Assembly: GCA_902773925.1 (NCBI GenBank)
Contig: CACYGI010000001.1
Span: 124,001 to 188,000, forward strand
DNA length: 64,000 bases
Source of the DNA: an uncultured Bacteroidia bacterium
GTDB lineage: Bacteria; Bacteroidota; Bacteroidia; Bacteroidales; UBA932
Direction of reading: 5' to 3'
Shown here: positions 1-64,000 of the stretch, one piece after another
How positions within the stretch are numbered: the first letter of the stretch is position 1
Layout: each line of letters begins with the position of its first letter
Program-made: the position numbers and the translations under genes
Notes under the pieces: generated by a model
The model's database searches: none
The model's input: the letters and a program-made list of their open reading frames with translations, nothing else
Told to the model about the DNA's origin: nothing

Positions 1-277
1 TGCGATTGCCGATATTGAGCAGGAAGCGCCGCACATCCTGCTGGAAAATGATCAGGATGACTATCACCCCGCCTCCGAGCACCTGTCCCAGGACAAATGA
101 GATGAGTCTCATATCCAGTGCCTTGAATATGATCCAGGCTATATACAGGGCCAGGATGACGAGGAAGATATTGAGCGCCGAGGTGCCCCTCAACGCACGG
201 AAAAGCCCGTAGATGAGCAGACCTACGAGCAGCACGTCGATCACGTCGACAAATCTTATCTCCAGCAGTTCGAGCAT
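1..277 (-). CDS. cdaA: Diadenylate cyclase CdaA, N-terminal part (cut by window edge)
   Basis: The reading frame starts at 277 (MLELLEIRFVDVIDVLLVG) and runs off the left edge after about 92 codons. The visible part has a short amphipathic start and about three hydrophobic membrane segments, then the FQQDVRRFLLNIGN stretch that leads into the DAC catalytic domain of CdaA-type membrane diadenylate cyclases, which make c-di-AMP from two ATP. The catalytic DGA and RHR motifs would lie outside the window. The start codon sits 7 bases after a TAnnTTTG promoter box (285-292), and the gene is divergent from the comF-like gene. The call rests on the N-terminal membrane region and linker only, which are characteristic in Bacteroidota. 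Confidence 0.85.
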   Translation of the reverse strand, partial: MLELLEIRFVDVIDVLLVGLLIYGLFRALRGTSALNIFLVILALYIAWIIFKALDMRLISFVLGQVLGGGVIVILIIFQQDVRRFLLNIGNR

Positions 278-284
278 ACTGCTG

Positions 285-292
285 CAAAAGTA
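285..292 (-). promoter_or_regulatory. -7 box for cdaA
   Basis: TACTTTTG on the minus strand fits the Bacteroidetes sigma-ABfr -7 consensus TAnnTTTG and lies 7 bases upstream of the cdaA ATG. No clear -33 TTTG element is seen. Confidence 0.6.
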
Positions 293-313
293 AGAAAGTG
301 TTTTGAATTTTGC

Positions 314-321
314 TATTTTTG
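314..321 (+). promoter_or_regulatory. -7 box for the comF-like gene
   Basis: TATTTTTG matches TAnnTTTG and ends 5 bases before the ATG at 327, so the transcript would be nearly or fully leaderless. It also argues that the in-frame ATG at 303, upstream of the box, is not the real start. Confidence 0.55.
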
Positions 322-326
322 TCCGT

Positions 327-1040
327 ATGAAATGTGGGGTTGGTCCCGCCTGGGGCGCACTGTCCGATCTTCTATTCCCCCGGGAGTGCGTCGTATGCGG
401 CGGGAAATTGGATGTAGGGGAAGATTCTATCTGCGGCACCTGTCTGCTCGACGTGCCTTATACAAGATTCTGGGACTGGGATGAGAATCCCGCCGAGAGG
501 CGGATTTGGAGATATGCGGGCATCGAAAGCGCCGCTTCGCTGTTCTTCTACCGGTACGAAGGCGGCTATGCTTCGCTCGTCCATCAGGTCAAATACGGCG
601 GCAGGCCTGAGCTGGGCCACCGTCTCGGGCTCAGCCTCGGCCGCAAGATGGCCGCTTCGGGGCGTTTCTGCTCCATCCAGGCCGTAGTGCCCGTACCGCT
701 TCATCCGCTGCGACGCCTCCGTCGCGGCTACAACCAGGCCGAAAAGATCGCTAGCGGCATCGCCGAAGGACTCGGAGGACTGCCCGTAGTCACAGGACTG
801 CTGCGGCGCAGTCGCAACACGCACACGCAGACGCAGCTTTCGGGCGAAGAGAAACGCCGCAACGTGGCCGGGGCATTCGAAGCCGACCTTGAGAGCGCGC
901 GGCATCTTGCCTCGAGGGGTATCCGCAACATTCTGGTAGCGGACGACGTGATGACCTCCGGCGCCACCATAAGCGCGGCAGTGCATCCGCTGATGGAAGC
1001 ATTTCGCGTCAGCGTGGCTACGATAGGATTTGTCGAATAG
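327..1040 (+). CDS. ComF family phosphoribosyltransferase-like protein
   Basis: About 237 residues, usual for ComF/GntX proteins. The N-terminus carries the cysteine pairs CVVCGG and CGTC of the small double zinc-ribbon that opens this family. Then come YGGRPELG, the conserved VPVPLHPLRRLRRGYNQAE segment, and a type I PRPP-binding loop, VADDVMTSGAT, near residue 210. ComF is needed for DNA uptake in competent bacteria; the biochemical role in Bacteroidota is not settled. I start at 327 rather than 303 because a promoter box lies between the two ATGs. The stop is 2 bases from the stop of the convergent BACON lipoprotein gene. Confidence 0.9.
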   Translation: MKCGVGPAWGALSDLLFPRECVVCGGKLDVGEDSICGTCLLDVPYTRFWDWDENPAERRIWRYAGIESAASLFFYRYEGGYASLVHQVKYGGRPELGHRLGLSLGRKMAASGRFCSIQAVVPVPLHPLRRLRRGYNQAEKIASGIAEGLGGLPVVTGLLRRSRNTHTQTQLSGEEKRRNVAGAFEADLESARHLASRGIRNILVADDVMTSGATISAAVHPLMEAFRVSVATIGFVE

Positions 1041-1042
1041 GA

Positions 1043-1669
1043 TTAGAGGGCCGGCTGGCTGACGGTAAATACAGCCTTGACCGATGCGTCCTCCTGCAGT
1101 GCGCAGGTAAGCGTCAGCACGCGTGCGGCGCCGGTATCGTTGCGCGGCAGCGAAACCGAGAGAATGGTCGTGCCATCTGCCGCAGCCGGAGTCACCTCAG
1201 CCTGGGAGATGCTGCTGGAGGCTACCTTCCACGGACGGGAAGCCTCGATGCGGACGCGGATGCCGCCACCCTCCGCGGGGATGGTAGCGGAATCTTCGGC
1301 AAATCCGATCCAGGGACGGGAAGCCAGAGTAACCCAATGCTTGCCGGAGGACTTGGAGGTGCCTCCCTCCTCCTGTGCAACGAAAGAGACGCGGATGGTC
1401 TGGGTAACGGCCGAAGTGCTCTCGGGGATGGTAATGACCACCGGCTCGATGCCGGACATAAAACCCGATGCAGGCTCTACGGTGACGCCTTCGACTTCGC
1501 ACGAAGCAGTCCAGAAGGTGTTTGAACTGACATATACGGTGGTCTGTCCGCCGTGGAAGTCCATCTGTGAACTGGCGGGCTGGACCTTGATGGTAGGCGT
1601 TACCGTGGTGGTGCAGGCCGAAACCAGCAGCACTAAAGCAGCGAGGATTATGTGACTGCGATTGATCAT
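1043..1669 (-). CDS. BACON-domain lipoprotein
   Basis: 208 residues. The signal sequence ends in a lipobox (LLVSAC), so it should be a lipid-anchored envelope protein. The body reads as two BACON-like beta-sandwich repeats: one with SNTFWTASCEVEGVTVEPASG (residues about 50-110) and one starting SRPWKVASSS (about 140-208) ending in the usual VSQPA strand. BACON domains are Bacteroidota modules thought to bind carbohydrate or mucin, or act as spacers. No enzyme domain is present. The gene is divergent from a smaller BACON-like lipoprotein gene (1720-2091); the two start codons are 50 bases apart. Confidence 0.8.
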   Translation of the reverse strand: MINRSHIILAALVLLVSACTTTVTPTIKVQPASSQMDFHGGQTTVYVSSNTFWTASCEVEGVTVEPASGFMSGIEPVVITIPESTSAVTQTIRVSFVAQEEGGTSKSSGKHWVTLASRPWIGFAEDSATIPAEGGGIRVRIEASRPWKVASSSISQAEVTPAAADGTTILSVSLPRNDTGAARVLTLTCALQEDASVKAVFTVSQPAL

Positions 1670-1673
1670 ACTG

Positions 1674-1681
1674 CAAAAGTA
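1674..1681 (-). promoter_or_regulatory. -7 box for the BACON lipoprotein gene
   Basis: TACTTTTG on the minus strand, only 4 bases from the ATG at 1669. The predicted mRNA would be leaderless or nearly so. Confidence 0.55.
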
Positions 1682-1693
1682 CTGTTTTTTTTC

Positions 1694-1701
1694 TAACTTT
1701 G
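1694..1701 (+). promoter_or_regulatory. -7 box for the 1720 lipoprotein gene
   Basis: TAACTTTG matches TAnnTTTG and lies 18 bases before the ATG at 1720. It forms a divergent promoter pair with the box at 1674-1681. Confidence 0.6.
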
Positions 1702-1719
1702 AAGCCGCAAGAGTTTTTT

Positions 1720-2091
1720 ATGAAGAAAAGGATTATACTTCCCGTTGCCGCAGCAGTCCTGACATTTACGGTGATGCAGTTCGCCGGATGCGAGCACTAT
1801 GTCCTTCCGGAGCTTACGCTGAGTCCCGATACGCTGTATTTCAACGCCCAGGCTGACAGCCAGATGGTCTCGGTCAATACCAACGTCATCTGGTACAGGG
1901 ACGATGATGCGAGCCGTACCGACTGGTTCTCATTCAGCCCCGAGGACGGCGAAGGCAGCGCGGTGATGACCGTCCGGGTCAAGGCCAACACCGGCAGCGA
2001 CCGCAATATAGGGATTGTTTTCCGTTCGGAGACCATCTCCCGCACCCTTCACATATTCCAGAAGGGCGAGGGAGATCAGACAGACCAGTAG
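1720..2091 (+). CDS. Small BACON-like lipoprotein
   Basis: 123 residues from the ATG at 1720 (MKKRIILPVAA). An in-frame ATG at 1699 overlaps the promoter box and would spoil the signal peptide. The signal sequence ends in the lipobox QFAGC. The mature part has one BACON-like sandwich: VNTNVIWYRDD, then DWFSFSPEDGEGSAVMTVRV, closing with LHIFQKG, comparable to the repeats of the divergent lipoprotein at 1043-1669. The acidic DDD insertion after the conserved tryptophan is unusual. Function unknown; probably surface exposed. Its stop is 6 bases from the stop of the convergent C69 peptidase gene. Confidence 0.7.
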   Translation: MKKRIILPVAAAVLTFTVMQFAGCEHYVLPELTLSPDTLYFNAQADSQMVSVNTNVIWYRDDDASRTDWFSFSPEDGEGSAVMTVRVKANTGSDRNIGIVFRSETISRTLHIFQKGEGDQTDQ

Positions 2092-2097
2092 CCAAAG

Positions 2098-3768
2098 TTA
2101 TTTGTGGTGCACCTTGACCACCTCTCCGTGGTCATTGACGATGGCGCGCAGCCAGCGCTCCGGGAATTCCGGATGCTTAGGGTTGCGGGGAATGCCACGG
2201 CCCGAGCCGTTGTCCAGGAATGAACCGTCCTCGGCCTGGTGCTTGACATTGCCGTCCATATATTTGACCAGCAGATAATTGCTCAGATCATTCCATTCCT
2301 CGCAGAGCAGCTTGGTACGGGCTGAGCACCATTCGGTCATCGCGTCGAAGGCATAGGCCTCGTTGCCGCTGTCTATCATACGGACGAACTTTTCATCCTG
2401 CTCCTTCAGCAGGCGCAGATTGTCGGCCTCGTAGCGGTCGATATGCGTACGGATCTCGGGCGCGACGCGGTCATAGAGCAGATATGCGAAATGCGCGACG
2501 CGGTTGAACAGCCAGAAGGCGGAAGTCGGGCTGTAGGTCATCATATCGCCATTGCCTTCGGAAAAACACTCCGGAACCGACTGGACACTCGCGTAGATAG
2601 GCGTGAGTGCCGATGTTGCGGCATCGTCAACGCCGAACCAGGTAACTGCGCCTACCTCATCGGGCAGCCATCCGCGGGCCTGGGCCACGAACCAGAAACC
2701 GGTCTGCTGGGTGGCGATCGAACGCTCAAAGACATAATGCTCGCCATCTACTGACCAGCGCATCGGGCGCCAGCGGTACGGCAGGTGGTGCGGACCTGCT
2801 CCGATATCGTTCGAGAAGTCCAGTGCGGTCCCCTCGAAATGGTCACGCATCACGGCGGCTACGTCCAGGACGGAAATCTTCTCATCCGGCTTGACGTAGA
2901 GCGGCATCTTGTTGGTCAAATTGTGGCCGAGGGCGAAATCCAGATACTTGTCAGCATCGAATCCGCTGCCGGCCAGCAGGTTGAAAGCCGACCAGACGCG
3001 GGCCTCGCAGGCGCGAAGACCGCCGAAATCGGCCGGGCAATATGTATCGCAGAAACTGAACTCCTCGTCCTTGCCGTCGAAATAGCCGGCCTTGCGGGCG
3101 AAAGAGATCACATCCTTGGAATAGAGGCAGTTGTCAGGATCATCCAGCGGGAAACGGTCGATGCGGCTCTGATTTGCGTGAGCGCAGATATAGCCGTCGG
3201 GAATGCGGATCGCCACCCATACGGCACCCTTCTCTATCGTGCCCTTGCCAACGACCTCCATAATCCAGCATTCTTCGGTATCGGCGATGGAGAAAGACTC
3301 GCCTTCGCTCGGATAGCCGTATTTCTGTAGCAGCGCATCCATCGTATGGATAGCCTCGCGGGCCGTACGCGCACGCTGCAGGGTGATATAGATCAGCGAG
3401 CCGTAATCCATCACGCCGGAGGGGTCGGCCAGCTCCTCGCGGCCGCCGAAGGTCGTCTCGCCGATGATCAGCTGATGCTCGTTGATATTGCCCACAGTCT
3501 GCCAGGTATGCGCAACCTGGGCGATCTCGCCGCGATATACGCCGCTGTCCCAGTCATAGACCGAGAGCATCGAGCCGGGCGCCCAGTCGCGTGAAGGATG
3601 GAAATACAGCTCTCCATAGAGAACGTGCGAGTCAGCGGCATAGCTGACCATACACGAACCGTCCGTGGACGCTCCACGGGTGATGATGATATTGGTGCAG
3701 GCTTCGGTGCGGGGCATTGCGACTGCAAGAAGGAGCAGGCACAATGAGATTCGGGTGAGATGCTTCAT
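2098..3768 (-). CDS. Secreted C69 family dipeptidase
   Basis: 556 residues starting MKHLTRIS; the longer frame from 3804 runs through the promoter and is rejected. A signal peptide is followed by EACTNIIITRGASTDGS. In family C69 (PepD-like, N-terminal nucleophile hydrolases) the cysteine exposed by cleavage (Cys24 here) is the catalytic nucleophile. Other family features are the GETTFGGR stretch, YGYPSEGESFSIADTEECWIMEV, and the VAIRIPDGYICAHANQSRI segment. Length agrees with secreted Bacteroidota C69 enzymes. It should hydrolyse dipeptides in the periplasm or outside. No neighbour suggests a partner. Confidence 0.92.
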   Translation of the reverse strand: MKHLTRISLCLLLLAVAMPRTEACTNIIITRGASTDGSCMVSYAADSHVLYGELYFHPSRDWAPGSMLSVYDWDSGVYRGEIAQVAHTWQTVGNINEHQLIIGETTFGGREELADPSGVMDYGSLIYITLQRARTAREAIHTMDALLQKYGYPSEGESFSIADTEECWIMEVVGKGTIEKGAVWVAIRIPDGYICAHANQSRIDRFPLDDPDNCLYSKDVISFARKAGYFDGKDEEFSFCDTYCPADFGGLRACEARVWSAFNLLAGSGFDADKYLDFALGHNLTNKMPLYVKPDEKISVLDVAAVMRDHFEGTALDFSNDIGAGPHHLPYRWRPMRWSVDGEHYVFERSIATQQTGFWFVAQARGWLPDEVGAVTWFGVDDAATSALTPIYASVQSVPECFSEGNGDMMTYSPTSAFWLFNRVAHFAYLLYDRVAPEIRTHIDRYEADNLRLLKEQDEKFVRMIDSGNEAYAFDAMTEWCSARTKLLCEEWNDLSNYLLVKYMDGNVKHQAEDGSFLDNGSGRGIPRNPKHPEFPERWLRAIVNDHGEVVKVHHK

Positions 3769-3801
3769 AATACCGTGTTTGGTTTTGACGTACGAAGATA
3801 A

Positions 3802-3819
3802 CAAAAATAGCTATCTTTG
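3802..3819. promoter_or_regulatory. Divergent -7 boxes between C69 peptidase and 3842 genes
   Basis: TATTTTTG on the minus strand (3802-3809, 33 bases before the C69 start at 3768) and TATCTTTG on the plus strand (3812-3819, 22 bases before the ATG at 3842). The boxes are 2 bases apart, so the two polymerases should compete for the site. Confidence 0.6.
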
Positions 3820-3841
3820 CAATGCAACCATATAAAGCGCA

Positions 3842-4258
3842 ATGATGAAAATTCGCCTCAACAGCCTTGCGATAGTACTTCTGCTGACCGTTTCGGCCTC
3901 CCGTCTCGGTGCGCAGAACAACACAGCCGAAACGCAGACCCCGGAGGAGATGGCCGCCACCGTTGCGGAGTACCTGATCAAATACCTGGATCTGGATGAT
4001 CACCAGGCATACCAGATCGAGGTCGAGCTGCAGGAGGTATATCCCAGGATGATAGAGGAAGTCAAGGCGGTCAGGCGAGGCGGCGCCAATTCGGCCGAAT
4101 CCTACGACGCCGTCTATGACAAGTGGTACGCCCGGCTGGATTCCACATACCAGAAGGTATTTACCGAAAAGCAGTGGGCCCGCTACCTAAAATCGCCCTA
4201 CGGGCGCGAGAAGAAGGCACGCGATAAGCGCATCCGCAAGCGCGGCGGATTGCAATAA
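3842..4258 (+). CDS. Small secreted helical protein of unknown function
   Basis: 138 residues (137 if the second ATG at 3845 is used). A signal peptide ends near ASRLGAQ. The mature part is polar, charged and predicted helical: a DLDDHQAYQIEVELQEVYPRM helix, then AVYDKWYARLDSTYQKVFTEKQ, and a strongly basic tail (EKKARDKRIRKRGG). The layout recalls small periplasmic Spy/LTXXQ-like helical proteins in which a helix ends in a T-x-x-Q motif (here FTEKQW), but the similarity is too weak to name it. It is convergent with the DUF4988 operon, 16 bases between stops. Confidence 0.6.
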   Translation: MMKIRLNSLAIVLLLTVSASRLGAQNNTAETQTPEEMAATVAEYLIKYLDLDDHQAYQIEVELQEVYPRMIEEVKAVRRGGANSAESYDAVYDKWYARLDSTYQKVFTEKQWARYLKSPYGREKKARDKRIRKRGGLQ

Positions 4259-4274
4259 TCATCTGTAAGCCGGA

Positions 4275-5882
4275 TTATTCGGGATCGAAAATCGGATCGG
4301 GGTCTTCGCCGGGCACCGGTACGGGATCCAGTTCGCGGTTTTCGACTGTCCAGACCTTCATCGAATTGAACTCACCCCAAGAGAGGAAGAGCGCGACGCG
4401 CGTCTGACCGGGCACCGCAATCTTCTTTGCCGTATGGAAGAGCAGCGAATATGTGCAGGTGTAACGGTAGCGTCCCGTGCCCGTAGCCTCATCATAGGAG
4501 AGCGTCTCGACGGTAAATGCCGGATCAGCCTCGACGGCCACAGTACCGTTCTCCATCATCATTGCCCTAAAGGCAAGATCCAGGGAAGCCGCGTACTGCT
4601 GATAATCGGCATAGGGAGCGGTCCTTGACGCCAACTCTTCGCTGACAACGACCGAATAGCGGAATATCGAATCTCCATAGAATCCGTCCGACTGGGGCAC
4701 TTCGAAATCAAGTCTGCGCTCGGATGTACGCCTAAGCGAAAGCTTGCTGCCATCGAGAAGCGTCAGGGTCACGAAATCCGCATCCACCTCGGCTGATTCG
4801 AAGAAATTGAACTGAACCTCGGCCTGAGCCTTGATGCGGTTGCCCTCGGCATCCCTCATCCACGTCCACTGGTCACTGCCGGTCATTCCGATGGTGAAAT
4901 AGAACACTCCCTCCTCCTGACGGATACCTACGGTCGGCTGACGGTCAAGCGGTGAAGCCGGGACGCGCTCTCCATCGACCAGAAGCCACGTCGCCTCGAC
5001 ATCATCTCCGTAGCGCACCGTCCAGAAGAGCTCTCCGCTCTCGCTGTCCGCAGCGATGCCGATATCGACGCTCTTTGTCACGTCACGGCCGTTACGGATG
5101 GTGAAAATCCTACCGTCACCCATCTGGATACGGTATCCGACAACCTCGCCGTCCTCAACGATCTCGGTGCATCTTGCCAGGAACAATCCAAAGGATGCAT
5201 CGGTCATTATCGAGGAATATGAGCCTATATTGCCGTTGATCTCGTCGCACAGATCCATAAGCTCCTCGAATCCCTTCTGCGTAGGGACGGTAACTATGGT
5301 GCCGTTGGTGAGAGTAAATCGCACGTAGTAGGGATCCGACATATCTATGTCGCGGAAGAATGAAGTACCCTCAGGACCGATCGCCTCGAAAAGCGTTGTC
5401 CAGTGGGCTCCATTGTCATAAGTCACCTGCCAGAAGCCCTCGAAAATGCGGAGCATCGGAACGATGGTCTCCGCCGTAACCTTGCGGCCGTAGCTGTCAA
5501 GCAGCCAGGTCGGCTGAGCCGAGCCCATCTTGACCGTCCAGCAGTAATATCCCAGCGCGGAATCATAACGGATACCCATAACAGGCGTAGCTCCGTCGGC
5601 GGCGCTCTTGAGAGTTATGACAGTACCGCTCTGGAAAACGACGACACACCCTGCGGAAGTGGGCTGTACGCTGCGGATGTAGTCATTACCCTGAAGGGCC
5701 TTGACCAGAGTGTTGAGACTGGTTATGCCGTCATTGATCGCCGAGACTTGTGTCTCCAGATTGGAAATACGCGCGGTAAGCGCTGCAAGCTCGGACTCGA
5801 TCGACGAGGTGCAGGCCACCGTGGTGGCAAGAATCACTGCCGCCGCCATACGGCTGATGTATCTGTATATCTTACTTGCCAT
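4275..5882 (-). CDS. DUF4988-like coiled-coil lipoprotein (third of three paralogues)
   Basis: 535 residues. The lipobox TTVAC puts the lipidated cysteine at 24. It is followed by a heptad-like coiled coil (SELAALTARISNLETQVSAIN) and then by units built around G-x-x-P-V-x-G-I-R-x-D-x-x-x-x-YYWTV...TWLLD-x-x-G-x-x-V, the signature I associate with DUF4988. The YYW-type unit recurs about three times (near residues 105, 280 and 320), with a second helical linker (ELMDLCDEINGNIGS) between blocks. The C-terminal third is a beta-rich region not shared with its two sisters. The start overlaps the upstream stop by 11 bases, implying coupling. Function unknown; probably a surface-exposed multidomain lipoprotein. 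Confidence 0.75.
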   Translation of the reverse strand: MASKIYRYISRMAAAVILATTVACTSSIESELAALTARISNLETQVSAINDGITSLNTLVKALQGNDYIRSVQPTSAGCVVVFQSGTVITLKSAADGATPVMGIRYDSALGYYCWTVKMGSAQPTWLLDSYGRKVTAETIVPMLRIFEGFWQVTYDNGAHWTTLFEAIGPEGTSFFRDIDMSDPYYVRFTLTNGTIVTVPTQKGFEELMDLCDEINGNIGSYSSIMTDASFGLFLARCTEIVEDGEVVGYRIQMGDGRIFTIRNGRDVTKSVDIGIAADSESGELFWTVRYGDDVEATWLLVDGERVPASPLDRQPTVGIRQEEGVFYFTIGMTGSDQWTWMRDAEGNRIKAQAEVQFNFFESAEVDADFVTLTLLDGSKLSLRRTSERRLDFEVPQSDGFYGDSIFRYSVVVSEELASRTAPYADYQQYAASLDLAFRAMMMENGTVAVEADPAFTVETLSYDEATGTGRYRYTCTYSLLFHTAKKIAVPGQTRVALFLSWGEFNSMKVWTVENRELDPVPVPGEDPDPIFDPE

Positions 5883-7320
5883 AGCCGATGGTGATTATAG
5901 TGGAATTCAACGTGCCTGCCCCGTCCGAGACAAGAAGAGTAATGCGCGAGGTGCCTCCGATAAATGTCGAAGGAGCCGTTATGACCAGCTTTCCGCGGCT
6001 GTAGTTTTCTGCCTGAATCCAGGCTGTAAAACCGTCCTGAGCCACCGGAAGTATCTGAGTATGCTCGTCGGCCTCTGCTATGTAGTAGTTGAGCGAAACG
6101 GTCTCGCCCGCCACCATCATTACGGAGGATTCGATGCTTATGGTAAAACCGGGGAATCTGGGGATGAGGACCGACTCGCCGTTGACCGTAATCTGGTAAT
6201 AGCGCGAACCGTACTCGGTCACGGCCGAAACCGGATTGGCGGGAACGTCGGGCTGCGCCATGACCTTCTCTCCGTCAACGGTCAGCCACTGGTAGGTCTC
6301 ACCTCCGTCATAGCTCACCGTCCAATAGTAGATATTGTCCTCGTCGCGCTCCAGACCTATACGGGGCACGAAGACCTGGGGAGCATCAGCGCGGACTTTC
6401 TCGCCATCTACGGTCAGCCACTGCGAGGTGCCGCTTTCGGGATCGGTGACTTTCCAATAGAGGGCATCCCCGTCTTCCGCCGCCGTAATCTGGGGCATCG
6501 AGCGGTTGGTGCCGTTGTAGAAAGCCAGGGTACGGCCGTCAGAGAAATACAGACGGTAGCCAATGACCTTTCCGCCCGAATAGATGGGCGAAATCGACTT
6601 GGCATAGACCATCGCATTGTAAATGTCGTAGAGCGACTTGAGAGACTCCAGATTGCTGTTGGCATTCTCCTTGTCGGACACTATCTGACGGTACATATCC
6701 GCCGTAGGTAGATTGACCTGGAATCCGTCAAGGAAAGTTATCTTGACATAACCATTCTCCGTCGTGATGTCCGAGACGAAGGACGTACCGGACTTGCCGG
6801 TAGCGGGACCGAGATATACCCAGTCGCGGCCTTCGTTGTAGGAGACGTACCAGTTGCCCTCCTCGATCTTGACGCGCGGGGAAATAGCCGTAGCGGCAAC
6901 TTTCTGGCCCGTGTCGGGCAAAACAATGAAATCTCCCTCTCCACCGTCGTAGGATACGGCCCAGTAGAAAAGTCCGTCCTCTCCCTGCTTGAAGCAAAGC
7001 ACGGGAGTATCGCCGTCCGTACCGTTGGAAAGGGTGATCGTACCGCTCTTCTCGAACGTAATCTCATAAGAGATTATCTCGCCCTCGGAATCGAAGACCG
7101 GCTTGACATCCTGTACGAAATCGCTTTTCTCTAAAATATTCTCGACTATGACGCGCAATCCTTCGAGCGTAGCATTGTATGTGCCGACGTACTCCTCGAG
7201 CGTCCGGATGCGGCGCTCGATCATCGTCAGCTCGCTGTCGAACCGGTCGAGGCATCCGCCGGCCAGGGTGAGAGTCAGCAGAAGCGCAAATATCCGGAAA
7301 AATCTCTTCATCTTTTTCAT
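5872..7320 (-). CDS. DUF4988-like coiled-coil lipoprotein (second of three paralogues)
   Basis: 482 residues; lipobox TLAGGC with Cys23, then an acidic stretch and a coiled coil (ELTMIERRIRTLEEYVGTYN). The body repeats the module G-D-T-P-V-L-x-F-K-x-x-x-D-G-x-x-YW followed by a WL-x-V-D-G-E-K-V motif; the latter occurs twice almost unchanged (TSQWLTVDGEKV and TYQWLTVDGEKV). A second coiled coil (DKENANSNLESLKSLYDIYN) splits the blocks. The C-terminus is a beta-sandwich region ending in TIITIGYGK, similar to the end of the 7317-8756 gene. ATGA overlap with the upstream gene indicates translational coupling. Confidence 0.75.
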   Translation of the reverse strand: MKKMKRFFRIFALLLTLTLAGGCLDRFDSELTMIERRIRTLEEYVGTYNATLEGLRVIVENILEKSDFVQDVKPVFDSEGEIISYEITFEKSGTITLSNGTDGDTPVLCFKQGEDGLFYWAVSYDGGEGDFIVLPDTGQKVAATAISPRVKIEEGNWYVSYNEGRDWVYLGPATGKSGTSFVSDITTENGYVKITFLDGFQVNLPTADMYRQIVSDKENANSNLESLKSLYDIYNAMVYAKSISPIYSGGKVIGYRLYFSDGRTLAFYNGTNRSMPQITAAEDGDALYWKVTDPESGTSQWLTVDGEKVRADAPQVFVPRIGLERDEDNIYYWTVSYDGGETYQWLTVDGEKVMAQPDVPANPVSAVTEYGSRYYQITVNGESVLIPRFPGFTISIESSVMMVAGETVSLNYYIAEADEHTQILPVAQDGFTAWIQAENYSRGKLVITAPSTFIGGTSRITLLVSDGAGTLNSTIITIGYGK

Positions 7321-8756
7321 AACGGCCGGATATTTATGGTTTTGAGAACTATGCGCGTACCGGTATTGCAGATATCAAATACCAGCAGCACCTGGCCCGA
7401 GGTCGAAGTAAATTCGGCGGGCGAATCGATGATGACTGCGGCCTTGCTGTAATGCACGGTGAACCCATCCTGCGTCATAGCCGAAATGGTCGTCATGCGC
7501 TCCTCGTCTCCATAGACCTTATAAGGCAGTGCAATGGATGAGAGCGGAGCCATCTCGATGTCGGTAGTCATCTCTACGGTGAAAATACGCGGGATACGGT
7601 ACGTCTCGCCTGAAATCATACTGACGGTAACCCACGCCGGATCGGACAGGTCCACGTCCGCGAAAATGGCTCCCGTAGCATCCAGGATCGCAAGCACCCG
7701 CTCGCCGCTGCCGTTTTCGTCGTATATGAATACCGGATCGGCATCACCGATCTGGATCGTCCAGTAATAATGGCCGTCTTCTTCATCCTTCATCATCCCT
7801 ATGACGGGAGTGGAAGCCTCGTCGCCAACGGCCTGGATACGCTTGCCGGAGGCGTCCCTGATCCACTGGGGAGTCTGGTCTCCGTAAGCCATGGCCCAGT
7901 AGTAACGGCCGTCAGCCTCGTCCAGAAGGAGCGTAATGACAGGCACGTTGCTCTGGCGGACGCTGTATATGTCGCATTTGTCTCCGTTGGAGAGCTCTAT
8001 GTGGGTCGAGAGGGTGTCACTGCCGTCCACGACCACCGAAACATCCGTGATGCTGACCCATTTCGCGGCCATGGCGCGAATCAGCACCGCCTGCGCTTCC
8101 ACATTGGCGTTGATCTGTTCCAGCTGCGTGCGCAAGGTGGAATAGACGGCAAACAGCGGCCACTCATAGACGGTGCCGTTGCTCATTATGACGCGGACCG
8201 TTTCAGATCCGACTATAAAACTCTTGAACATCGCATCCGCATCCTCGCCCGAAGCAGGGCCGAGCTCCTGATAAGTCACACCGTCATAGGTGATGTACCA
8301 CGACTTGTTGCGGATGGTGATATAGGGAACCTGTCCCATACAGGGGACGGGATTGCCGTTGGTATCCTTGAGAAGAACCGCCTCGCCGCCGTTATAACTC
8401 ACGGTCCAATAATAAATGCCGTCAGAGCCCTTGACCGAGCCGACATAGGGCACCGAGCCTGCCGTGCCGTTGTAGAGCGAAATAGGCTCGTGATGCAGGA
8501 AGAATATGCGGTAACCGATGGTCTTGCCCGAAGCATCCTTCAGCAGGCTCGTCCCGGTCACCATATCCTTTTCCTGTACGGCCTGGGCCATCGTCTTGAT
8601 GGAATTCAGGATGGCGTTATAGCGGCTGCACCGGGCTTCCAGCGAATCCACCCTGGCCGTCAGCTCATCGATCCTTTCCCGGTAGCCGTTGTCGCATCCG
8701 GTAAAGGCCGCTGCTGAAAGCAGGATTATCACTATTGCCAAGAAAGCACGTCTCAT
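7317..8756 (-). CDS. DUF4988-like coiled-coil lipoprotein (first of three paralogues)
   Basis: 479 residues; lipobox AAFTGC with Cys21, then a coiled coil (ERIDELTARVDSLEARCSRY). It carries the module SVPYVGSVKGSDGIYYWTVSY plus two further YYW-type units (GRYYWAMAYGDQTPQWI and GHYYWTIQIGDADPVFI) and a central helical linker (TLRTQLEQINANVEAQ). The C-terminal sandwich (EMTTDIEMAPLSSIALPYKV) resembles that of its downstream sister. It lies 18 bases after the Omp85-like barrel gene, so all four genes should be one transcript. No catalytic motif is visible. Confidence 0.75.
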   Translation of the reverse strand: MRRAFLAIVIILLSAAAFTGCDNGYRERIDELTARVDSLEARCSRYNAILNSIKTMAQAVQEKDMVTGTSLLKDASGKTIGYRIFFLHHEPISLYNGTAGSVPYVGSVKGSDGIYYWTVSYNGGEAVLLKDTNGNPVPCMGQVPYITIRNKSWYITYDGVTYQELGPASGEDADAMFKSFIVGSETVRVIMSNGTVYEWPLFAVYSTLRTQLEQINANVEAQAVLIRAMAAKWVSITDVSVVVDGSDTLSTHIELSNGDKCDIYSVRQSNVPVITLLLDEADGRYYWAMAYGDQTPQWIRDASGKRIQAVGDEASTPVIGMMKDEEDGHYYWTIQIGDADPVFIYDENGSGERVLAILDATGAIFADVDLSDPAWVTVSMISGETYRIPRIFTVEMTTDIEMAPLSSIALPYKVYGDEERMTTISAMTQDGFTVHYSKAAVIIDSPAEFTSTSGQVLLVFDICNTGTRIVLKTINIRPL

Positions 8757-8774
8757 ATATAGATTGTCTTGTTT

Positions 8775-9923
8775 CTAGAAAAACACTCCCGTATGAACAT
8801 AAAATATGCCGCGGCCGGAATTGCGCCTGCTGTCTTCGGTACGGAACGGCTTGACGTATTCGAGCGTGAGGACCGTCGATCCGGGAAGATGGACGTGGAT
8901 GCCCGCGCCAGCCGAAAGGTGCATCTTCTCATTGGTGAAGGACTGCGCTGCAAAGGGGACAAGCACGCGGCCGCCGTCGAAGATGCCGCACGCTACAAGG
9001 CGGAAATGGTCGGACCCCAGCGGGAGACGAAGCGCCTCAAACCTGAGTTCCGAATTGAAAAACGCTACGCTGCGGCCCTGGATACGGTTGCGAAGGATAC
9101 CGCGAACGCGCCCCGACGAGAGTATGTCATCGTAGGGAAGCGCGTAGAATGCAGGATCATTGACAAAACCTTCGGCCTGCAGGCGATACGCCAGCACCAG
9201 GCGGTCCGAGACCAGCGGCAGCCAGTGCGAAAACAGTCCCCGGTAACCGAGGAACTCGTGGCTCGTACCCAGGAATGCGGGCGCATAGCGGAACTCCGCA
9301 TCAGCCCGTACGCCTGAGGTAGTATAATCTTCATCATTGCGCAAATCGAGGCTCAAGCCTGCGCGAAGCATACTTATGCGGCCGCCGGCAGCATCCTCTG
9401 CAAGGATCGTCCCGTCAGCGACGAGCATATCGTAGAGAGTCGGTATATCGCCATCCTTGCCGGTGAAACGTCCCGTCTGCAGATAGCGGAACTCGTATCC
9501 CACCGTCCAACGCAGGTCGCGCCAGATGGGCCCGCCCAAATCCACGGACACATTTGCCGTATTGCGGTTAAGCCTGTAATAATCGTCATTATAGACTGCC
9601 GACGCGTCTGTATCGTATCCGTTGAAGCCGTAGAAAAACTCTCCTTTCTCGCGGAAATATCCGCCCTTGACGGACAGGTCCATCCCCAGCGCCGGGAGAA
9701 TCCTGGTGTAACGCACCTGAGCGATGGCGCTGCCGCTCGTGAAAGCTGATGCACCCAGATAAAAAGACGATGCCGAAGGCGTATGATAATACTGCAGCTC
9801 AGCGCCATAGCGGAGCTTGTTGTGCGAATCATACGAGAGTATCAAACCGGTATGCAGCCGGGCATACGAATATCCGGCTGTCGCGAAAAGCAGCATTAAA
9901 CCTGTCAAAAGTCTTCTCATCAT
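8775..9923 (-). CDS. POTRA-less Omp85/BamA-type outer-membrane beta-barrel protein
   Basis: 382 residues; a second in-frame ATG follows the first directly. A signal peptide (MMRRLLTGLMLLFATAGYSYA) is followed straight away by amphipathic beta-strands. The motif VRGILRNRIQGRSVAFFNSE near residue 271 resembles the VRG-type loop-6 motif of Omp85 proteins and the strand after it, and the chain ends in an aromatic residue (HTGVFF) as outer-membrane barrels do. There is no room for POTRA domains (BamA has five). It heads the operon with three DUF4988-like lipoproteins. It could be a translocator or assembly pore for these lipoproteins, or a simple porin; the Omp85 assignment is moderately sure, the role is inference. 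Confidence 0.7.
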   Translation of the reverse strand: MMRRLLTGLMLLFATAGYSYARLHTGLILSYDSHNKLRYGAELQYYHTPSASSFYLGASAFTSGSAIAQVRYTRILPALGMDLSVKGGYFREKGEFFYGFNGYDTDASAVYNDDYYRLNRNTANVSVDLGGPIWRDLRWTVGYEFRYLQTGRFTGKDGDIPTLYDMLVADGTILAEDAAGGRISMLRAGLSLDLRNDEDYTTSGVRADAEFRYAPAFLGTSHEFLGYRGLFSHWLPLVSDRLVLAYRLQAEGFVNDPAFYALPYDDILSSGRVRGILRNRIQGRSVAFFNSELRFEALRLPLGSDHFRLVACGIFDGGRVLVPFAAQSFTNEKMHLSAGAGIHVHLPGSTVLTLEYVKPFRTEDSRRNSGRGIFYVHTGVFF

Positions 9924-9986
9924 TTAATAAGATGCACTGCGCAACAACTTTGTTGCAAATAAGTCCCGCAAGGTAGCAAAAATTGT

Positions 9987-9994
9987 TAAATTTG
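9987..9994 (+). promoter_or_regulatory. -7 box for the EEP-family gene
   Basis: TAAATTTG matches TAnnTTTG and ends 5 bases before the ATG at 10000, again predicting a nearly leaderless message. No convincing -33 element. Confidence 0.55.
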
Positions 9995-9999
9995 CGGCT

Positions 10000-10959
10000 A
10001 TGGCATACACGATAATGTTCTGGAACGTAGAGAACCTCTACGATACGCTGGACGACCCGACGAGGAGTTATAATGCCTTTACGCCCACCGGAGAAGCCCG
10101 CTGGACGATAGACAAGTATAACCGCAGGCTGGATAATCTGAGCCAGGTTTTCTCGGCCATATCGGACGCCCACGGCGGCTTTCCGGTACTCGCCGGCCTT
10201 TCGGAAGTCGAGAACGGATCGGTGCTCAAGGCCCTGACTGGCCGCAAAAGGTTTTCGGGCAGCCATTACAAGTATGTCCACTACGAATCGAACGACGCCC
10301 GCGGGGTGGACTGCGGCCTGCTCTACCGCAGCGATAAGTTCAAACTGCTGGGCAGCGAGCCCGTGAAACTTGTGCTCCGCAGCGGGCGGCCCTACATCGG
10401 GCGTGACATCCTCGCGGCCTGGGGAACGCTCGATGGCGAGACTGTCATCGTATATGTCTGCCATTTCCTTTCCCGGCGCGGAGGAGTCAACGCCTCGGCG
10501 GGATTTCGCCGCGCAGGCGCCGAAACGGTCCGCGACCACGCACTGGAGATGCGCAAGACCTATCCCGATGCCAAAATCATCATTATGGGCGATATGAACG
10601 ATTCTCCCCGCGACGAGTCGCTCGCCGAGCTGCTTCGCGCAGGGCGCAACATCCATTCGATCCCTCCGGACGAATACTTCAATCCGTTCTGGCAACTGCT
10701 GGACGAAGGCAAGGGCACGAGCGTCTATGGCAACCGCTGGGTACTCTACGACAATATCATCGTAAGCGCCAATATGATCGACAGCCTGCAGGAAAAGCAC
10801 GGCCTGCATATCGTCAAGTGCGACAAGGACCACTACGGAGAGATATTCCGCCGGCCGTTTATGCTGCACAAGGGCCATCCCCGCAGGGCCTTCAACGGCC
10901 ACTCGTTCCAGGACGGATTCAGCGACCATCTGCCTGTCCTCATACGTATAAGCCGATAA
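10000..10959 (+). CDS. Endonuclease/exonuclease/phosphatase family protein
   Basis: 319 residues, no signal peptide, so cytoplasmic. The EEP fold motifs appear in order: FWNVENLYD near the N-terminus, LSEVENGSV with the metal-binding glutamate, RGVDCGLLYR, VCHFLSRRGG, the catalytic GDMNDSPRDES, and SDHLPVLI at the C-terminus. These are Mg-dependent phosphodiesterases or phosphatases acting on nucleic acid or small phosphoesters; the substrate cannot be told from sequence. Monocistronic: it has its own promoter box and ends in front of a strong hairpin terminator. Confidence 0.9.
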   Translation: MAYTIMFWNVENLYDTLDDPTRSYNAFTPTGEARWTIDKYNRRLDNLSQVFSAISDAHGGFPVLAGLSEVENGSVLKALTGRKRFSGSHYKYVHYESNDARGVDCGLLYRSDKFKLLGSEPVKLVLRSGRPYIGRDILAAWGTLDGETVIVYVCHFLSRRGGVNASAGFRRAGAETVRDHALEMRKTYPDAKIIIMGDMNDSPRDESLAELLRAGRNIHSIPPDEYFNPFWQLLDEGKGTSVYGNRWVLYDNIIVSANMIDSLQEKHGLHIVKCDKDHYGEIFRRPFMLHKGHPRRAFNGHSFQDGFSDHLPVLIRISR

Positions 10960-10974
10960 ATTTATGGCAATAAA

Positions 10975-11006
10975 AAGACCGGCGGGAAATGATTCCTGCC
11001 GGTCTT
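10975..11006. terminator. Bidirectional intrinsic terminator
   Basis: A 14-bp stem (AAGACCGGCGGGAA paired with TTCCTGCCGGTCTT, one G-T pair) with the 4-base loop ATGA. It is flanked by an A run on the left (serving as a U tract for the minus strand) and TTAAG on the right. It lies between the convergent EEP gene and the end of the Sus operon and should serve both. Confidence 0.85.
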
Positions 11007-11027
11007 AAGTATATAACCCTTCAGGTC

Positions 11028-12398
11028 TTAGTTGGCCTGGATGATCTCGGTCACCTTGACGAAGGTTGTCTCCTTCTTGGCGACGTGCTTCCAGCGATAG
11101 TTGAGGACGAACTGCTCCGCCATATAATCGTAGTAGCTCTCAGCGTCGGGGTCAGCCTCCAGCGTAGCCGGAGAGTTGTTGCGCGTGCCCTTGTCGGTGA
11201 CAAGGATGTACTCGACCTTATTGTGACGGATGTCATCTCCTTCGATAATCCTCAGGCGCATATACTTGTTGTTGTATGTGGTTGAGGAAGCCGCAGTAGC
11301 AGCCGCACCCGCAATGGTATTGTTGGTGGCGATCTGAAGCTCTACTATATCCGCTTCATAGCTTACAGGCGACTTTTTGGCCGCATAAGCCTGGGAACGG
11401 CTTGTCATTTCGGCATCGACGACCATCGTGCTCGCATAAGTCTTCTCGTATATGTTCTTAAGTTCGACCTTGAGGAACAGCGAGGATTTATCCGCGTTGG
11501 GAGCATAGGCCGAAGTCGAAGTCATTGTAAGGGGAAGGACGTATGTCTTGCGGAATTCGAGCTGGGAAGCGTCGATATGGACGTTCAGCAACGGGAAATC
11601 GTGGTTGTTCTTATAGACTATCTGGCTGTCAAATGTCACAACCTCCTGCGGAAGGATGGTAGAATCCTTGTATGCAGGCTTCATGGCCTCGGGATCATAG
11701 GCGATATTGATGGTATATTCGCCGTCAGGAACACCGTATGAAGCAATCTTGTAAGTGCCGTCAAACGAGCCTTCCATCTCCGTTGTGCCCTTCTTTATCC
11801 TGGCATAGACCTTGGCGCTGTTGAGCGAAGTGCCGTATTCGTTTGCCTTGAAATAGAAGGTAGGCTCCTGGAAAACGATACCGTAGAGGGCCGAATTGAG
11901 CTCCTCGTCAGGATTGAGCACATACTTGGATGTGGAGGTCAGCTTGACGGGAATGACATACAGCTTCGCGGGATCCAGCGCGGCAGCGCGGATGGCAGCG
12001 GTATTGAATTCCACCGGAATCTGGGCGAGGTTTTCGCCTTCGGGAATGATGACGCCGGTACCGATAATGGTATAGCAATTGTCAGGAAGCTTCTCCAGCA
12101 TTCCGGCATACTGCTGGGTCTCATCTGCATTGTAAGCATCGATGAGGGTCTGGTCAACGGTAAAGCCGACTTTGATCTCCTCCTTGCGGTACTCCGGACG
12201 AAGGCCCGAAGCATATACGCCCAGAGATGACATAAATGTGCCACCCTCGTAGTCCCAGACAATATTTGATGTGTACCCGTGCTGGGGGAGATAGATATAC
12301 GCGTCCTTGTTGTCAGCCCATCTTTCCTCGGCCTTCTCGCAGGAAATGGCCGTAAGGGCTGAAATGGCAATCAGTGCGGTAAATAAATACTTTTTCAT
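11028..12398 (-). CDS. DUF1735-type surface lipoprotein of the Sus operon
   Basis: 456 residues; lipobox LTAISC at the N-terminus. The N-terminal half contains KVGFTVDQTLIDAYNAD and YVIPVKLTS, the typical beta-sandwich pattern of DUF1735. The C-terminal half (DGTYKIASYGVPDGEYTI, later YAYDY-like aromatic strands ending WKHVAKKETTFVKV) resembles the DUF4361-type partner domain. Proteins of this kind sit last in Sus-like operons and are thought to help bind glycans or peptides at the surface as SusE/F analogues. It lies 12 bases downstream of susD2. No enzyme motif. Confidence 0.8.
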   Translation of the reverse strand: MKKYLFTALIAISALTAISCEKAEERWADNKDAYIYLPQHGYTSNIVWDYEGGTFMSSLGVYASGLRPEYRKEEIKVGFTVDQTLIDAYNADETQQYAGMLEKLPDNCYTIIGTGVIIPEGENLAQIPVEFNTAAIRAAALDPAKLYVIPVKLTSTSKYVLNPDEELNSALYGIVFQEPTFYFKANEYGTSLNSAKVYARIKKGTTEMEGSFDGTYKIASYGVPDGEYTINIAYDPEAMKPAYKDSTILPQEVVTFDSQIVYKNNHDFPLLNVHIDASQLEFRKTYVLPLTMTSTSAYAPNADKSSLFLKVELKNIYEKTYASTMVVDAEMTSRSQAYAAKKSPVSYEADIVELQIATNNTIAGAAATAASSTTYNNKYMRLRIIEGDDIRHNKVEYILVTDKGTRNNSPATLEADPDAESYYDYMAEQFVLNYRWKHVAKKETTFVKVTEIIQAN

Positions 12399-12410
12399 AG
12401 CTGAAAGATA

Positions 12411-14309
12411 TTATTCCCAACCGGGGTTCTGATAGAATGCTTCGTGATCCTCATACTTGACGTACTCGGTATAAGGTATCGGCCACCAGTACATACAGTC
12501 GCGCCAGACGCGGTCTTCGACCTTCTCGCGGACATACTCGAACTTGGTAGGCTTGCCGCTTGCGTTCCACGCCGTAGGGATGACACGCACACCGTAGATA
12601 GGCTCACCGAGCTTGTCACCTTCCTTCCAGCGGCGCAGGTCGTAGAAGCGGTGACCCTCGAAGCAGAGTTCGATGGCACGCTCGTGGTGGATAACTTCGC
12701 GCATCTGCTCCTGGGTGAGATTGCCGGAAATGGCGGGCATATTGACGCGGCGGCGGATAAGGTTGATCATATCTGCTGCGCTCTCAAGCGGCTCTTCCAG
12801 TTCCATCAGAGGACGGATACCGCCCTTCGGATCGGGTTCGTACGGACCGTACGCCTCGTTGAGGGCCTCTGCGTAGTTGAGCACCAGCTCTGCCATACGG
12901 AACAGGATACGGCCGCGCTTTGCGGAGGTATAGTTACCGGACTTGTACGAATAGACCTTCTCGGACAGGAACTTGCGGTAGTAGTAACCGGTCTTGGTGG
13001 AATTCTTGAGGCTGGGATCGCGGTGGACGCCGTAGGTATTGTGACCTTCGACTGCGTCATAGACATCGATCGTATAGGCTTTCGAAGAGGACTCGCCCCA
13101 GGTGTAGCCATTGTAGAGGACCGAGCTGTAGAAGCGGGGGTCGCGCTTGTTGTTGGCGTACATATTGGCGACGTGCGTAGGGTTGTTCCAGTCGAACGGG
13201 ACTGCCTTGCCGCCTTCGAGATACTCGAACATATCGACGAAGTTCTGGGTCGGGTTGTTGTAACCGTAGCAACCGTCAACACCTGCGGGGAGGTTATAGA
13301 CTTCGTTGTAGATCGAACCGCTGGTCGTCTGGATGGTGCTCCAGATAAGCTCGACGTTGTCCGTACCGGTCTTCAGGCTGATCTCGTAACCATAGGTACC
13401 GGAAGCCGAATAAGGACGGCTGAAGTTGGTGACGGCAGCCAGGTCATAGAACTCGTTGAGGTCGATGGCCTCGCGTGCGGCATCCGCAGCTGCAATCCAG
13501 CGGTTGCGGTCGCCGATCTCACCCTTTGCCAGACCGAAGTTCTTGAAATCGCCCTGATAAAGGGGAGAAGCATAGTAGAGCAGCACGCGGGATTTGAGGG
13601 CTGCAGCGGCCATCGAATTGGGACGGCCCCAGTTGTCTTCATCCCAGAGTGCGGGCAGCGAGTCGATTGCGCTGTCACAGTCCTTGATGATCTGGGCCAC
13701 GCACTCGTCCATCGTGTTACGGCCGCGGAAGAGTTCGTCGTTGACCTCTTCGACCTTGGTCGAGATTACGTAGGGACCATACTTGCTCAGCATGTCGAAT
13801 GCGAAGAATGCACGGTAGAAATAAGCCTGGCCCTTCCACCACGTGCGGTCATAACGGCGCGTAGGGTCATTCAGGTCGTCGATGAGGACCGAATTGTCGA
13901 CATTGGCAAGGAACAGGTTCGCTTTACGGATTGCCATGCAGGAATTGTAATAGGGACTGCGACTGGTAATGCCGATATACGAAGTACGATAGTAAATCGT
14001 AGGGATGTTTGCAGGATTCCAGACACCGTTGGTAAACTTCTGGACACCTGCCGTAGGGAGCGAGTGCTCCATCTCGTCAGTCGCGCAACCCAGCATACCG
14101 TAGCTGCCATAGACATCGCAGACACGCGGTGCGGGCAAATGGTCCACGGGGATACCTTCAAGGATTCCCTTTGCATACTTGTAAAATCCCCAGACATCCT
14201 CTGAGCCGCGGGCTGCATCCGGCGGCCACGGCTCCAGGAAGTCACGCTTGCAGGAAGAAAGCGACAAAACCGAAAGGCTGATCAAAACAGCTATAATAAA
14301 CTTTTTCAT
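12411..14309 (-). CDS. SusD/RagB-type nutrient-binding lipoprotein (pair 2)
   Basis: 632 residues; lipobox LSSC, then the usual KRDFLEPWPPD opening. SusD features include helical TPR-like segments (KANLFLANVDN; GQAYFYRAFFAFDMLSKYG), a C-terminal RMAELVLNYAEALNEAYGP helix, RRRVNMPAISGNLTQEQMRE and HERAIELCFEGHRFYDLRRW, and the terminal QNPGWE. It should form the lid over the SusC2 barrel and capture its ligand outside the cell. Downstream of susC2 by 7 bases. The ligand is unknown since no hydrolase is linked. Confidence 0.95.
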   Translation of the reverse strand: MKKFIIAVLISLSVLSLSSCKRDFLEPWPPDAARGSEDVWGFYKYAKGILEGIPVDHLPAPRVCDVYGSYGMLGCATDEMEHSLPTAGVQKFTNGVWNPANIPTIYYRTSYIGITSRSPYYNSCMAIRKANLFLANVDNSVLIDDLNDPTRRYDRTWWKGQAYFYRAFFAFDMLSKYGPYVISTKVEEVNDELFRGRNTMDECVAQIIKDCDSAIDSLPALWDEDNWGRPNSMAAAALKSRVLLYYASPLYQGDFKNFGLAKGEIGDRNRWIAAADAAREAIDLNEFYDLAAVTNFSRPYSASGTYGYEISLKTGTDNVELIWSTIQTTSGSIYNEVYNLPAGVDGCYGYNNPTQNFVDMFEYLEGGKAVPFDWNNPTHVANMYANNKRDPRFYSSVLYNGYTWGESSSKAYTIDVYDAVEGHNTYGVHRDPSLKNSTKTGYYYRKFLSEKVYSYKSGNYTSAKRGRILFRMAELVLNYAEALNEAYGPYEPDPKGGIRPLMELEEPLESAADMINLIRRRVNMPAISGNLTQEQMREVIHHERAIELCFEGHRFYDLRRWKEGDKLGEPIYGVRVIPTAWNASGKPTKFEYVREKVEDRVWRDCMYWWPIPYTEYVKYEDHEAFYQNPGWE

Positions 14310-14316
14310 ACGCTTC

Positions 14317-17300
14317 TTAGAATGTTAAATCGACACCGATGCTGTACAGCTTGGTCTGCGGGTAGCGGTATGAACCTGCCCACGCATCCTCTGCGTCAGC
14401 GTGATACTTACTCATGTACGAGAATGTGAGTGGATTGTAGGCGTTGAGGTAAACTTTCGCCTTGTCCAGCGCTATACCTTTGAGCCAGCGGTCGGGAAGG
14501 GTGTAGCTGATCTCGATATTCTTGAGTCGGAGATAAGTCGAACTGACCATCCAGAAATCGGAGCATGTCACGTTGTTGGCGTTGCCCGCACCGGTGGTGA
14601 ATTTGGGATAGGTTGCGGTATCGTAGTTGATAACGTTGCCGTCTGCATCAAGCTGGCAGCGGTCCTTCATATAGTACTGTGCGGTACCGTTGTCATAGAA
14701 TGCGTGGAAAGCATTCATCGAGGTATTGAACCAGTTGGACATATAACCGGTACCCTGGAGGAGGAAGTCGACGCCCCAGCCCTTGTAGTTGAAGTTGAGG
14801 TTCATCGCATATACTGCACGCGGGTCGCGGCCCTCTCCGATCGCCGTACGGTCGTTGGAATCGATGACACCGTCACCGTTGAGGTCGGCGTACTTGAGGT
14901 CGCCGGGGCCGTAAGTACCGAGCAACTGCTCGGGGCTGTTGTGCACGTCATCCCAGTCCTTGAAGAAACCGAGGCACTTGAAACCGAAGTCCATACGGGT
15001 GCGGCGGCCGGTCTCGACGAGGTTTTCGAAGTCGCGCGGACCCTCTCCCATCGCAAGAATCTTGTTGTCATTGTAGGAACCGATTGCCAGGATGGAATAT
15101 TTGAAGTCGCCTATCTTGTCGCTCCACTTGAGGGACAGCTCGATACCCTGGCTGCGGACTATACCGGCGTTACCGATGGGAAGACGGTCTTCCAGGGAAC
15201 CCAGGACGTTGGGATAGGTAGCCTTTGCCGCGGTATAGGCGTCATAGCGCTTCTCGTGCCAGATCTCGAGGTCGAAGTCCAGCTTGTGGTTGAACATACT
15301 TCCTTCGAGAGCCAGGTTGTACATTGCCGCCTTTTCGACCGTGACTTCCGGGTTGGGGACACGGCCTTCACGGACGTGCGTGACAGTGGCGAGCGTCGTT
15401 CCGTAATACATATAGCCGCTGCCGGTCCAGTAACGTGCACGGGCGGGATAACGCTCATCGTTGCCGTTGATATCGGTAAACTCGTAGAGGTTGTTACCGG
15501 AAATACCTGCGGTGGCACGGAGTTTCAGGTAATTGACAGCCTTTGCCTTGCTCATGAAGTTCTCGCCTGAGATGACCCAGGACAGACCGACTGCCGGATA
15601 CAGCTGGCGCGGGTTGTTCGTGAAGTAGAACTTATCGCTGCCGGAAACTGCTGCCGTAACGTCAACGTAGTATTTATTCTTATATGAGTAAGCACCCCAG
15701 AAACCGAAAGTATGATAACGGTAGTCAGGGGAGTTGTTCTTAAGGGTCTGGGTAAGCTGCCAGTTGCTGAAGAGCATCGCATCCACGTTGTGGTTGCCGA
15801 AAGAACGGTCGTATTTGAGCTCAACGTCCCCGCCGTAATAACGCGTCACACCATAAGCGCCCGATGCCGTCAGGGACGTAGGGGTCTTGAATGAACGGTA
15901 AACGTCAGCTCCGGTGTCGTCCTTCGAGTACTGCCATACCTGGAAGGTACGGGAATGGGTGACCGAGTATGAATTGTATCCGTCCAGGTGACCTGAAGCC
16001 TCGAGGCTCAGACCCTTTACGCCAAACTTGGTAAAGTCGGCTACGAGCTTGCCGGTGAACTGGTAGTAGCGGCGGGTCTGCTCGTAGTAACCGCCCTCGG
16101 TGATAAGGCCGAAGGGGTTGTTCTGATAGACAGAGTTACCGCCGATCATCAGGACTTCCTGGTTGAGGGTAGGATCGATACCGTAGAAGTACATCGGATA
16201 TGCATTCGCCGGGTTCTTGATCTCGTTCATCACCGTTCCTGCCTCGGATGCGGTAAAGTCCGCCGAAGGCCTCTTGCGCTCCTCGATACGGCCTGCAATC
16301 ATACCGGTAAATGTCAGCCAGTCGGTAAGGTTGATATCAATGTTGGAACGGAGGTTATACTTGGCATAGTTGGTCTTGGTCGAGAATGCCGGATTGAAAT
16401 CCTCATACTTGAGCAGACCGCCCTGATAAGTATAACCGGCGAGGACGAAGTAACGTGCGACCTGGTTACCGCCGCGCATTGCGATGGAAGCGTTGCGCTG
16501 CGAGGTGAACGACTTGAAGAGCTCGTCGTAGAAGTTCACGTCAGGGTGAGTCAGCGGACTCTGGTGATTCTGATAGAGCTCAAGGTCTTTCTCAGTATAG
16601 ATAGGTGTCAGGCCGTCATTGACCATCGCCTCGTTGTACCAGGTAGCATAAGTGTACGAATCAACATAGTCAGGGAAACAATCGGTAGGCATCAGCATAC
16701 CTTCGTTGTACTTGACATCGATCGTACGCTTGTTGGTATCACCGTGCTTGGTATTGACCAGGATGACACCGTTTGCGCCGCGAAGACCGTAGATTGCCGT
16801 AGCAGCCGCATCCTTGAGGATGGAGAACGACTCAATCTCATCTGCGTTGAGCTCAGCGAAGTTACGCTCGAAACCGTCCACGATGATAAGCGGCGTAGGA
16901 TCGCCGTACACCGAACTGGTATTGGAGCATCCGCCGTCAAGGGTACGGATACCGCGGATGACGAAGGTAGCCTCATCATAACCCGGGGCACCTGCCAGCT
17001 GGCGGGAAGTCATACCGAGCACGCGGCCCGAAAGAGCATTACCGAGGGATGTCACCTTACTCTTTGCCAAGTCTTCGTCGGTGATGGTCCACAGGGAAGC
17101 GGAAACCTCACGTTTCTTGGCGGTGCGGTAAGGAAGGTTGACATTCTCGCGGGTACCCAGACCTGCCGGCGCCTCCTTCATCACGATGCGGAGGAAGCCG
17201 TCGGAATTGATTGTCTGGAGATACTCGTAGAAATAGTCTGTATTGAATGCGAGGACCGATCCGAGCGAAGGAACGGTAATCTCGAAATCACCGTTCTCGT

Positions 17301-17499
17301 CGGTAACCGTATCAATAAAGGTATCCTGGACGGTAACAAGGACGCCCATAAGGGGATAACCCTTCTCGCTCACGACATTACCATAGATGGTAACCGGCTT
17401 GTTTTCGTCTTTCTTCTTGCCCTGCGCGAAAGAGACGGACTCAACGCAAAGCAGAAGGGCGAAAAACAGCGTAATATATTTTAAAGCATTCATTTTCAT
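14317..17499 (-). CDS. SusC/RagA-type TonB-linked outer-membrane transporter (pair 2)
   Basis: About 1060 residues from the ATG at 17499, chosen because it has GGAG 9 bases upstream and begins a good signal peptide; an in-frame ATG at 17523 overlaps the previous stop. Order: signal peptide, carboxypeptidase-regulatory-like domain (VTIYGNVVSEKGYPLMGVLV, about residues 35-110), plug with IRGIRTLDGG, PLIIVDGFERNFAELNADEIESFSILKDAAATAIYG and GANGVILVNTK, then a large 22-strand-type barrel ending YSIGVDLTF. It imports a large ligand delivered by the neighbouring SusD using TonB energy. The N-terminal domain is divergent (LAFNTDYFYEYLQTINSDG replaces the usual FSFLGYET). Confidence 0.95.
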   Translation of the reverse strand: MKMNALKYITLFFALLLCVESVSFAQGKKKDENKPVTIYGNVVSEKGYPLMGVLVTVQDTFIDTVTDENGDFEITVPSLGSVLAFNTDYFYEYLQTINSDGFLRIVMKEAPAGLGTRENVNLPYRTAKKREVSASLWTITDEDLAKSKVTSLGNALSGRVLGMTSRQLAGAPGYDEATFVIRGIRTLDGGCSNTSSVYGDPTPLIIVDGFERNFAELNADEIESFSILKDAAATAIYGLRGANGVILVNTKHGDTNKRTIDVKYNEGMLMPTDCFPDYVDSYTYATWYNEAMVNDGLTPIYTEKDLELYQNHQSPLTHPDVNFYDELFKSFTSQRNASIAMRGGNQVARYFVLAGYTYQGGLLKYEDFNPAFSTKTNYAKYNLRSNIDINLTDWLTFTGMIAGRIEERKRPSADFTASEAGTVMNEIKNPANAYPMYFYGIDPTLNQEVLMIGGNSVYQNNPFGLITEGGYYEQTRRYYQFTGKLVADFTKFGVKGLSLEASGHLDGYNSYSVTHSRTFQVWQYSKDDTGADVYRSFKTPTSLTASGAYGVTRYYGGDVELKYDRSFGNHNVDAMLFSNWQLTQTLKNNSPDYRYHTFGFWGAYSYKNKYYVDVTAAVSGSDKFYFTNNPRQLYPAVGLSWVISGENFMSKAKAVNYLKLRATAGISGNNLYEFTDINGNDERYPARARYWTGSGYMYYGTTLATVTHVREGRVPNPEVTVEKAAMYNLALEGSMFNHKLDFDLEIWHEKRYDAYTAAKATYPNVLGSLEDRLPIGNAGIVRSQGIELSLKWSDKIGDFKYSILAIGSYNDNKILAMGEGPRDFENLVETGRRTRMDFGFKCLGFFKDWDDVHNSPEQLLGTYGPGDLKYADLNGDGVIDSNDRTAIGEGRDPRAVYAMNLNFNYKGWGVDFLLQGTGYMSNWFNTSMNAFHAFYDNGTAQYYMKDRCQLDADGNVINYDTATYPKFTTGAGNANNVTCSDFWMVSSTYLRLKNIEISYTLPDRWLKGIALDKAKVYLNAYNPLTFSYMSKYHADAEDAWAGSYRYPQTKLYSIGVDLTF

Positions 17500-17508
17500 A
17501 GCATTGAT

Positions 17509-17512
17509 CTCC
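17509..17512 (-). promoter_or_regulatory. Ribosome binding site of susC2
   Basis: GGAG on the minus strand, 9 bases from the ATG at 17499. Shine-Dalgarno-like sites are scarce at other starts here, so this decides the start. Confidence 0.5.
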
Positions 17513-17516
17513 TTTA

Positions 17517-19355
17517 TTACCATCCGGGGTTCTGTTCTATACCAAGGTTATAGACTTCATCCTGCGGAATCGGATAAAGATACATACGGCCGGCGTCGAA
17601 AATACGGTCCTCGATCTTGATGCGATTGTAGGAGTAAGTGGAGCCGGACTTGACGATGTCAACGCCGTAGATAGCGCCACCGATCAGCTCGGGTCCGCGC
17701 TTCCAGCGGAGAATATCATAGAAGTACTGATCTTCGAACGCGAACTCGATGATACGCTCGTTCTGGATCTTGTCGCGTGCCTGATCCTTCGTCATACCTG
17801 CAGGCAGACCGGGAAGACCTTCGGGGAGCACGGGGAAATCAGGATTCTCCGTACGCTCGACCAGGACATAGTAGTACGGGTCTGACTGGTTGTTCTGGAT
17901 CTTGTTGTTGGGCGGGCAGATGAGGCGGGCGCGGACGGTATTGATAGCCTCGATTGCGGAGAGTCCGCCATTGCCGTTATCCGGACCGTAAAGCTCATTC
18001 ATCGCCTCGGCATAGTTGAAGTATATCTCGGCCAGACGGATGTAGAACGGATAAGTTTTGCAACCGCCGGGGTTGTTCTTGTTCTTGCATTCGCGGCCCC
18101 AGTACTTGCGAAGGTAATAACCCGTGCGCGAGTAGAGGTGATTCTTCGGATCGCGGTCGGCACCGTAGGTGCTGCCGTCACGCCAGGTCTCGATGGCACG
18201 GTTGATCCACATACGGCCGTTGTAGAGCACGGTGTAATAGAAACGCGGGTCGCGGTTCTTATACATATTGGCTACGTGGTCGGGGTTGTTCCAGTCGAAA
18301 TCCTCGACACCAGTGACATTGCCAGAAGCGTCATACTTGATGACGGGGAAGCGGTCCACGAAGTTCTGTGTCGGCGAGTTGCTGCCGTAACCCCAGAACA
18401 TGTCACCGGGAGTCGCCTGCTCGTAGTTGATCATTCGCGTGTTGAAGTTGGTAGCATAGGTGCCTGCACGCTTGAAGACGATCAGCTCGGGATTCTGCGA
18501 AGGGGTCTTGCGGAGGAAGAGGTTCTGCCAGTCGGTGGTAAGCTTGTGGAAACCCTGTGCTTCGCAGTAATCGAGGCAATCCTTTGCCGCATCTGCGGCT
18601 GCCTTCCACTTGGCTGCATCACCGTTGGGATTGTGCAGGGGGCTTGCTGCGAGCAGAGTAACGCGGCTGCGCAGAGCCTTGCACCAGGTCTTGGTAGCGC
18701 GACCATAATCTTCCCACGATCCTTCATCGGACCACCAGTCGGGCAGCAGTGATTCTGCCAGATCGAGCTCACTCTGGATGAATGAGATGGTCTCGTCGAA
18801 CGATGCACGCGGAATCTTATAATCGGATTCGAGGTCAAGGACCGCCTTGACCAGCGGAACGCCGCCGTAACGCTTTGCCAGCTCGAAATAGAAGTAAGCC
18901 AGCATAAAATGGCACTCGCCCTTCATCAGCGGCTTGCGGCCGGTGGGTTCATTATTGAAGTTGTCAACGTTGTCGAGGAACATCCAGGCGCGGCGGATCT
19001 GCTTGTAGCAGCGATACCATACATCGGAGACTTCGGTATCGGCGGCAGTAGCTTTCCAGTTACCTACGTTGAAGGAACGGTTGGTAGCGCCATAGGATGC
19101 GGTGTACTCCGACATATCGGTCGCACTCTCGAGGAAGCCGTAGTATTCATCGAACTTGTAGTTGGCCTGAATACGCGGCATATAATAGTACATCATGTCC
19201 AGATAACGCTGAGCGCGCAGATAATCCTGGAAGATGTATTCCTTATCCTGCTCGCTGCTCGGAGCCTGGTCCAGGAACTTTTCGCAAGAAATGGTTGTCA
19301 GTGCCATAAAGGCGAATACAACCGCTGCAATGGAATATCGAATTATCTTTTTCAT
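17517..19355 (-). CDS. SusD/RagB-type nutrient-binding lipoprotein (pair 1)
   Basis: 612 residues from the ATG at 19355, which has a perfect GGAGG 7 bases upstream; a TTG two codons earlier is not needed. Lipobox TTISC, then EKFLDQAPSS. SusD landmarks: RRAWMFLDNVDNF, GECHFMLAYFYFELAKRYGGVPL, RLAEIYFNYAEAMNELYGPD, INTVRARLICPP, QNERIIEFAFEDQYFYDILRWKRG and the terminal EQNPGW. It pairs with SusC1 upstream. Its closest relative in the window is the SusD of pair 2, with the same landmarks but much substitution, so the two pairs probably bind different ligands or parts of one ligand. Confidence 0.95.
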   Translation of the reverse strand: MKKIIRYSIAAVVFAFMALTTISCEKFLDQAPSSEQDKEYIFQDYLRAQRYLDMMYYYMPRIQANYKFDEYYGFLESATDMSEYTASYGATNRSFNVGNWKATAADTEVSDVWYRCYKQIRRAWMFLDNVDNFNNEPTGRKPLMKGECHFMLAYFYFELAKRYGGVPLVKAVLDLESDYKIPRASFDETISFIQSELDLAESLLPDWWSDEGSWEDYGRATKTWCKALRSRVTLLAASPLHNPNGDAAKWKAAADAAKDCLDYCEAQGFHKLTTDWQNLFLRKTPSQNPELIVFKRAGTYATNFNTRMINYEQATPGDMFWGYGSNSPTQNFVDRFPVIKYDASGNVTGVEDFDWNNPDHVANMYKNRDPRFYYTVLYNGRMWINRAIETWRDGSTYGADRDPKNHLYSRTGYYLRKYWGRECKNKNNPGGCKTYPFYIRLAEIYFNYAEAMNELYGPDNGNGGLSAIEAINTVRARLICPPNNKIQNNQSDPYYYVLVERTENPDFPVLPEGLPGLPAGMTKDQARDKIQNERIIEFAFEDQYFYDILRWKRGPELIGGAIYGVDIVKSGSTYSYNRIKIEDRIFDAGRMYLYPIPQDEVYNLGIEQNPGW

Positions 19356-19362
19356 AATCAAT

Positions 19363-19367
19363 CCTCC
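19363..19367 (-). promoter_or_regulatory. Ribosome binding site of susD1
   Basis: GGAGG on the minus strand, 7 bases from the ATG at 19355 and directly after the TAA of susC1. The strongest Shine-Dalgarno site noticed in the window. Confidence 0.6.
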
Positions 19368-22300
19368 TTAGAACTTAAGATTGACACCGAAGCTGATACC
19401 CATTGTCTGCGGATAGACCGCGCCGGTCGAACCGGTCGGGGTCTCAGGGTCAACAACTTTCAGTTTGTCCCAGGTAACCAGATTGACGCCGCTCACGTGT
19501 ACGCGCGCGCCCTTGATGATGGCATCCTTGCGGGTCTTGAACGTATAGGACAGCTCCACGTTCTTCAGACGGAGGTAGGGGTTGTCCTTGAGGAAGAACG
19601 AGTTCTTGTTGTGATTCTGGCTCGTACCGCCGATGTGAAGTGCGGGATATGTAGCCGTATCGGCTGTTTCCGGAGTCCAGCGTCCCTGATGGATAGACTG
19701 GACGCGGCCGCGGTTGTAGAACTCATACATCAGGTAGTTGGAAATGAACACGCTGCTGTGAGCGGCACCCTGGAAGTGGATATCCAGACTGAAGCCCTTA
19801 TAGTCGAGTCCACCGGAGAAACCATAAACGATTTCAGGTATCTTGGAGTAACCGATGGGGACCTTATCGTACTCATTGACAACACCGTCGCCGTTGTAGT
19901 CAAGATACTTCAAGTCACCGGGGATCGGCGTGGTACCGACCTGCTGCACAGGACAGTTGTCAATATCTTCCTGATCCTTGAAGAAGCCGAGGACCATATA
20001 ACCGAACTGTTGTCCGATGGCGCGGCCTTCCTCTTTCTGCCACTCCAGCATGCTTGCAGCCTCGTCCTTGAATACGACTTCGTTGTGGACGTAGGTGAAG
20101 TTGCCGCGCAGATTGTAAGAGAGATCCTTGGTGATATTGTCACGGAAGCTCAGATCCACTTCCCAGCCGTTCTTCTTGGTCTTACCGATGTTCATATCGG
20201 AGAATCCGATACCGATGACGCCCGGGATGGAGTTGGGGGTCATAAGGATGTCGCTGCGGTTCTCCAGGAAGCGGTCCATCGTGAAGTTGAGCTTCTTCCA
20301 GAGGGTAATATCGAAACCGATATTGGTCTGGTATGCCTTTTCCCAGGTTGCCAGAGGATTGGCGATGGACGGCTCGGTGGTATAACCGTTGGAGTTGCCG
20401 GCATCCTGGCCGAAATATGAATAGTCGGTCGAACCGGTGGTCCACTTGCCTTCCTTGTAGATGAATCGGGTATTTGCATAGTCATTACCGGTCAGACCAT
20501 AGGAGAGACGCACCTTCAGGCGCGTGATAGTCTGATTGTTCTTGAGGAATGACTCGTTGTGTACGTTCCAGCCAAGGGAAATCGAAGGGAAGAGACCGAA
20601 ACGGCGGCCGGGAGCGAAGTTCTCACTGCCTCGGTATGCTGCATTGGCCTCTACGTGATAGATATCCTTGTATGCATAATTGAAACGGCCGATGAAGCTG
20701 ACCGACTTGTACGGAATGGAAGTACCTGTACGATAGTCGGAGAGGTTGCCGATGGCCGTTGCGCTCAGGTTGTGGTTGCCGATCTGGCCCTTCCAGTTGA
20801 TGATGGCCTCGCCGTACGCCTTGCGCGTAGAGGAGATCGAACCATCGGAGGTGGAATAGAAGACCGGCTCGAGGAAAGCCTGATAGCGGTCATCGCGGCC
20901 GGCTTCGGAGATAAGCTGATATGTCGACTGGGTCTCGGTCCACTGACCATAGTTGCCGAAGTTGGAGTCGTAAGCCATACGGAGTGAAACCGTCAGGCCT
21001 TTGATCCACTGGCTGAAGTCATATGAAACCTTGAGGGAGGACTTGATCGTATTGTTCTTTGCGCGGTACGAACCACGGGTATTGAGCAGATACAGAGGGT
21101 TGGCTGCAGGGAAGTCGGTCGTACCGGCATATGAGCCGTCGGGGTTGAGCGCAGGCATCACCCACGAAGGGATACGGTTCATATACTGGAAGATATCCGT
21201 GTTCTCATACGGCTGGGACTTATCCGTCATACCACCGCTGATATCGAGTGAAACCGTGAGGGCCTTGGTCAGCGAGACGTCCACGTTGGAACGGAAGGTG
21301 TAGCGCTGGTAACCGAACTTAGGGTCATAGATACGCCCCTGAGTGGTCTTGAGCTGACCTTCCTGGTACATATAAGTACCGGAAACGTAGTACTTGACGC
21401 TCTTTGTACCGCCACGGATGCTCAGCGAGTTGTTGGTCTGCGTCGAGAACTTCTTCATCATGATGCTGTACCAGTCAGTGTCAGGATAACGGTAAGGGTC
21501 GTCCTGAATGCGGTAGTGCTCCAGAGTGGCCTCGTCGTAAATCGGCTCCTGGCCATCATTCATCAGGGCTTCGTTGTAGAGAAGCAAGCTCTCGTAGGAG
21601 TTCAGGTACTGAGGATAACGCGTCGGGGTGTTGAGGGTGAGCGAACTCGAGAAAGATACCGAAGGACGGCCTTCCTGACCGCGCTTGGTAGTGACGAGAA
21701 TGACACCGTTCGCCGACTTCGAACCATACACAGCCGTTGCAGCCGCATCCTTGAGGATCGAGAAGCTCTCAATCTCGGAAGGGTCGAGGCGGAGGAACTG
21801 TGACTGGTTGCTCTCCACGCCGTCGATGACGTACAGAGGCTCTGCATCGTTCCAGGTACCTGCGCCGCGGATATACATCGTTGACTCATCGGCACCGGGC
21901 TGTCCGCTGGCCTGCATCGTAACCAGACCGGGGATACGTCCCGCGACCGCGTTAGAAATATTGGAGACCGGAGATTTGACGATATCATCTGCCTTGACGG
22001 TGGAAATTGCAGATGACATCGCTGACTTCTTCTGCTCGCCGAATGCGATGACGACCGTCTCCTCGATCATCGTCGCTTCAAGCGTCATATTGACGTCAAT
22101 CACCTGCCGCTTTCCGACCGGCACATTCTTCGTCTCATAACCGAGGAAGCTGAATGCCAGCGTTGCCTTACTGTCCACCGTAATCTCATAGTGGCCCTTG
22201 GCATCGGTGGTGGTACCCAGGGTCGTACCGACAACGACCACATCGACGAACGGGAACGGTTCTCCCATCTCATCCTTGACCGTACCGGTAATCTTGACTT

Positions 22301-22430
22301 TCCCGGCTGATGCCTGATTGGCTGTCTGGGCCGCTGCGCTCACACCCAGCAAGAGTATGAGTGTTAAAGCCATGCAGCTTTTCAAGATGAAAGGCATCAC
22401 TCCGAAAAAGGACTTCCTAATGTTTTTCAT
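19368..22430 (-). CDS. SusC/RagA-type TonB-linked outer-membrane transporter (pair 1)
   Basis: 1020 residues. A long basic start and signal peptide end at SAAAQ. Then a carboxypeptidase-regulatory-like domain (VKITGTVKDEMGEPFPFVDV through LAFSFLGYETKNVPVG), the conserved ETVVIAFGEQKKSAMSSAI segment, and the plug (IPGLVTMQASGQPGADES, YIRGAGTWNDAEPLYVIDG, EIESFSILKDAAATAVYGSKSANGVILVTTKRG). The barrel ends MGISFGVNLKF. First gene of the five-gene Sus-type operon, with a -7 promoter box 13 bases before the start. The adjacent DNA holds no AraC, hybrid two-component or ECF/anti-sigma regulator, so control must come from elsewhere. Confidence 0.96.
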   Translation of the reverse strand: MKNIRKSFFGVMPFILKSCMALTLILLLGVSAAAQTANQASAGKVKITGTVKDEMGEPFPFVDVVVVGTTLGTTTDAKGHYEITVDSKATLAFSFLGYETKNVPVGKRQVIDVNMTLEATMIEETVVIAFGEQKKSAMSSAISTVKADDIVKSPVSNISNAVAGRIPGLVTMQASGQPGADESTMYIRGAGTWNDAEPLYVIDGVESNQSQFLRLDPSEIESFSILKDAAATAVYGSKSANGVILVTTKRGQEGRPSVSFSSSLTLNTPTRYPQYLNSYESLLLYNEALMNDGQEPIYDEATLEHYRIQDDPYRYPDTDWYSIMMKKFSTQTNNSLSIRGGTKSVKYYVSGTYMYQEGQLKTTQGRIYDPKFGYQRYTFRSNVDVSLTKALTVSLDISGGMTDKSQPYENTDIFQYMNRIPSWVMPALNPDGSYAGTTDFPAANPLYLLNTRGSYRAKNNTIKSSLKVSYDFSQWIKGLTVSLRMAYDSNFGNYGQWTETQSTYQLISEAGRDDRYQAFLEPVFYSTSDGSISSTRKAYGEAIINWKGQIGNHNLSATAIGNLSDYRTGTSIPYKSVSFIGRFNYAYKDIYHVEANAAYRGSENFAPGRRFGLFPSISLGWNVHNESFLKNNQTITRLKVRLSYGLTGNDYANTRFIYKEGKWTTGSTDYSYFGQDAGNSNGYTTEPSIANPLATWEKAYQTNIGFDITLWKKLNFTMDRFLENRSDILMTPNSIPGVIGIGFSDMNIGKTKKNGWEVDLSFRDNITKDLSYNLRGNFTYVHNEVVFKDEAASMLEWQKEEGRAIGQQFGYMVLGFFKDQEDIDNCPVQQVGTTPIPGDLKYLDYNGDGVVNEYDKVPIGYSKIPEIVYGFSGGLDYKGFSLDIHFQGAAHSSVFISNYLMYEFYNRGRVQSIHQGRWTPETADTATYPALHIGGTSQNHNKNSFFLKDNPYLRLKNVELSYTFKTRKDAIIKGARVHVSGVNLVTWDKLKVVDPETPTGSTGAVYPQTMGISFGVNLKF

Positions 22431-22604
22431 ATCAAGAAAAGTACAAAATTATCCGCGTAAATGTACGAATTAATCCTCTCGAAACCAAATAAAACCGCCT
22501 TGGAGGGCATTTTGTATCATATTATTACCTATTTATGCCTGTTACAAAATAATCTTTATTTAAACCGCACATTTTTTTTAAAATTTTGCAACCCGCAGTT
22601 AACA
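22431..22604. promoter_or_regulatory. AT-rich regulatory region upstream of the Sus operon
   Basis: A 174-base AT-rich stretch without a gene. It holds a -7 box TAATTTTG on the minus strand at 22444-22451. The octamer TACAAAAT occurs at 22442-22449 (overlapping the box) and 22543-22550, and its inverse ATTTTGTA at 22509-22516; the last two form an inverted repeat with 26 bases between. These could be operator half-sites for a regulator of the Sus operon, or chance in AT-rich DNA. Confidence 0.45.
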
Positions 22605-22640
22605 AAAAACCAAGTGAACGGAATCGCTCACTTGGTTTTT
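22605..22640 (-). terminator. Intrinsic terminator between the tRNA/str operon and the Sus operon
   Basis: A 13-bp stem AAAAACCAAGTGA / TCACTTGGTTTTT, with two more pairs possible inside the 10-base loop. On the minus strand it is followed by a T run, so it should stop read-through from the str operon and tRNA before the susC1 promoter. Confidence 0.8.
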
Positions 22641-22675
22641 GTTTGTAAACGAATTTAAGTACGAATTTGCCCTTA

Positions 22676-22771
22676 CTACTCGGCAGTGCCTCCGGCATCG
22701 GCACTGACAGAGACGAACTTTGTCTCGCCGCGGGCATTCACAGCCTGGTCTTCGTCCGTATGGAACGGCAA
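22676..22771 (-). pseudogene. Possible gene remnant (31 codons)
   Basis: An open stretch of 31 codons from a TTG (reading LPFHTDEDQAVNARGETKF and on) ending GGTAE-stop, bounded upstream in frame by TAG. Third codon positions are GC-rich as in real genes here, and the composition looks like the C-terminus of a larger protein, but no family is recognised and no normal start exists. It may be the decayed end of a lost gene between the tRNA and the Sus operon, or chance. Confidence 0.25.
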
Positions 22772-22854
22772 GCCGCACTAACGGATCCCCTTTCGCTTCC
22801 CGGCACCATAGTCGATCCTTTTATCGCACCGTAAAACCACGATCTTAAAACCAC

Positions 22855-22889
22855 AATAGCCGCACGGCATCAACGCACGTGCGGCTATT
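22855..22889 (-). terminator. Hairpin after the tRNA gene
   Basis: An 11-bp perfect inverted repeat AATAGCCGCAC / GTGCGGCTATT with a 13-base loop, starting 4 bases after the tRNA 3' end on the minus strand. It is followed by TGTGGTTTTAAG, a poor U tract. Probably the first of two terminators in series, or a 3'-processing structure. Confidence 0.6.
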
Positions 22890-22893
22890 TGCG

Positions 22894-22967
22894 TGGTCCC
22901 TGCAGGGCATGATCCTGCGACCCTCTGATTATGAGTCAGATGCTCTAACCAACTGAGCTAAGGGACC
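22894..22967 (-). tRNA. tRNA with CAU anticodon (Met or lysidine-Ile)
   Basis: A full cloverleaf on the minus strand: acceptor GGTCCCT/AGGGACC, D arm GCTC-AGTTGGTTA-GAGC, anticodon arm TCTGA-CTCATAA-TCAGA with anticodon CAU (22931-22933), variable GGGTC, T stem GCAGG/CCTGC, discriminator A. CCA is not encoded (ACG follows). The D arm is of elongator type, so it is not initiator tRNA; elongator Met and Ile(k2CAU) cannot be separated by eye. The T loop reads ATCATGC rather than TTCRANY, i.e. A54 and T58 in place of T54 and A58. It follows rpsJ on the same strand by 29 bases. Confidence 0.9.
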
Positions 22968-22975
22968 TGATTCAC

Positions 22976-22990
22976 CGGGGCCGGGCCCCG
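22976..22990 (-). other. GC-rich hairpin between rpsJ and the tRNA
   Basis: CGGGGCC-G-GGCCCCG, a perfect palindromic repeat 6 bases after the rpsJ stop and 8 bases before the tRNA 5' end, without a T tract. It may stabilise the upstream mRNA or direct processing that frees the tRNA from a str-operon transcript. Confidence 0.4.
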
Positions 22991-22996
22991 ACGAAA

Positions 22997-23302
22997 CTAT
23001 ACTTTGATCTCAACCTCGACACCACTGGGAAGCTCAAGCTTCATCAGTGCATCGACAGTCTTCGGCGTCGAGCTGTAGATATCCAGCAGACGGCGGAAAG
23101 AGTTGAGCTCGAACTGCTCACGAGCCTTCTTGTTGACGAAGGTCGAACGGTTGACCGTAAAGATCTTCTTGTCAGTGGGAAGGGGAATCGGACCGCTGAC
23201 CACAGCGCCCGTGCTCTTCACAGTTTTCACGATCTTATCGGCGGACTTGTCCACCAGTGCGTGATCGTAAGATTTGAGTTTAATTCTGATTTTCTGACTC
23301 AT
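22997..23302 (-). CDS. rpsJ: 30S ribosomal protein S10
   Basis: 101 residues from the ATG at 23302 ([20 protein letters not shown]); a longer frame back to 23434 only overlaps fusA and is not real. The hallmarks [17 protein letters not shown] and [30 protein letters not shown] are those of S10, which sits in the 30S head and also acts as NusE in antitermination. It follows fusA by 22 bases, the Bacteroidota arrangement, but rplC and the rest of the S10 operon do not follow; a tRNA and terminators come instead. Confidence 0.98.
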
Positions 23303-23324
23303 TATAGTTGACTTTTGTATTTCT

Positions 23325-25442
23325 TTATTCGTCATCATCCGACTGCACACGGCGGCCCTGCTTGCTGATAACTTCCTGTGCGATGTTGGAAGGAACCTCA
23401 GCATAATGCGAGAACTCCATCGAACTGGTCGCACGGCCGGAAGTGATCGTACGCAGAATCGTCACATAACCGAACTGCTCCGAAAGGGGAACCTTGGCCT
23501 TGACGATGCGGGCATTGCCCTTGCTGTCCATATCGACAATCTGACCGCGGCGGCGGTTCAGGTCACCGACCACATCACCCATATAATCCTCAGGAGTGAC
23601 AACCTCGAGAGACATTATAGGCTCCATAAGGACCGGACCGCACTTGCCAAGGGCGTGGCGGAACGCCATACGGGCGCAAATCTCGAACGAGAGCTGATCG
23701 GAATCCACCGGGTGGAACGAACCATCCAGCAGGCGGACCTTGAGTGAAGTGACTTCGTAACCTGCGAGAACACCGTTTGCCATTGCGGACTTGAAGCCCT
23801 TCTCGACAGCGGGGATAAATTCGCGGGGAATATTGCCGCCCTTGACCTCGTCCAGGAACTGAAGGCCTGTTACGCCCTCGTCCGCAGGACCGATCTCGAC
23901 GATAATATCCGCAAACTTACCACGGCCGCCGGTCTGCTTCTTGAAGACCTCGCGATGCTGGGTGCTCCGTGTAATGGCCTCCTTGTAGTTGACCTGGGGA
24001 GCGCCCTGGTTGATCTCTACGCCAAACTCGCGGCGGAGACGGTCGACGATGATATCGAGATGCAGCTCACCCATACCGCTGATGATCGTCTGACCGGTCT
24101 CGGCGTTGGACTGAACTGTGAATGTAGGGTCCTCTTCGGCCAACTTGCCCAGAGCCACTCCGAGCTTGTCGAGATCCGCCTGCGTCTTGGGCTCGACCGC
24201 CAGACCGATCACAGGATCGGGGAAGGTGATCGACTCCAGGATGGTGGGAGCGTTTTCTGCACAGATGGTATCACCCGTGCGGAGCTCCTTGAATCCGACA
24301 GCCGCGCAGATATCGCCGGCCTCGACAAAGTCGATGGCGTTCTGCTTGTTGGAGTGCATCTGGTAAAGCCGGGCGACGCGCTCTTTCTTGCCGGTGCGTG
24401 TGTTGAGCACATACGAACCTGCATCGAGGCGTCCCGAATAAGCCCTGAGGAAAGCAAGACGACCCACGAAAGGATCTGTTGCAATCTTGAAGACAAGAGC
24501 GCAGAACGGCTCGCTGGCCGACGGCTTGCGCTCAATCTCAGCGCCGGTACGGACATCCGTCCCTTTGACGCTGCCCTTGTCGAGCGGCGAAGGAAGATAG
24601 CGTATGACTGCATCCAGAAGGAACTGGACGCCCTTGTTCTTGAAGGAAGAACCGCAGCACGCGGGAACGACGGCCATATCGATGGTCGCCTTGCGCAGCG
24701 CGTCGATAATCTCCTGCTCCGTAATCGAATCAGGATCCTCGAAGAACTTCTCCAGAATCGTATCGTTGTACTCTGCGACTGACTCGACCAGACGGCCGCG
24801 CCACTCCTCGACTTCATCTACCATATCGGCGGGAATCGGACGCTCTTCGAAATTGACGAGGTCCTTGCTCGTCGCATCATAGTAGTATGCTTTCTTGGAA
24901 ATCAGGTCAACGATGCCTTCGAACTTGTCTTCGGCACCGATCGGGAGACAGATCGGGACTGCATTTGCACCGAGCTTCGCGTGAATCTCTTCGATCACTG
25001 CGAGGAAGTCGGCGCCCGTGCGGTCCATCTTGTTGACATACGCAATCTTGGGGACGCGATATTTGTCGGCCTGGCGCCAAACGGTCTCGGACTGGGGCTG
25101 AACGCGGCCGACGGCGCAGAACGTCGCGACCGTACCGTCAAGAACACGGAGCGAACGCTCCACCTCGACCGTGAAATCCACGTGACCCGGAGTATCGATA
25201 AGGTTGATCTGGTACTGCTGGCCGTCATAATGCCAGAACGCAGTGGTAGCCGCGCTCGTGATGGTAATACCACGCTCCTGCTCCTGGACCATCCAGTCCA
25301 TGGTAGCGGCGCCGTCGTGCACCTCGCCTATCTTGTGGGTCTTGCCCGTATAGTAAAGGATTCGCTCCGACGTGGTGGTCTTACCGGCATCAATATGAGC
25401 CATGATACCGATATTCCGCGTGTATTTGAGATCTCTTGCCAT
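23325..25442 (-). CDS. fusA: Elongation factor G
   Basis: 705 residues, usual for EF-G. GTPase motifs: [19 protein letters not shown] (G1), [14 protein letters not shown] (G2), [21 protein letters not shown] (G3), [11 protein letters not shown] (G4). The C-terminal domains IV/V include [14 protein letters not shown] and [26 protein letters not shown]. It drives ribosomal translocation. Third gene of the str operon. The P loop is AHIDAGKT, the bacterial EF-G form. Confidence 0.98.
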
Positions 25443-25460
25443 TCCCCTCGTTTGTTAGGA

Positions 25461-25937
25461 TTAGATGCGGAAGTGTGCAAACGCCTTGTTGGCCTCTGCC
25501 ATCCTGTGCATTTCCTCTTTTCTCTTGAATGCCGCACCTTCGCTGTTGTATGCGGCTATGATTTCTGCTGCCAATTTTTCAGCCATTGAATGGCCGGCGC
25601 GCTTGCGGGCGTAGAGTATCATATTCTTCATTGAGAGAGAGACTTTACGTTCCGGACGCACCTCTATAGGAACCTGGAAGTTCGCACCACCGACTCTGCG
25701 GCTCTTGACCTCGACCTGCGGAGTCACGTTTTCCAATGCTTTTTTCCAAATCTGGAGAGGAGCCTCGTCAGAATCCTTCATCTTCTCGCCTACCATATCA
25801 ATGGCATCGTAAAAAATAGAATAAGCGATACTCTTCTTCCCCTGCAACATAAGATTGTTCACGAAACGGGTAACCTCGACATCGTGAAACTTAGGATCAG
25901 GAAGTAGAATCCTCTTTTTAGGCTTCGTTTTTCTCAT
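25461..25937 (-). CDS. rpsG: 30S ribosomal protein S7
   Basis: 158 residues: [20 protein letters not shown] opening, [24 protein letters not shown], the S7 core [21 protein letters not shown] and EVRPERK, and the C-terminal [40 protein letters not shown]. It binds the 3' major domain of 16S rRNA and nucleates the 30S head. Between rpsL and fusA in the str operon. Confidence 0.98.
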
Positions 25938-25968
25938 TTTTGTTGGGAATTAAGTGAAAATTAAGTGG

Positions 25969-26355
<387 letters not shown>

Positions 26356-26407
26356 AAATGGTTAATAATCTTATAATTAAATAATATTCCGCATTTTTTG
26401 CGGAACG

Positions 26408-26438
26408 CAAAGGTAATCCTTTTTTCGGGATTTACAAA
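26408..26438 (-). promoter_or_regulatory. Promoter of the str operon
   Basis: On the minus strand TTTG (26435-26438), a 19-base spacer, then TACCTTTG (26408-26415): a complete Bacteroidetes -33/-7 promoter 52 bases before the rpsL start, the best promoter in the window. A hairpin TTCCGC-N7-GCGGAA (26387-26405) lies at the expected start of the message and could be part of the leader or end upstream transcription. Confidence 0.75.
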
Positions 26439-26461
26439 CAAGTTTTTGACAAATATGCCTC

Positions 26462-28144
26462 TCAGCGCACAGAAAATGCACTTCTTGCATATATGGGCCG
26501 TCCGTCCGAAGTGATGCCTTCGACCACAACGGTATAATCCCCGGCCGCGCCGGGAAGCCGGACATCGATGGTCGCGGCCTCACCCGCAGGCAGCTCTATC
26601 ATCGGATGCCAGTACACCGTGCGACGGAAATCCGGCCAGAGCGAAGCATCCGGCAGCGAGGCGCCGGTATATGCAGCAGGATAGCTGACGCCGCGGAACT
26701 TGAGCACGCGCACCCGGTCCCCGAACTTCATCGAAGGCAGATTATGCTTGTAGGTGGTGAAATCCACTATCCCGTCATAATACTCGGGGCCTATCTTGAA
26801 CGACTCAGGGAAGATGCGGATCGTCTCGACCAGCTGCGGATCATAGTTGTAGATGAGGCTCTGGTCCGTGACCGGCACCCCGTCCAGCAGGAAGAGCGAC
26901 TCGCGGTTGCGGAACAGGACTTTGTTGCCGTGGCTGCCGCGACGCCCCACCTGGAGACGGCGGCCGCCTTCGCGCGCGCGAATCTCGAAGAGGTATTCGG
27001 TAAATACCTCCGCAAAGGTCGGAAAACGCCTGTAGTCGTCCAGACGGTAGAGGATGCTGCCCGAATCGTCGAAGAGCAGGTTGTTGCGCACCGGCATATA
27101 TTCATACAGCGTATCGGCGCTGAAATTGCGTTCGATCTGCACGGCAGCGGCCATTTCGGCAAGCGAAGAAGCTACCGTGGAGCAGAGCTGAAGCGGAAGC
27201 GGAGCCTCGACACCGGTCGCGGTAAACGGGCTGAAGAGCTCCAGATGCCCCTTGAGGGTCGAATCCGCCGCCACCAACTCGCATACCAGATCCTTGTCGC
27301 CGTAGATATTGTTGGTATAGAATGCGACCGAGCCGTCTTCGTCTATCATTGACATATATATGTCCGAGCGGTTGCCGGGCGCAGAGATTATGGCCGTCTT
27401 GCCAACCCATTCGCCACGGCGCGAAGGATCTGCGCCGACGATCTGCGCTCGAACGATCTCGCCTTCATAATCCGGTATTACATCAGGCTTGAAATGCCTG
27501 CCGCCTAGCGTTGCGGCGGAGGAAATGAAATCCGCAATGGTGGGATTGGCATTATGCGCGATACCTTCCTCGCGAAATACCGAGACGCAAACCGAAGCGG
27601 CGCCGGCCGAAGCAAGGCCGATCTGCACCGAAGAAGAAGGTGCGGCCTGCCGTGGCACCTCAACCTTGACCGGCGCGTCATCGACGTAGGGAGCCGGTAC
27701 GGACTTATATTCCTCAGGGGAAACAGCCACAGCCAGGCCTCTTTCGCGACTGAAAGGATTGAAAATGGATATGGTGCGCGCGGCGATGCCGTTATAATCG
27801 TAAGCGGTTTCGGAGCGGTTCTGCGACGTATAGGCCACAAGCCGGTAATTGCCAGTAGGCAGATTGGAAGGGATATTCATATATCCGCAGCCTCGCCCGT
27901 CAAGCAGTGCAATCTTCGCGCCCTGGAGCATCTTCGTGCCGTCGTGAAGCTCCAGATAGAGCACGCTGCTGACTGATGAAAGCTGCCCGCGGGTGACATC
28001 GAGGCAGAAGGCAGAGCACCAGATCCGGTCGCCGGTCACATAGACATCCTTGTCCGTAACCACGTAGGCGCGCTCGACGGTCCTGGCTCCCGAAACTTCT
28101 GCCAGGCATATCATACAAAGCAATATGGATAAGATACGTCTCAT
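26462..28144 (-). CDS. Secreted protein with macroglobulin-like N-terminus and TonB-plug-like C-terminus (cassette copy B)
   Basis: 560 residues from the ATG at 28144, which follows the upstream TAG by one base; an ATG five codons earlier lies inside that gene. Signal peptide to EVSGA. The N-terminus (ERAYVVTDKDVYVTGDRIWCSAFCLD, then LPTGNYRLVAYTS) has the MG2-type beta-sandwich pattern of macroglobulin-like secreted proteins. Around residues 400-480, ESLFLLDGVPVTDQSLIYNYDPQLVETIRIFP and YYDGIVDFTTYK mirror the plug of TonB receptors (LYVIDG...IESFSILK...GVILVTT), but no barrel follows. The C-terminus is a sandwich ending in GITSDGRPIYARSAFSV. Last gene of cassette B; its paralogue is 32909-34606. 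Function unknown. Confidence 0.7.
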   Translation of the reverse strand: MRRILSILLCMICLAEVSGARTVERAYVVTDKDVYVTGDRIWCSAFCLDVTRGQLSSVSSVLYLELHDGTKMLQGAKIALLDGRGCGYMNIPSNLPTGNYRLVAYTSQNRSETAYDYNGIAARTISIFNPFSRERGLAVAVSPEEYKSVPAPYVDDAPVKVEVPRQAAPSSSVQIGLASAGAASVCVSVFREEGIAHNANPTIADFISSAATLGGRHFKPDVIPDYEGEIVRAQIVGADPSRRGEWVGKTAIISAPGNRSDIYMSMIDEDGSVAFYTNNIYGDKDLVCELVAADSTLKGHLELFSPFTATGVEAPLPLQLCSTVASSLAEMAAAVQIERNFSADTLYEYMPVRNNLLFDDSGSILYRLDDYRRFPTFAEVFTEYLFEIRAREGGRRLQVGRRGSHGNKVLFRNRESLFLLDGVPVTDQSLIYNYDPQLVETIRIFPESFKIGPEYYDGIVDFTTYKHNLPSMKFGDRVRVLKFRGVSYPAAYTGASLPDASLWPDFRRTVYWHPMIELPAGEAATIDVRLPGAAGDYTVVVEGITSDGRPIYARSAFSVR

Positions 28145-28145
28145 A

Positions 28146-29474
28146 CTATTTGTGGTCATTGGGCCAGTAGGATGGTTTGTTCTTGTTGCCGCCCCTCATC
28201 TGACAGTCCACGCAGCGGCGCGGCATCCATTCATAATAGATAAACGGATCCGAGGTATCATCCCCCCTGTCAGTGGGGACATAAGGCCTGTAATCGAACC
28301 CGTAGTAATAACGGCGCCAATCGACCGGCATTGGTATTGATGATATATCGGTAACCGGGGTCTTGCGGTAGAATCCATCGCCGCTTACGAACCTGCGGCA
28401 GATGGATACCGTGGAGGCATTGACGTAGCCGAGCACTATTTCGGTCTCATCATCGAGACTGAAGATATTGCCGTAACATTCCGAAGGCTGCGGAGAGAAC
28501 AGGCCTCCGACATCGGTCGTATTGGATTTCATCGCTTTCCAATATCTCCAGGCATCAGCGGAGAGTGACTCCTGTATCATATCGACGCAGTAGAGATAGG
28601 CGATTTTCTGCGAAGTATTGTCCAGACCGTACAGTTCATACTGGCTCAGACGGTCCTCCGCAAGGCCTTCGCTGCTTGCAGTCATTATCGAACCCTGCGT
28701 CCCGGTATTCCAGCAGTAATAGGTATTCTCACCGTCCTGGTAGGCCAGGACTTCATTGGTGGAAGGATTATAATAATACTGCGCGTAAAGCTGGGCTGTG
28801 TATTCCCAGCTCTCGCGGGCAAACCAGCGATAATAACGCGATGAAGACTCCCCGGAAGTATTGATATTGAAATGCATCGTCTTCAGGTCTTCGTCAATCA
28901 TCGTAGTGACGCTGTCAAGATGCGAAGTCCGCTGCACCTCCAGCCACTCGGAAGCATAGCGGAGCGTATCTCTCTTCAATACTTCCCAATCCGCCAATAC
29001 TTCCCAATCCGCCCATTCGTAAGTGTAATACTCGATGCGCAGGCGGCAGCGTACGTCAGGATTCAGATCGCGGGTATCTATTGCGCGGCTGTAACTGTCC
29101 AGGGCCATTTCGGTCAAAACCCTGTCCAGCGAATCCCCGGGCCGGGGTACAACAGGCGGATTCAATATATTACCGGGAATTACATACCACGAAGGGTATA
29201 TGGTACCATCCTCAGCTTCGACATATACATCCCACAGACTCGATTCCATCCACCGGGTCCCGATGCTTGTTGTATAATAATCACCGTTACTCTCCTGTCC
29301 TATATTCATCGAACGGCCAATCCTGAAAACCGACTGCATCCCGGCAAAGATGTCACCCTCTACGACCAGGAAAGAATCCTGGATATCCGGCAGCTCAGGC
29401 TCGTAATCATATACACAGCCGAAGACCGTCAGGGAGGCGGCCAGAAGGGATAATATGATCTGCTTGGGCTTCAT
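28146..29474 (-). CDS. DUF4249 lipoprotein (cassette copy B)
   Basis: 442 residues; lipobox TVFGC with Cys20, then an acidic YDYEPELPD stretch. DUF4249 landmarks: LVVEGDI near residue 37, GLFSPQPSECYGNIFS, VLGYVNAST, and the C-terminal MPRRCVDCQMRGGNKNKPSYWPN with its CVDC pair. DUF4249 proteins usually accompany TonB-dependent receptors and may be surface ligand-binding partners. The start overlaps the receptor stop (TGATG), so translation is coupled. A perfect 18-base tandem repeat (28977-29012) duplicates six residues (ADWEVL twice). Paralogue: 34608-35843. Confidence 0.85.
   Translation of the reverse strand: MKPKQIILSLLAASLTVFGCVYDYEPELPDIQDSFLVVEGDIFAGMQSVFRIGRSMNIGQESNGDYYTTSIGTRWMESSLWDVYVEAEDGTIYPSWYVIPGNILNPPVVPRPGDSLDRVLTEMALDSYSRAIDTRDLNPDVRCRLRIEYYTYEWADWEVLADWEVLKRDTLRYASEWLEVQRTSHLDSVTTMIDEDLKTMHFNINTSGESSSRYYRWFARESWEYTAQLYAQYYYNPSTNEVLAYQDGENTYYCWNTGTQGSIMTASSEGLAEDRLSQYELYGLDNTSQKIAYLYCVDMIQESLSADAWRYWKAMKSNTTDVGGLFSPQPSECYGNIFSLDDETEIVLGYVNASTVSICRRFVSGDGFYRKTPVTDISSIPMPVDWRRYYYGFDYRPYVPTDRGDDTSDPFIYYEWMPRRCVDCQMRGGNKNKPSYWPNDHK
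28977..29012. repeat. 18-bp perfect tandem duplication inside the DUF4249 gene
   Basis: Two adjacent identical copies of an 18-base unit (28977-28994 and 28995-29012) that keep the frame and double a six-residue stretch rich in W and E. The other cassette copy lacks it. Confidence 0.9.
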
Positions 29475-32176
29475 CAGAAATCAAGATTGAGATTGATATA
29501 GGGTATCGGATATGCAAAGACGCTCATCATATGTCCCTTGATGACACCCCTGCTGTTGATATCGTAATATACCGAATAGGCATTGTGCCGTCCGGTGACA
29601 TTGTACACGCCCATCGTAAAGGAAAGGTGCGCCTTCTGGCGGAGATTGTGGCCCGGCTCCACGACCATCGCAAGATCCAGCCGGAAATAATCCGGAATAC
29701 GGTATGCGTTGCGGTCGGAATACACCAGGCGGGTACCTCCGGCATACTCGTAGGTGCCGATGGGCAGTGTTACGGGACGTCCCGTCGAATAATCCACGTT
29801 GGCCGAAAAACTGTACCGGTGCGTTATCTTGTAGTTCAGTACTGCCTTGAGCTCGTGCGGCTTGTCATACGAGGTCGAATACCACTCCCCACGGTTGATG
29901 TCCATCTTGCCGCGGTTGCCCATCTCGCGCTGCATCGAACGCGACCAGGTATATGATATCCAGCCGTTTAGCTTGCCGAGCGTGCGGCGCATCATCCATT
30001 CCACGCCGTAGGCGCGGCACTCGGTCGGGACAAGTTCATCAGCGAGATTCTCATTCATCGCAAGGCGGGCGCCGGGCAGATAATCCACGAAATTGTTGAC
30101 TCTCTTGTAATAGACCTCAACCGAGAAATCGATCGGGTTCTTGCCCGCCGTCAGGTACAGTCCGGTTGCGGCCTGCCAGCCATCCTGCGGGGCAAGACGG
30201 CCGTCGGCGAGCTTCCAAGTATCGGTAGGCGATATGTTGATGCTGTTGGAAATCTTGTGGATGTACTGGTGCATCGTATTGAATCCCGCCTTCCACGAGA
30301 AACGCGGCGTGAAGGACATCTTGGCCGAAAGCCGGACCTCGGGGGCGTGATAGAAGCTCTTGTCGCCGAGAGAGCCGTACAGCACATAGCGCAATCCGGC
30401 ATCGACAGAGAATTTCCGGGTGATCTTCCATTCGTCGCTGAGGTAGGCTGCGGCTTCCAGACCGCGTTCCAGTGCGAGCGAACGGTCCTCGACTATTGAC
30501 TCCTCGCCGAGCGGATGGCGCGCGCCGGGCTGCAGCTGGTAGAGCACGCCCGAGCCGCCATAGGTCAGCGTATGCGATTCGCTGAGCGGCGACTTGATGG
30601 TCACCTTGGCGAACGGCTGGCTAATCTGCGTCCGATAAGTATAGGCCGCGGCGGCATTGAACGTATCATCCACGCGGTAGCCGTATCGGTCATATCCGGC
30701 CGCGATTACCATCGACCGGCCGCCCTCGAAATTGCTGCGCCACTTGACCGAAAGGTTCAGGTTGTCGTAGCGGTAGGAGGTATCGTTGCTGAAGCCGAAT
30801 TTATCGCGGGAGATATAGCCGTATGCGTGCAGGGAATGGTTGCGACCGAACTTATGCGTAAGGCCGACGTTCAGGTCGTGGAACGATGCACTTCCGTCGG
30901 TGTACTGGATGTCCGGCGGAACGATGCCTTCGATCAGGTCGTTGGGCCGCAGGCGGAGCATCCAGTCGCTGTAAGTGGTGCGGGCACCGATGATGAATGT
31001 GGTATTCTCACTGCCTATCGGCCCCTCGAGGTGCAGGCGGCTGGTCAGCAGGCCCACGCCGAGCGAGCCGGAAATCTTCTTGCCGTTGCCTTCACGCGAC
31101 CGGACTTCGAGCACCGAGGATATGCGGCCGCCGTATTCGACGGGGATCGAACTCTTATACAGCTCGATATCGCTTACCACATCGGGATTGAATACCGACA
31201 TCAGGCCGAACATATGGCTCGGATTGTAGATGGTGCCGTTGTTGAACAGGATCAGGTTCTGGTCGGACGAGCCGCCGCGGACGTTGAAGCCGTTGGAAAC
31301 CTCGCCTACCGACTTGACGCCCGGCAGCGTGAGCAGCACTTTCAGCACATCGGCTTCGCCAAATACCGCCGGAACGTTCTTTATGGCAGAGATGCGGACG
31401 CTTTCGATGCCCATCTTGGAATTACGGTGACGGGCCATGCTCTCGGCCGTAACGACGGCGCCCGTGAGCGTCAGCACGCGTTCCTTCATCTGCACGTCGA
31501 AATTGCCGTCATCCCAGACTTTCAGCATATAGCGGCCTTCCTCCATCGACCAGCCGTCGTAGCAGAGGGTATTGTCTCCCACCGGCAGCGATATCTTGTA
31601 GAAACCCGAGGCGTCGGTCTGCGCATAAGCAGTACCGCGGTCGTCATATACCGAAATGCCGGCCAGCGGCTCGCCGGTCGCCGCGTCGCGGACATATCCG
31701 CGGACGGAGGCCTTGCCCGAAGTGCGGGCTCCCCTTTCGCCTATCTCGTATATCTTGTTGGCAAATGTCGCCTGCAGTTCGTTTTCGCCGAAAATGTCGG
31801 ACGTGGCTTCGGCGGCCGCAGTCTCCTGCCGGTTTTCGAAAAATCCGACCGGAAGCGAAGTTACCAGCGTGCGGCCGTAAAGCACGATGTAGAGGTCCTT
31901 ATACTGGCTGATGCGATAGCCGTTTTCGCGCAGCTGGCGGAACGCCTCTTCCATAAACGGCTCTTTCTCCCCTTCATAGACCGTATAGAGGCGGCGGTCT
32001 TCGCCCTCGTGCACCCAATATACGGGCACGCCGAAATGGCCGCGCATATAGGTCAGGAGCGAATCTATCTCCACCTTTGAGACGCCGGGGCACACCTCGG
32101 TCTTCTTGCGCGGGGGCGCGGCAAATGCCGAGACCGTCACCAGAAGCAGGAAGAGCACTGTCAGAATCCGCCTCAT
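29474..32176 (-). CDS. TonB-dependent outer-membrane receptor (cassette copy B)
   Basis: 900 residues. Signal peptide (LLVTVSAFA), then an STN-like N-terminal domain (KVEIDSLLTYMRGHFGVPVYWV to DLYIVLYGRTLV, residues about 30-110), a carboxypeptidase-regulatory-like domain (ASVRGYVRDAATGEPLAGISVYD), and a plug with SIRAIKNVP-like VRISAIKNVPAVFGEADVLK, TLPGVKSVGEVSNGFNVRGGSSDQNLILF and GGRISSVLEVRSREG. The barrel ends YPIPYINLNLDF. It is a FecA-like rather than a SusC-like receptor. An STN domain normally talks to an anti-sigma factor, but none is encoded nearby. Start overlaps the preceding stop (ATGA). Paralogue: 35840-38491. Confidence 0.92.
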   Translation of the reverse strand: MRRILTVLFLLLVTVSAFAAPPRKKTEVCPGVSKVEIDSLLTYMRGHFGVPVYWVHEGEDRRLYTVYEGEKEPFMEEAFRQLRENGYRISQYKDLYIVLYGRTLVTSLPVGFFENRQETAAAEATSDIFGENELQATFANKIYEIGERGARTSGKASVRGYVRDAATGEPLAGISVYDDRGTAYAQTDASGFYKISLPVGDNTLCYDGWSMEEGRYMLKVWDDGNFDVQMKERVLTLTGAVVTAESMARHRNSKMGIESVRISAIKNVPAVFGEADVLKVLLTLPGVKSVGEVSNGFNVRGGSSDQNLILFNNGTIYNPSHMFGLMSVFNPDVVSDIELYKSSIPVEYGGRISSVLEVRSREGNGKKISGSLGVGLLTSRLHLEGPIGSENTTFIIGARTTYSDWMLRLRPNDLIEGIVPPDIQYTDGSASFHDLNVGLTHKFGRNHSLHAYGYISRDKFGFSNDTSYRYDNLNLSVKWRSNFEGGRSMVIAAGYDRYGYRVDDTFNAAAAYTYRTQISQPFAKVTIKSPLSESHTLTYGGSGVLYQLQPGARHPLGEESIVEDRSLALERGLEAAAYLSDEWKITRKFSVDAGLRYVLYGSLGDKSFYHAPEVRLSAKMSFTPRFSWKAGFNTMHQYIHKISNSINISPTDTWKLADGRLAPQDGWQAATGLYLTAGKNPIDFSVEVYYKRVNNFVDYLPGARLAMNENLADELVPTECRAYGVEWMMRRTLGKLNGWISYTWSRSMQREMGNRGKMDINRGEWYSTSYDKPHELKAVLNYKITHRYSFSANVDYSTGRPVTLPIGTYEYAGGTRLVYSDRNAYRIPDYFRLDLAMVVEPGHNLRQKAHLSFTMGVYNVTGRHNAYSVYYDINSRGVIKGHMMSVFAYPIPYINLNLDF

Positions 32177-32889
32177 CTGCCCTCCTCCACATATTGCAGC
32201 ACGCAGAGCGCATACTGCCCGAGATCGAAATACCGGCCAGTTTCAAGCGCCGAGACGTGCCTGCGGATATCCTTGCGGCGGTCTTTGTAGAACTTGAGGA
32301 TATCCCCGCGGCGGCGCAACTGCTTTACCTCACCCGATGCGGAAACATAGTAATACCGCACCTCCCGGATGAAAATATTCGCAATGCCGTAATGATACTG
32401 GCCATCATATCCGGCCTCGCTGCGGCGGCGTCCTTCAGGGTCCTCCCGGAGCGTCTTGGTCACCTGCATCAGCAGCTTCGCGCGACCGTCGAAAAGCACT
32501 TCGCAGAAGCCTTCGGGTATCGCCTGGCCGTACGTGCGGCGCGGATAGATGAACTTGTGCTGCCCGATAAGCAGATACTCCACCTCATCGCGGTTGAGCA
32601 GCATCGCCTGATGCTGGGACTGGGGACGGACGAGCACCTGATTGGCGTAAGCGTCGATATTGAGATTCACACCTGCGTAATCCCGGCCGTTGTAGCCGAT
32701 CACACCGCTGCGGAAATCCGGGGACTCCCAGTAAGGCGTGCCGTTGTACAGGAAATCATATCCCGTATCGATGCGGCCGCGCCACAGAAGAGAGGCCTCT
32801 CCTGCTTCCTGCATATACAGGCCGTAATCGTCCTGCGCCTGCGCCACAAGCGGAATCAACGACAACAATATCAGCAGAAGCCTTCGCAT
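32173..32889 (-). CDS. Small secreted protein heading cassette copy B
   Basis: 238 residues, signal peptide MRRLLLILLSLIPLVAQAQ. The mature part carries EASLLWRGRI, DFLYNGTPYWESPDFRSGVIGYNGRDYAGV, LNRDEVEYLLIG, PEGFCEVLFDGRAKLL and a C-terminal basic helix (KQLRRRGDILKFYKDRRKDIRRHV). Every block has a counterpart in the 38488-39213 gene, so the two are paralogues. I do not recognise a named family. It precedes the TonB receptor with a 4-base ATGA overlap in both cassettes, which suggests a periplasmic or outer-membrane accessory to that receptor. It has its own promoter box 5 bases upstream. Confidence 0.7.
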   Translation of the reverse strand: MRRLLLILLSLIPLVAQAQDDYGLYMQEAGEASLLWRGRIDTGYDFLYNGTPYWESPDFRSGVIGYNGRDYAGVNLNIDAYANQVLVRPQSQHQAMLLNRDEVEYLLIGQHKFIYPRRTYGQAIPEGFCEVLFDGRAKLLMQVTKTLREDPEGRRRSEAGYDGQYHYGIANIFIREVRYYYVSASGEVKQLRRRGDILKFYKDRRKDIRRHVSALETGRYFDLGQYALCVLQYVEEGR

Positions 32890-32894
32890 AGGTG

Positions 32895-32902
32895 CAAATA
32901 TA
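32895..32902 (-). promoter_or_regulatory. Internal -7 box between the two cassettes
   Basis: TATATTTG on the minus strand ends 5 bases before the ATG at 32889 and lies wholly in the 19-base gap between the two cassettes. A TTG at 32926-32928 is 23 bases upstream, slightly too far for a good -33. It would let cassette B be transcribed without cassette A. Confidence 0.5.
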
Positions 32903-32908
32903 AAAAAA

Positions 32909-34606
32909 CTATTGCATTACGATGTCAATCTGCCGGCGGCAATATACGGGCCGTCCGTCCGAAGTAATACCTTCGACCACGATGGAATATCTTCCGGGGC
33001 GCAGAGGAGCGTGGAACTCCAGATGGGTGCCGCGGCCGGGAGCCATCTCCACCAGCGGATGCCAGAGCGCCGTCTGCCGGTAATCCGGATACAGCCCGGA
33101 AACTTCCAGCCCGGTACTGGCTGCAGGATAGAGCACTCCCTGGAAATCAATCACGCGCACATTGCCGCTGAAACGCATCGAGGGCAGGTTGCGCTTGTAT
33201 GTCACGAAATTGACGATGCCGTCAAACTGCTTCGGCCCCACCACGTGGCGGAACGGATAGATATTGATGGATTCGACCAGCAGCGGGTCATAATTGTATA
33301 TCTTGTCGTGATCCGGGACCGGCACGCCGTCAAGCATTATGAGCGAACTGCCTTCGGAGAACCGCGAATCGATATCATTTTCCCGTAGGCGCACCTGGAT
33401 ATCGCGGCGGCCGCCTAGCATACGGGCGCGGATTTCGGGTATGAACTCCACGAACACCTCCCGCATCAGCGGGAAACGGGTATAATCATCCAGACGGTAG
33501 GTGATGCGGCCGTCTTCGTTGAAAAGAAGATTGTCGCGCACCGGAAGCCATTCGTAAAGCGTATCGGAAGCAAACCGGCTTGCGACCTGCATCGCGGCCG
33601 AACGCGACTGGAGGTCGGCGGCCAGCGAGGGATGCAGCACGAGCGGAGCGGGAGCGGCGATGGCAGGAGAAACGAATGGCGACGCTATCTCCAGATGGCA
33701 GGCGTAAGTCGAGTCGATATCCTCGATCTCGCTTATGAGCTCCTTGCGGCCGAGAATATTGCCTGTATAGAATACTGCCTGCCCCAGGCTGTCCAGGGTG
33801 GCATAATAGACGTCCGATTTATTGCCCGGGGCGGCAATAAATGCCGTGTGCCCCGCCAGCTGCGCTACCATTTCCGGCGCAATGCCCTTAACCCGGGCGC
33901 GGATCACCTCCCCGTCATAATCCGGCATAAACGATGCGGCGGCAGTGGCAGAAGCCGCGGTACCTGCAAGAGCATCGAGAAACGCCGCTATGGTGGGATT
34001 GTCGCGATGCGGAATGGCATCCTCGCGGAAAACCGAGACAGAAAGCGACCCACCTTCGGCAAGCATCAGCTCAAGCGGAACAATTGCGCCTGCGGCAGCC
34101 TGCGAAGGATACTCCACCTGAAGTGAAGACGAAGAAGGCGAAGGTGCGACGGCCGCCTGCAGAAGGTCTTCGACGACACTCACGCCGCCATTGACACGCT
34201 CCCGCGTGCGGGTATTGTACACCGAAATGGTCCTGGGGCAGATGCCATTCCAGTCGTAGCCCTCCTCGTTCTTATTGAGCGAAGTATAGGCTATAAGGGA
34301 GTAACTGCCCGTAGGCAGATTCTTTGGCAGGGAGATAAACCCTGCTCCGCGCCCGTCAATCAGGCCGATCTTCGCGGTAAGGGCAAGCCCTTCGGCGCTG
34401 TGCAGCTCGACGTAGGCCACGCTGCTCACGGTGCTGGGCCGCATCGTCGAGGCATCCAGACAGAAAGCCGAGCAGCCCATCTCTTCGCCGGAGAGATAGA
34501 TATCCCGATCCGTGACGATATATGTACGCTCTGTCACGGGCCCAGCGGCGTGCGAATGCGCCATTGCCAGCAGAAGTAATGCTATTATCGTAATCACCCG
34601 TCGCAT
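32909..34606 (-). CDS. Secreted protein with macroglobulin-like N-terminus and TonB-plug-like C-terminus (cassette copy A)
   Basis: 565 residues, signal peptide to AMAHSHAA. It parallels the 26462-28144 protein throughout: TERTYIVTDRDIYLSGEEMGCSAFCLD, LPTGSYSLIAYTSLN, YDWNGICPRTISVYN, FREDAIPHRDNPTIAAFLDA, and the plug-like segment SLIMLDGVPVPDHDKIYNYDPLLVESINIYPF with FDGIVNFVTYKRNLPSM, ending GITSDGRPVYCRRQIDI. No barrel or enzyme motif follows. It begins 1 base after the stop of the DUF4249 gene (TGA-T-ATG), as in the other copy. The plug-like part may bind a receptor or a partner barrel; this is inference. Confidence 0.7.
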   Translation of the reverse strand: MRRVITIIALLLLAMAHSHAAGPVTERTYIVTDRDIYLSGEEMGCSAFCLDASTMRPSTVSSVAYVELHSAEGLALTAKIGLIDGRGAGFISLPKNLPTGSYSLIAYTSLNKNEEGYDWNGICPRTISVYNTRTRERVNGGVSVVEDLLQAAVAPSPSSSSLQVEYPSQAAAGAIVPLELMLAEGGSLSVSVFREDAIPHRDNPTIAAFLDALAGTAASATAAASFMPDYDGEVIRARVKGIAPEMVAQLAGHTAFIAAPGNKSDVYYATLDSLGQAVFYTGNILGRKELISEIEDIDSTYACHLEIASPFVSPAIAAPAPLVLHPSLAADLQSRSAAMQVASRFASDTLYEWLPVRDNLLFNEDGRITYRLDDYTRFPLMREVFVEFIPEIRARMLGGRRDIQVRLRENDIDSRFSEGSSLIMLDGVPVPDHDKIYNYDPLLVESINIYPFRHVVGPKQFDGIVNFVTYKRNLPSMRFSGNVRVIDFQGVLYPAASTGLEVSGLYPDYRQTALWHPLVEMAPGRGTHLEFHAPLRPGRYSIVVEGITSDGRPVYCRRQIDIVMQ

Positions 34607-34607
34607 A

Positions 34608-35843
34608 TCAAATCTCTATTGTGGGCCATTCGGCCGGTTTGCGCTTCGTCCCGCCCTTGGTGCGGCAATCCACGCAACGGTGCGGCAGCCAGGTATATTC
34701 GGCCACTCCCGAGCCGTCATCCGGCTCTTCGCTCGGGTCAGGCTCCTCTCCGCCATCTGGATCTGGAGGGAAATACATCCTGTAGGGCCACCAGTCCAGA
34801 TCATAATAATACTTGCGCCACTCATTTCGGCGGACAAGCTTTGGCACTTCGGGGAATCCGTCCGGAGCCACATAGAACTGCGTGGCGTGATTGGGGATCA
34901 TAATCTGCGCCGAGGAAACCTGCGAAGCGCTGATATAGCCTATGACATACTCCGTGGTATCCTGCAGGTTGTGGATATTGCCCCGGATCTCAGAAGGCTG
35001 GGGAGAGAACAGGCCGCCGACCTCCGAAGAGTTGCGCGCTATATTGTTCCAGTAGCGCCAGGCATCTTCGGAAATGGACTCCTGGATCAAGCAGATATTG
35101 TAATAGTAAGAGATGCGTTCATCACGGCAGTTGATGCTCATCACGGGGTAGCCGATCAGGCGGTCCTCCTCCATCTGCAGAGTCGATGCGGTCATTATAT
35201 CAGGAGCGCTGCGGCGCATCCAGCAATAGTAGTAATTGGCGCCGTCGGCGAAATACGTCACCGAATCCGCAGCGGGATCAAAATACACCGTAGCCTGGAA
35301 ATCGGCCTTGTACTCATATACCTCGCGGCCTATCCAGCGATAATACCCGCCGTCGGCCTCTCCGTGAGCCGAGACGCATATATCCATCCACTCCCTGTCT
35401 TCGGCGATCTGATACGAGAGGCTGTCAACCTGCGAGGTCCGGCGGATATCCTGCCAGTCGCAGGCATAGGTCGTCCCCTCGATCACAACCACAAGACGGC
35501 ACTGCTGCGAGACGTCAAGTTTCCTTGTGTCTATCAGGTAATATGCGTGCTCCGCAAAATCGCCGGTACCGGCCTCGACCCTGACTGCATTTTTGCGCTG
35601 GCCATTGCGGCTCTCTACATAGACCGTCGCATCTATCAGCGGCGGCAGATCGGTCGTAGCAAGTGCCTGGGAGCCGGTCACCAGCACCGTGGTCCAGTCT
35701 CCGGCGAGGATATCGCCTTCGATGGAAATGATTCCTCCGCCGCCCTCAACCTTCGCATCGAACGGATAGACGCACGAGAAGGCCAAGGCCGCGGCGAAAG
35801 CCGTTGCCACAATCATACGCAGGCTATGAACGAGACTTCTCAT
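34608..35843 (-). CDS. DUF4249 lipoprotein (cassette copy A)
   Basis: 411 residues; lipobox LAFSC with Cys24, then VYPFDAKVEGGGGIISIEGDI. DUF4249 landmarks are GLFSPQPSEIRGNIHN, VIGYISASQVS, and the C-terminal LPHRCVDCRTKGGTKRKPAEWP with the CVDC pair. Aromatic patches (YYRWIGREVYEYKADF; YYYCWMRRSAPDIMTAS) match those of copy B, which also has YYCW and IMTASS. An acidic insertion (DPDGGEEPDPSEEPDDG) precedes the C-terminal motif. The start overlaps the TonB receptor stop by 4 bases. Confidence 0.85.
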   Translation of the reverse strand: MRSLVHSLRMIVATAFAAALAFSCVYPFDAKVEGGGGIISIEGDILAGDWTTVLVTGSQALATTDLPPLIDATVYVESRNGQRKNAVRVEAGTGDFAEHAYYLIDTRKLDVSQQCRLVVVIEGTTYACDWQDIRRTSQVDSLSYQIAEDREWMDICVSAHGEADGGYYRWIGREVYEYKADFQATVYFDPAADSVTYFADGANYYYCWMRRSAPDIMTASTLQMEEDRLIGYPVMSINCRDERISYYYNICLIQESISEDAWRYWNNIARNSSEVGGLFSPQPSEIRGNIHNLQDTTEYVIGYISASQVSSAQIMIPNHATQFYVAPDGFPEVPKLVRRNEWRKYYYDLDWWPYRMYFPPDPDGGEEPDPSEEPDDGSGVAEYTWLPHRCVDCRTKGGTKRKPAEWPTIEI

Positions 35844-38491
35844 CGCAGCTTCAGGTTAAGGTTGATATAGGGAATGGGCGTTGCGAAAACGCTCATCATA
35901 TAGCTTTGGACAGTGTCGCCCTCCGTCCGGTAGAATACCGAATAGGCGTTGCGGCGGCCGGTGACATTGTACACGCCGAAAGTCACCGACATATGCGCGA
36001 ACTGCTTCAGGTTGTGGCCCGGCTCGATGATCATCGCCAGATCGAGTCGGAAATAATCCGGGATGCGGTAGCTGTTGCGGTCCGAGTAGAGCAGGCGGTA
36101 CGATCCGCCGTAATAGTATTTGCCTACAGGAATGGTAACCGGCCGGCCGGTCGAATAGTCAAGGTTGGCAGAAACGCTGTAGCGGTGCGTAAACTTATAG
36201 TTGGCCACGAGCTTGAAATCGTGCGGCTTGTCGTATGAAGCGTTGTACCAGCGACCGCCGTTGATAGTCTCCACGCCGCGATCCTCCATCTCGCGCTGCA
36301 TCGCCCGGCTGTAGGTATAGGAGACCCAGCCGTTGAGCTGGCCGAGATTCTTGCGGGCCATCAGCTCGATGCCGTACGAACGTCCGTAGGTCGGCACCAG
36401 TTCGGCGGCAAGATTGTCATTCATTTCGAGCACTGCTCCACTCCTGAAATCCACGAAATCCCGCACGTGCTTGTAGTATATCTCGGCCGAAAGGTCCACC
36501 TGCCCGCCGGCAACGGTCGAATACCATCCGGCGGCTGCCTGCCACCCGCTCTGCGGCCGGACGGAAGCGTCGCTGAGCTTCCAGGTATCGTTGGGCGAAA
36601 TGTTGATGCTGTTGGAAATCTTGTGGATATACTGGTGCATCGTGTTGAATCCGGCCTTGATGGTGGTCGTCTCGCCGAGGGAATATTTGCCGCTGAGGCG
36701 GAATTCCGGCGCGTGATACATCTTCCGTCCGCCTGTAAGCGAGATATAGTTGGAGTAGCGTATGCCAGCCTCAAGCGAGAGGGCGTCCGTCGCTTTCCAT
36801 TCGTCGCTGAAGTAAGCCGCGCTCTCCCAGGCACGCTCGCGCGTAAGGAAACGGGGCGCCACGAGCGATGAATCACCTAAGGGCGTGCAGGCTCCGGGCT
36901 GCAGGTCATAACGCACCGTCCCAGCGCCGTAGGTGATGGTGTGGCGGTCGCTCAGCAGGGTCTTGAACGTCGTGCGGGCGAAGAACTGGCGGATGCCCGA
37001 GGCCAGCGTGAAGGCCGAAGCGGCATTGCCCTTTTCCTCCGTCTGATAATCATAATCGTCGTAACCTGCGACCGTGACTGCGGAAGTGCGGTCAGAGAAC
37101 TGAGCGCGCCATTTGAGCGACACGTTCAGGTCCGCATAGCGATAGGTCGTATCCCCGCTGAAGGCAAAACGGTCGTACGAATAATAAGCATACGCGTGAA
37201 GCGAATGATTGCGTCCGATGCGCTGGCTTATTCCGGCATTGATATCGTGGAAATGGGCGTTACCGTCACTGTATGCGCTGTTTTTGGGCAGCAGCGAAAG
37301 CATCCAGTCGCTGTAGGTCGTGCGGGCTCCCAGGATGAAAGTGGTATTTTCGCTGCCAAGCGGGCCTTCGAGATGGGCCCGGCTGGTCAGCAGACCCAGG
37401 CCGAGCGAGCCCGTCACCTTCTTGCTGTTGCCGTCGCGGCTGCGGACCTCCAGCACCGAAGATATGCGGCCGCCGTATTCGACGGGCACCGAGCTCTTGT
37501 AAAGCTCAACGTCGCTGATGACATCTGAGTTGAATGCCGAGAGCAGGCCGAACATATGCGTGGGATTGTAGATGGTGCCGTTGTTGAACAGGATGAGGTT
37601 CTGGTCGGTGGATCCGCCGCGCACGTTGAAGCCGCTGGAAATCTCGCCCACCGACTTGACGCCGGGCAGGGTCATCACCACTTTGAGAGCATCGCTTTCG
37701 CCAAATGTGACCGGCACGTTCTTGATGGCCGAGATACGGACCGTCTCGATACCCATTCGCGTCGAACGGTGCTGACGCATACTTTCGGCCGTAACGACGG
37801 CGCCAGCCAGGGCCACGACCTGCTCCTTCATCATCACATCTATCGCACCGTCGTCATAGACGCGCAGGTGATACTGCTTGTCTTCCATCGAAAAGCCGCT
37901 GAACTTAAGGATATTGTCACCGATCGGCAGAATTATCTTGTATGCGCCGAAGGCATCTGTCTGCGCGAAGGCGCCCTTCTCGTCATAGACCGCGACGCCG
38001 GCCAAAGCCTCGCCGGTCGAAGCATCCCGCACGATACCGCGCACCGTTGCCTTGCCGCTGCGGCGGGCGGTGGGCTCGCCTATCTCGTATATCTTGTTTT
38101 CAAATCCCGTAACGACCGTCTCTTCCTCCATTGCGATCTTTTCGGCGGGAGCCGCCTGCGGCGCAAAATAGCCTGCCGGCAGATCCGTGACTATATCCTG
38201 ACCACGGTAGATAAAGTAGCGGCCGTCCATCATATTGACCGAATAACGGTGCTCGCGAAGCTGCGCAAATGCCTCGTCTATAAATGCCTGACCCTCGCTA
38301 CGGATCGTATAGGAGGCCTTGTCGGTCGTGTCCCTGACGGCATAAACCTCCAGATGCAGCGAATCGCGCAGATACTGCACCACCTCCATCGCGTCGGCCT
38401 TGGAGACGCCGCGAAGACTCTGTGCGGCTGCGGCCGGAGAGAGCAGTGCCAGAATGAAGGCGCAGAGGATTATATGGCGCAGACGACTCAT
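35840..38491 (-). CDS. TonB-dependent outer-membrane receptor (cassette copy A)
   Basis: 883 residues. Signal peptide (LLSPAAAAQ), STN-like domain (KADAMEVVQYLRDSLHLEVYAV to DGRYFIYRGQDIV), carboxypeptidase-regulatory-like domain (ATVRGIVRDASTGEALAGVAVYDEKG), then plug VRISAIKNVPVTFGESDALK, TLPGVKSVGEISSGFNVRGGSTDQNLILFNNG and YGGRISSVLEVRSRDG. The barrel ends in TPIPYINLNLKLR. Same architecture as the 29474-32176 protein, with long stretches nearly identical in DNA. It is the second gene of cassette A, overlapping the small secreted protein gene by ATGA. Ligand unknown. Confidence 0.92.
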   Translation of the reverse strand: MSRLRHIILCAFILALLSPAAAAQSLRGVSKADAMEVVQYLRDSLHLEVYAVRDTTDKASYTIRSEGQAFIDEAFAQLREHRYSVNMMDGRYFIYRGQDIVTDLPAGYFAPQAAPAEKIAMEEETVVTGFENKIYEIGEPTARRSGKATVRGIVRDASTGEALAGVAVYDEKGAFAQTDAFGAYKIILPIGDNILKFSGFSMEDKQYHLRVYDDGAIDVMMKEQVVALAGAVVTAESMRQHRSTRMGIETVRISAIKNVPVTFGESDALKVVMTLPGVKSVGEISSGFNVRGGSTDQNLILFNNGTIYNPTHMFGLLSAFNSDVISDVELYKSSVPVEYGGRISSVLEVRSRDGNSKKVTGSLGLGLLTSRAHLEGPLGSENTTFILGARTTYSDWMLSLLPKNSAYSDGNAHFHDINAGISQRIGRNHSLHAYAYYSYDRFAFSGDTTYRYADLNVSLKWRAQFSDRTSAVTVAGYDDYDYQTEEKGNAASAFTLASGIRQFFARTTFKTLLSDRHTITYGAGTVRYDLQPGACTPLGDSSLVAPRFLTRERAWESAAYFSDEWKATDALSLEAGIRYSNYISLTGGRKMYHAPEFRLSGKYSLGETTTIKAGFNTMHQYIHKISNSINISPNDTWKLSDASVRPQSGWQAAAGWYSTVAGGQVDLSAEIYYKHVRDFVDFRSGAVLEMNDNLAAELVPTYGRSYGIELMARKNLGQLNGWVSYTYSRAMQREMEDRGVETINGGRWYNASYDKPHDFKLVANYKFTHRYSVSANLDYSTGRPVTIPVGKYYYGGSYRLLYSDRNSYRIPDYFRLDLAMIIEPGHNLKQFAHMSVTFGVYNVTGRRNAYSVFYRTEGDTVQSYMMSVFATPIPYINLNLKLR

Positions 38492-39213
38492 TCTCCGTAT
38501 TCTACATAACGCATTACGATGAGTATGAACTCCTCGAGGCCGATGCTGTATTCGGTCTCTTCGGCGCGGATGATCTTCTTCAGGGCGCTGCGGTGCTCCC
38601 TGTAGTGCTTCAGCAGGTCGCTTCGGCGGCGGATCTGGGTTATGGCGCCATCCTGCCCCTGATAATAGAAGGTGACTATCGGCAGATAGACCTCATATAC
38701 GTTGTTGAGGACAGCCGTGCCCTTCTCTCCGGTATCCAGCAGACGCTCGTTGGTGACAGTCTCAAGACGCTTGACGATATGCTTGAGGATGCGCGCCTTC
38801 CCCTCGAAAATCACCTCGTAATAACCCTCGGGCAGCACCTCGGGCGCAAGGAATGCGGCGTTGATGAACTGCCTGCCGTCCATCTTCAGCTGTTCGACAT
38901 AGTCGCGGTTGAGCATAACCTGCGCGCCCTTCTGCGGCTCTATGACCAGCACCTGCTGGCGCGCGGCGTCGATATTGATGGCATCGCACCAGTAATCCTT
39001 GTGATTGTAACGCACGCAGCCTGCGTAATAATCCGGCGTATCCCAGTAATATGTGCCGTTGAACTGAAACTTGTACGCGAGCGGCTTGCGGCCCCGGTAG
39101 AGCAGCGAAGAAGCTTGCGCCGAATCCCGGTAGCGCATATAATCGGCATTCTGGGCCTGCATTTCCGTCAGGCAGGCCGCCACCATCGCGAATATCAGCA
39201 GGAGTCTTCTCAT
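38488..39213 (-). CDS. Small secreted protein heading cassette copy A
   Basis: 241 residues from the ATG at 39213 (MRRLLLIFAMVAACLTEMQA, a signal peptide). A longer frame from 39582 lies in an alternate frame of the MATE gene and is rejected. Blocks shared with 32173-32889: QASSLLYRGRK, FQFNGTYYWDTPDYYAGCVRYNHKDYW, MLNRDYVEQLKMDGRQFI, LPEGYYEVIFEGKARILKHI, and RRRSDLLKHYREHRSALKKII. No named family recognised. It starts 2 bases after the MATE stop, so the cassette may be read from the rsgA promoter. Confidence 0.7.
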   Translation of the reverse strand: MRRLLLIFAMVAACLTEMQAQNADYMRYRDSAQASSLLYRGRKPLAYKFQFNGTYYWDTPDYYAGCVRYNHKDYWCDAINIDAARQQVLVIEPQKGAQVMLNRDYVEQLKMDGRQFINAAFLAPEVLPEGYYEVIFEGKARILKHIVKRLETVTNERLLDTGEKGTAVLNNVYEVYLPIVTFYYQGQDGAITQIRRRSDLLKHYREHRSALKKIIRAEETEYSIGLEEFILIVMRYVEYGE

Positions 39214-39215
39214 AT

Positions 39216-40532
39216 TTACGGTACGCGGCTTAGAATTATCTTCCGGTAAACGACCGTCTGATAGATCGAGCGGAATACCAGATGTCCGAAATAACCTATG
39301 TAGATGGACTGCACCCCGAAACGGCCGGCCGTCGCCCAGTATAGCAGCAGGAATACCACCGCCGAACCGATCGTGCAGTTGCGAAGTGCGCGCGAAGCCG
39401 TCGCGCCGATATAGATCCCGTCCCAGGTAAATGCGATGCAGCTCATAACCGGCATCAGCAGCAGCCAGAAGAGGAACGGCCCGCAGGCCTCGATGACTTC
39501 CGCATTGTCCGTGATGATACCTATCATCCAGCGGGGCAGGACGGCATAGAGGGCGGTCGAGACAATGGCTATGGCCATGCACCAGACAAAGTTCCAGCGT
39601 ATGGTTGCCTTAAGGTTATCCTTTTCCTGCGCTCCGATATAGCGGCCGGTAAGGGCCTCGCCCGCGTAGGCAAATCCGTCAACAAAGTACGAATAGAGCA
39701 GCAGCAGCTTCATCATCACCGAACTGACGGCAAGCTGGGTATCTCCGAAGCGGGCCGCAAGCGCGGTAAATCCGGTATAGACCACCAGCAGTGATATGGA
39801 GCGGATGAAAAGGTCTATATTGATCGAGAAGAATGAACGTATCTTGGCCCACCGGGCGCTCTGACGTATGCTGGCAAGCCGCAGGATGGCCCGGTAGCGG
39901 GCCGTTATCAGGACCGAAGCCAGGATCAGGCCGCTCCACTGGGCGATGAGCGTTCCGGCAGCCACGCCGTTGATGCCCATCGGCGTATGGAAGGCCAGCA
40001 GCCAGCTGGCTATCATATTGACCACGTTGACCCAGATATCCACCACCATCGCATAGACGGTATTCTGCATCCCGATAAACCAGCCCTTGAATACGAACAG
40101 CGAAAGAGTGGCGGGAACCGCCCAGATGCGGATAAAGAAGTAATCCTTGGCAATGGCCGCGACCTCTGGCGTACACTCGATGAGCATAAATGCCACCTTG
40201 ATGTAGAGCCACTGTATCAGCAGGCAGATAAAGGCCACCGCCATTGCCGTCATTATACCCTGCATAAAGGTCTCGGCGGCGCATTTCCAGTCCTTGCGGC
40301 CAAATGCCTGGGCAGTTATGCCGCCCGTTCCCACGCGCAGGAAGCCCATATTCCAGTAGAGCAGGTCGAAGAGCATCGAGCCGATTGCGATGCCGCCGAT
40401 GCTCACCGCATCTCCCAGATGGCCGGAAATCGCCAGATCGACGATACCCACAAGCGGGACCGTGATGTTGGCGAGAATGCTCGGGCCTGCAAGACCCAGG
40501 ATCTGACGGTTTATGGCGCGTGCGCTGCTCAT
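39216..40532 (-). CDS. MATE family efflux transporter (DinF-like)
   Basis: 438 residues with 12 hydrophobic segments. MATE landmarks: ILGLAGPSILANITVPLVGIVDLAISGHLGD in TM1-2, FLRVGTGGITAQAFG, then FIGMQNTVYAMVVDIWVNVVNM and GINGVAAGTLIAQW, repeated in the second half (YFVDGFAYAGEALTGRYIGA). It exports cationic compounds or metabolites using a Na+ or H+ gradient across the inner membrane; the substrate is unknown. It overlaps rsgA by 4 bases (ATGA) and precedes the TonB cassette by 2 bases. Confidence 0.93.
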   Translation of the reverse strand: MSSARAINRQILGLAGPSILANITVPLVGIVDLAISGHLGDAVSIGGIAIGSMLFDLLYWNMGFLRVGTGGITAQAFGRKDWKCAAETFMQGIMTAMAVAFICLLIQWLYIKVAFMLIECTPEVAAIAKDYFFIRIWAVPATLSLFVFKGWFIGMQNTVYAMVVDIWVNVVNMIASWLLAFHTPMGINGVAAGTLIAQWSGLILASVLITARYRAILRLASIRQSARWAKIRSFFSINIDLFIRSISLLVVYTGFTALAARFGDTQLAVSSVMMKLLLLYSYFVDGFAYAGEALTGRYIGAQEKDNLKATIRWNFVWCMAIAIVSTALYAVLPRWMIGIITDNAEVIEACGPFLFWLLLMPVMSCIAFTWDGIYIGATASRALRNCTIGSAVVFLLLYWATAGRFGVQSIYIGYFGHLVFRSIYQTVVYRKIILSRVP

Positions 40533-41470
40533 CGGTACTTGGTCTCCTCCTCGAGCATTCCGAGGTACGAATTGTACCGCTCAGCGGATATTTCGCCCGA
40601 ATCCACCGCCTCCTTGACGGCGCATCCAGGCTCGTGTGTATGTGTACAGGGCTTGAAGCGGCAGCGGTCCATAACCCGGAGCATCTCCGGGAAATACGTG
40701 CTCAACTCCTCGGGTTCGATGTCCACCAGGCCGAAGCCGCGAATGCCCGGAGTGTCTATCAGGAATCCGCCTCCCGAGAGAGGGTGCATCTCGTAGAATG
40801 TTGTGGTATGCCTGCCCTGGCGGTTGGAAATGGATATCTCGCCGGTACGTACCGTGAGAGTGGGATCAAGAGCCGATATGAGGGAACTCTTGCCGACTCC
40901 CGAGACGCCCGAAAACAGCGAAACCTTGTCGCGGCACATATCCCGGATCGCATCGATGCCTTCGCCAGTAAGGGCTGAAACGGTCAGCACCTGATATCCT
41001 GCGCGGGAGTAGATATCCTCCCAGTAGCGACATTCGGCCCGCTGGTACTCATCGTAGATGTCAGTCTTGTTGATGACTATCACCGGATGCACCTGATATG
41101 CCTCGCAGGTGATCAGGAACCGGTCCACAAAGGCCGGTTTGATCTCAGGCAGGGCCACCGTGATAACCAGGAACACCCGGTCGAGATTGGCGGCGATGAC
41201 GTGCGACTGGCGCGAGAGATTGACCGAACGGCGGACGATGCAATTGGTGCGGGGCAGGATCCGTTCGATGGTCCCCATCGGCTCGGGAGCGTCCCAGTCG
41301 ATGACATATTCGACACGGTCCCCGACTGCGACGGGATTGGTGGCCTGCGAGGCATCGAGCCGTACGCGTCCCTTTATCACCGCGGGAATCATCTCCCAGC
41401 GTGGAAGTTCCGACAGCAGGTAATGGCTTCCCGTATGCTTGACTACAGTCGCTGTTCCGTGTTGTTTCAT
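40529..41470 (-). CDS. rsgA: Ribosome small-subunit-dependent GTPase A
   Basis: 313 residues from the ATG at 41470 (MKQHGTATVVKHTGSHYLL); the frame from 41563 crosses the promoter and is rejected. An OB fold (KGRVRL, VAVGDRVEYV) precedes a circularly permuted GTPase: NKTDIYD (G4), LTVSALTGEGI (G5), SGVSGVGKSSLISAL (G1), HTTTFYE (G2), DTPGIRGFG (G3). The C-terminal zinc site is CRFKPCTHTHEPGCAVK. It matures the 30S subunit by releasing assembly factors. Promoter box 7 bases upstream; divergent from the prenyl synthase gene. Confidence 0.97.
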   Translation of the reverse strand: MKQHGTATVVKHTGSHYLLSELPRWEMIPAVIKGRVRLDASQATNPVAVGDRVEYVIDWDAPEPMGTIERILPRTNCIVRRSVNLSRQSHVIAANLDRVFLVITVALPEIKPAFVDRFLITCEAYQVHPVIVINKTDIYDEYQRAECRYWEDIYSRAGYQVLTVSALTGEGIDAIRDMCRDKVSLFSGVSGVGKSSLISALDPTLTVRTGEISISNRQGRHTTTFYEMHPLSGGGFLIDTPGIRGFGLVDIEPEELSTYFPEMLRVMDRCRFKPCTHTHEPGCAVKEAVDSGEISAERYNSYLGMLEEETKYR

Positions 41471-41477
41471 ATCCCGG

Positions 41478-41513
41478 CAAAGATAATAATTTCCACAAAA
41501 TAGATTATCTTTG
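41478..41513. promoter_or_regulatory. Divergent -7 boxes, rsgA and prenyl synthase
   Basis: TATCTTTG on the minus strand (41478-41485), 7 bases before rsgA, and TATCTTTG on the plus strand (41506-41513), 21 bases before the ATG at 41535. The same octamer serves both directions in a 64-base gap. Confidence 0.65.
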
Positions 41514-41534
41514 CGCAGATAAAGTGCAGTAACA

Positions 41535-42512
41535 ATGTATTCCCAGGATATTATCGACGGCATCGTGGAGAAAGCCCTCCGGAGCCAGTCGTTCGACCGC
41601 GAACCGCAGAACCTCTACCGCCCGGTAGGCTATATGCTGGGGCTTGGCGGCAAGCATCTGCGTCCGCGCCTCTGTGTGACCACGTACAACCTGTTCAACG
41701 ACCGCATCGATGACCGTATCATCTTCCCGGCGCTGGCGCTCGAGACGTTCCACCAGTTTACGCTCATCCACGACGATATTATGGACAACTCGCCCACCCG
41801 TCGCGGCCAGCCCACGGTATATGCGCTCTATGGCACCAACAATGCCATCCTCAGCGGCGATGCGATGAACATCCTGGCCTACCAGTATCTGGCAGGAGCG
41901 CCCTCGCATCTTGTCGGAGACGCCTTGAAGCTCTTCAACGAAATCTCTCTCAAGGTCTGCGAAGGACAGCAGCTGGATATGGATTTCGAGGACCAGGCCG
42001 TGATTACGATGGATGAATATATGGAGATGATCGCCCTCAAGACAGGCGTGCTGATCTCCGGAGCCGTCAAGATGGGCGCGCTGCTGGCTGAGATCCCCTG
42101 CGACACTGTCGATGCACTCGCCCGGTACGGCATGCAGGCCGGACTGGGATTCCAGATCGCAGATGACTATCTGGACACTTTCGGCGACGAAAAAATCTTC
42201 GGCAAGCCCATCGGAGGCGATATCGTCAACAACAAGAAGACCTGGCTGCTGGTAGAATGCCAGCGCCGCGCATCTGAATCAGAAAAGAAGAAGCTTGCAG
42301 ACCTTCTGAAGCTGGATGAAAGCCACCGCGAGGAGAAGATCGAAGGAGTCCGCAATCTCTACATCAGCCTCGGTGTCCGCGAAGGCGCCGACAAGGCCAT
42401 TATGGCTTGTTACGCCAAGGCTCTGGAGGCGCTTGACGAAGCCCGTCTGAGCCCGGAGGGCCGCGAACGTATGGTCATCCTTGCGGATCAAATGTTGCAC
42501 CGTGAAAAATAG
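41535..42512 (+). CDS. Polyprenyl diphosphate synthase
   Basis: 325 residues. Trans-isoprenyl synthase motifs: GLGGKHLRPRL (IPP binding), the first aspartate-rich motif LIHDDIMDNSPTRRG (D80, D81, D84), TGVLISGAV, and the second motif FQIADDYLDTFGD with GGDIVNNKKTWL. It condenses IPP onto an allylic diphosphate. Product length is uncertain; a phenylalanine five residues before the first Asp is of the kind that limits chain length, favouring FPP or GGPP over octaprenyl. It overlaps the U32 gene by 11 bases. Confidence 0.93.
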   Translation: MYSQDIIDGIVEKALRSQSFDREPQNLYRPVGYMLGLGGKHLRPRLCVTTYNLFNDRIDDRIIFPALALETFHQFTLIHDDIMDNSPTRRGQPTVYALYGTNNAILSGDAMNILAYQYLAGAPSHLVGDALKLFNEISLKVCEGQQLDMDFEDQAVITMDEYMEMIALKTGVLISGAVKMGALLAEIPCDTVDALARYGMQAGLGFQIADDYLDTFGDEKIFGKPIGGDIVNNKKTWLLVECQRRASESEKKKLADLLKLDESHREEKIEGVRNLYISLGVREGADKAIMACYAKALEALDEARLSPEGRERMVILADQMLHREK

Positions 42513-43731
42513 CCGGTTTGAAATAATGGCCCCGGCGGGCAATTTTGAATGCCTGCAGGCCGCCATCCAGGGCGGAGCGGACTCCGTATATTTCGGAGTG
42601 GGCCGCCTCAATATGCGCTCCCATTCGGCCAATAATTTCGCAATCGAAGATCTCTCTCAAGTCTGCCGCATCTGCCGCAAGGCGGGCGTGCGGACGTATC
42701 TGACGCTCAATATCGTACTTTACGGAGAGGATCTCGCCCCGATGCGGGAGACTCTCGACGAGGCCCGCCGCGCCGGAGTGGATGCCGTCATCGCTTCCGA
42801 TATGGCCGCCATCCTATATGCGCGCAGCATCGGGATGGAGGTGCATATCTCCACGCAGCTGAGCATTTCCAATGTCGAAAGCCTGCGATTCTACGCGCAA
42901 TGGGCGGACGTGGTCGTGCTGGCGCGCGAACTGCGCCTCGAGCAGGTCGCCGAGATCTCGCGCACCATCGAAGCGGAAGGCATAAAAGGCCCCTCGGGCC
43001 GCAACGTGCAGATAGAAATGTTCTGCCACGGCGCCCTCTGTATGGCCATTTCCGGCAAATGCTACCTTTCCCTGCATCAGTACAACGCTTCGGCCAACCG
43101 GGGCGAGTGCTTCCAGCTATGCCGCCGCGCCTATGAGGTGAAGGATATCGAGACCGGGATGCAGCTCAAGATTGACAACCAGTATATAATGTCTCCCAAG
43201 GACCTCTGCACTGTCCGTTTCCTGGACAAGATGGCCGCCGCAGGCAGCACCGTCTTCAAGATCGAGGGCCGCGCCCGCAGCGCCGAATATGTCAAGACCG
43301 TGACTCAGGCATACCGCGAGGCCGCAGATGCCATCGAGGCGGGGACATTCAGCGAACAGAAAGCCTCGGAGCTCTACACGAGGCTCGAGACGGTATTCAA
43401 CCGCGGATTCTGGGATGGTTATTATCAGGGCGCACTGCTGGGCGAGTGGAGTGAAGTCTATGGCAACCGCGCCACCCGTACCAAGACCTATATCGGACGC
43501 ATCACCAACTGGTATTCACGCCTGGGCGTAGCTGAGATAACAGTCGAGACCGGAGGCTTCCGCTTGGGCGACCACCTGCTCATAACCGGCTCCACCACAG
43601 GAGTGATGGAGTGCGACGTAAAGGAAATCCGCACCGACCATCAGGTACAGGAAGCAAAAAAGGGAGATGTCTGCAGCATCCCCCTTGTCGAGCGGCCCCA
43701 TCGCGGAGACCGCGTTTATCTGTATCAGTAA
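42502..43731 (+). CDS. Peptidase U32 family protein (TrhP/RlhA type)
   Basis: 409 residues from a GTG at 42502, giving MKNSRFEIMAPAGNFECLQ; a TTG at 42481 gives seven more residues, and the ATG at 42526 would cut the first strand (EIMAPAGN). The U32 signature EMFCHGALCMAISGKCYLS is complete, followed by two more cysteines (RGECFQLCRRAY) that with it could ligate an Fe-S cluster. Relatives hydroxylate tRNA or rRNA (TrhP, RlhA) rather than act as proteases. The C-terminal domain is beta-rich. It overlaps the upstream synthase and ends 3 bases from the convergent C10 protease stop. Confidence 0.93.
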   Translation: MKNSRFEIMAPAGNFECLQAAIQGGADSVYFGVGRLNMRSHSANNFAIEDLSQVCRICRKAGVRTYLTLNIVLYGEDLAPMRETLDEARRAGVDAVIASDMAAILYARSIGMEVHISTQLSISNVESLRFYAQWADVVVLARELRLEQVAEISRTIEAEGIKGPSGRNVQIEMFCHGALCMAISGKCYLSLHQYNASANRGECFQLCRRAYEVKDIETGMQLKIDNQYIMSPKDLCTVRFLDKMAAAGSTVFKIEGRARSAEYVKTVTQAYREAADAIEAGTFSEQKASELYTRLETVFNRGFWDGYYQGALLGEWSEVYGNRATRTKTYIGRITNWYSRLGVAEITVETGGFRLGDHLLITGSTTGVMECDVKEIRTDHQVQEAKKGDVCSIPLVERPHRGDRVYLYQ

Positions 43732-43734
43732 TCC

Positions 43735-45513
43735 CTACTGTACCTGTACCCTCTGTACATAAGTGGTCGTAACGCCGTCTATGGTACATTCGGCCTTGAT
43801 GGTATGCTTGCCGGCAGGGAACTTGACGCGTGAATCGGTCACCTCTTTGCCGTTGACATACCACGTCACCTCCATATCGTCGGGCACGGTGCGGGTATTG
43901 TCGATATAGAAATCTATGTACTGTCCTGCCTTATATTCTTTCTGGACGTGGATCATCGGATGGTCATACGCCGGAATGTAAGGATTGAACAAATCAACGT
44001 AGTCGCCGTTATTCTTAAGTATCATCGGCGTATAATCCGACGGATCGGTGGATCCGACAGCTGCATAATACACGGCTATGCGGTCTCCGAATGCAGGCAC
44101 CTGCTTGATCTCGGGATTGACGTTGCTGGTATAATTGGCATACGTACGCGAAGAGAATGTATTGGGATAATAATTGGTCGTATAATACTTGGGAGTGTAC
44201 CAGTAATCGGCCATCCATACCCGGAAATACGCTTTCTTCGTGAAATAGCTGGTATTGAAAGGGCTGAACTTGATAGTAATCTTATCACCCTTCTCAAGGT
44301 CGTCGGTACTGCCGCTCTGCGAGAGACCTTCCGTGGATGATGTGTAATACAGCGAGAAGGTCATTGCCGAACGGCCGCCTGCATCGGGCTTGAGGTCGAA
44401 ATTGGCCGACTGCTTGCCGTTGTAATTGTGGGACGATGAAGGCTTCAATGCAGAAAGATAGTAAAATCCATTGTTGCTGCCGCCCCAGCCCCAGTTGAAA
44501 CGGACACGTTCGTCGGAATCATAACCGTCAGCCAGGAATGCGTGGCCGCCGCCGGTAGTTGGATTGTACCCCGTATAGGCGATCGGGTGACTCTTGTCAA
44601 GCGATTCCTTGATCCGCTGGAACCACTCCGACTCGGTATGGCCGGCGCGGGCATAGTGCGTCGCTGACGAGTCATAATCAAAGTTCTTGATCAAGCCGCG
44701 GGCGCCGTCAATCGTGGATGCGCCGGTAGATGAAGTACCGTAAGTGGCCTCAACCATAACACCCACGTCAAACATCAGACGAGCGACGGCATTTGCCTGC
44801 GCATCGGTGTAAGAGACGTTCTTGTATGAAGGCAGCATATTGTCCCAGTCATACACGGCCGTCAGCTCGTGGCCGGGCTGATTGTAGGTGACGCCGTCCT
44901 TGGTATAGCTGTAATCTGGAAGTGTACCGTGGCCCTTTGCGGGGTACTTATAGAAGTACATCAGCTCCGAAAGGGCCGTAGCGACACATCCCGTCATCGT
45001 AGCCTTACCGCCGATCGTAGGGCAGTAACGGTTGTAGGGAGCGCCCTGGTTCCAGGTGGCCGTATTGAGATTGACGATGGTCGTCGCGCGGCGGATAACA
45101 CCGCTGCGAAGATCATCCCACAGACGGGCCGTTTCGGCATCCGCCTCCGCCGTGCTTTCCTGTACGGCCGATATCTGGTCGGCATATTCGTCAAACCAGC
45201 ACCTGACCTGGTCGGGCATCCCGACTACCTCGAACGAACCCTCGTCGCTCCAGGCAAGAATGGGCCGTGCGCGGTCATCCCCCGCAATGACCACAAATCC
45301 CCCTTCCGAACCGTTGAATACATAGTATGCCGGTGCATAGGGGCCCTTGGTCTCGACTCCGCCGCTCCAGACAAGAGTGGCGCCGGCAGCCTTGGTCAGG
45401 CCGCCGAAATAACTGTCGGCCAATGCCTGCGCATCCCTCGGGCTGATGATATCGGCCCTCAGGGGAAGATACGCCGTCATTAATATGAGGAGGATTATAG
45501 CCTTGCGTTTCAT
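43735..45513 (-). CDS. C10 family (streptopain-type) cysteine protease, second of two
   Basis: 592 residues. Signal peptide to LPLRA, then a Spi-like propeptide/inhibitor region (residues about 20-140: AQALADSYFGGL, GGFVVIAGDDRARPILAWSD). The catalytic domain has NQGAPYNRYCP, nucleophile Cys176 in MTGCVATALSELMYFYKYP, and His324 in GGGHAFLADGYDSDERVRFNWGWGG. The C-terminal about 200 residues are beta-rich Ig-like (ending KHTIKAECTIDGVTTTYVQRV). C10 enzymes are secreted papain-like proteases activated by propeptide removal. It starts 2 bases after its sister's stop and is last in the operon. Confidence 0.95.
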   Translation of the reverse strand: MKRKAIILLILMTAYLPLRADIISPRDAQALADSYFGGLTKAAGATLVWSGGVETKGPYAPAYYVFNGSEGGFVVIAGDDRARPILAWSDEGSFEVVGMPDQVRCWFDEYADQISAVQESTAEADAETARLWDDLRSGVIRRATTIVNLNTATWNQGAPYNRYCPTIGGKATMTGCVATALSELMYFYKYPAKGHGTLPDYSYTKDGVTYNQPGHELTAVYDWDNMLPSYKNVSYTDAQANAVARLMFDVGVMVEATYGTSSTGASTIDGARGLIKNFDYDSSATHYARAGHTESEWFQRIKESLDKSHPIAYTGYNPTTGGGHAFLADGYDSDERVRFNWGWGGSNNGFYYLSALKPSSSHNYNGKQSANFDLKPDAGGRSAMTFSLYYTSSTEGLSQSGSTDDLEKGDKITIKFSPFNTSYFTKKAYFRVWMADYWYTPKYYTTNYYPNTFSSRTYANYTSNVNPEIKQVPAFGDRIAVYYAAVGSTDPSDYTPMILKNNGDYVDLFNPYIPAYDHPMIHVQKEYKAGQYIDFYIDNTRTVPDDMEVTWYVNGKEVTDSRVKFPAGKHTIKAECTIDGVTTTYVQRVQVQ

Positions 45514-45515
45514 TT

Positions 45516-47318
45516 TTAGAGTACTGTGATTTTCTGAATAAGAGTCTTCGGATACTTGTCAGAACTGGAGGCCTTGACGACCGCCTTGACGGTATGCTCG
45601 CCGCTGGTAAGCTTGACATACGAACCGCTTACCGACTCGCCGTCCAAGGACCAGGTGACACTGTAGGGATCGCTCTCAAGGTTGACAATCTGCAGGTCAA
45701 ACAATTCACCTGCCTGATAAGTCTCCTTGGGACAATAGATCATAGGACGTTCGTAGAAGTAAACTGCACCCTTGGTCGAGCTGACATAATAAGTCTCGAC
45801 AATACACGGACGCCACTTTTCACCCCAGCTGCCATAGACGATGGTCAGGCGGTCGCCGGGAAGCGGCTGCTGCGTAATCCTGCAGTCGAGTTCGTAACCA
45901 TCGTTCAGGCCGTACAGGTATCCGAGTTCGAAACTGTCCTGATAGACGTCAGAGACAAGCTCCTTGACATTGTCATTTGCATCTACGACGGCTGCGGCAT
46001 ACAGGGCGGTGAAATCGATATTGCCGGAAGGATAGAGGTAAGTGCAGCCGAACTTGAAATCCTGGCCGACTTCGGTCGAGCCGGAAACCACCTTTACGCC
46101 ATAATAGGTCTCTCCGCCGAAGCTATAACCGAGGATGTAGAGATCGCCTACGGGATAGCCTTCCGAAGTGGCGGGCTTGATGCCGAAGGTTGCATCCTGA
46201 TAGTAGCTGAAGTCATCATCGCTGGAGCTGCCTGAGCGGAAGGCAGACATTTCGAAAAATCCGTTGTCGCTGCCGCTCCAGCCCCAGTTGACATAGAACT
46301 TGCCGTCGCTGTCATAACCGTCCACGACAAATTCGTGACCGTTGCTTCCGGATGAGTTGGAAGCGCCCATAACGACGGGCATATCGTTGTTCAGGTCGTT
46401 CATAAGCAGGGTATTCCATTCCGAATCACGGATTTCGTCGCGATATACGATATGGATGCAGGAGTCATAACCCATATAATTGATCAGACCTGCACCGATG
46501 GCCTCGCTCATCGCGCCTGAGCCCTGATTGGAGTATTCCATCTGGACCATTACGCCGACATCGCGCATCAGCCTTGCCACGGCGGCGCCTTCCTCTTCAC
46601 TGTAGCTGCCGTTATAATTGGTGCGCATCTTGTCCCATTTGTAGGTCTCGGTGAGCTCGTAACCGGAAATGTTGACAGTCTTGGAGCCGAGCTTGTACGA
46701 ATAACTGGGAAGCGTGCCGTGGCCCTTGGTGGGATACTTGTGGTGATACATCACCTCTGCCGTTGCCGTTGCCACACAACCGGTATAAGGACGGGAGCTC
46801 TGGCCTGCGACTTTGTCGCAAAGGTTGTTGTATGGCGCACCCTGATCCCAGAGGGGAGTATTGAGAGTAACGACCGGCGTTGCCATACGGATATTCTTGC
46901 CGGAGGTGAAGCGTTCCCACTGCTTTGCTGTCTCGGAATCCTGCTTTATACCCTTTTCGCGCATATAGGCGATCTGCCGCTCATAGCTCTCGAACCACGC
47001 GCGGATATTGTCTGGCATACCTTCGGTAACGAACTTGCCGTTCAAAGAATAACCGAGAACGGGAACTGCCACGTCATCACCGGAGACGACCACGAATCCG
47101 CTTTCTTCCTCTTCGAAGACATACAGTGCGGGAGCCTCGACGCCGGCGCGCGTCATATCGACCGAACCGGTCCATACCAGGCGCGGCGAGGCTGACTTGG
47201 TGGCATTGGCACGGAAGAACGAGGATGCAACGCCTTCTGCGCGATTAACGTCCACCGGACCTGCAAAAGCCGTAGCTGTAATAGCCAGTGCGGCTATTAA
47301 AATCACTATCTTCTTCAT
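45516..47318 (-). CDS. C10 family (streptopain-type) cysteine protease, first of two
   Basis: 600 residues. Signal peptide to TATAFA, Spi-like propeptide (GVASSFFRANAT, SGFVVVSGDDVAVPVLGYSLNG), catalytic domain with DQGAPYNNLCD, Cys181 in YTGCVATATAEVMYHHKYPTKG and His328 in GHEFVVDGYDSDGKFYVNWGWSGS. The C-terminal Ig-like region ends TLIQKITVL and is similar to that of its downstream sister; both contain a WSL/WYV-x-x-G-x-x-V strand pattern typical of surface Ig-like modules. Follows the fimbrillin-like gene by 10 bases. Both catalytic residues are present, so both copies look active. Confidence 0.95.
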   Translation of the reverse strand: MKKIVILIAALAITATAFAGPVDVNRAEGVASSFFRANATKSASPRLVWTGSVDMTRAGVEAPALYVFEEEESGFVVVSGDDVAVPVLGYSLNGKFVTEGMPDNIRAWFESYERQIAYMREKGIKQDSETAKQWERFTSGKNIRMATPVVTLNTPLWDQGAPYNNLCDKVAGQSSRPYTGCVATATAEVMYHHKYPTKGHGTLPSYSYKLGSKTVNISGYELTETYKWDKMRTNYNGSYSEEEGAAVARLMRDVGVMVQMEYSNQGSGAMSEAIGAGLINYMGYDSCIHIVYRDEIRDSEWNTLLMNDLNNDMPVVMGASNSSGSNGHEFVVDGYDSDGKFYVNWGWSGSDNGFFEMSAFRSGSSSDDDFSYYQDATFGIKPATSEGYPVGDLYILGYSFGGETYYGVKVVSGSTEVGQDFKFGCTYLYPSGNIDFTALYAAAVVDANDNVKELVSDVYQDSFELGYLYGLNDGYELDCRITQQPLPGDRLTIVYGSWGEKWRPCIVETYYVSSTKGAVYFYERPMIYCPKETYQAGELFDLQIVNLESDPYSVTWSLDGESVSGSYVKLTSGEHTVKAVVKASSSDKYPKTLIQKITVL

Positions 47319-47328
47319 ACCCCTCTAC

Positions 47329-48582
47329 CTATTCAGCTATTTTGTTGATGATGAAACCAAGGTTGTCGTCCGTCGCCTCGATCCACAGACGGTTGCCATC
47401 GGCCTTGACTATCGTACAGCTGTGCGTTGTAGTCGAAGCGCCGCTGTCGTTCACGCGATAGTAGGTGACGTTCACGCTCTTTCCGACTCCCGGGATAATT
47501 GCCGTACCGAGGGTGATATCGCTGACATATCCGCGCAGTACGCTCTGGATACCGAAGGTAAACGAGGAAGCCGTGGACTGCACCAAATACTGGTCCTGGA
47601 ACTCCACGTATGAGTGGACCGCCACGGGAGACGCACCGGAAATATCATATACGCCCCACTCTGATACCACGTCATACCACGTCGAAGTAGGCGTAGAGTC
47701 GATGACGCTTGCCTTGCCTGCGGCAACAAGGGCTGCCACGTCGATGGGCATATTGTAGCGATAGCCCGTCGAATAAGCCTTGGAAGCATTGACATTGACC
47801 AGCACCTGATGGTTGTCCGTGTTAGCCTTGATGGTGATGGCATCGCCCGATGCAACGGTCGGCGCGACAAACATCCAGGCCTCGACCGGAGTACCGGAAG
47901 AGAGGGTTACGGGCGAAGCAAACTCGAGGGTAACCTTGGAAGCGCCGCCCGATGCGAATGCCGGAACGGCTGCACCGTTGGTAACATCCAGGGTATAATC
48001 ACCTGCCAGGACCTTGCCCGATACTTCCATACTGATGGAACTGAGCACATCGCCGCTGAGAGCAGCGTTGGGCGTGAAGACAAAGTGCAGGAGGACAAGC
48101 CTCTGGCTGAAATTGAACTGATATCCCGAAGTTGCGCTGCCCCCCGAGATGACGACACCGGACTTGACGTCGAGAGTCATATCAGGCTGGCCGCCGACCG
48201 GCTGGGTCTGCGCGGCGGGAAGGTTGAGCGCCACAGCCTTGGCATTGGTGCCGGCAGTAGAGCTATAGGGATAATACGCATACTGGGGAGCACCCGAGAG
48301 GGAACCCTTGAAGACACCGTCGGTCGAGCCTGCTGACTCTCCAACCAGCGTAAAGAGGCCCTGGGTACCGGTATTGCCAGAATAGACACCTATCTGGTCA
48401 CCGTCATCCCAGCGGGTGATGAAACCGCCCGCGTCAAGCGTAGTCTTGGCGGCATCTTCATCCAGTGAAACGAAAATTGTATATTTCTGGGAATCGATCA
48501 GTTTTTCCAAATCTTTTCCGGCATTTTGGCAGCCGCTCAGCACTGCGAGCAGCAAAGCCATTGAGATCAATACTTTCTTCAT
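47329..48582 (-). CDS. Fimbrillin-like lipoprotein
   Basis: 417 residues; lipobox AVLSGC with Cys18. The N-terminal half shows the pattern of the Mfa-like/fimbrillin family: a K-T-T-L-D-x-G strand, TRWDDGDQIGVYSGN, then YAYYPYSS and LNLPAAQTQ. Many such Bacteroidota proteins form surface fimbriae after lipidation and proteolytic trimming, but others are only surface lipoproteins. Here it sits directly upstream of two C10 proteases and 11 bases downstream of a 47-residue ORF, so it may be their substrate or partner. No usher-like or minor fimbrial genes are seen. Confidence 0.75.
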   Translation of the reverse strand: MKKVLISMALLLAVLSGCQNAGKDLEKLIDSQKYTIFVSLDEDAAKTTLDAGGFITRWDDGDQIGVYSGNTGTQGLFTLVGESAGSTDGVFKGSLSGAPQYAYYPYSSTAGTNAKAVALNLPAAQTQPVGGQPDMTLDVKSGVVISGGSATSGYQFNFSQRLVLLHFVFTPNAALSGDVLSSISMEVSGKVLAGDYTLDVTNGAAVPAFASGGASKVTLEFASPVTLSSGTPVEAWMFVAPTVASGDAITIKANTDNHQVLVNVNASKAYSTGYRYNMPIDVAALVAAGKASVIDSTPTSTWYDVVSEWGVYDISGASPVAVHSYVEFQDQYLVQSTASSFTFGIQSVLRGYVSDITLGTAIIPGVGKSVNVTYYRVNDSGASTTTHSCTIVKADGNRLWIEATDDNLGFIINKIAE

Positions 48583-48593
48583 CGCAGTACTTC

Positions 48594-48737
48594 TTACTTT
48601 TGATTTGTAAAACGTTCGAATTCGCCCCAGCTTGTTTCGAAACCATCGCCGCCGTCAGAATACGAAGAAGCGATAAGTTTCTGGAAGCCTACTGTAATGC
48701 AGGTTACATCCGGCGTCCTGTAGTCTTGTTTTTTCAT
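48594..48737 (-). CDS. 47-residue microprotein upstream of the fimbrillin-protease genes
   Basis: An ATG at 48737 opens MKKQDYRTPDVTCITVGFQK and continues with LIASSYSDGGDGFETSWGEFE, ending in NQK-stop at 48594. It lies 14 bases after the S41 protease stop and 11 bases before the fimbrillin-like ATG, and fills an otherwise empty gap in a tight operon. The shape (MKK-x-x-Y-x-x-P, a hydrophobic middle, a small-residue S/G/D region and an acidic-aromatic tail) recalls, from memory, short Bacteroidales peptides of unknown role. There is no signal peptide, no double-glycine leader and no membrane helix. Translation is not proven. Confidence 0.6.
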   Translation of the reverse strand: MKKQDYRTPDVTCITVGFQKLIASSYSDGGDGFETSWGEFERFTNQK

Positions 48738-48751
48738 AAAGTTGAGGATAA

Positions 48752-50404
48752 TTATTTGTTTTGATTATTGTCCGGTATAAGTGTGACTTCGCCCGCAAGC
48801 CAGCGGTCCAGTGCCTTTGATAGCTGCTCGTCTGTCTTGATGGCGAACCAATTGCCTGCGGCGGAGTAATAATAACGTGAGATTATCTCCTGCTCGATCA
48901 GGGGACGGATATCGTCCTTGAGAAGGTGCAGGAGCGTGACCTTGTCCAGCTTGAAACGCGATGCAAGCTCTTCGACGTCGCCGCCATAGCTCTCCTGCAG
49001 GCCGTCGGCTTCGATCGCCTTGCGAAGCTGGGCGATAAGCGTCTCGGCGCTGCTGCGGAAATCAAAATCGCGCACGGCTGCCCACCGTACGAACTCTTCG
49101 TATTCGTCGTCGCTCAGGGCAAACTGCTCTGCCGGAGCTATCTCGTTGTGCGTACGGTAATATTCTATCGCATATTGCTGCGGTATCTGCGAATAATAGA
49201 GCGCCACCACGGGACGGCTGTATTCGCGGGCTTCGACCTTGATGTCAGGCGTAATGCCGCCGCCATCCTGCACCGTGCGGCCGTGGAGGGTGGTGAAATT
49301 GTGGCGCAGCGAATCGGGGATCGTGCCCACACTGCCGTCTTCGTTGCGATGGCTGTAATCGATGGCCTGCAGGCAGCGTCCGCTGGGCGTGTAATATTTG
49401 CCCGTGGTGAGCTTCAGTCGGCCGTCATAGGGAGTCTCTACCACGGACTGTATCAGGCCCTTGCCGAAAGTGCGTCCGCCGGCCACCACGGCGCGGTCAA
49501 GATCCTGCAGCGCTCCGGTCACGATCTCCGAAGAGGATGCCGTCTGGCTGTTGACCATCACCAGGATGGGCATCTCGGTATCGAGGGGCTCGGTCTCGGT
49601 ATAGAGCTGGCTGTTCATACGCTCTTCGCGGCCACGGGAAGATACTACCATCGTCCCCTTGGGTACGAACAGGGAGAGCAGCTTCACAGCCTCATCCATC
49701 AGTCCTCCTCCGTTACCGCGAAGGTCTATGACCAGTCGCTTTGCGCCGCGCTCACGCAGTGCGATGAACGCCTTGCGGAAATCCTCGCTCATCTTGTCGG
49801 TAAAACCGGAAACGCAGATAAGCCCTATCGAATCGCGCAGCATTCCGCTGCAGGCAATATCGGATACGTGGATGCGCTCGCGCTTGACGCGGATATCTAC
49901 CGTATCGCCCGTACGCGCCTTGACCACGTGGAAAACCACATCCGTGCCGGGCATACCCTTCATACGGGAGGTGGCCTGCTCGGAGGTCTCGCCCACTACG
50001 GTGCGGCCGTCAACCTCCCAGATCGTATCGCCCGGCTCCAGGCCCGCCTTTGCGGCAGGGGAACCTTCGTAGGGCTCGTCAATGATGACACCGCCATCGA
50101 CCGACTTGCGGATGATGGCACCGATGCCGCCGTAGGCACCGGTGGTCATCAGTTCGAAGTCCTCTTCGGCGCTCTCGGGGATGTACGTGGTATAGGGATC
50201 GAGCGAAGACAGCATAGCTGAAATGCCCGCCGGTATAATCTTGTTGAAATCAAGCGAATCGACGTAGGACGCCGACAGGCTCTTGAGAATCGAATACTGA
50301 ATGTCGAGGTTCCGGCCCAGATTGAAATCACTGGACTGGGCATGCGCCGACGTACCGATTATCAGTGCGGCTATTGCCGCCGATATGAACCTGACTATCC
50401 TCAT
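48752..50404 (-). CDS. S41 family C-terminal processing protease
   Basis: 550 residues from the ATG at 50404 (MRIVRFISAAIAALIIGTSA, signal peptide). The N-terminal helical part (SLSASYVDSLDFNKI, SLDPYTTYIPESAEEDF) precedes a PDZ domain (GGVIIDEPYEGSPAAKAGLEPGDTIWEVDG, about residues 105-160). In the protease domain, LVIDLRGNGGG is followed by the serine in NSQTASSSEI (about S291) and Lys315 in GRTFGKG, the Ser-Lys dyad of Tsp/CtpA enzymes. It acts in the periplasm or at the surface. It has its own promoter, and the microprotein-fimbrillin-C10 genes follow without a visible new promoter. Confidence 0.94.
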   Translation of the reverse strand: MRIVRFISAAIAALIIGTSAHAQSSDFNLGRNLDIQYSILKSLSASYVDSLDFNKIIPAGISAMLSSLDPYTTYIPESAEEDFELMTTGAYGGIGAIIRKSVDGGVIIDEPYEGSPAAKAGLEPGDTIWEVDGRTVVGETSEQATSRMKGMPGTDVVFHVVKARTGDTVDIRVKRERIHVSDIACSGMLRDSIGLICVSGFTDKMSEDFRKAFIALRERGAKRLVIDLRGNGGGLMDEAVKLLSLFVPKGTMVVSSRGREERMNSQLYTETEPLDTEMPILVMVNSQTASSSEIVTGALQDLDRAVVAGGRTFGKGLIQSVVETPYDGRLKLTTGKYYTPSGRCLQAIDYSHRNEDGSVGTIPDSLRHNFTTLHGRTVQDGGGITPDIKVEAREYSRPVVALYYSQIPQQYAIEYYRTHNEIAPAEQFALSDDEYEEFVRWAAVRDFDFRSSAETLIAQLRKAIEADGLQESYGGDVEELASRFKLDKVTLLHLLKDDIRPLIEQEIISRYYYSAAGNWFAIKTDEQLSKALDRWLAGEVTLIPDNNQNK

Positions 50405-50425
50405 ATTACTTTTTATATAAGCTTG

Positions 50426-50433
50426 CAAATGTA
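50426..50433 (-). promoter_or_regulatory. -7 box for the S41 protease operon
   Basis: TACATTTG on the minus strand, 21 bases before the ATG at 50404. Candidate promoter for the whole protease-microprotein-fimbrillin-C10 set. Confidence 0.55.
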
Positions 50434-50443
50434 AAAAATATTA

Positions 50444-50472
50444 TTGAAAAAGCCGACCAATTGTTAACTTTG
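50444..50472 (+). promoter_or_regulatory. Promoter of rdgB-recO
   Basis: TTG at 50444-50446, an 18-base spacer, then TAACTTTG at 50465-50472, 31 bases before the rdgB ATG. Close to the Bacteroidetes -33/-7 arrangement. Confidence 0.6.
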
Positions 50473-50503
50473 TTACTCTGTAACGGCTTTTGCACGACCT
50501 TAT

Positions 50504-51091
50504 ATGAAACTGATTTTCGCATCCGCCAACCGCCATAAACTGGCCGAAGTAAGCCGGATTTTCGGGCCTTCGTACCAGATCCTCCTGCCTCAGGACCTCG
50601 GACTTGATGAAGATATCCCCGAAACCGGCGACACCCTTGCCGCCAATTCCCTCCAGAAGGCACAGTTTGTATGGGACCGATTCCACCTGCCGTGTTTTTC
50701 GGATGATACCGGGTTGGAGGTTGATGCCCTCGGAGGCGCTCCGGGCGTGTATTCCGCCCGCTATGCCGGAGAGCCGCGCAGCAGTGCGCGCAATATCGAA
50801 AAGCTGCTCAGGGAGATGGAAGGCATAAGTATGGAGAAGCGCACGGCGCGGTTTCGCTGCGTCGTCACGCTTATCACTGACGGACAGGTCGCTGCATTTG
50901 ACGGGGTCTGCGAAGGACGCATAGGTCTGTCGCCTGTCTGCCAGGAGGGGTTCGGCTATGATCCGGTATTTATCCCCGAAGGGTTTGACTGCACGATGTC
51001 CGAACTTTCCCTTGATGTCAAAAATACTCTTTCCCATCGTGGAAAAGCTATGAAGCAACTCGTATGCCACTTGTCGCAACATCACGGATAA
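50504..51091 (+). CDS. rdgB: XTP/dITP pyrophosphatase (RdgB/HAM1 family)
   Basis: 195 residues. Motifs: FASANRHKLAEV with the substrate-binding N-x-x-K, ETGDTLAANSLQKA, the metal-binding FSDDTGLEVDALGGAPGVYSARYAG, EGRIGLSPVCQEGFGYDPVFIPEG, and the final SHRGKAMKQL. It hydrolyses non-canonical purine triphosphates (ITP, dITP, XTP) to monophosphates, keeping them out of DNA and RNA. It overlaps recO by 28 bases, so the two are coupled. Confidence 0.96.
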   Translation: MKLIFASANRHKLAEVSRIFGPSYQILLPQDLGLDEDIPETGDTLAANSLQKAQFVWDRFHLPCFSDDTGLEVDALGGAPGVYSARYAGEPRSSARNIEKLLREMEGISMEKRTARFRCVVTLITDGQVAAFDGVCEGRIGLSPVCQEGFGYDPVFIPEGFDCTMSELSLDVKNTLSHRGKAMKQLVCHLSQHHG

Positions 51092-51801
51092 TCGTCCTGC
51101 ACCTGACCAAGTATGGCGAGAGCGGACTGATCGTACACGCCATCGACCGGGACTGCGGACGGACGAGCCTGTTCCTGAAGGGGGCGGGGCGCGGGCGCAA
51201 TGCATCCGCGACTGCCCTGCTGCATCCTCTTTCGGTGCATCAGGCCGTGACCGTGACTTCTACGGCGGGGAGTCTGCCATATCTTCGGGAATACACCCCC
51301 TGCCGCACTCTGGCCAGCCTGCGCACGGATATCGTAAAGAGCAGCATTGCGCTCTTCATTAGCGAAATCCTCTACCGCAGCATCCACGAATCGGATGCCG
51401 ATACGCAGCTTTTCGACTGGCTGGAAGATGCTATCGTGATGCTGGATGCGCTGGATGAGGGCGCGGCCAATTTCCACCTGTGGTTCCTGACGGGACTGGC
51501 AGTGCGCACCGGATTCCGGCCCGAGGATAATTATTCGCCGGAAAGACCGCTGTTCGACCCGCAGGCGGCGAGATTTGTCGAAGCGGGGCCGTGGCGCGAC
51601 GCGACGGATCTGTTTTCAGAAGCCCATTCGCTGCTGCTGCACCAGAGCCTGAGCCTGCAGCCGGCCGAGTTTATGGCGCTGAGGCTCGCCTCAACCACGC
51701 GCCGCAGCTTCGCGGATCTTATGATCCGCTACCTGTCCTGGCACTGGGGCATCCAGCCACAGATCAAGTCGCTGGACGTACTTCACGCCGTCTTTAACTG
51801 A
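51064..51801 (+). CDS. recO: DNA repair protein RecO
   Basis: 245 residues, the family's usual length. An N-terminal OB fold (TSRIIVLHLTKYGESGLIVHAIDRDCGRTSLFLKGAGR) is followed by the helical domain (SIALFISEILYRSIHESDADTQLFDWLEDAI) and a C-terminal helix pair. The four-cysteine zinc finger of many RecO proteins is absent. RecO anneals SSB-coated DNA and loads RecA with RecR. It starts inside rdgB (28-base overlap), and its last 8 bases overlap the last bases of the convergent dnaE. Confidence 0.93.
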   Translation: MPLVATSRIIVLHLTKYGESGLIVHAIDRDCGRTSLFLKGAGRGRNASATALLHPLSVHQAVTVTSTAGSLPYLREYTPCRTLASLRTDIVKSSIALFISEILYRSIHESDADTQLFDWLEDAIVMLDALDEGAANFHLWFLTGLAVRTGFRPEDNYSPERPLFDPQAARFVEAGPWRDATDLFSEAHSLLLHQSLSLQPAEFMALRLASTTRRSFADLMIRYLSWHWGIQPQIKSLDVLHAVFN

Positions 51802-54800
51802 GCAGCCACTTGGCCTTGTCCGTCAGGTGCATCTTGTAACCGACTCCGGATGCATCCAGGAACGAGAAGAGGTCATCACACGGATCCACCCGATTCTTCT
51901 TGGAGAACATCGTAACGTTCTCGCTGCGGCCCTCGGCCTGGAACTGGACCGTAATGAGCAGCTGGGTATTGCCTTTGCTGTGCTTTGAGGCCTTTAGCAG
52001 CCGGCGGGTAAATCCCGAATCGATCTGAGCCAGGGGCACGAACAGCTCCAGCGAATCCACGAACGAGTCTTTGGTATTGGAAAGCAGCGTCATACCCATA
52101 ACGCGCAGCTCAAATCCTGCGGAAGAAGAGCCCTCGTCCTCCTTCTTCTGGAATCTGGGACGGATCTGGCACTTGATGAATACCGGCATATTGACCTCCA
52201 TATACGGCAGATACTTCTCGTAATCCTTACCGAAGAACGAGAAGCGGTGGCTTCCGCGATAGTCCTCGACATAGATGCTGGCCATCTGGGTGTTCTTGCG
52301 GGTATAGCCCTTCTCGACCTTGGTCACAAGGCCCGCGACAAACAGCGTCTTGCCCTGCAGCTCCTTGCTGGTCTGCGCCTCGGCCTCGATGGCGGAGAGC
52401 TCACCTACCGAGCAGTCGGTAAAATTGTCCATCTCTATGCGGAACCGGTCCAGCGGATGACGCGAGATATACATTCCCACAAGCTCCTTCTCGCACTTGA
52501 GATACTCCAGCTCATCGACCTGCTCGACCTCGGGAATCACCGGCCGGACGGGACGGACCTCCTCCATTCCACCAAATAGCGAAGGCATCGAGGCTACGGC
52601 GTCATTCTGGATCTTGTATCCGTAGCGCAGCAGCGAATCGATAAACGAAGCTTCGCGGTCGGTGGTGGCGAAGAATGCCGCACGCGTCTTGACATCCGGC
52701 ATCGAGTCGAATGCGCCGGCATATACCAGACACTCGACCATCTTGCGGTTGAGCACGATCGTGGGAACGCGCTCCGCGAAATCGAACACGTCGGTAAACG
52801 GCTCGTTCTTGTCGCGCTCCGCGATGATGGCCTCTATCACATTGCGTCCCACGCCCTTGATGCCGCCCATTCCGAAACGGATATTGCCCTGCTTGTTGAC
52901 CGTGAAGGTCACGTCGCTCTCATTGATATCGGGGCTGAGCACGCGGATATTGTGGCGGCGGCAGTCATCCATTATCTTCTCTATCTCGACGATGTCGTTG
53001 AGGTTGCAGCTTAGGCAGGCAGCAAGATATTCGGAAGGATAGTGCGCCTTGAGCCAGGCGGTCTGGTAGCTGACCCACGCATAGCAGGTGGAGTGCGATT
53101 TGTTGAACGCATACTGCGCAAATTTCTCCCAGTCGCCCCAGATCTTCTTGAGCATCTTGTCAGGATGGCCGTTTTTCTCGCCTCCGGCGAAAAACTTGTC
53201 CTTGAGCTTCATCAGCGTATCCTTCTGCTTCTTGCCCATCGCCTTGCGGAGCATATCCGCCTCGCCGCGGGTAAATCCGGCCAGACGGCGCGAGAGAAGC
53301 ATCACCTGCTCCTGATAGACCGTCACGCCGTAAGTCTCGCGCAGGTACTCCTCCATCTCCGGAAGGTCGTACTCGATCTTTTCCTGCCCCTGCTTGCGGG
53401 CCACGAATGAAGGGATGTAGTCCATCGGACCGGGGCGGTAGAGCGCGTTCATTGCGATAAGGTCTTCGAAACGCTCGGGATGCAGCTTCTGCAGCCACTC
53501 CTTCATACCCTGGGATTCAAACTGGAAGATATTGGTGGTATCGCCGCGGCTGTAAAGCGCATAAGTGGCCTTGTCGTCTATCGGGATGGCTTCGATATCG
53601 ATGTCCAGGCCGTGACGCTTGCGGATATTGGAAAGGCACTCCTTGATGATGGAGAGGGTGCGCAGGCCCAGGAAGTCCATCTTGAGCATACCGACCTCCT
53701 CGATATAGTGGCCGTCGTACTGCGAAACCCATACCTCTTCCTTGGTCTGCTTATCGTTGGCTATGGCTATCGGAATATAGTCCATCAGGTTGCCGCTGCC
53801 GATGATCATCGCGCACGCGTGGACGCCGGTCTGGCGGATACTGTCCTCGAGCTGGACCGCATATTTGAGGACTTCCCTGACTTCGGGGCGGCCGTTCTCG
53901 TACTGCTCGCGGAATTCGGGAACATATTTGATGCAGTTGGGGAGCGTGGCCTTGTAATCGACATCCTCAACGCCCCGCTGGAAGGTCTGCCCGTCCTTAT
54001 GGATGATCTTGAAGCCATCCTTGAGGATATCCCGTTCGGGATTGAACGGCTCCTCCTTCGTCTCGCGCATAGTGATGGCTCTTTCCGGCACCAGCTTGGC
54101 AAGTCTTGCGGACTCGTCCAGAGGCAGGTGGCTGATGCGCGCCACGTCCTTGATGGAACTGCGGCCCGCCATCGTACCGAATGTGATGACGTGCGAAATA
54201 TGGTCTTTGCCGTACTTGTCCTCGATATATTTGAGCGCCTTGTAACGCCCCTCGTCATCGAAATCGATATCAATATCAGGCATCGATATACGGTCCGGAT
54301 TGAGGAATCGCTCGAACAGCAGCGAATACTTGAGCGGATCGAGATTGGTTATCTTCAGGCAGTATGCGACCACGCTGCCGGCGGCCGAACCTCGGCCCGG
54401 ACCGACCTTGACGCCCATCGCACGCGAAGCGGCGATGAAATCCTGGACGATCAGGAAGTAATCCGGGAATCCCATCCTGGCTATGGTCTTGAGCTCGAAA
54501 TCGATGCGCTCCATCTGCTCCTCGTTGAGTATGTCGCCGTAACGCCAGCGGGCGCCTTCGTAGCAGAGGTAGCAGAGATATGCGACAGACAGGTCGAACT
54601 CGTCCCCGCGGGGAGTCTTGTGCTCGACCTTCTCCACCGAACCGTCCTCGTGGCGAACCTCCTCGTAGCTTATGGTGTAGCGGCCCGCCTCGATGACCTC
54701 CGCGTAACGCTCGAGATACTCGTCCCGCCGGTCGCGGAACTGCTGCGGAATATCGAACTTGGGCAGCACGTGTCCGCGGTCGATCTTGTATGCCTGCACC

Positions 54801-55663
54801 TTGGAGGCTACTTCGAGGGTATTTTCGATGACATCGTCACGCCCGGGAAACAACGCGCGCATCTCCTCCTCGCTCTTGAGATACTCCTGCTGGGTATAGC
54901 GCATACGCTTGGGGTCGTCGATGTCGGCATTGGTCGTAAGACAGATGAGACGGTCGTGCGCCGGGCCGTCCTCACGGTTGATGAAGTGGACGTCATTGGT
55001 CGCGACCACCTTGACGCCGTACTTCTGCGAAAGGGCGAAAATGCCTTCGTTGACTATCTGCTGCTTCTCATAGACCTCCAGTGAAAGGCCGGGGACCTCG
55101 GTCTTGTGCAGCATCACCTCGAAATAGTAATCCTCCCCGAAGACCTTCTTGTGCCACTTGACCGCCTCTTCGGCGCCCTGCATGTTTCCGGCCACGATCA
55201 GGCGCGGAATCTCACCCGCCAGGCAGGCCGAGCAGCAGATGAGGTTGGACGCATACTTCTCTACGATGGCGTGGGAAACCCTCGGCTTGTCGAAATACTT
55301 GCCCTCGATGTGTCCCAGGGAGACAATCTTCATAAGGTTGAGGTAGCCTTCGTAATTCTTGGCAAGCAGGGTAAGGTGATAATACCCCCTGTGCTCCATA
55401 TCCTTGATACGGTGATCCTCCGCCTTGGCCACATAAATCTCGCATCCGATGATCGGCTTGACGAGCGGCTTCTTGTCAGGGCCGAGATTGGCGTCGCTGA
55501 AGGCCACTTTGAGAAACTCCTTGACGCCGTACATATTGCCGTGATCCGTAATGGCTATGGCGGGCATATCGAGCTCCCGCGCACGGGCAAACAGCTTGGG
55601 AATGGCGGAGAAACCGTCGAGAATCGAATACTGGGTGTGGACGTGCAGATGTACGAAAGACAT
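51794..55663 (-). CDS. dnaE: DNA polymerase III alpha subunit
   Basis: 1289 residues, longer than the E. coli protein but normal for Bacteroidota. PHP domain at the N-terminus (HLHVHTQYSILDG, AITDHGNMYG). Polymerase core: GPGRGSAAGSVVAYCL, catalytic aspartates in MPDIDIDFDDEGR (about residue 462) and KMDFLGLRTLSI (about 662), and NALYRPGPMDYIPSF. Then the HhH region (GIKGVGRNVIEAII) and a C-terminal OB fold (TLFVAGLVTKVEKGYTRKNTQMASIYVED). It is the replicative polymerase. The end overlaps recO by 8 bases without a terminator between. Confidence 0.98.
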   Translation of the reverse strand: MSFVHLHVHTQYSILDGFSAIPKLFARARELDMPAIAITDHGNMYGVKEFLKVAFSDANLGPDKKPLVKPIIGCEIYVAKAEDHRIKDMEHRGYYHLTLLAKNYEGYLNLMKIVSLGHIEGKYFDKPRVSHAIVEKYASNLICCSACLAGEIPRLIVAGNMQGAEEAVKWHKKVFGEDYYFEVMLHKTEVPGLSLEVYEKQQIVNEGIFALSQKYGVKVVATNDVHFINREDGPAHDRLICLTTNADIDDPKRMRYTQQEYLKSEEEMRALFPGRDDVIENTLEVASKVQAYKIDRGHVLPKFDIPQQFRDRRDEYLERYAEVIEAGRYTISYEEVRHEDGSVEKVEHKTPRGDEFDLSVAYLCYLCYEGARWRYGDILNEEQMERIDFELKTIARMGFPDYFLIVQDFIAASRAMGVKVGPGRGSAAGSVVAYCLKITNLDPLKYSLLFERFLNPDRISMPDIDIDFDDEGRYKALKYIEDKYGKDHISHVITFGTMAGRSSIKDVARISHLPLDESARLAKLVPERAITMRETKEEPFNPERDILKDGFKIIHKDGQTFQRGVEDVDYKATLPNCIKYVPEFREQYENGRPEVREVLKYAVQLEDSIRQTGVHACAMIIGSGNLMDYIPIAIANDKQTKEEVWVSQYDGHYIEEVGMLKMDFLGLRTLSIIKECLSNIRKRHGLDIDIEAIPIDDKATYALYSRGDTTNIFQFESQGMKEWLQKLHPERFEDLIAMNALYRPGPMDYIPSFVARKQGQEKIEYDLPEMEEYLRETYGVTVYQEQVMLLSRRLAGFTRGEADMLRKAMGKKQKDTLMKLKDKFFAGGEKNGHPDKMLKKIWGDWEKFAQYAFNKSHSTCYAWVSYQTAWLKAHYPSEYLAACLSCNLNDIVEIEKIMDDCRRHNIRVLSPDINESDVTFTVNKQGNIRFGMGGIKGVGRNVIEAIIAERDKNEPFTDVFDFAERVPTIVLNRKMVECLVYAGAFDSMPDVKTRAAFFATTDREASFIDSLLRYGYKIQNDAVASMPSLFGGMEEVRPVRPVIPEVEQVDELEYLKCEKELVGMYISRHPLDRFRIEMDNFTDCSVGELSAIEAEAQTSKELQGKTLFVAGLVTKVEKGYTRKNTQMASIYVEDYRGSHRFSFFGKDYEKYLPYMEVNMPVFIKCQIRPRFQKKEDEGSSSAGFELRVMGMTLLSNTKDSFVDSLELFVPLAQIDSGFTRRLLKASKHSKGNTQLLITVQFQAEGRSENVTMFSKKNRVDPCDDLFSFLDASGVGYKMHLTDKAKWLLS

Positions 55664-55752
55664 AAAACAGGCGGTTTAGGAGTTGCAAGTTACCTAAAAA
55701 TCCCCGTGCGGCCAAAGGATTTTATCAACAAACTTGCAAGAAAGCGGAAGGA

Positions 55753-56364
55753 TCAGAAAAGGCCGAAGAGACGCGCGTCTATCCTGTCCGTGATGCGGGC
55801 GAAATCTTCCGGATTGTTCTCGAAATCCAGACCGTCCGTATCGATGGTGATGATGTCGCCCTTGTACTCCGAGATGAACTTCTCATAGCGGTCGTTAAGG
55901 CCCGAGAGGTACTCCAGGCTGATGGACTGCTCGTAATCGCGGCCGCGTTTCTGGATATGCGAGACCAGATTGGGGATGGAACACTTCAGGTAGATGAGCA
56001 GGTCCGGCAGCTTGACCGTCTGAATAACCACCTCGAAGAGCTCCATATAAGCGTCGAAATCGCGCTTGGAAAGGTTGCCCATATCGTAGTTGTTGGCCAC
56101 GAACACGTGCACGCCCTCGAAGATGGTGCGGTCCTGGATAATGGTCTCTTCGCTTGCGGCGATATTCATCACGTCCTTGAGGCGCTGCGTGAGGAAATAA
56201 ACTTCGAGATTGAAGCTCCAGCGGGGGATGTCCTTGTAGTAATCCTCCAGATACGGATTGTACGTTACTGCCTCGTATTTGGGAGTCCAGCCATAGTGCT
56301 GTGAAAGCATACGCGTGAGCGTAGTCTTGCCGCTGCCGATATTACCTGCGATACCGATGTGCAT
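55753..56364 (-). CDS. Deoxynucleoside kinase (dGK/dAK type)
   Basis: 203 residues. P loop GIAGNIGSGKTTLT, then the dNK family motifs DRTIFEGVHVFVAN (DR motif for the sugar), LLIYLKCS, and the arginine-rich lid QKRGRDYEQ. The deoxynucleoside kinase family phosphorylates deoxyadenosine, deoxyguanosine or related nucleosides for the salvage of dNTPs; exact specificity is not readable. It lies 89 bases upstream of dnaE on the same strand and has a promoter box 17 bases upstream. Confidence 0.93.
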   Translation of the reverse strand: MHIGIAGNIGSGKTTLTRMLSQHYGWTPKYEAVTYNPYLEDYYKDIPRWSFNLEVYFLTQRLKDVMNIAASEETIIQDRTIFEGVHVFVANNYDMGNLSKRDFDAYMELFEVVIQTVKLPDLLIYLKCSIPNLVSHIQKRGRDYEQSISLEYLSGLNDRYEKFISEYKGDIITIDTDGLDFENNPEDFARITDRIDARLFGLF

Positions 56365-56381
56365 AATCAGGAAGTTTCCTA

Positions 56382-56389
56382 CAAAAGTA
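56382..56389 (-). promoter_or_regulatory. -7 box for the deoxynucleoside kinase gene
   Basis: TACTTTTG on the minus strand, 17 bases before the ATG at 56364. Confidence 0.55.
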
Positions 56390-56406
56390 AGAAAAAATCG
56401 GCCTTT

Positions 56407-59316
56407 CTATTTCAAGTTATTGCCGAAAATCAGACTGAATTTATCCCATCCGTCCGAGGTGTGCGCGTAACGCACGCCTATGTTGATTTCGCTGCCGATG
56501 CGAAGCAGGTGAAGTCCGACAAGCAGGTCGGCTCCCACGGAGAAGAACTGATTGCAGGGCAGGCCCATACTGCCCGGCCCGCTCTCGCGCATTCCGGGCA
56601 GAGGACTGTCGGCGGGGGACTTGTACGCCCAGGCGAAATCGGCGAACGGGATAACCTGCAGGCGTTTGAGATAGAACAGCCAGGGCCAGCAGAGGTCGCC
56701 GCCCCATACGAACACACCATAGTCGAGCGAGGCTCCGGCATAAGTCAGGTTGTCGAACAGGCGACCTTCGAATCCCCGGGGCGTAAATCCCATCCGCTCC
56801 AGGCTGCGGTGCCCGCCGTCGCGAAGCATATGCTGCCAGGTACCTGCGAGCTTGATATTGTGGTCCGTAATGATGCCGGGCAGATAGAAAGTGCCGCGGG
56901 CAAATGCCATCATATTGTCGCCCTCGGGCTCGAACGTGGAACGCAGACGGGCGTCAAATGCCAGGCCCAGGCGTGGGCTGAGTTGTCTCTTGGTGCGCTC
57001 CAGCGTCCTGGAAAACGACAGGGCGGCGGTAATATCGTGACGGGCTTCGTTGGTAAAGCTGTATTCTACCGAAGGAACCAGATTCTGCGTCCAGCCGCCC
57101 CGGCTCAGGTTCCACGGGATATAGACCCGGGCGTGTCCGCGAAGGGAAGAGCGTCCCGTGGAGGTGAGAAACTCATTGAAATCCACGCCGGCCTCGATGA
57201 CGGGATAAAGCCCGCTGTACTGCACGTCAAGATGGCCCGTATGCCGGCGGCGGCCGTCTTCAGTCCAATAATTGTCGTAGGCATAACCAGCCTGCATCGT
57301 AAGGGTGCCGAGCGTATTCTGCGAAAGCAGATAGAAGCCGGGGCTCACCAGATGCAGCGCACTTTCGACGGTGAGCGGATTGATGCGGTCGATATGCGGA
57401 TAGAGAGGCGCCCAGCTGTGGATATGGATGCCGTGCGCAGCCTTGCCGTAGGGCTTGACCTCGAGAGTATCGATCTCAGAACGCAGCAGCGCAAGTCCGG
57501 TATCGGTCCATTGCAGCTGATTTTCGTGGTACTGTGCGGCTGCGCGAGTTGCCAGATGGTCGTCGAAGACCTCTGCCGGATCCTTTTGCTGCATCTGCAG
57601 CGAATCCCTTGATATGAATGAGGGATGTGCGCCCAGATTGTCATAATCCGTAAGATACAGACCTTCGGCCGAAAGGCTCGGATAGAATCCTCCGAAGGGC
57701 ACATTCGCTATCCGCTGCAGCTTACCGTCCCCGGGCGTATAGAGATATGGCTCGCATACGCCATCCCATTCGCCCGTAAGGCAGAGACCTTCGGCGCAGG
57801 CGCTTATCTGCTGCATCTTGCTCCTTTGCGGAGCGATCTCCTGCCGCCAGGGGTCGCTCTCGTCCTCCAGAGCGCGGCTGAAAAGGCCCATTCCGCCGCC
57901 GGTTATGGCCAGGGCGTAGAGGCGGTCGCCATAAATGGCCATTTCGGTCACCTGCGAGCGGCACGGAGTCTCGCTGCGCGAAATGATTTCGCCGCTATGG
58001 GCATCCAGCCGCACGATGGCAAAAATTGCATCCGCATCATAATGCGCGGCATAAATGCTCTTGCCGTCGGGCGTGGGAACAGGGTTGAACAGGCGCGTGC
58101 GGCTCGTCAGGTCGCGGACTTTCCCGGACTGGGGATCGCGCGAGCGGATGATCGAATAGCTGCGCAGCTCCCATCGGGGATCCGGCACCTGCTCCGACCA
58201 GTAAAGCCGGCCTTCGCCGTCACTTGTTATGCGGGAGGCCTTCTCAGAAAATGCCTGCAAACGCTTCTGGCGGCCATCAGATGTAATCTGTACCAGCTGA
58301 ACGGGGTACTGCATGCCCCGTTTGGTAGCTATGAAGCCGCCACTGACCGGCAGCAGGTCGCGAAACTCGGTATAAAGCGGCTCCTCGCGAAGCAGCAGCT
58401 TATCGGGATGATTGTACGGGGCGCGGCGGTTGTATTCTTCCGACCAGAGCGTCGTATTGTATGCGGTTATATAGCGCCAGTGCTTGCGGACGGTCTTGCC
58501 CGAGGCCTCCAGGAAGCTTCGGTTCCAAACGCCGAAGATGTCGTACCACTGGCTTATCTGGGTATTGAGGGCATCTTCGATGGCGGTATAGTTGTCCGAA
58601 TAGAACCGCATATTGTTGGTGACCATATAGCCGAAAGACCTCTTCGGCGGCACGTAGCGCTGATAGGAGCCATAATGCCAGTCATCGTAGGTGCGGACGT
58701 CACCGAGCAGGAACGCCGCCCGGTAGAACATCAGGTATTCGGCGCTGCGGCCCGGACCGCCGTGGGTCATTTCCGTCAGGTGCAGGTCGGCGTTGCCCAG
58801 GGCCTGCCAGACCGAAGGATAAAATCCAACGCCCAGCGCGATTGACTGCTGGCCGAAAGGATATTCCAGACCGCGAAAAACCTCCGTATCGTAGTGCGAC
58901 ATATAGCCCAGCAGGAAATTGCCGCTGACGGCAACCTGCTCCGCGTGCTCCTGCGGCAGGCCTCCGGTCGCCCTGGGGGTGGTAAATACCTCTATGCGGC
59001 GCGGGCCCCAGGCTACGGTGGATTCACCGTCCACGGCATAAGGGTGCAGGACGATAGGCATACGCAGCAGCGGCACGCTGTAGGAATGCTGCGCCGCAGG
59101 ACGAGATTTTTCGAATTCGAAGAGGTACACCCTTGCCAGGGAATCCATTCCCAGAGGGTAAATGACCGAATAATTGCGCCCGTCGATCTTGCTCCAGCGC
59201 ACGGAGGACGGCTCAGCCCCTTCCGTGAAATACTGCGCTGCGCCTTTTGTGCAGATAAGCGCAAAGGCAAGCGCGAAAAACGCGCGGAACAATATTGACG
59301 TGCTTCTTCTTCTCAT
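56407..59316 (-). CDS. Large secreted propeller-plus-barrel envelope protein
   Basis: 969 residues from the ATG at 59316, which overlaps the sufD stop (TGATG); a TTG eight codons earlier is inside sufD. Signal peptide to CTKGAAQ. The N-terminal 300 residues are unassigned (RWSKIDGRNYSVIYPLGMD; GLPQEHAEQVAVSGNFLLGY, where related peptidase-like domains carry a metal site; no HExxH is present here). The middle has TolB-like propeller blades (RITSDGEGRLYWSEQVPDPRWELRSY; NPVPTPDGKSIYAAHYDAD). The last 330 residues are amphipathic strands ending SLIFGNNLK, like an outer-membrane barrel. Function unknown; last gene of the suf operon. Confidence 0.65.
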   Translation of the reverse strand: MRRRSTSILFRAFFALAFALICTKGAAQYFTEGAEPSSVRWSKIDGRNYSVIYPLGMDSLARVYLFEFEKSRPAAQHSYSVPLLRMPIVLHPYAVDGESTVAWGPRRIEVFTTPRATGGLPQEHAEQVAVSGNFLLGYMSHYDTEVFRGLEYPFGQQSIALGVGFYPSVWQALGNADLHLTEMTHGGPGRSAEYLMFYRAAFLLGDVRTYDDWHYGSYQRYVPPKRSFGYMVTNNMRFYSDNYTAIEDALNTQISQWYDIFGVWNRSFLEASGKTVRKHWRYITAYNTTLWSEEYNRRAPYNHPDKLLLREEPLYTEFRDLLPVSGGFIATKRGMQYPVQLVQITSDGRQKRLQAFSEKASRITSDGEGRLYWSEQVPDPRWELRSYSIIRSRDPQSGKVRDLTSRTRLFNPVPTPDGKSIYAAHYDADAIFAIVRLDAHSGEIISRSETPCRSQVTEMAIYGDRLYALAITGGGMGLFSRALEDESDPWRQEIAPQRSKMQQISACAEGLCLTGEWDGVCEPYLYTPGDGKLQRIANVPFGGFYPSLSAEGLYLTDYDNLGAHPSFISRDSLQMQQKDPAEVFDDHLATRAAAQYHENQLQWTDTGLALLRSEIDTLEVKPYGKAAHGIHIHSWAPLYPHIDRINPLTVESALHLVSPGFYLLSQNTLGTLTMQAGYAYDNYWTEDGRRRHTGHLDVQYSGLYPVIEAGVDFNEFLTSTGRSSLRGHARVYIPWNLSRGGWTQNLVPSVEYSFTNEARHDITAALSFSRTLERTKRQLSPRLGLAFDARLRSTFEPEGDNMMAFARGTFYLPGIITDHNIKLAGTWQHMLRDGGHRSLERMGFTPRGFEGRLFDNLTYAGASLDYGVFVWGGDLCWPWLFYLKRLQVIPFADFAWAYKSPADSPLPGMRESGPGSMGLPCNQFFSVGADLLVGLHLLRIGSEINIGVRYAHTSDGWDKFSLIFGNNLK

Positions 59317-60323
59317 CAACAGCAATTCTTGCTGCAATTGCGGCAGTTGTTGAATTCGCCGCGGAGGCGTTTTTCCACAAGGCTCTGCATCCTATCGCGA
59401 AGTTCTTCGCTGGAAATGCGCTGCAGTACCTCCCAGGCGAAGGCCATCTGTTGCATAATCCGTGCCTCGCCCTCGGGGATGCCGCGTGTCCTCATATAGA
59501 ATATCTCTTCTTCGTCAAGCCGGCCGAGCGTCGATCCGTGGCTGCATTTGACATCATCTGCATAGATTTCAAGCTGCGGCTTGCTGTAGGCGCGTGCCTT
59601 ATCGGAAATGATGATGTTATGGTTGGCCTGCATCGCTTCGGTCTTCTGCGCATCGCGGTCAACCTTTACCCGGCCGTAGAACCTGGCCACTCCTTCATCG
59701 TCCAGAATGCCCTTGAAAACCTGATTGCTGCGGCATTCGGGGACGTAGTGCTCGAGTTCGACATTGTTGATCATCGTCTGCTTGCCGTCAGTCAGATAGA
59801 GGCCGCCAAGGTCGCAGGAGCCGTGTTCGCCGCACAGATCGACTTTCAGGTTGTTCTCGATCCGTCCGCCGTGCAGCGAGACGAAGACCATATTGAGCGA
59901 AGCGTCCCTGGCCAGAGAAATATCATAAAAAGTGCGGTGCGAGGCTTTGTTATGCTCGTTCTGGAGAATGAAAAACTCCGCCGCGGCACCCTCTTCGAGC
60001 CGGATCTCAACCCGGTCCTCGGTCTCGAAGGAATCCATCGTAAATGTGTGGAAGCACTGCAGGATGCGGCCGGAGCTATGCTTCCCGAAGCGGTATATCT
60101 GGCGGGTTGAAAGCGGCGCGGTATTATCCGCGTTGCGGACCGAAATCAGCTGCAGCATCTCATCGCGCAGGCAGCCTTCGGGCACCTCCAGCGTGAAAGG
60201 CGAAGCCCCGCCCTGCACCGAACCGTTGACGATGAACTGCTGCCGTGCGCCCTTCAGAGGGACGCGGCAGCGGAATTCACCGGAGGTGACCGACGGAGCG
60301 TATATGAAATTCTCTTCCATCAC
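59316..60323 (-). CDS. sufD: Fe-S cluster assembly protein SufD
   Basis: 335 residues, on the short side (E. coli SufD has 423), mainly through a shorter N-terminus. The C-terminal beta-helix core is present: QTMINNVELEHYVPECRSNQVFKGILDDEGVARFYGRVKVDRDAQKTEA, SDKARAYSKPQLEIYADDVKCSHGSTLGRLDEEEIFYMRTRGIPEGEAR. The last 11 residues (NCRNCSKNCC) hold four cysteines, which I do not associate with SufD elsewhere. It works with SufB and SufC as scaffold. It overlaps sufC by 4 bases. Confidence 0.95.
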   Translation of the reverse strand: MMEENFIYAPSVTSGEFRCRVPLKGARQQFIVNGSVQGGASPFTLEVPEGCLRDEMLQLISVRNADNTAPLSTRQIYRFGKHSSGRILQCFHTFTMDSFETEDRVEIRLEEGAAAEFFILQNEHNKASHRTFYDISLARDASLNMVFVSLHGGRIENNLKVDLCGEHGSCDLGGLYLTDGKQTMINNVELEHYVPECRSNQVFKGILDDEGVARFYGRVKVDRDAQKTEAMQANHNIIISDKARAYSKPQLEIYADDVKCSHGSTLGRLDEEEIFYMRTRGIPEGEARIMQQMAFAWEVLQRISSEELRDRMQSLVEKRLRGEFNNCRNCSKNCC

Positions 60324-61066
60324 TGTGCATTGATTATCCAGTCATAACCCTTCTTCTCGATCTCGAGCGCCAGTTCTTTTCCGGCGGTCTTGATGATGCG
60401 GCCCTGATAGAGCACGTGGATGAAGTCGGGCACGATATAGTCCAGCAGGCGCTGATAGTGCGTGATGACTACCGTCGCATTGTTGGCCGTGCGCATCTGG
60501 TTGACGCCGGTGGCCACTATGCGCAGCGCATCCACGTCCAGACCGGAGTCCGTCTCGTCAAGGATTGCCAGATCCGGCTCCAGCATTGCCATATGGAATA
60601 TCTCGTTGCGCTTCTTTTCGCCTCCGGAGAATCCGACATTGACGCCGCGTCCCGAGAAGCTGCTGTCCATCTCGACGATGGCCATTTTCTCACGCATCAG
60701 CTTCAGGAATTCGGCTGCCGAGAGAGCCGGAAGGCCCTTGCGCTTGCGATGCTCGTTGACTGCGGCCTTGATGAAATTGACATTCGAAACGCCGGGAATC
60801 TCGATGGGATACTGGAATCCCAGGAAGATGCCCTTCCAGGCGCGCTCTTCCGGCGAAAGCGGAAGCAGGTCCTCGCCTTTGAACTGCATACTGCCGCTTG
60901 TGACCGTAAAAGTGTCGCGGCCCGCCAGCACTGATGCCAGGGTGCTCTTGCCGGAGCCGTTGGGCCCCATTATGGCGTGTACTTCGCCGGCATTTATTTC
61001 GAGGTTGATCCCTTTGAGAATCTCTTTATCGCCCACCGAGGCGTGAAGGTCTTTGATGATGAGCAT
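60320..61066 (-). CDS. sufC: Fe-S cluster assembly ATPase SufC
   Basis: 248 residues of an ABC ATPase without membrane domain: Walker A MGPNGSGKSTLASVLAG, Q-loop FLGFQYPIEIPGVS, signature FSGGEKKRNEI, Walker B LAILDETDSGLDVDAL, and the H-loop VITHYQRLLDYI. The long Q-loop region and KKRNE signature are SufC-specific. It powers conformational change in the SufBCD scaffold. It lies 3 bases downstream of pnuC and overlaps sufD by 4 bases. Confidence 0.98.
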   Translation of the reverse strand: MLIIKDLHASVGDKEILKGINLEINAGEVHAIMGPNGSGKSTLASVLAGRDTFTVTSGSMQFKGEDLLPLSPEERAWKGIFLGFQYPIEIPGVSNVNFIKAAVNEHRKRKGLPALSAAEFLKLMREKMAIVEMDSSFSGRGVNVGFSGGEKKRNEIFHMAMLEPDLAILDETDSGLDVDALRIVATGVNQMRTANNATVVITHYQRLLDYIVPDFIHVLYQGRIIKTAGKELALEIEKKGYDWIINAQ

Positions 61067-61069
61067 GGT

Positions 61070-61732
61070 CTATTGTTCTTTCATTATTTTGCGCCAGGAG
61101 GCTATGCCGAAGAATGCAAGTACCAGGTAGCAGGCGCTGACAATCGGCATAAACACAAGTCCTGCAAGTATATAGAGTATGATATTTGTCGTATTGACGA
61201 TGAGCCAGGCCACCCAGCATTCGAACTTTTTCTGGGCCGAAAGGTACTGCGCCGTAAGGATGGTGACCGTGACGAATGCGTCAAGGTAAGGCTGTGTCGC
61301 CGGCGGAAATTTTTCCGGCCAGAATATACTGACCTGCGTCATCGCCCAGCCCAGCAGCAGCGCGAGCAGCGTTACCAGTATCACGTAAAGTGCGGTTATG
61401 GGCGCACCCAGACGCGTTATCTTCAGCTGGTTGTGACTGTCCGCCTCCTCCTTCGAGGGATGTGTCCAGCGGTAATGGCCCACGAAGTTGATTATGAGCG
61501 ATATGGGCTGGAGCATCATACTGAAATAGAGATGCTTCTGCCAGAAGAGCAGGAACAGCGATATGTTATAGACATATCCGAACCAGAAGTTGAGCACCTT
61601 GCCGCGGCCGGCAAGGAAAACGCAGGTAAGTCCAAGCAGGACGCTCAGCATCTCGATAAGGCTTACGCTGCTGCCGCCCAGCGTGAAAAGCACGTTGTCC
61701 AGTCCGAAAACCGAAAGTAGTTGTCCCATCAT
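61070..61732 (-). CDS. pnuC: PnuC-type nicotinamide riboside transporter
   Basis: 220 residues, about seven hydrophobic helices. PnuC landmarks: SLIEMLSVLLGLTCVFLAGRGKVLNFWFGYVYNISLFLLFWQ, LYFSMMLQPISLIINFVGHYRW, and the C-terminal FECWVAWLIVNTTNIILYILAG with the conserved W and N residues. It facilitates uptake of nicotinamide riboside for NAD synthesis across the inner membrane. It is set between sufB and sufC (13 and 3 bases), so it should be made with the Fe-S machinery; no NadR-like kinase or thiamine gene is nearby to suggest another vitamin. Confidence 0.9.
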   Translation of the reverse strand: MMGQLLSVFGLDNVLFTLGGSSVSLIEMLSVLLGLTCVFLAGRGKVLNFWFGYVYNISLFLLFWQKHLYFSMMLQPISLIINFVGHYRWTHPSKEEADSHNQLKITRLGAPITALYVILVTLLALLLGWAMTQVSIFWPEKFPPATQPYLDAFVTVTILTAQYLSAQKKFECWVAWLIVNTTNIILYILAGLVFMPIVSACYLVLAFFGIASWRKIMKEQ

Positions 61733-61745
61733 ATCCTGCCCTTGA

Positions 61746-63182
61746 TTATCCTACGCTGCCTTCGAGTGAAACCTGAAGCAGTTTCTGCGCCTCGACTGCA
61801 AACTCCATCGGAAGCTTGTTGAGGACTTCCTTTGCGTAACCGTTGATGATAAGACCGACCGCATCCTCTTCGCTGATACCCCTCTGGCGGCAATAGAAGA
61901 GCTGGTCTTCGTTGATCTTGGAGGTCGTCGCCTCGTGCTCAAGGACGGCCGTGAGATTGTCGCTCTCGATGACCGGGAAGGTGTGCGCACCGCATTTGTC
62001 TCCGAGCAGGAGCGAATCGCACTGCGAATAGTTGCGCGCCCCGTCAGCCTTGGGCAGGACCTTCACCAGGCCGCGATAGCTGTTCTGGCTGTAACCGGCG
62101 GAGATGCCCTTGCTTATGATGCGGCTGCGGGTATTGCGGCCGATGTGGATCATCTTCGTGCCGGTATCAGCCTGCTGGTAGTTGTTGGTGACGGCCACCG
62201 AGTAGAACTCCGAAACAGAATCATCGCCCTTGAGTATCGTGCTCGGGTACTTCCAGGTGATGGCGCTGCCCGTTTCGACCTGCGTCCAGAAAAGCTTGCT
62301 GCGGTCACCCTTGCAGATACCGCGCTTGGTGACGAAATTGTAGATACCGCCACGGCCCTGCGCATCGCCGGGATACCAGTTCTGGACGGTGCTGTACTTG
62401 ACTTCGGCGTCCTTTTCAACCACGATCTCGACCACAGCCGCGTGAAGCTGCGACTCGTCGCGCATCGGGGCGGTGCAGCCTTCCAGATAGCTGAGATACG
62501 AGCCTTCGTCCGCCACTATCAGCGTCCTTTCGAACTGTCCGGTGCCCTTGGCATTGATGCGGAAATAGCTCGAGAGCTCCATCGGGCAGCGGACGCCCTT
62601 GGGGATATAGCAGAACGAGCCGTCGCTGAATACCGCGGAGTTGAGTGCGGAGTAGAAGTTGTCCGCGGCCGGCACTACGCTCGCGAGGTACTTGCGGACC
62701 AGGTCGGGATAGTCGCGGACCGCTTCGGAGAATGAGCAGAATATGATGCCCTTCTCCGCAAGACTTTCGCGGTACGTGGTCTTGACCGAAACCGAGTCAA
62801 ATACGGCATCTACCGCCGCTCCGCTCAGGACATTGCGCTCGTGGAGGGGAATGCCGAGCTTGTCGAAGGTCTTCTCCAGCTCGGGGTCCATCTCCTGTGC
62901 TCCGCCGCGCTTTTTGGGGGCGGCATAGTAGATGATATCCTGGAAATCGATCTCCGGGATATCGAGGTGCGCCCAGGTAGGCAGCTTCATCTTCTGCCAC
63001 TTGCGAAATGCGTCCAGGCGGAATTCAAGCAGCCACTGAGGCTCCTGTTTCTTGGCTGAAATCAGCCGTATAATGTCTTCGTTGAGGCCTTTGGGAATAA
63101 ATTCCTGGTCCAGCTGCGTCTCGAAACCGTGTTCGTATTCGGCGCCGGCCACCTCTTCAAGTATATCTTCTTTTCTTGCCAT
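61746..63182 (-). CDS. sufB: Fe-S cluster assembly protein SufB
   Basis: 478 residues, full length for SufB. Conserved parts: [95 protein letters not shown] and [26 protein letters not shown], and the C-terminal [20 protein letters not shown]. It is the cluster-carrying scaffold of SufBCD. First gene of the operon sufB-pnuC-sufC-sufD; no cysteine desulfurase (SufS) or SufE/U gene occurs in the window, so the sulfur donor is encoded elsewhere. Confidence 0.98.
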
Positions 63183-63192
63183 TTCAAAACGC

Positions 63193-63200
63193 CAAAGTTA
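63193..63200 (-). promoter_or_regulatory. -7 box for the suf operon
   Basis: TAACTTTG on the minus strand, 10 bases before the sufB ATG at 63182. No clear -33 element is seen, and no IscR- or RirA-like site was recognised. Confidence 0.6.
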
Positions 63201-63361
63201 ACCAAAACGGGGCAGAAAGAAAAATATTAAAATTTTTACCGTCGCGATGCAACGAATTGCAACGCAGATGCATCTTATAAGTGGTTTAGGTTTTAGTACA
63301 CGGGAGGAGGCTTGATTCATTGCTTATGGGTCGGCCTTCTTTTTTTTGTCTCCCCCGTAGA
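63201..63361. other. Gap between gpmI and the suf operon, with a possible plus-strand minigene and terminator
   Basis: A 161-base gap. On the plus strand an ATG at 63247 opens a 22-codon frame (MQRIATQMHLISGLGFSTRE and two more) ending at 63315. Overlapping its end is a 7-bp stem AGGAGGC / GCCTTCT (one G-T pair, 22-base loop) followed directly by eight T, which looks like a plus-strand intrinsic terminator. A second, larger inverted repeat (63300-63309 with 63350-63358) surrounds it. No plus-strand promoter is obvious. It may be a small RNA or chance; gpmI and suf both read leftward. Confidence 0.3.
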
Positions 63362-64000
63362 TCATTTACCGTCCTGATTGTCAATAAGCGACACCCCGGT
63401 CATACACTGCGGTTGCGGGATGCCCATAAGGTCGAGCATCGTCGGGGCGATATCGCACAGGCGGCCGTCGCGCACGCCACGCACGTCATCATCCACCACG
63501 ACGAACTGGACCTTGTTGAGTGAATGCGCCGTATTGGGCGAGCCGTCCTCATTGACAGCATAATCAGCATTGCCGTGATCAGCCGTTATTATCACCGTAT
63601 AGCCGTCGCGGCGGGCAGCCTCGACCACCTCGCCGACTGCACTGTCGATATAGCGCACGGCCTCCACGATAGCATCATAGACTCCGGTATGGCCCACCAT
63701 ATCGCCGTTTGCGAAGTTGAGGATTATCATATCGAACTCCCGGCTGTCGAGCGCGGCGATAAGCTTGTCCTTGACCTCTGGCGCGCTCATCTTCGGCTGC
63801 AGGTCATAGGTCGCCACCTTCGGTGAATGGACCAGGATCCGGCTTTCGCCCGGGAAAACCTGCTCGCGGCCGCCGTTGAAGAAGAACGTCACGTGCGCGT
63901 ATTTCTCCGTCTCGGCGATGCGAAGCTGCTTCAGTCCCGCCTGCGCGACCACCTCGCCGATGGTCTGCGGCACATTTTCCTTGTCAAAAAGGATATGCAG
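63362..64000 (-). CDS. gpmI: 2,3-bisphosphoglycerate-independent phosphoglycerate mutase, C-terminal part (cut by window edge)
   Basis: About 213 codons at the C-terminus; the frame runs off the right edge ([20 protein letters not shown]), and the internal GTG is not a start. Features of the alkaline-phosphatase-like GpmI fold: [51 protein letters not shown] with metal ligands, and the ITADHGNAD motif (Mn ligands D and H), then [17 protein letters not shown]. It interconverts 3- and 2-phosphoglycerate in glycolysis. The stop is 179 bases upstream of the sufB start. Confidence 0.97.

Follow-up and report, generated by a model that had tools for sequence, protein, structure and literature searches.

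The cassette pair in the window

The window, the whole stretch of 64,000 nucleotides that was analysed (G000:C1:124001-188000), comes from a genome of 1.72 Mb in 10 contigs with an estimated completeness of 98%. It carries eight tightly coupled minus-strand ORFs, arranged head to tail and each open over the span given below, which form two successive sets of four genes (copies A and B) encoding a small secreted protein (SML), a TonB-dependent receptor (TBD), a DUF4249 lipoprotein (LID) and a macroglobulin/plug protein (MGP). The features are as follows.

38488-39213, minus strand: SML_A, small secreted protein of 241 aa with a type I signal peptide and no Pfam family; first gene of copy A
35840-38491, minus strand: TBD_A, TonB-dependent receptor of 883 aa with an STN-like N-terminal region, CarbopepD_reg_2, Plug and barrel
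34608-35843, minus strand: LID_A, DUF4249 lipoprotein of 411 aa with a C-terminal CxxC extension
34665-34676, minus strand: CVDC motif, residues 390-393 of LID_A, within the extension that is absent from plain DUF4249 proteins
32909-34606, minus strand: MGP_A, 565 aa, with MG2, CarboxypepD_reg-like and plug-like regions and no barrel; last gene of copy A
33161-33373, minus strand: plug-like segment of MGP_A, about residues 412-482
32173-32889, minus strand: SML_B, small secreted protein of 238 aa; first gene of copy B
29474-32176, minus strand: TBD_B, TonB-dependent receptor of 900 aa
28146-29474, minus strand: LID_B, DUF4249 lipoprotein of 442 aa with CVDC at residues 421-424
26462-28144, minus strand: MGP_B, 560 aa, with MG2 and plug-like regions; the ORF may start at 28159
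26386-26406, minus strand: terminator-like hairpin after copy B and before rpsL, by pattern match only

The original prediction of two collinear four-gene copies, matched one-to-one, is borne out by all eight ORFs and by BLASTP between copies A and B, with identities of 38% for SML (E 2e-45), 60% for TBD (E 0), 33% for LID (E 8e-75) and 47% for MGP (E 0). The junction types, read from the sequence, are conserved between the copies as had been proposed. SML and TBD overlap by ATGA in both copies, and TBD and LID overlap by ATGA in copy A and by one base (TGATG) in copy B. MGP_B has an alternative start, its longest ORF beginning at 28159 and overlapping LID_B by 14 bases. A single T separates the LID stop codon from the MGP ATG in copy A, and the same holds in copy B if MGP_B starts at 28144; 19 bases lie between the MGP_A stop and the SML_B start. 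The TonB cassette run is thus real, and its description is slightly amended by a MATE gene (39216-40532) that lies 2 bases upstream and is adjoined by rsgA (40529-41563), and by the hairpin on the downstream side, beyond which rpsL-rpsG-fusA follow.

Two other regions of the window were recorded. At 12411-22430 there are SusC/SusD-type genes, with a SusD gene at 12411-14309, a receptor at 14317-17523, and a 614-aa ORF and second receptor (17517-22430) alongside; an outer-membrane pair may have been duplicated in tandem here as well. The segment 43735-47318 encodes a pair of neighbouring C10 (streptopain-type) peptidases, both of which have an I69 inhibitor prodomain, and a fimbrillin-like gene (47329-48582) adjoins them.

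Domain composition of the four proteins

Both window receptors pass the Pfam cut-offs for Plug (PF07715) and beta-barrel (PF00593), and by Pfam TBD carries CarbopepD_reg_2-like, Plug and barrel domains, with a variable N-terminal region across the family in which STN is matched in 3 and FecR_C in 2 of 25 receptors. Against the SusC/RagA family TIGR04056 the window receptors reach 34 and 25.6 bits and fail the curated cut-off of 368. When the TBD profile was compared with solved structures, the best sequence match was XusA (9GBC), and SusC/RagA importers also matched. A scan of viral contigs returned one distant receptor and no cassette.

The window lipoproteins match DUF4249 (PF14054) with 94 and 86.7 bits at a cut-off of 28.5; this is the sole match of the receptor partner, and SusD/RagB (PF07980) is not matched. 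In both, a lipobox precedes the cysteine, and both genes overlap adjacent receptor genes. The lids of cassettes are mostly 350-450 aa long, and a C-terminal CxxC extension is present in 82 of 90 of them; the eight exceptions are precisely the lids of four loci with a variant gene order. None of the 14 plain DUF4249 proteins, which measure 263-312 aa, has the extension. On sequence grounds, the cassette LID is a distinct long type of DUF4249 protein. Plain DUF4249 genes also have a receptor as neighbour in 13 of 14 loci inspected, and a second DUF4249 match in the window genome (C4:269374-270321; locus L210, G000:C4:262000-278000) adjoins another TonB receptor with neither SML nor MGP. In nine cassettes LID is multiplied (two copies in seven, four in one, five in one). 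The loci L166, L075, L218 and L219 exemplify lids multiplied up to four or five per receptor and long CxxC lids that stand alone, the latter at L218 and L219, where no receptor is adjacent.

For MGP, the original description as macroglobulin plus plug-like agrees with three observations. MG2 is matched in the window proteins with E values of 3e-5 and 3e-7, under the curated Pfam cut-off, and in 28 of 31 family members; the C-terminal half is collinear with the receptor CarbopepD and plug domains (hhalign E 2.4e-6, 89%); and the full length is homologous to stand-alone MG2-Plug proteins (100%, E 5e-84), whose defining combination of MG2, CarbopepD-like and plug regions in one barrel-less chain is found in MGP. 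Because it aligns over its whole length with this group, MGP is regarded as a barrel-less member of it. The Pfam Plug domain was detected in 9 of 15 stand-alone proteins (E<=0.001) vs 2 of 31 cassette MGPs (E<=0.01). Unlike in the protease-trapping alpha-2-macroglobulin, no thioester or alpha-macroglobulin domain beyond MG2 was found by Pfam in the MGP members scanned, apart from one weak MG4 match. A stricter TonB-box regular expression was matched by 34 of 77 receptors and 1 of 81 MGPs; since a looser one did not separate the two cleanly, the absence of a TonB box in MGP is suggestive only. The stand-alone proteins are about 800-900 aa long, often occur as adjacent pairs (L181-L188, L190-L199) and, unlike the cassette MGP, are mostly not beside TBD, LID or SML. 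The MGP profile has matches in 161 of 248 genomes, and the stand-alone MG2-Plug proteins are widespread in the phylum and apparently undescribed; a literature search found no paper on MG2-plug proteins.

SML was assigned to no family by profile search of Pfam, NCBIfam and solved structures, and profile comparison gave no link to TBD, LID or MGP. A lipobox-like motif is present in only 3 of 79 SML and 1 of 84 MGP members. AlphaFold runs with four sequences yielded no confident fold for MGP_A (mean pLDDT 35) or SML_B (mean pLDDT 38). Both families have solo relatives far from any receptor, indicating that each can act without TBD; inspection of the solo SML genes gave varied surroundings with no common functional hint, and some systems are without SML (L189, L200). 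An accessory subunit of the BAM complex was considered as the identity of SML or MGP, and PMC12611786 gave no sign of it. The only clue to the role of SML is its coupling to TBD.

Conservation and duplication of the unit

SML and MGP searches in samples at the order, family and phylum level supplied the loci, which were annotated with profiles made for this analysis. The order SML-TBD-LID-MGP on one strand was found in 54 single canonical runs and several tandem ones, distributed over 20 GTDB families within the class of the window, counts that depend on greedy ORF calling and on the samples of GTDB species. Since the loci were selected by SML or MGP matches, the independent result is that TBD and LID lie between the two. 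Of the 26 best SML matches in the phylum sample, 23 have a listed MGP match no more than 12 kb away, with 0.3 expected by chance, and two of the remaining three (L216, L217) were full cassettes when read, giving 25 of 26 beside MGP; the weaker SML matches are solo paralogs, of which 1 of 58 is beside MGP. The four-gene order is therefore far beyond chance, and the expectation that small secreted and plug-like proteins neighbour TonB/DUF4249 genes elsewhere was confirmed, for proteins of the cassette type, almost without exception and in fixed order. The fixed set of four genes is a feature of gut-type Bacteroidales and their relatives. Among the matches listed for the phylum sample, cassettes are confined to the class of the window (21 of about 62 class genomes, 0 elsewhere). 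ATGA couples SML to TBD at 32 of 67 junctions. A variant order, TBD-LID-MGP-SML, was observed at four loci (L068, L070, L075 and L077), the receptors of which form one clade.

Clustering of the other genes within 6 kb of cassettes gave none that is common across families beyond incidental housekeeping genes, namely the rpsL operon in the family of the window and rpoD/pnp in family f124. As no other neighbour is shared and the sites vary, the unit consists of four genes found in different places. The same clustering gave no recurrent sigma/anti-sigma pair and no enzyme or inner-membrane transporter that would name a substrate, and a riboswitch search found none at the cassette. One cassette of genome G207 (L141) directly follows an rRNA operon (LSU and 5S). 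The four-gene unit was not found described in the literature search, a weak sign of novelty as most subscription papers and preprints lay outside its coverage.

The tandem pair of the window is present at the same site in a congeneric MAG (L003). The receptor tree unites the A and B copies from the two genomes in one clade inside the genus (SH-aLRT 98); next to it stand the cassettes of G212 and G230, which are present in single copy, also at this rpsL site. The SML, LID and MGP trees are compatible with this, with a support of 82 for MGP and LID and SML unresolved at that fork. Judged from these gene trees, the pair is the product of one whole-cassette duplication inside the genus of the window, as the original prediction of a tandem duplication held. 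An independent duplication is indicated by genomes G208, G227 and G245: each has a tandem pair whose copies group apart from those of the window, again next to rpsL in G208 and G245, the two whose contigs cover that site. Further tandem cassettes were observed in f124 (L171, L172). For the two duplications with good sampling, all four families show A-type genes grouping with one another, so the copies do not exchange parts.

The two copies in the genome are old and diverged. Between the paralogs, dN is 0.70 for SML, 0.64 for LID, 0.52 for MGP and 0.35 for TBD, with synonymous sites near saturation. The copies had been called diversifying, and the strong divergence of the paralogs, most of all LID and SML, supports this, but the orthologs of the two congeneric MAGs are under purifying selection, with dN/dS of 0.07-0.14 for the genes without apparent recombination. 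Between the window and L003, dS is 0.085 for LID_B (28146-29474) and 0.21 for SML_B (32173-32889), and 0.5-0.65 for TBD_B and MGP_B, which suggests recent recombination at LID_B and SML_B; for this reason the dN/dS of these two genes is not readable as selection.

A putative four-part importer and its alternatives

The cassette is predicted, with slightly better than even confidence, to encode a single lidded TonB-dependent importer with MGP and SML as extra subunits. TBD would be the TonB-powered outer-membrane channel, and LID, lipidated and by analogy surface-exposed, would cap it and capture substrate in the pedal-bin manner of SusCD, BtuBG and XusAB. SusCD has the same working mode of a lid on a TonB-dependent barrel. 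For BtuBG and XusAB, a lipoprotein lid is described that captures ligand and shuts on a TonB-driven barrel (PMC10404256, PMC13142918), and DUF4249 beside a TonB transporter is proposed as its partner or lid in PMC11003636 (citing Price et al. 2023). MGP and SML would be dedicated extra subunits, either periplasmic or secreted. MGP is homologous to the receptor's own N-terminal periplasmic domain and plug, which suggests that it docks there, most likely at the periplasmic face or N-terminal domain, where it may receive or gate cargo or possibly serve as a second plug, with SML working together with it. Duplication of the whole cassette would have produced a second importer, in which the greatest divergence, that of LID (and SML), is consistent with a changed ligand. 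Counting against this reading are the solo relatives of MGP and SML, the systems without SML, and the outcome that no riboswitch, enzyme or inner-membrane transporter accompanies the cassette. A more tentative version, to which we give limited credence, takes MGP as a detached second plug, a macroglobulin arm and plug with neither barrel nor evident TonB box, acting with the receptor plug or barrel alongside a dedicated SML, with lids multiplied or swapped on one receptor.

Two of the four subunits are secreted proteins that have neither a barrel nor an enzyme domain, the recurrent neighbours of the cassette include no catabolic genes, no inner-membrane transporter and no sigma/anti-sigma pair, and the cassette lies near housekeeping genes (the rpsL operon; rpoD/pnp) and not in substrate loci. 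These observations would also fit an envelope-assembly or secretion complex for a surface layer or protein export, in which barrel, lid, MGP and SML act together and TonB serves for gating. This reading is rather unlikely, as the receptor has the complete Plug and barrel of an importer, its solved sequence homologs are the importers XusA and SusC/RagA, and DUF4249 partners elsewhere are proposed as lids.

A somewhat weaker candidate is loose co-transcription, by which TBD and LID would form a normal lidded importer and SML and MGP would share the operon with a separate envelope role. Receptor-DUF4249 pairs without SML and MGP are indeed common at the plain loci, one of them (L210) in the same genome, and solo relatives of both proteins exist; however, exactly these four genes keep the same order across the families while their surroundings change, the cassette LID is the distinct long type, and duplications copy the four genes together. 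That the STN-like region makes TBD a signal-transducing receptor, with MGP and SML as a periplasmic relay, is very improbable: the few STN and FecR_C matches noted above would favour it, but most members have no significant STN match, and the cassette has no FecR anti-sigma/ECF sigma pair as a recurrent neighbour.

Taken as a four-part importer, the cassette resembles the TonB transporter and DUF4249 pair BT2172-BT2173 (PMC11003636, citing Price, Deutschbauer and Arkin 2023), in which a receptor and an adjacent DUF4249 lipoprotein form a conserved operon. It differs from the plain DUF4249 pairs of this analysis in its longer lids, with CxxC in the canonical order, and in the fixed presence of SML and MGP. 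With the SusCD/RagAB importers of glycans and peptides it shares a CarbopepD, Plug and barrel receptor and a lipoprotein partner, but here the partner is DUF4249 and not SusD, the receptor falls under the SusC/RagA cut-off, and SML and MGP are added. BtuBG and XusAB likewise combine a TonB transporter with a lipoprotein lid; by the descriptions in the consulted parts of PMC10404256 and PMC13142918 their lid families differ, and those parts mention no MG2-plug or SML subunit.

The fixed four-gene set and its two copies side by side in this genome point to an undescribed variant of nutrient-uptake machine. Bacteroidota depend on lidded TonB importers, of which few kinds have known parts and cargo, and a class-wide, four-part importer type would here be defined by its genes. 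Two protein families to which no role had been assigned, SML and MGP, gain a partner and a place, and the long lid with a CxxC tail, SML and the barrel-less MG2-plug protein are markers by which the cassette can be spotted. The link between a plug protein that has no barrel and a receptor with a plug of its own also raises a direct mechanistic question, namely how cargo passes through such channels.
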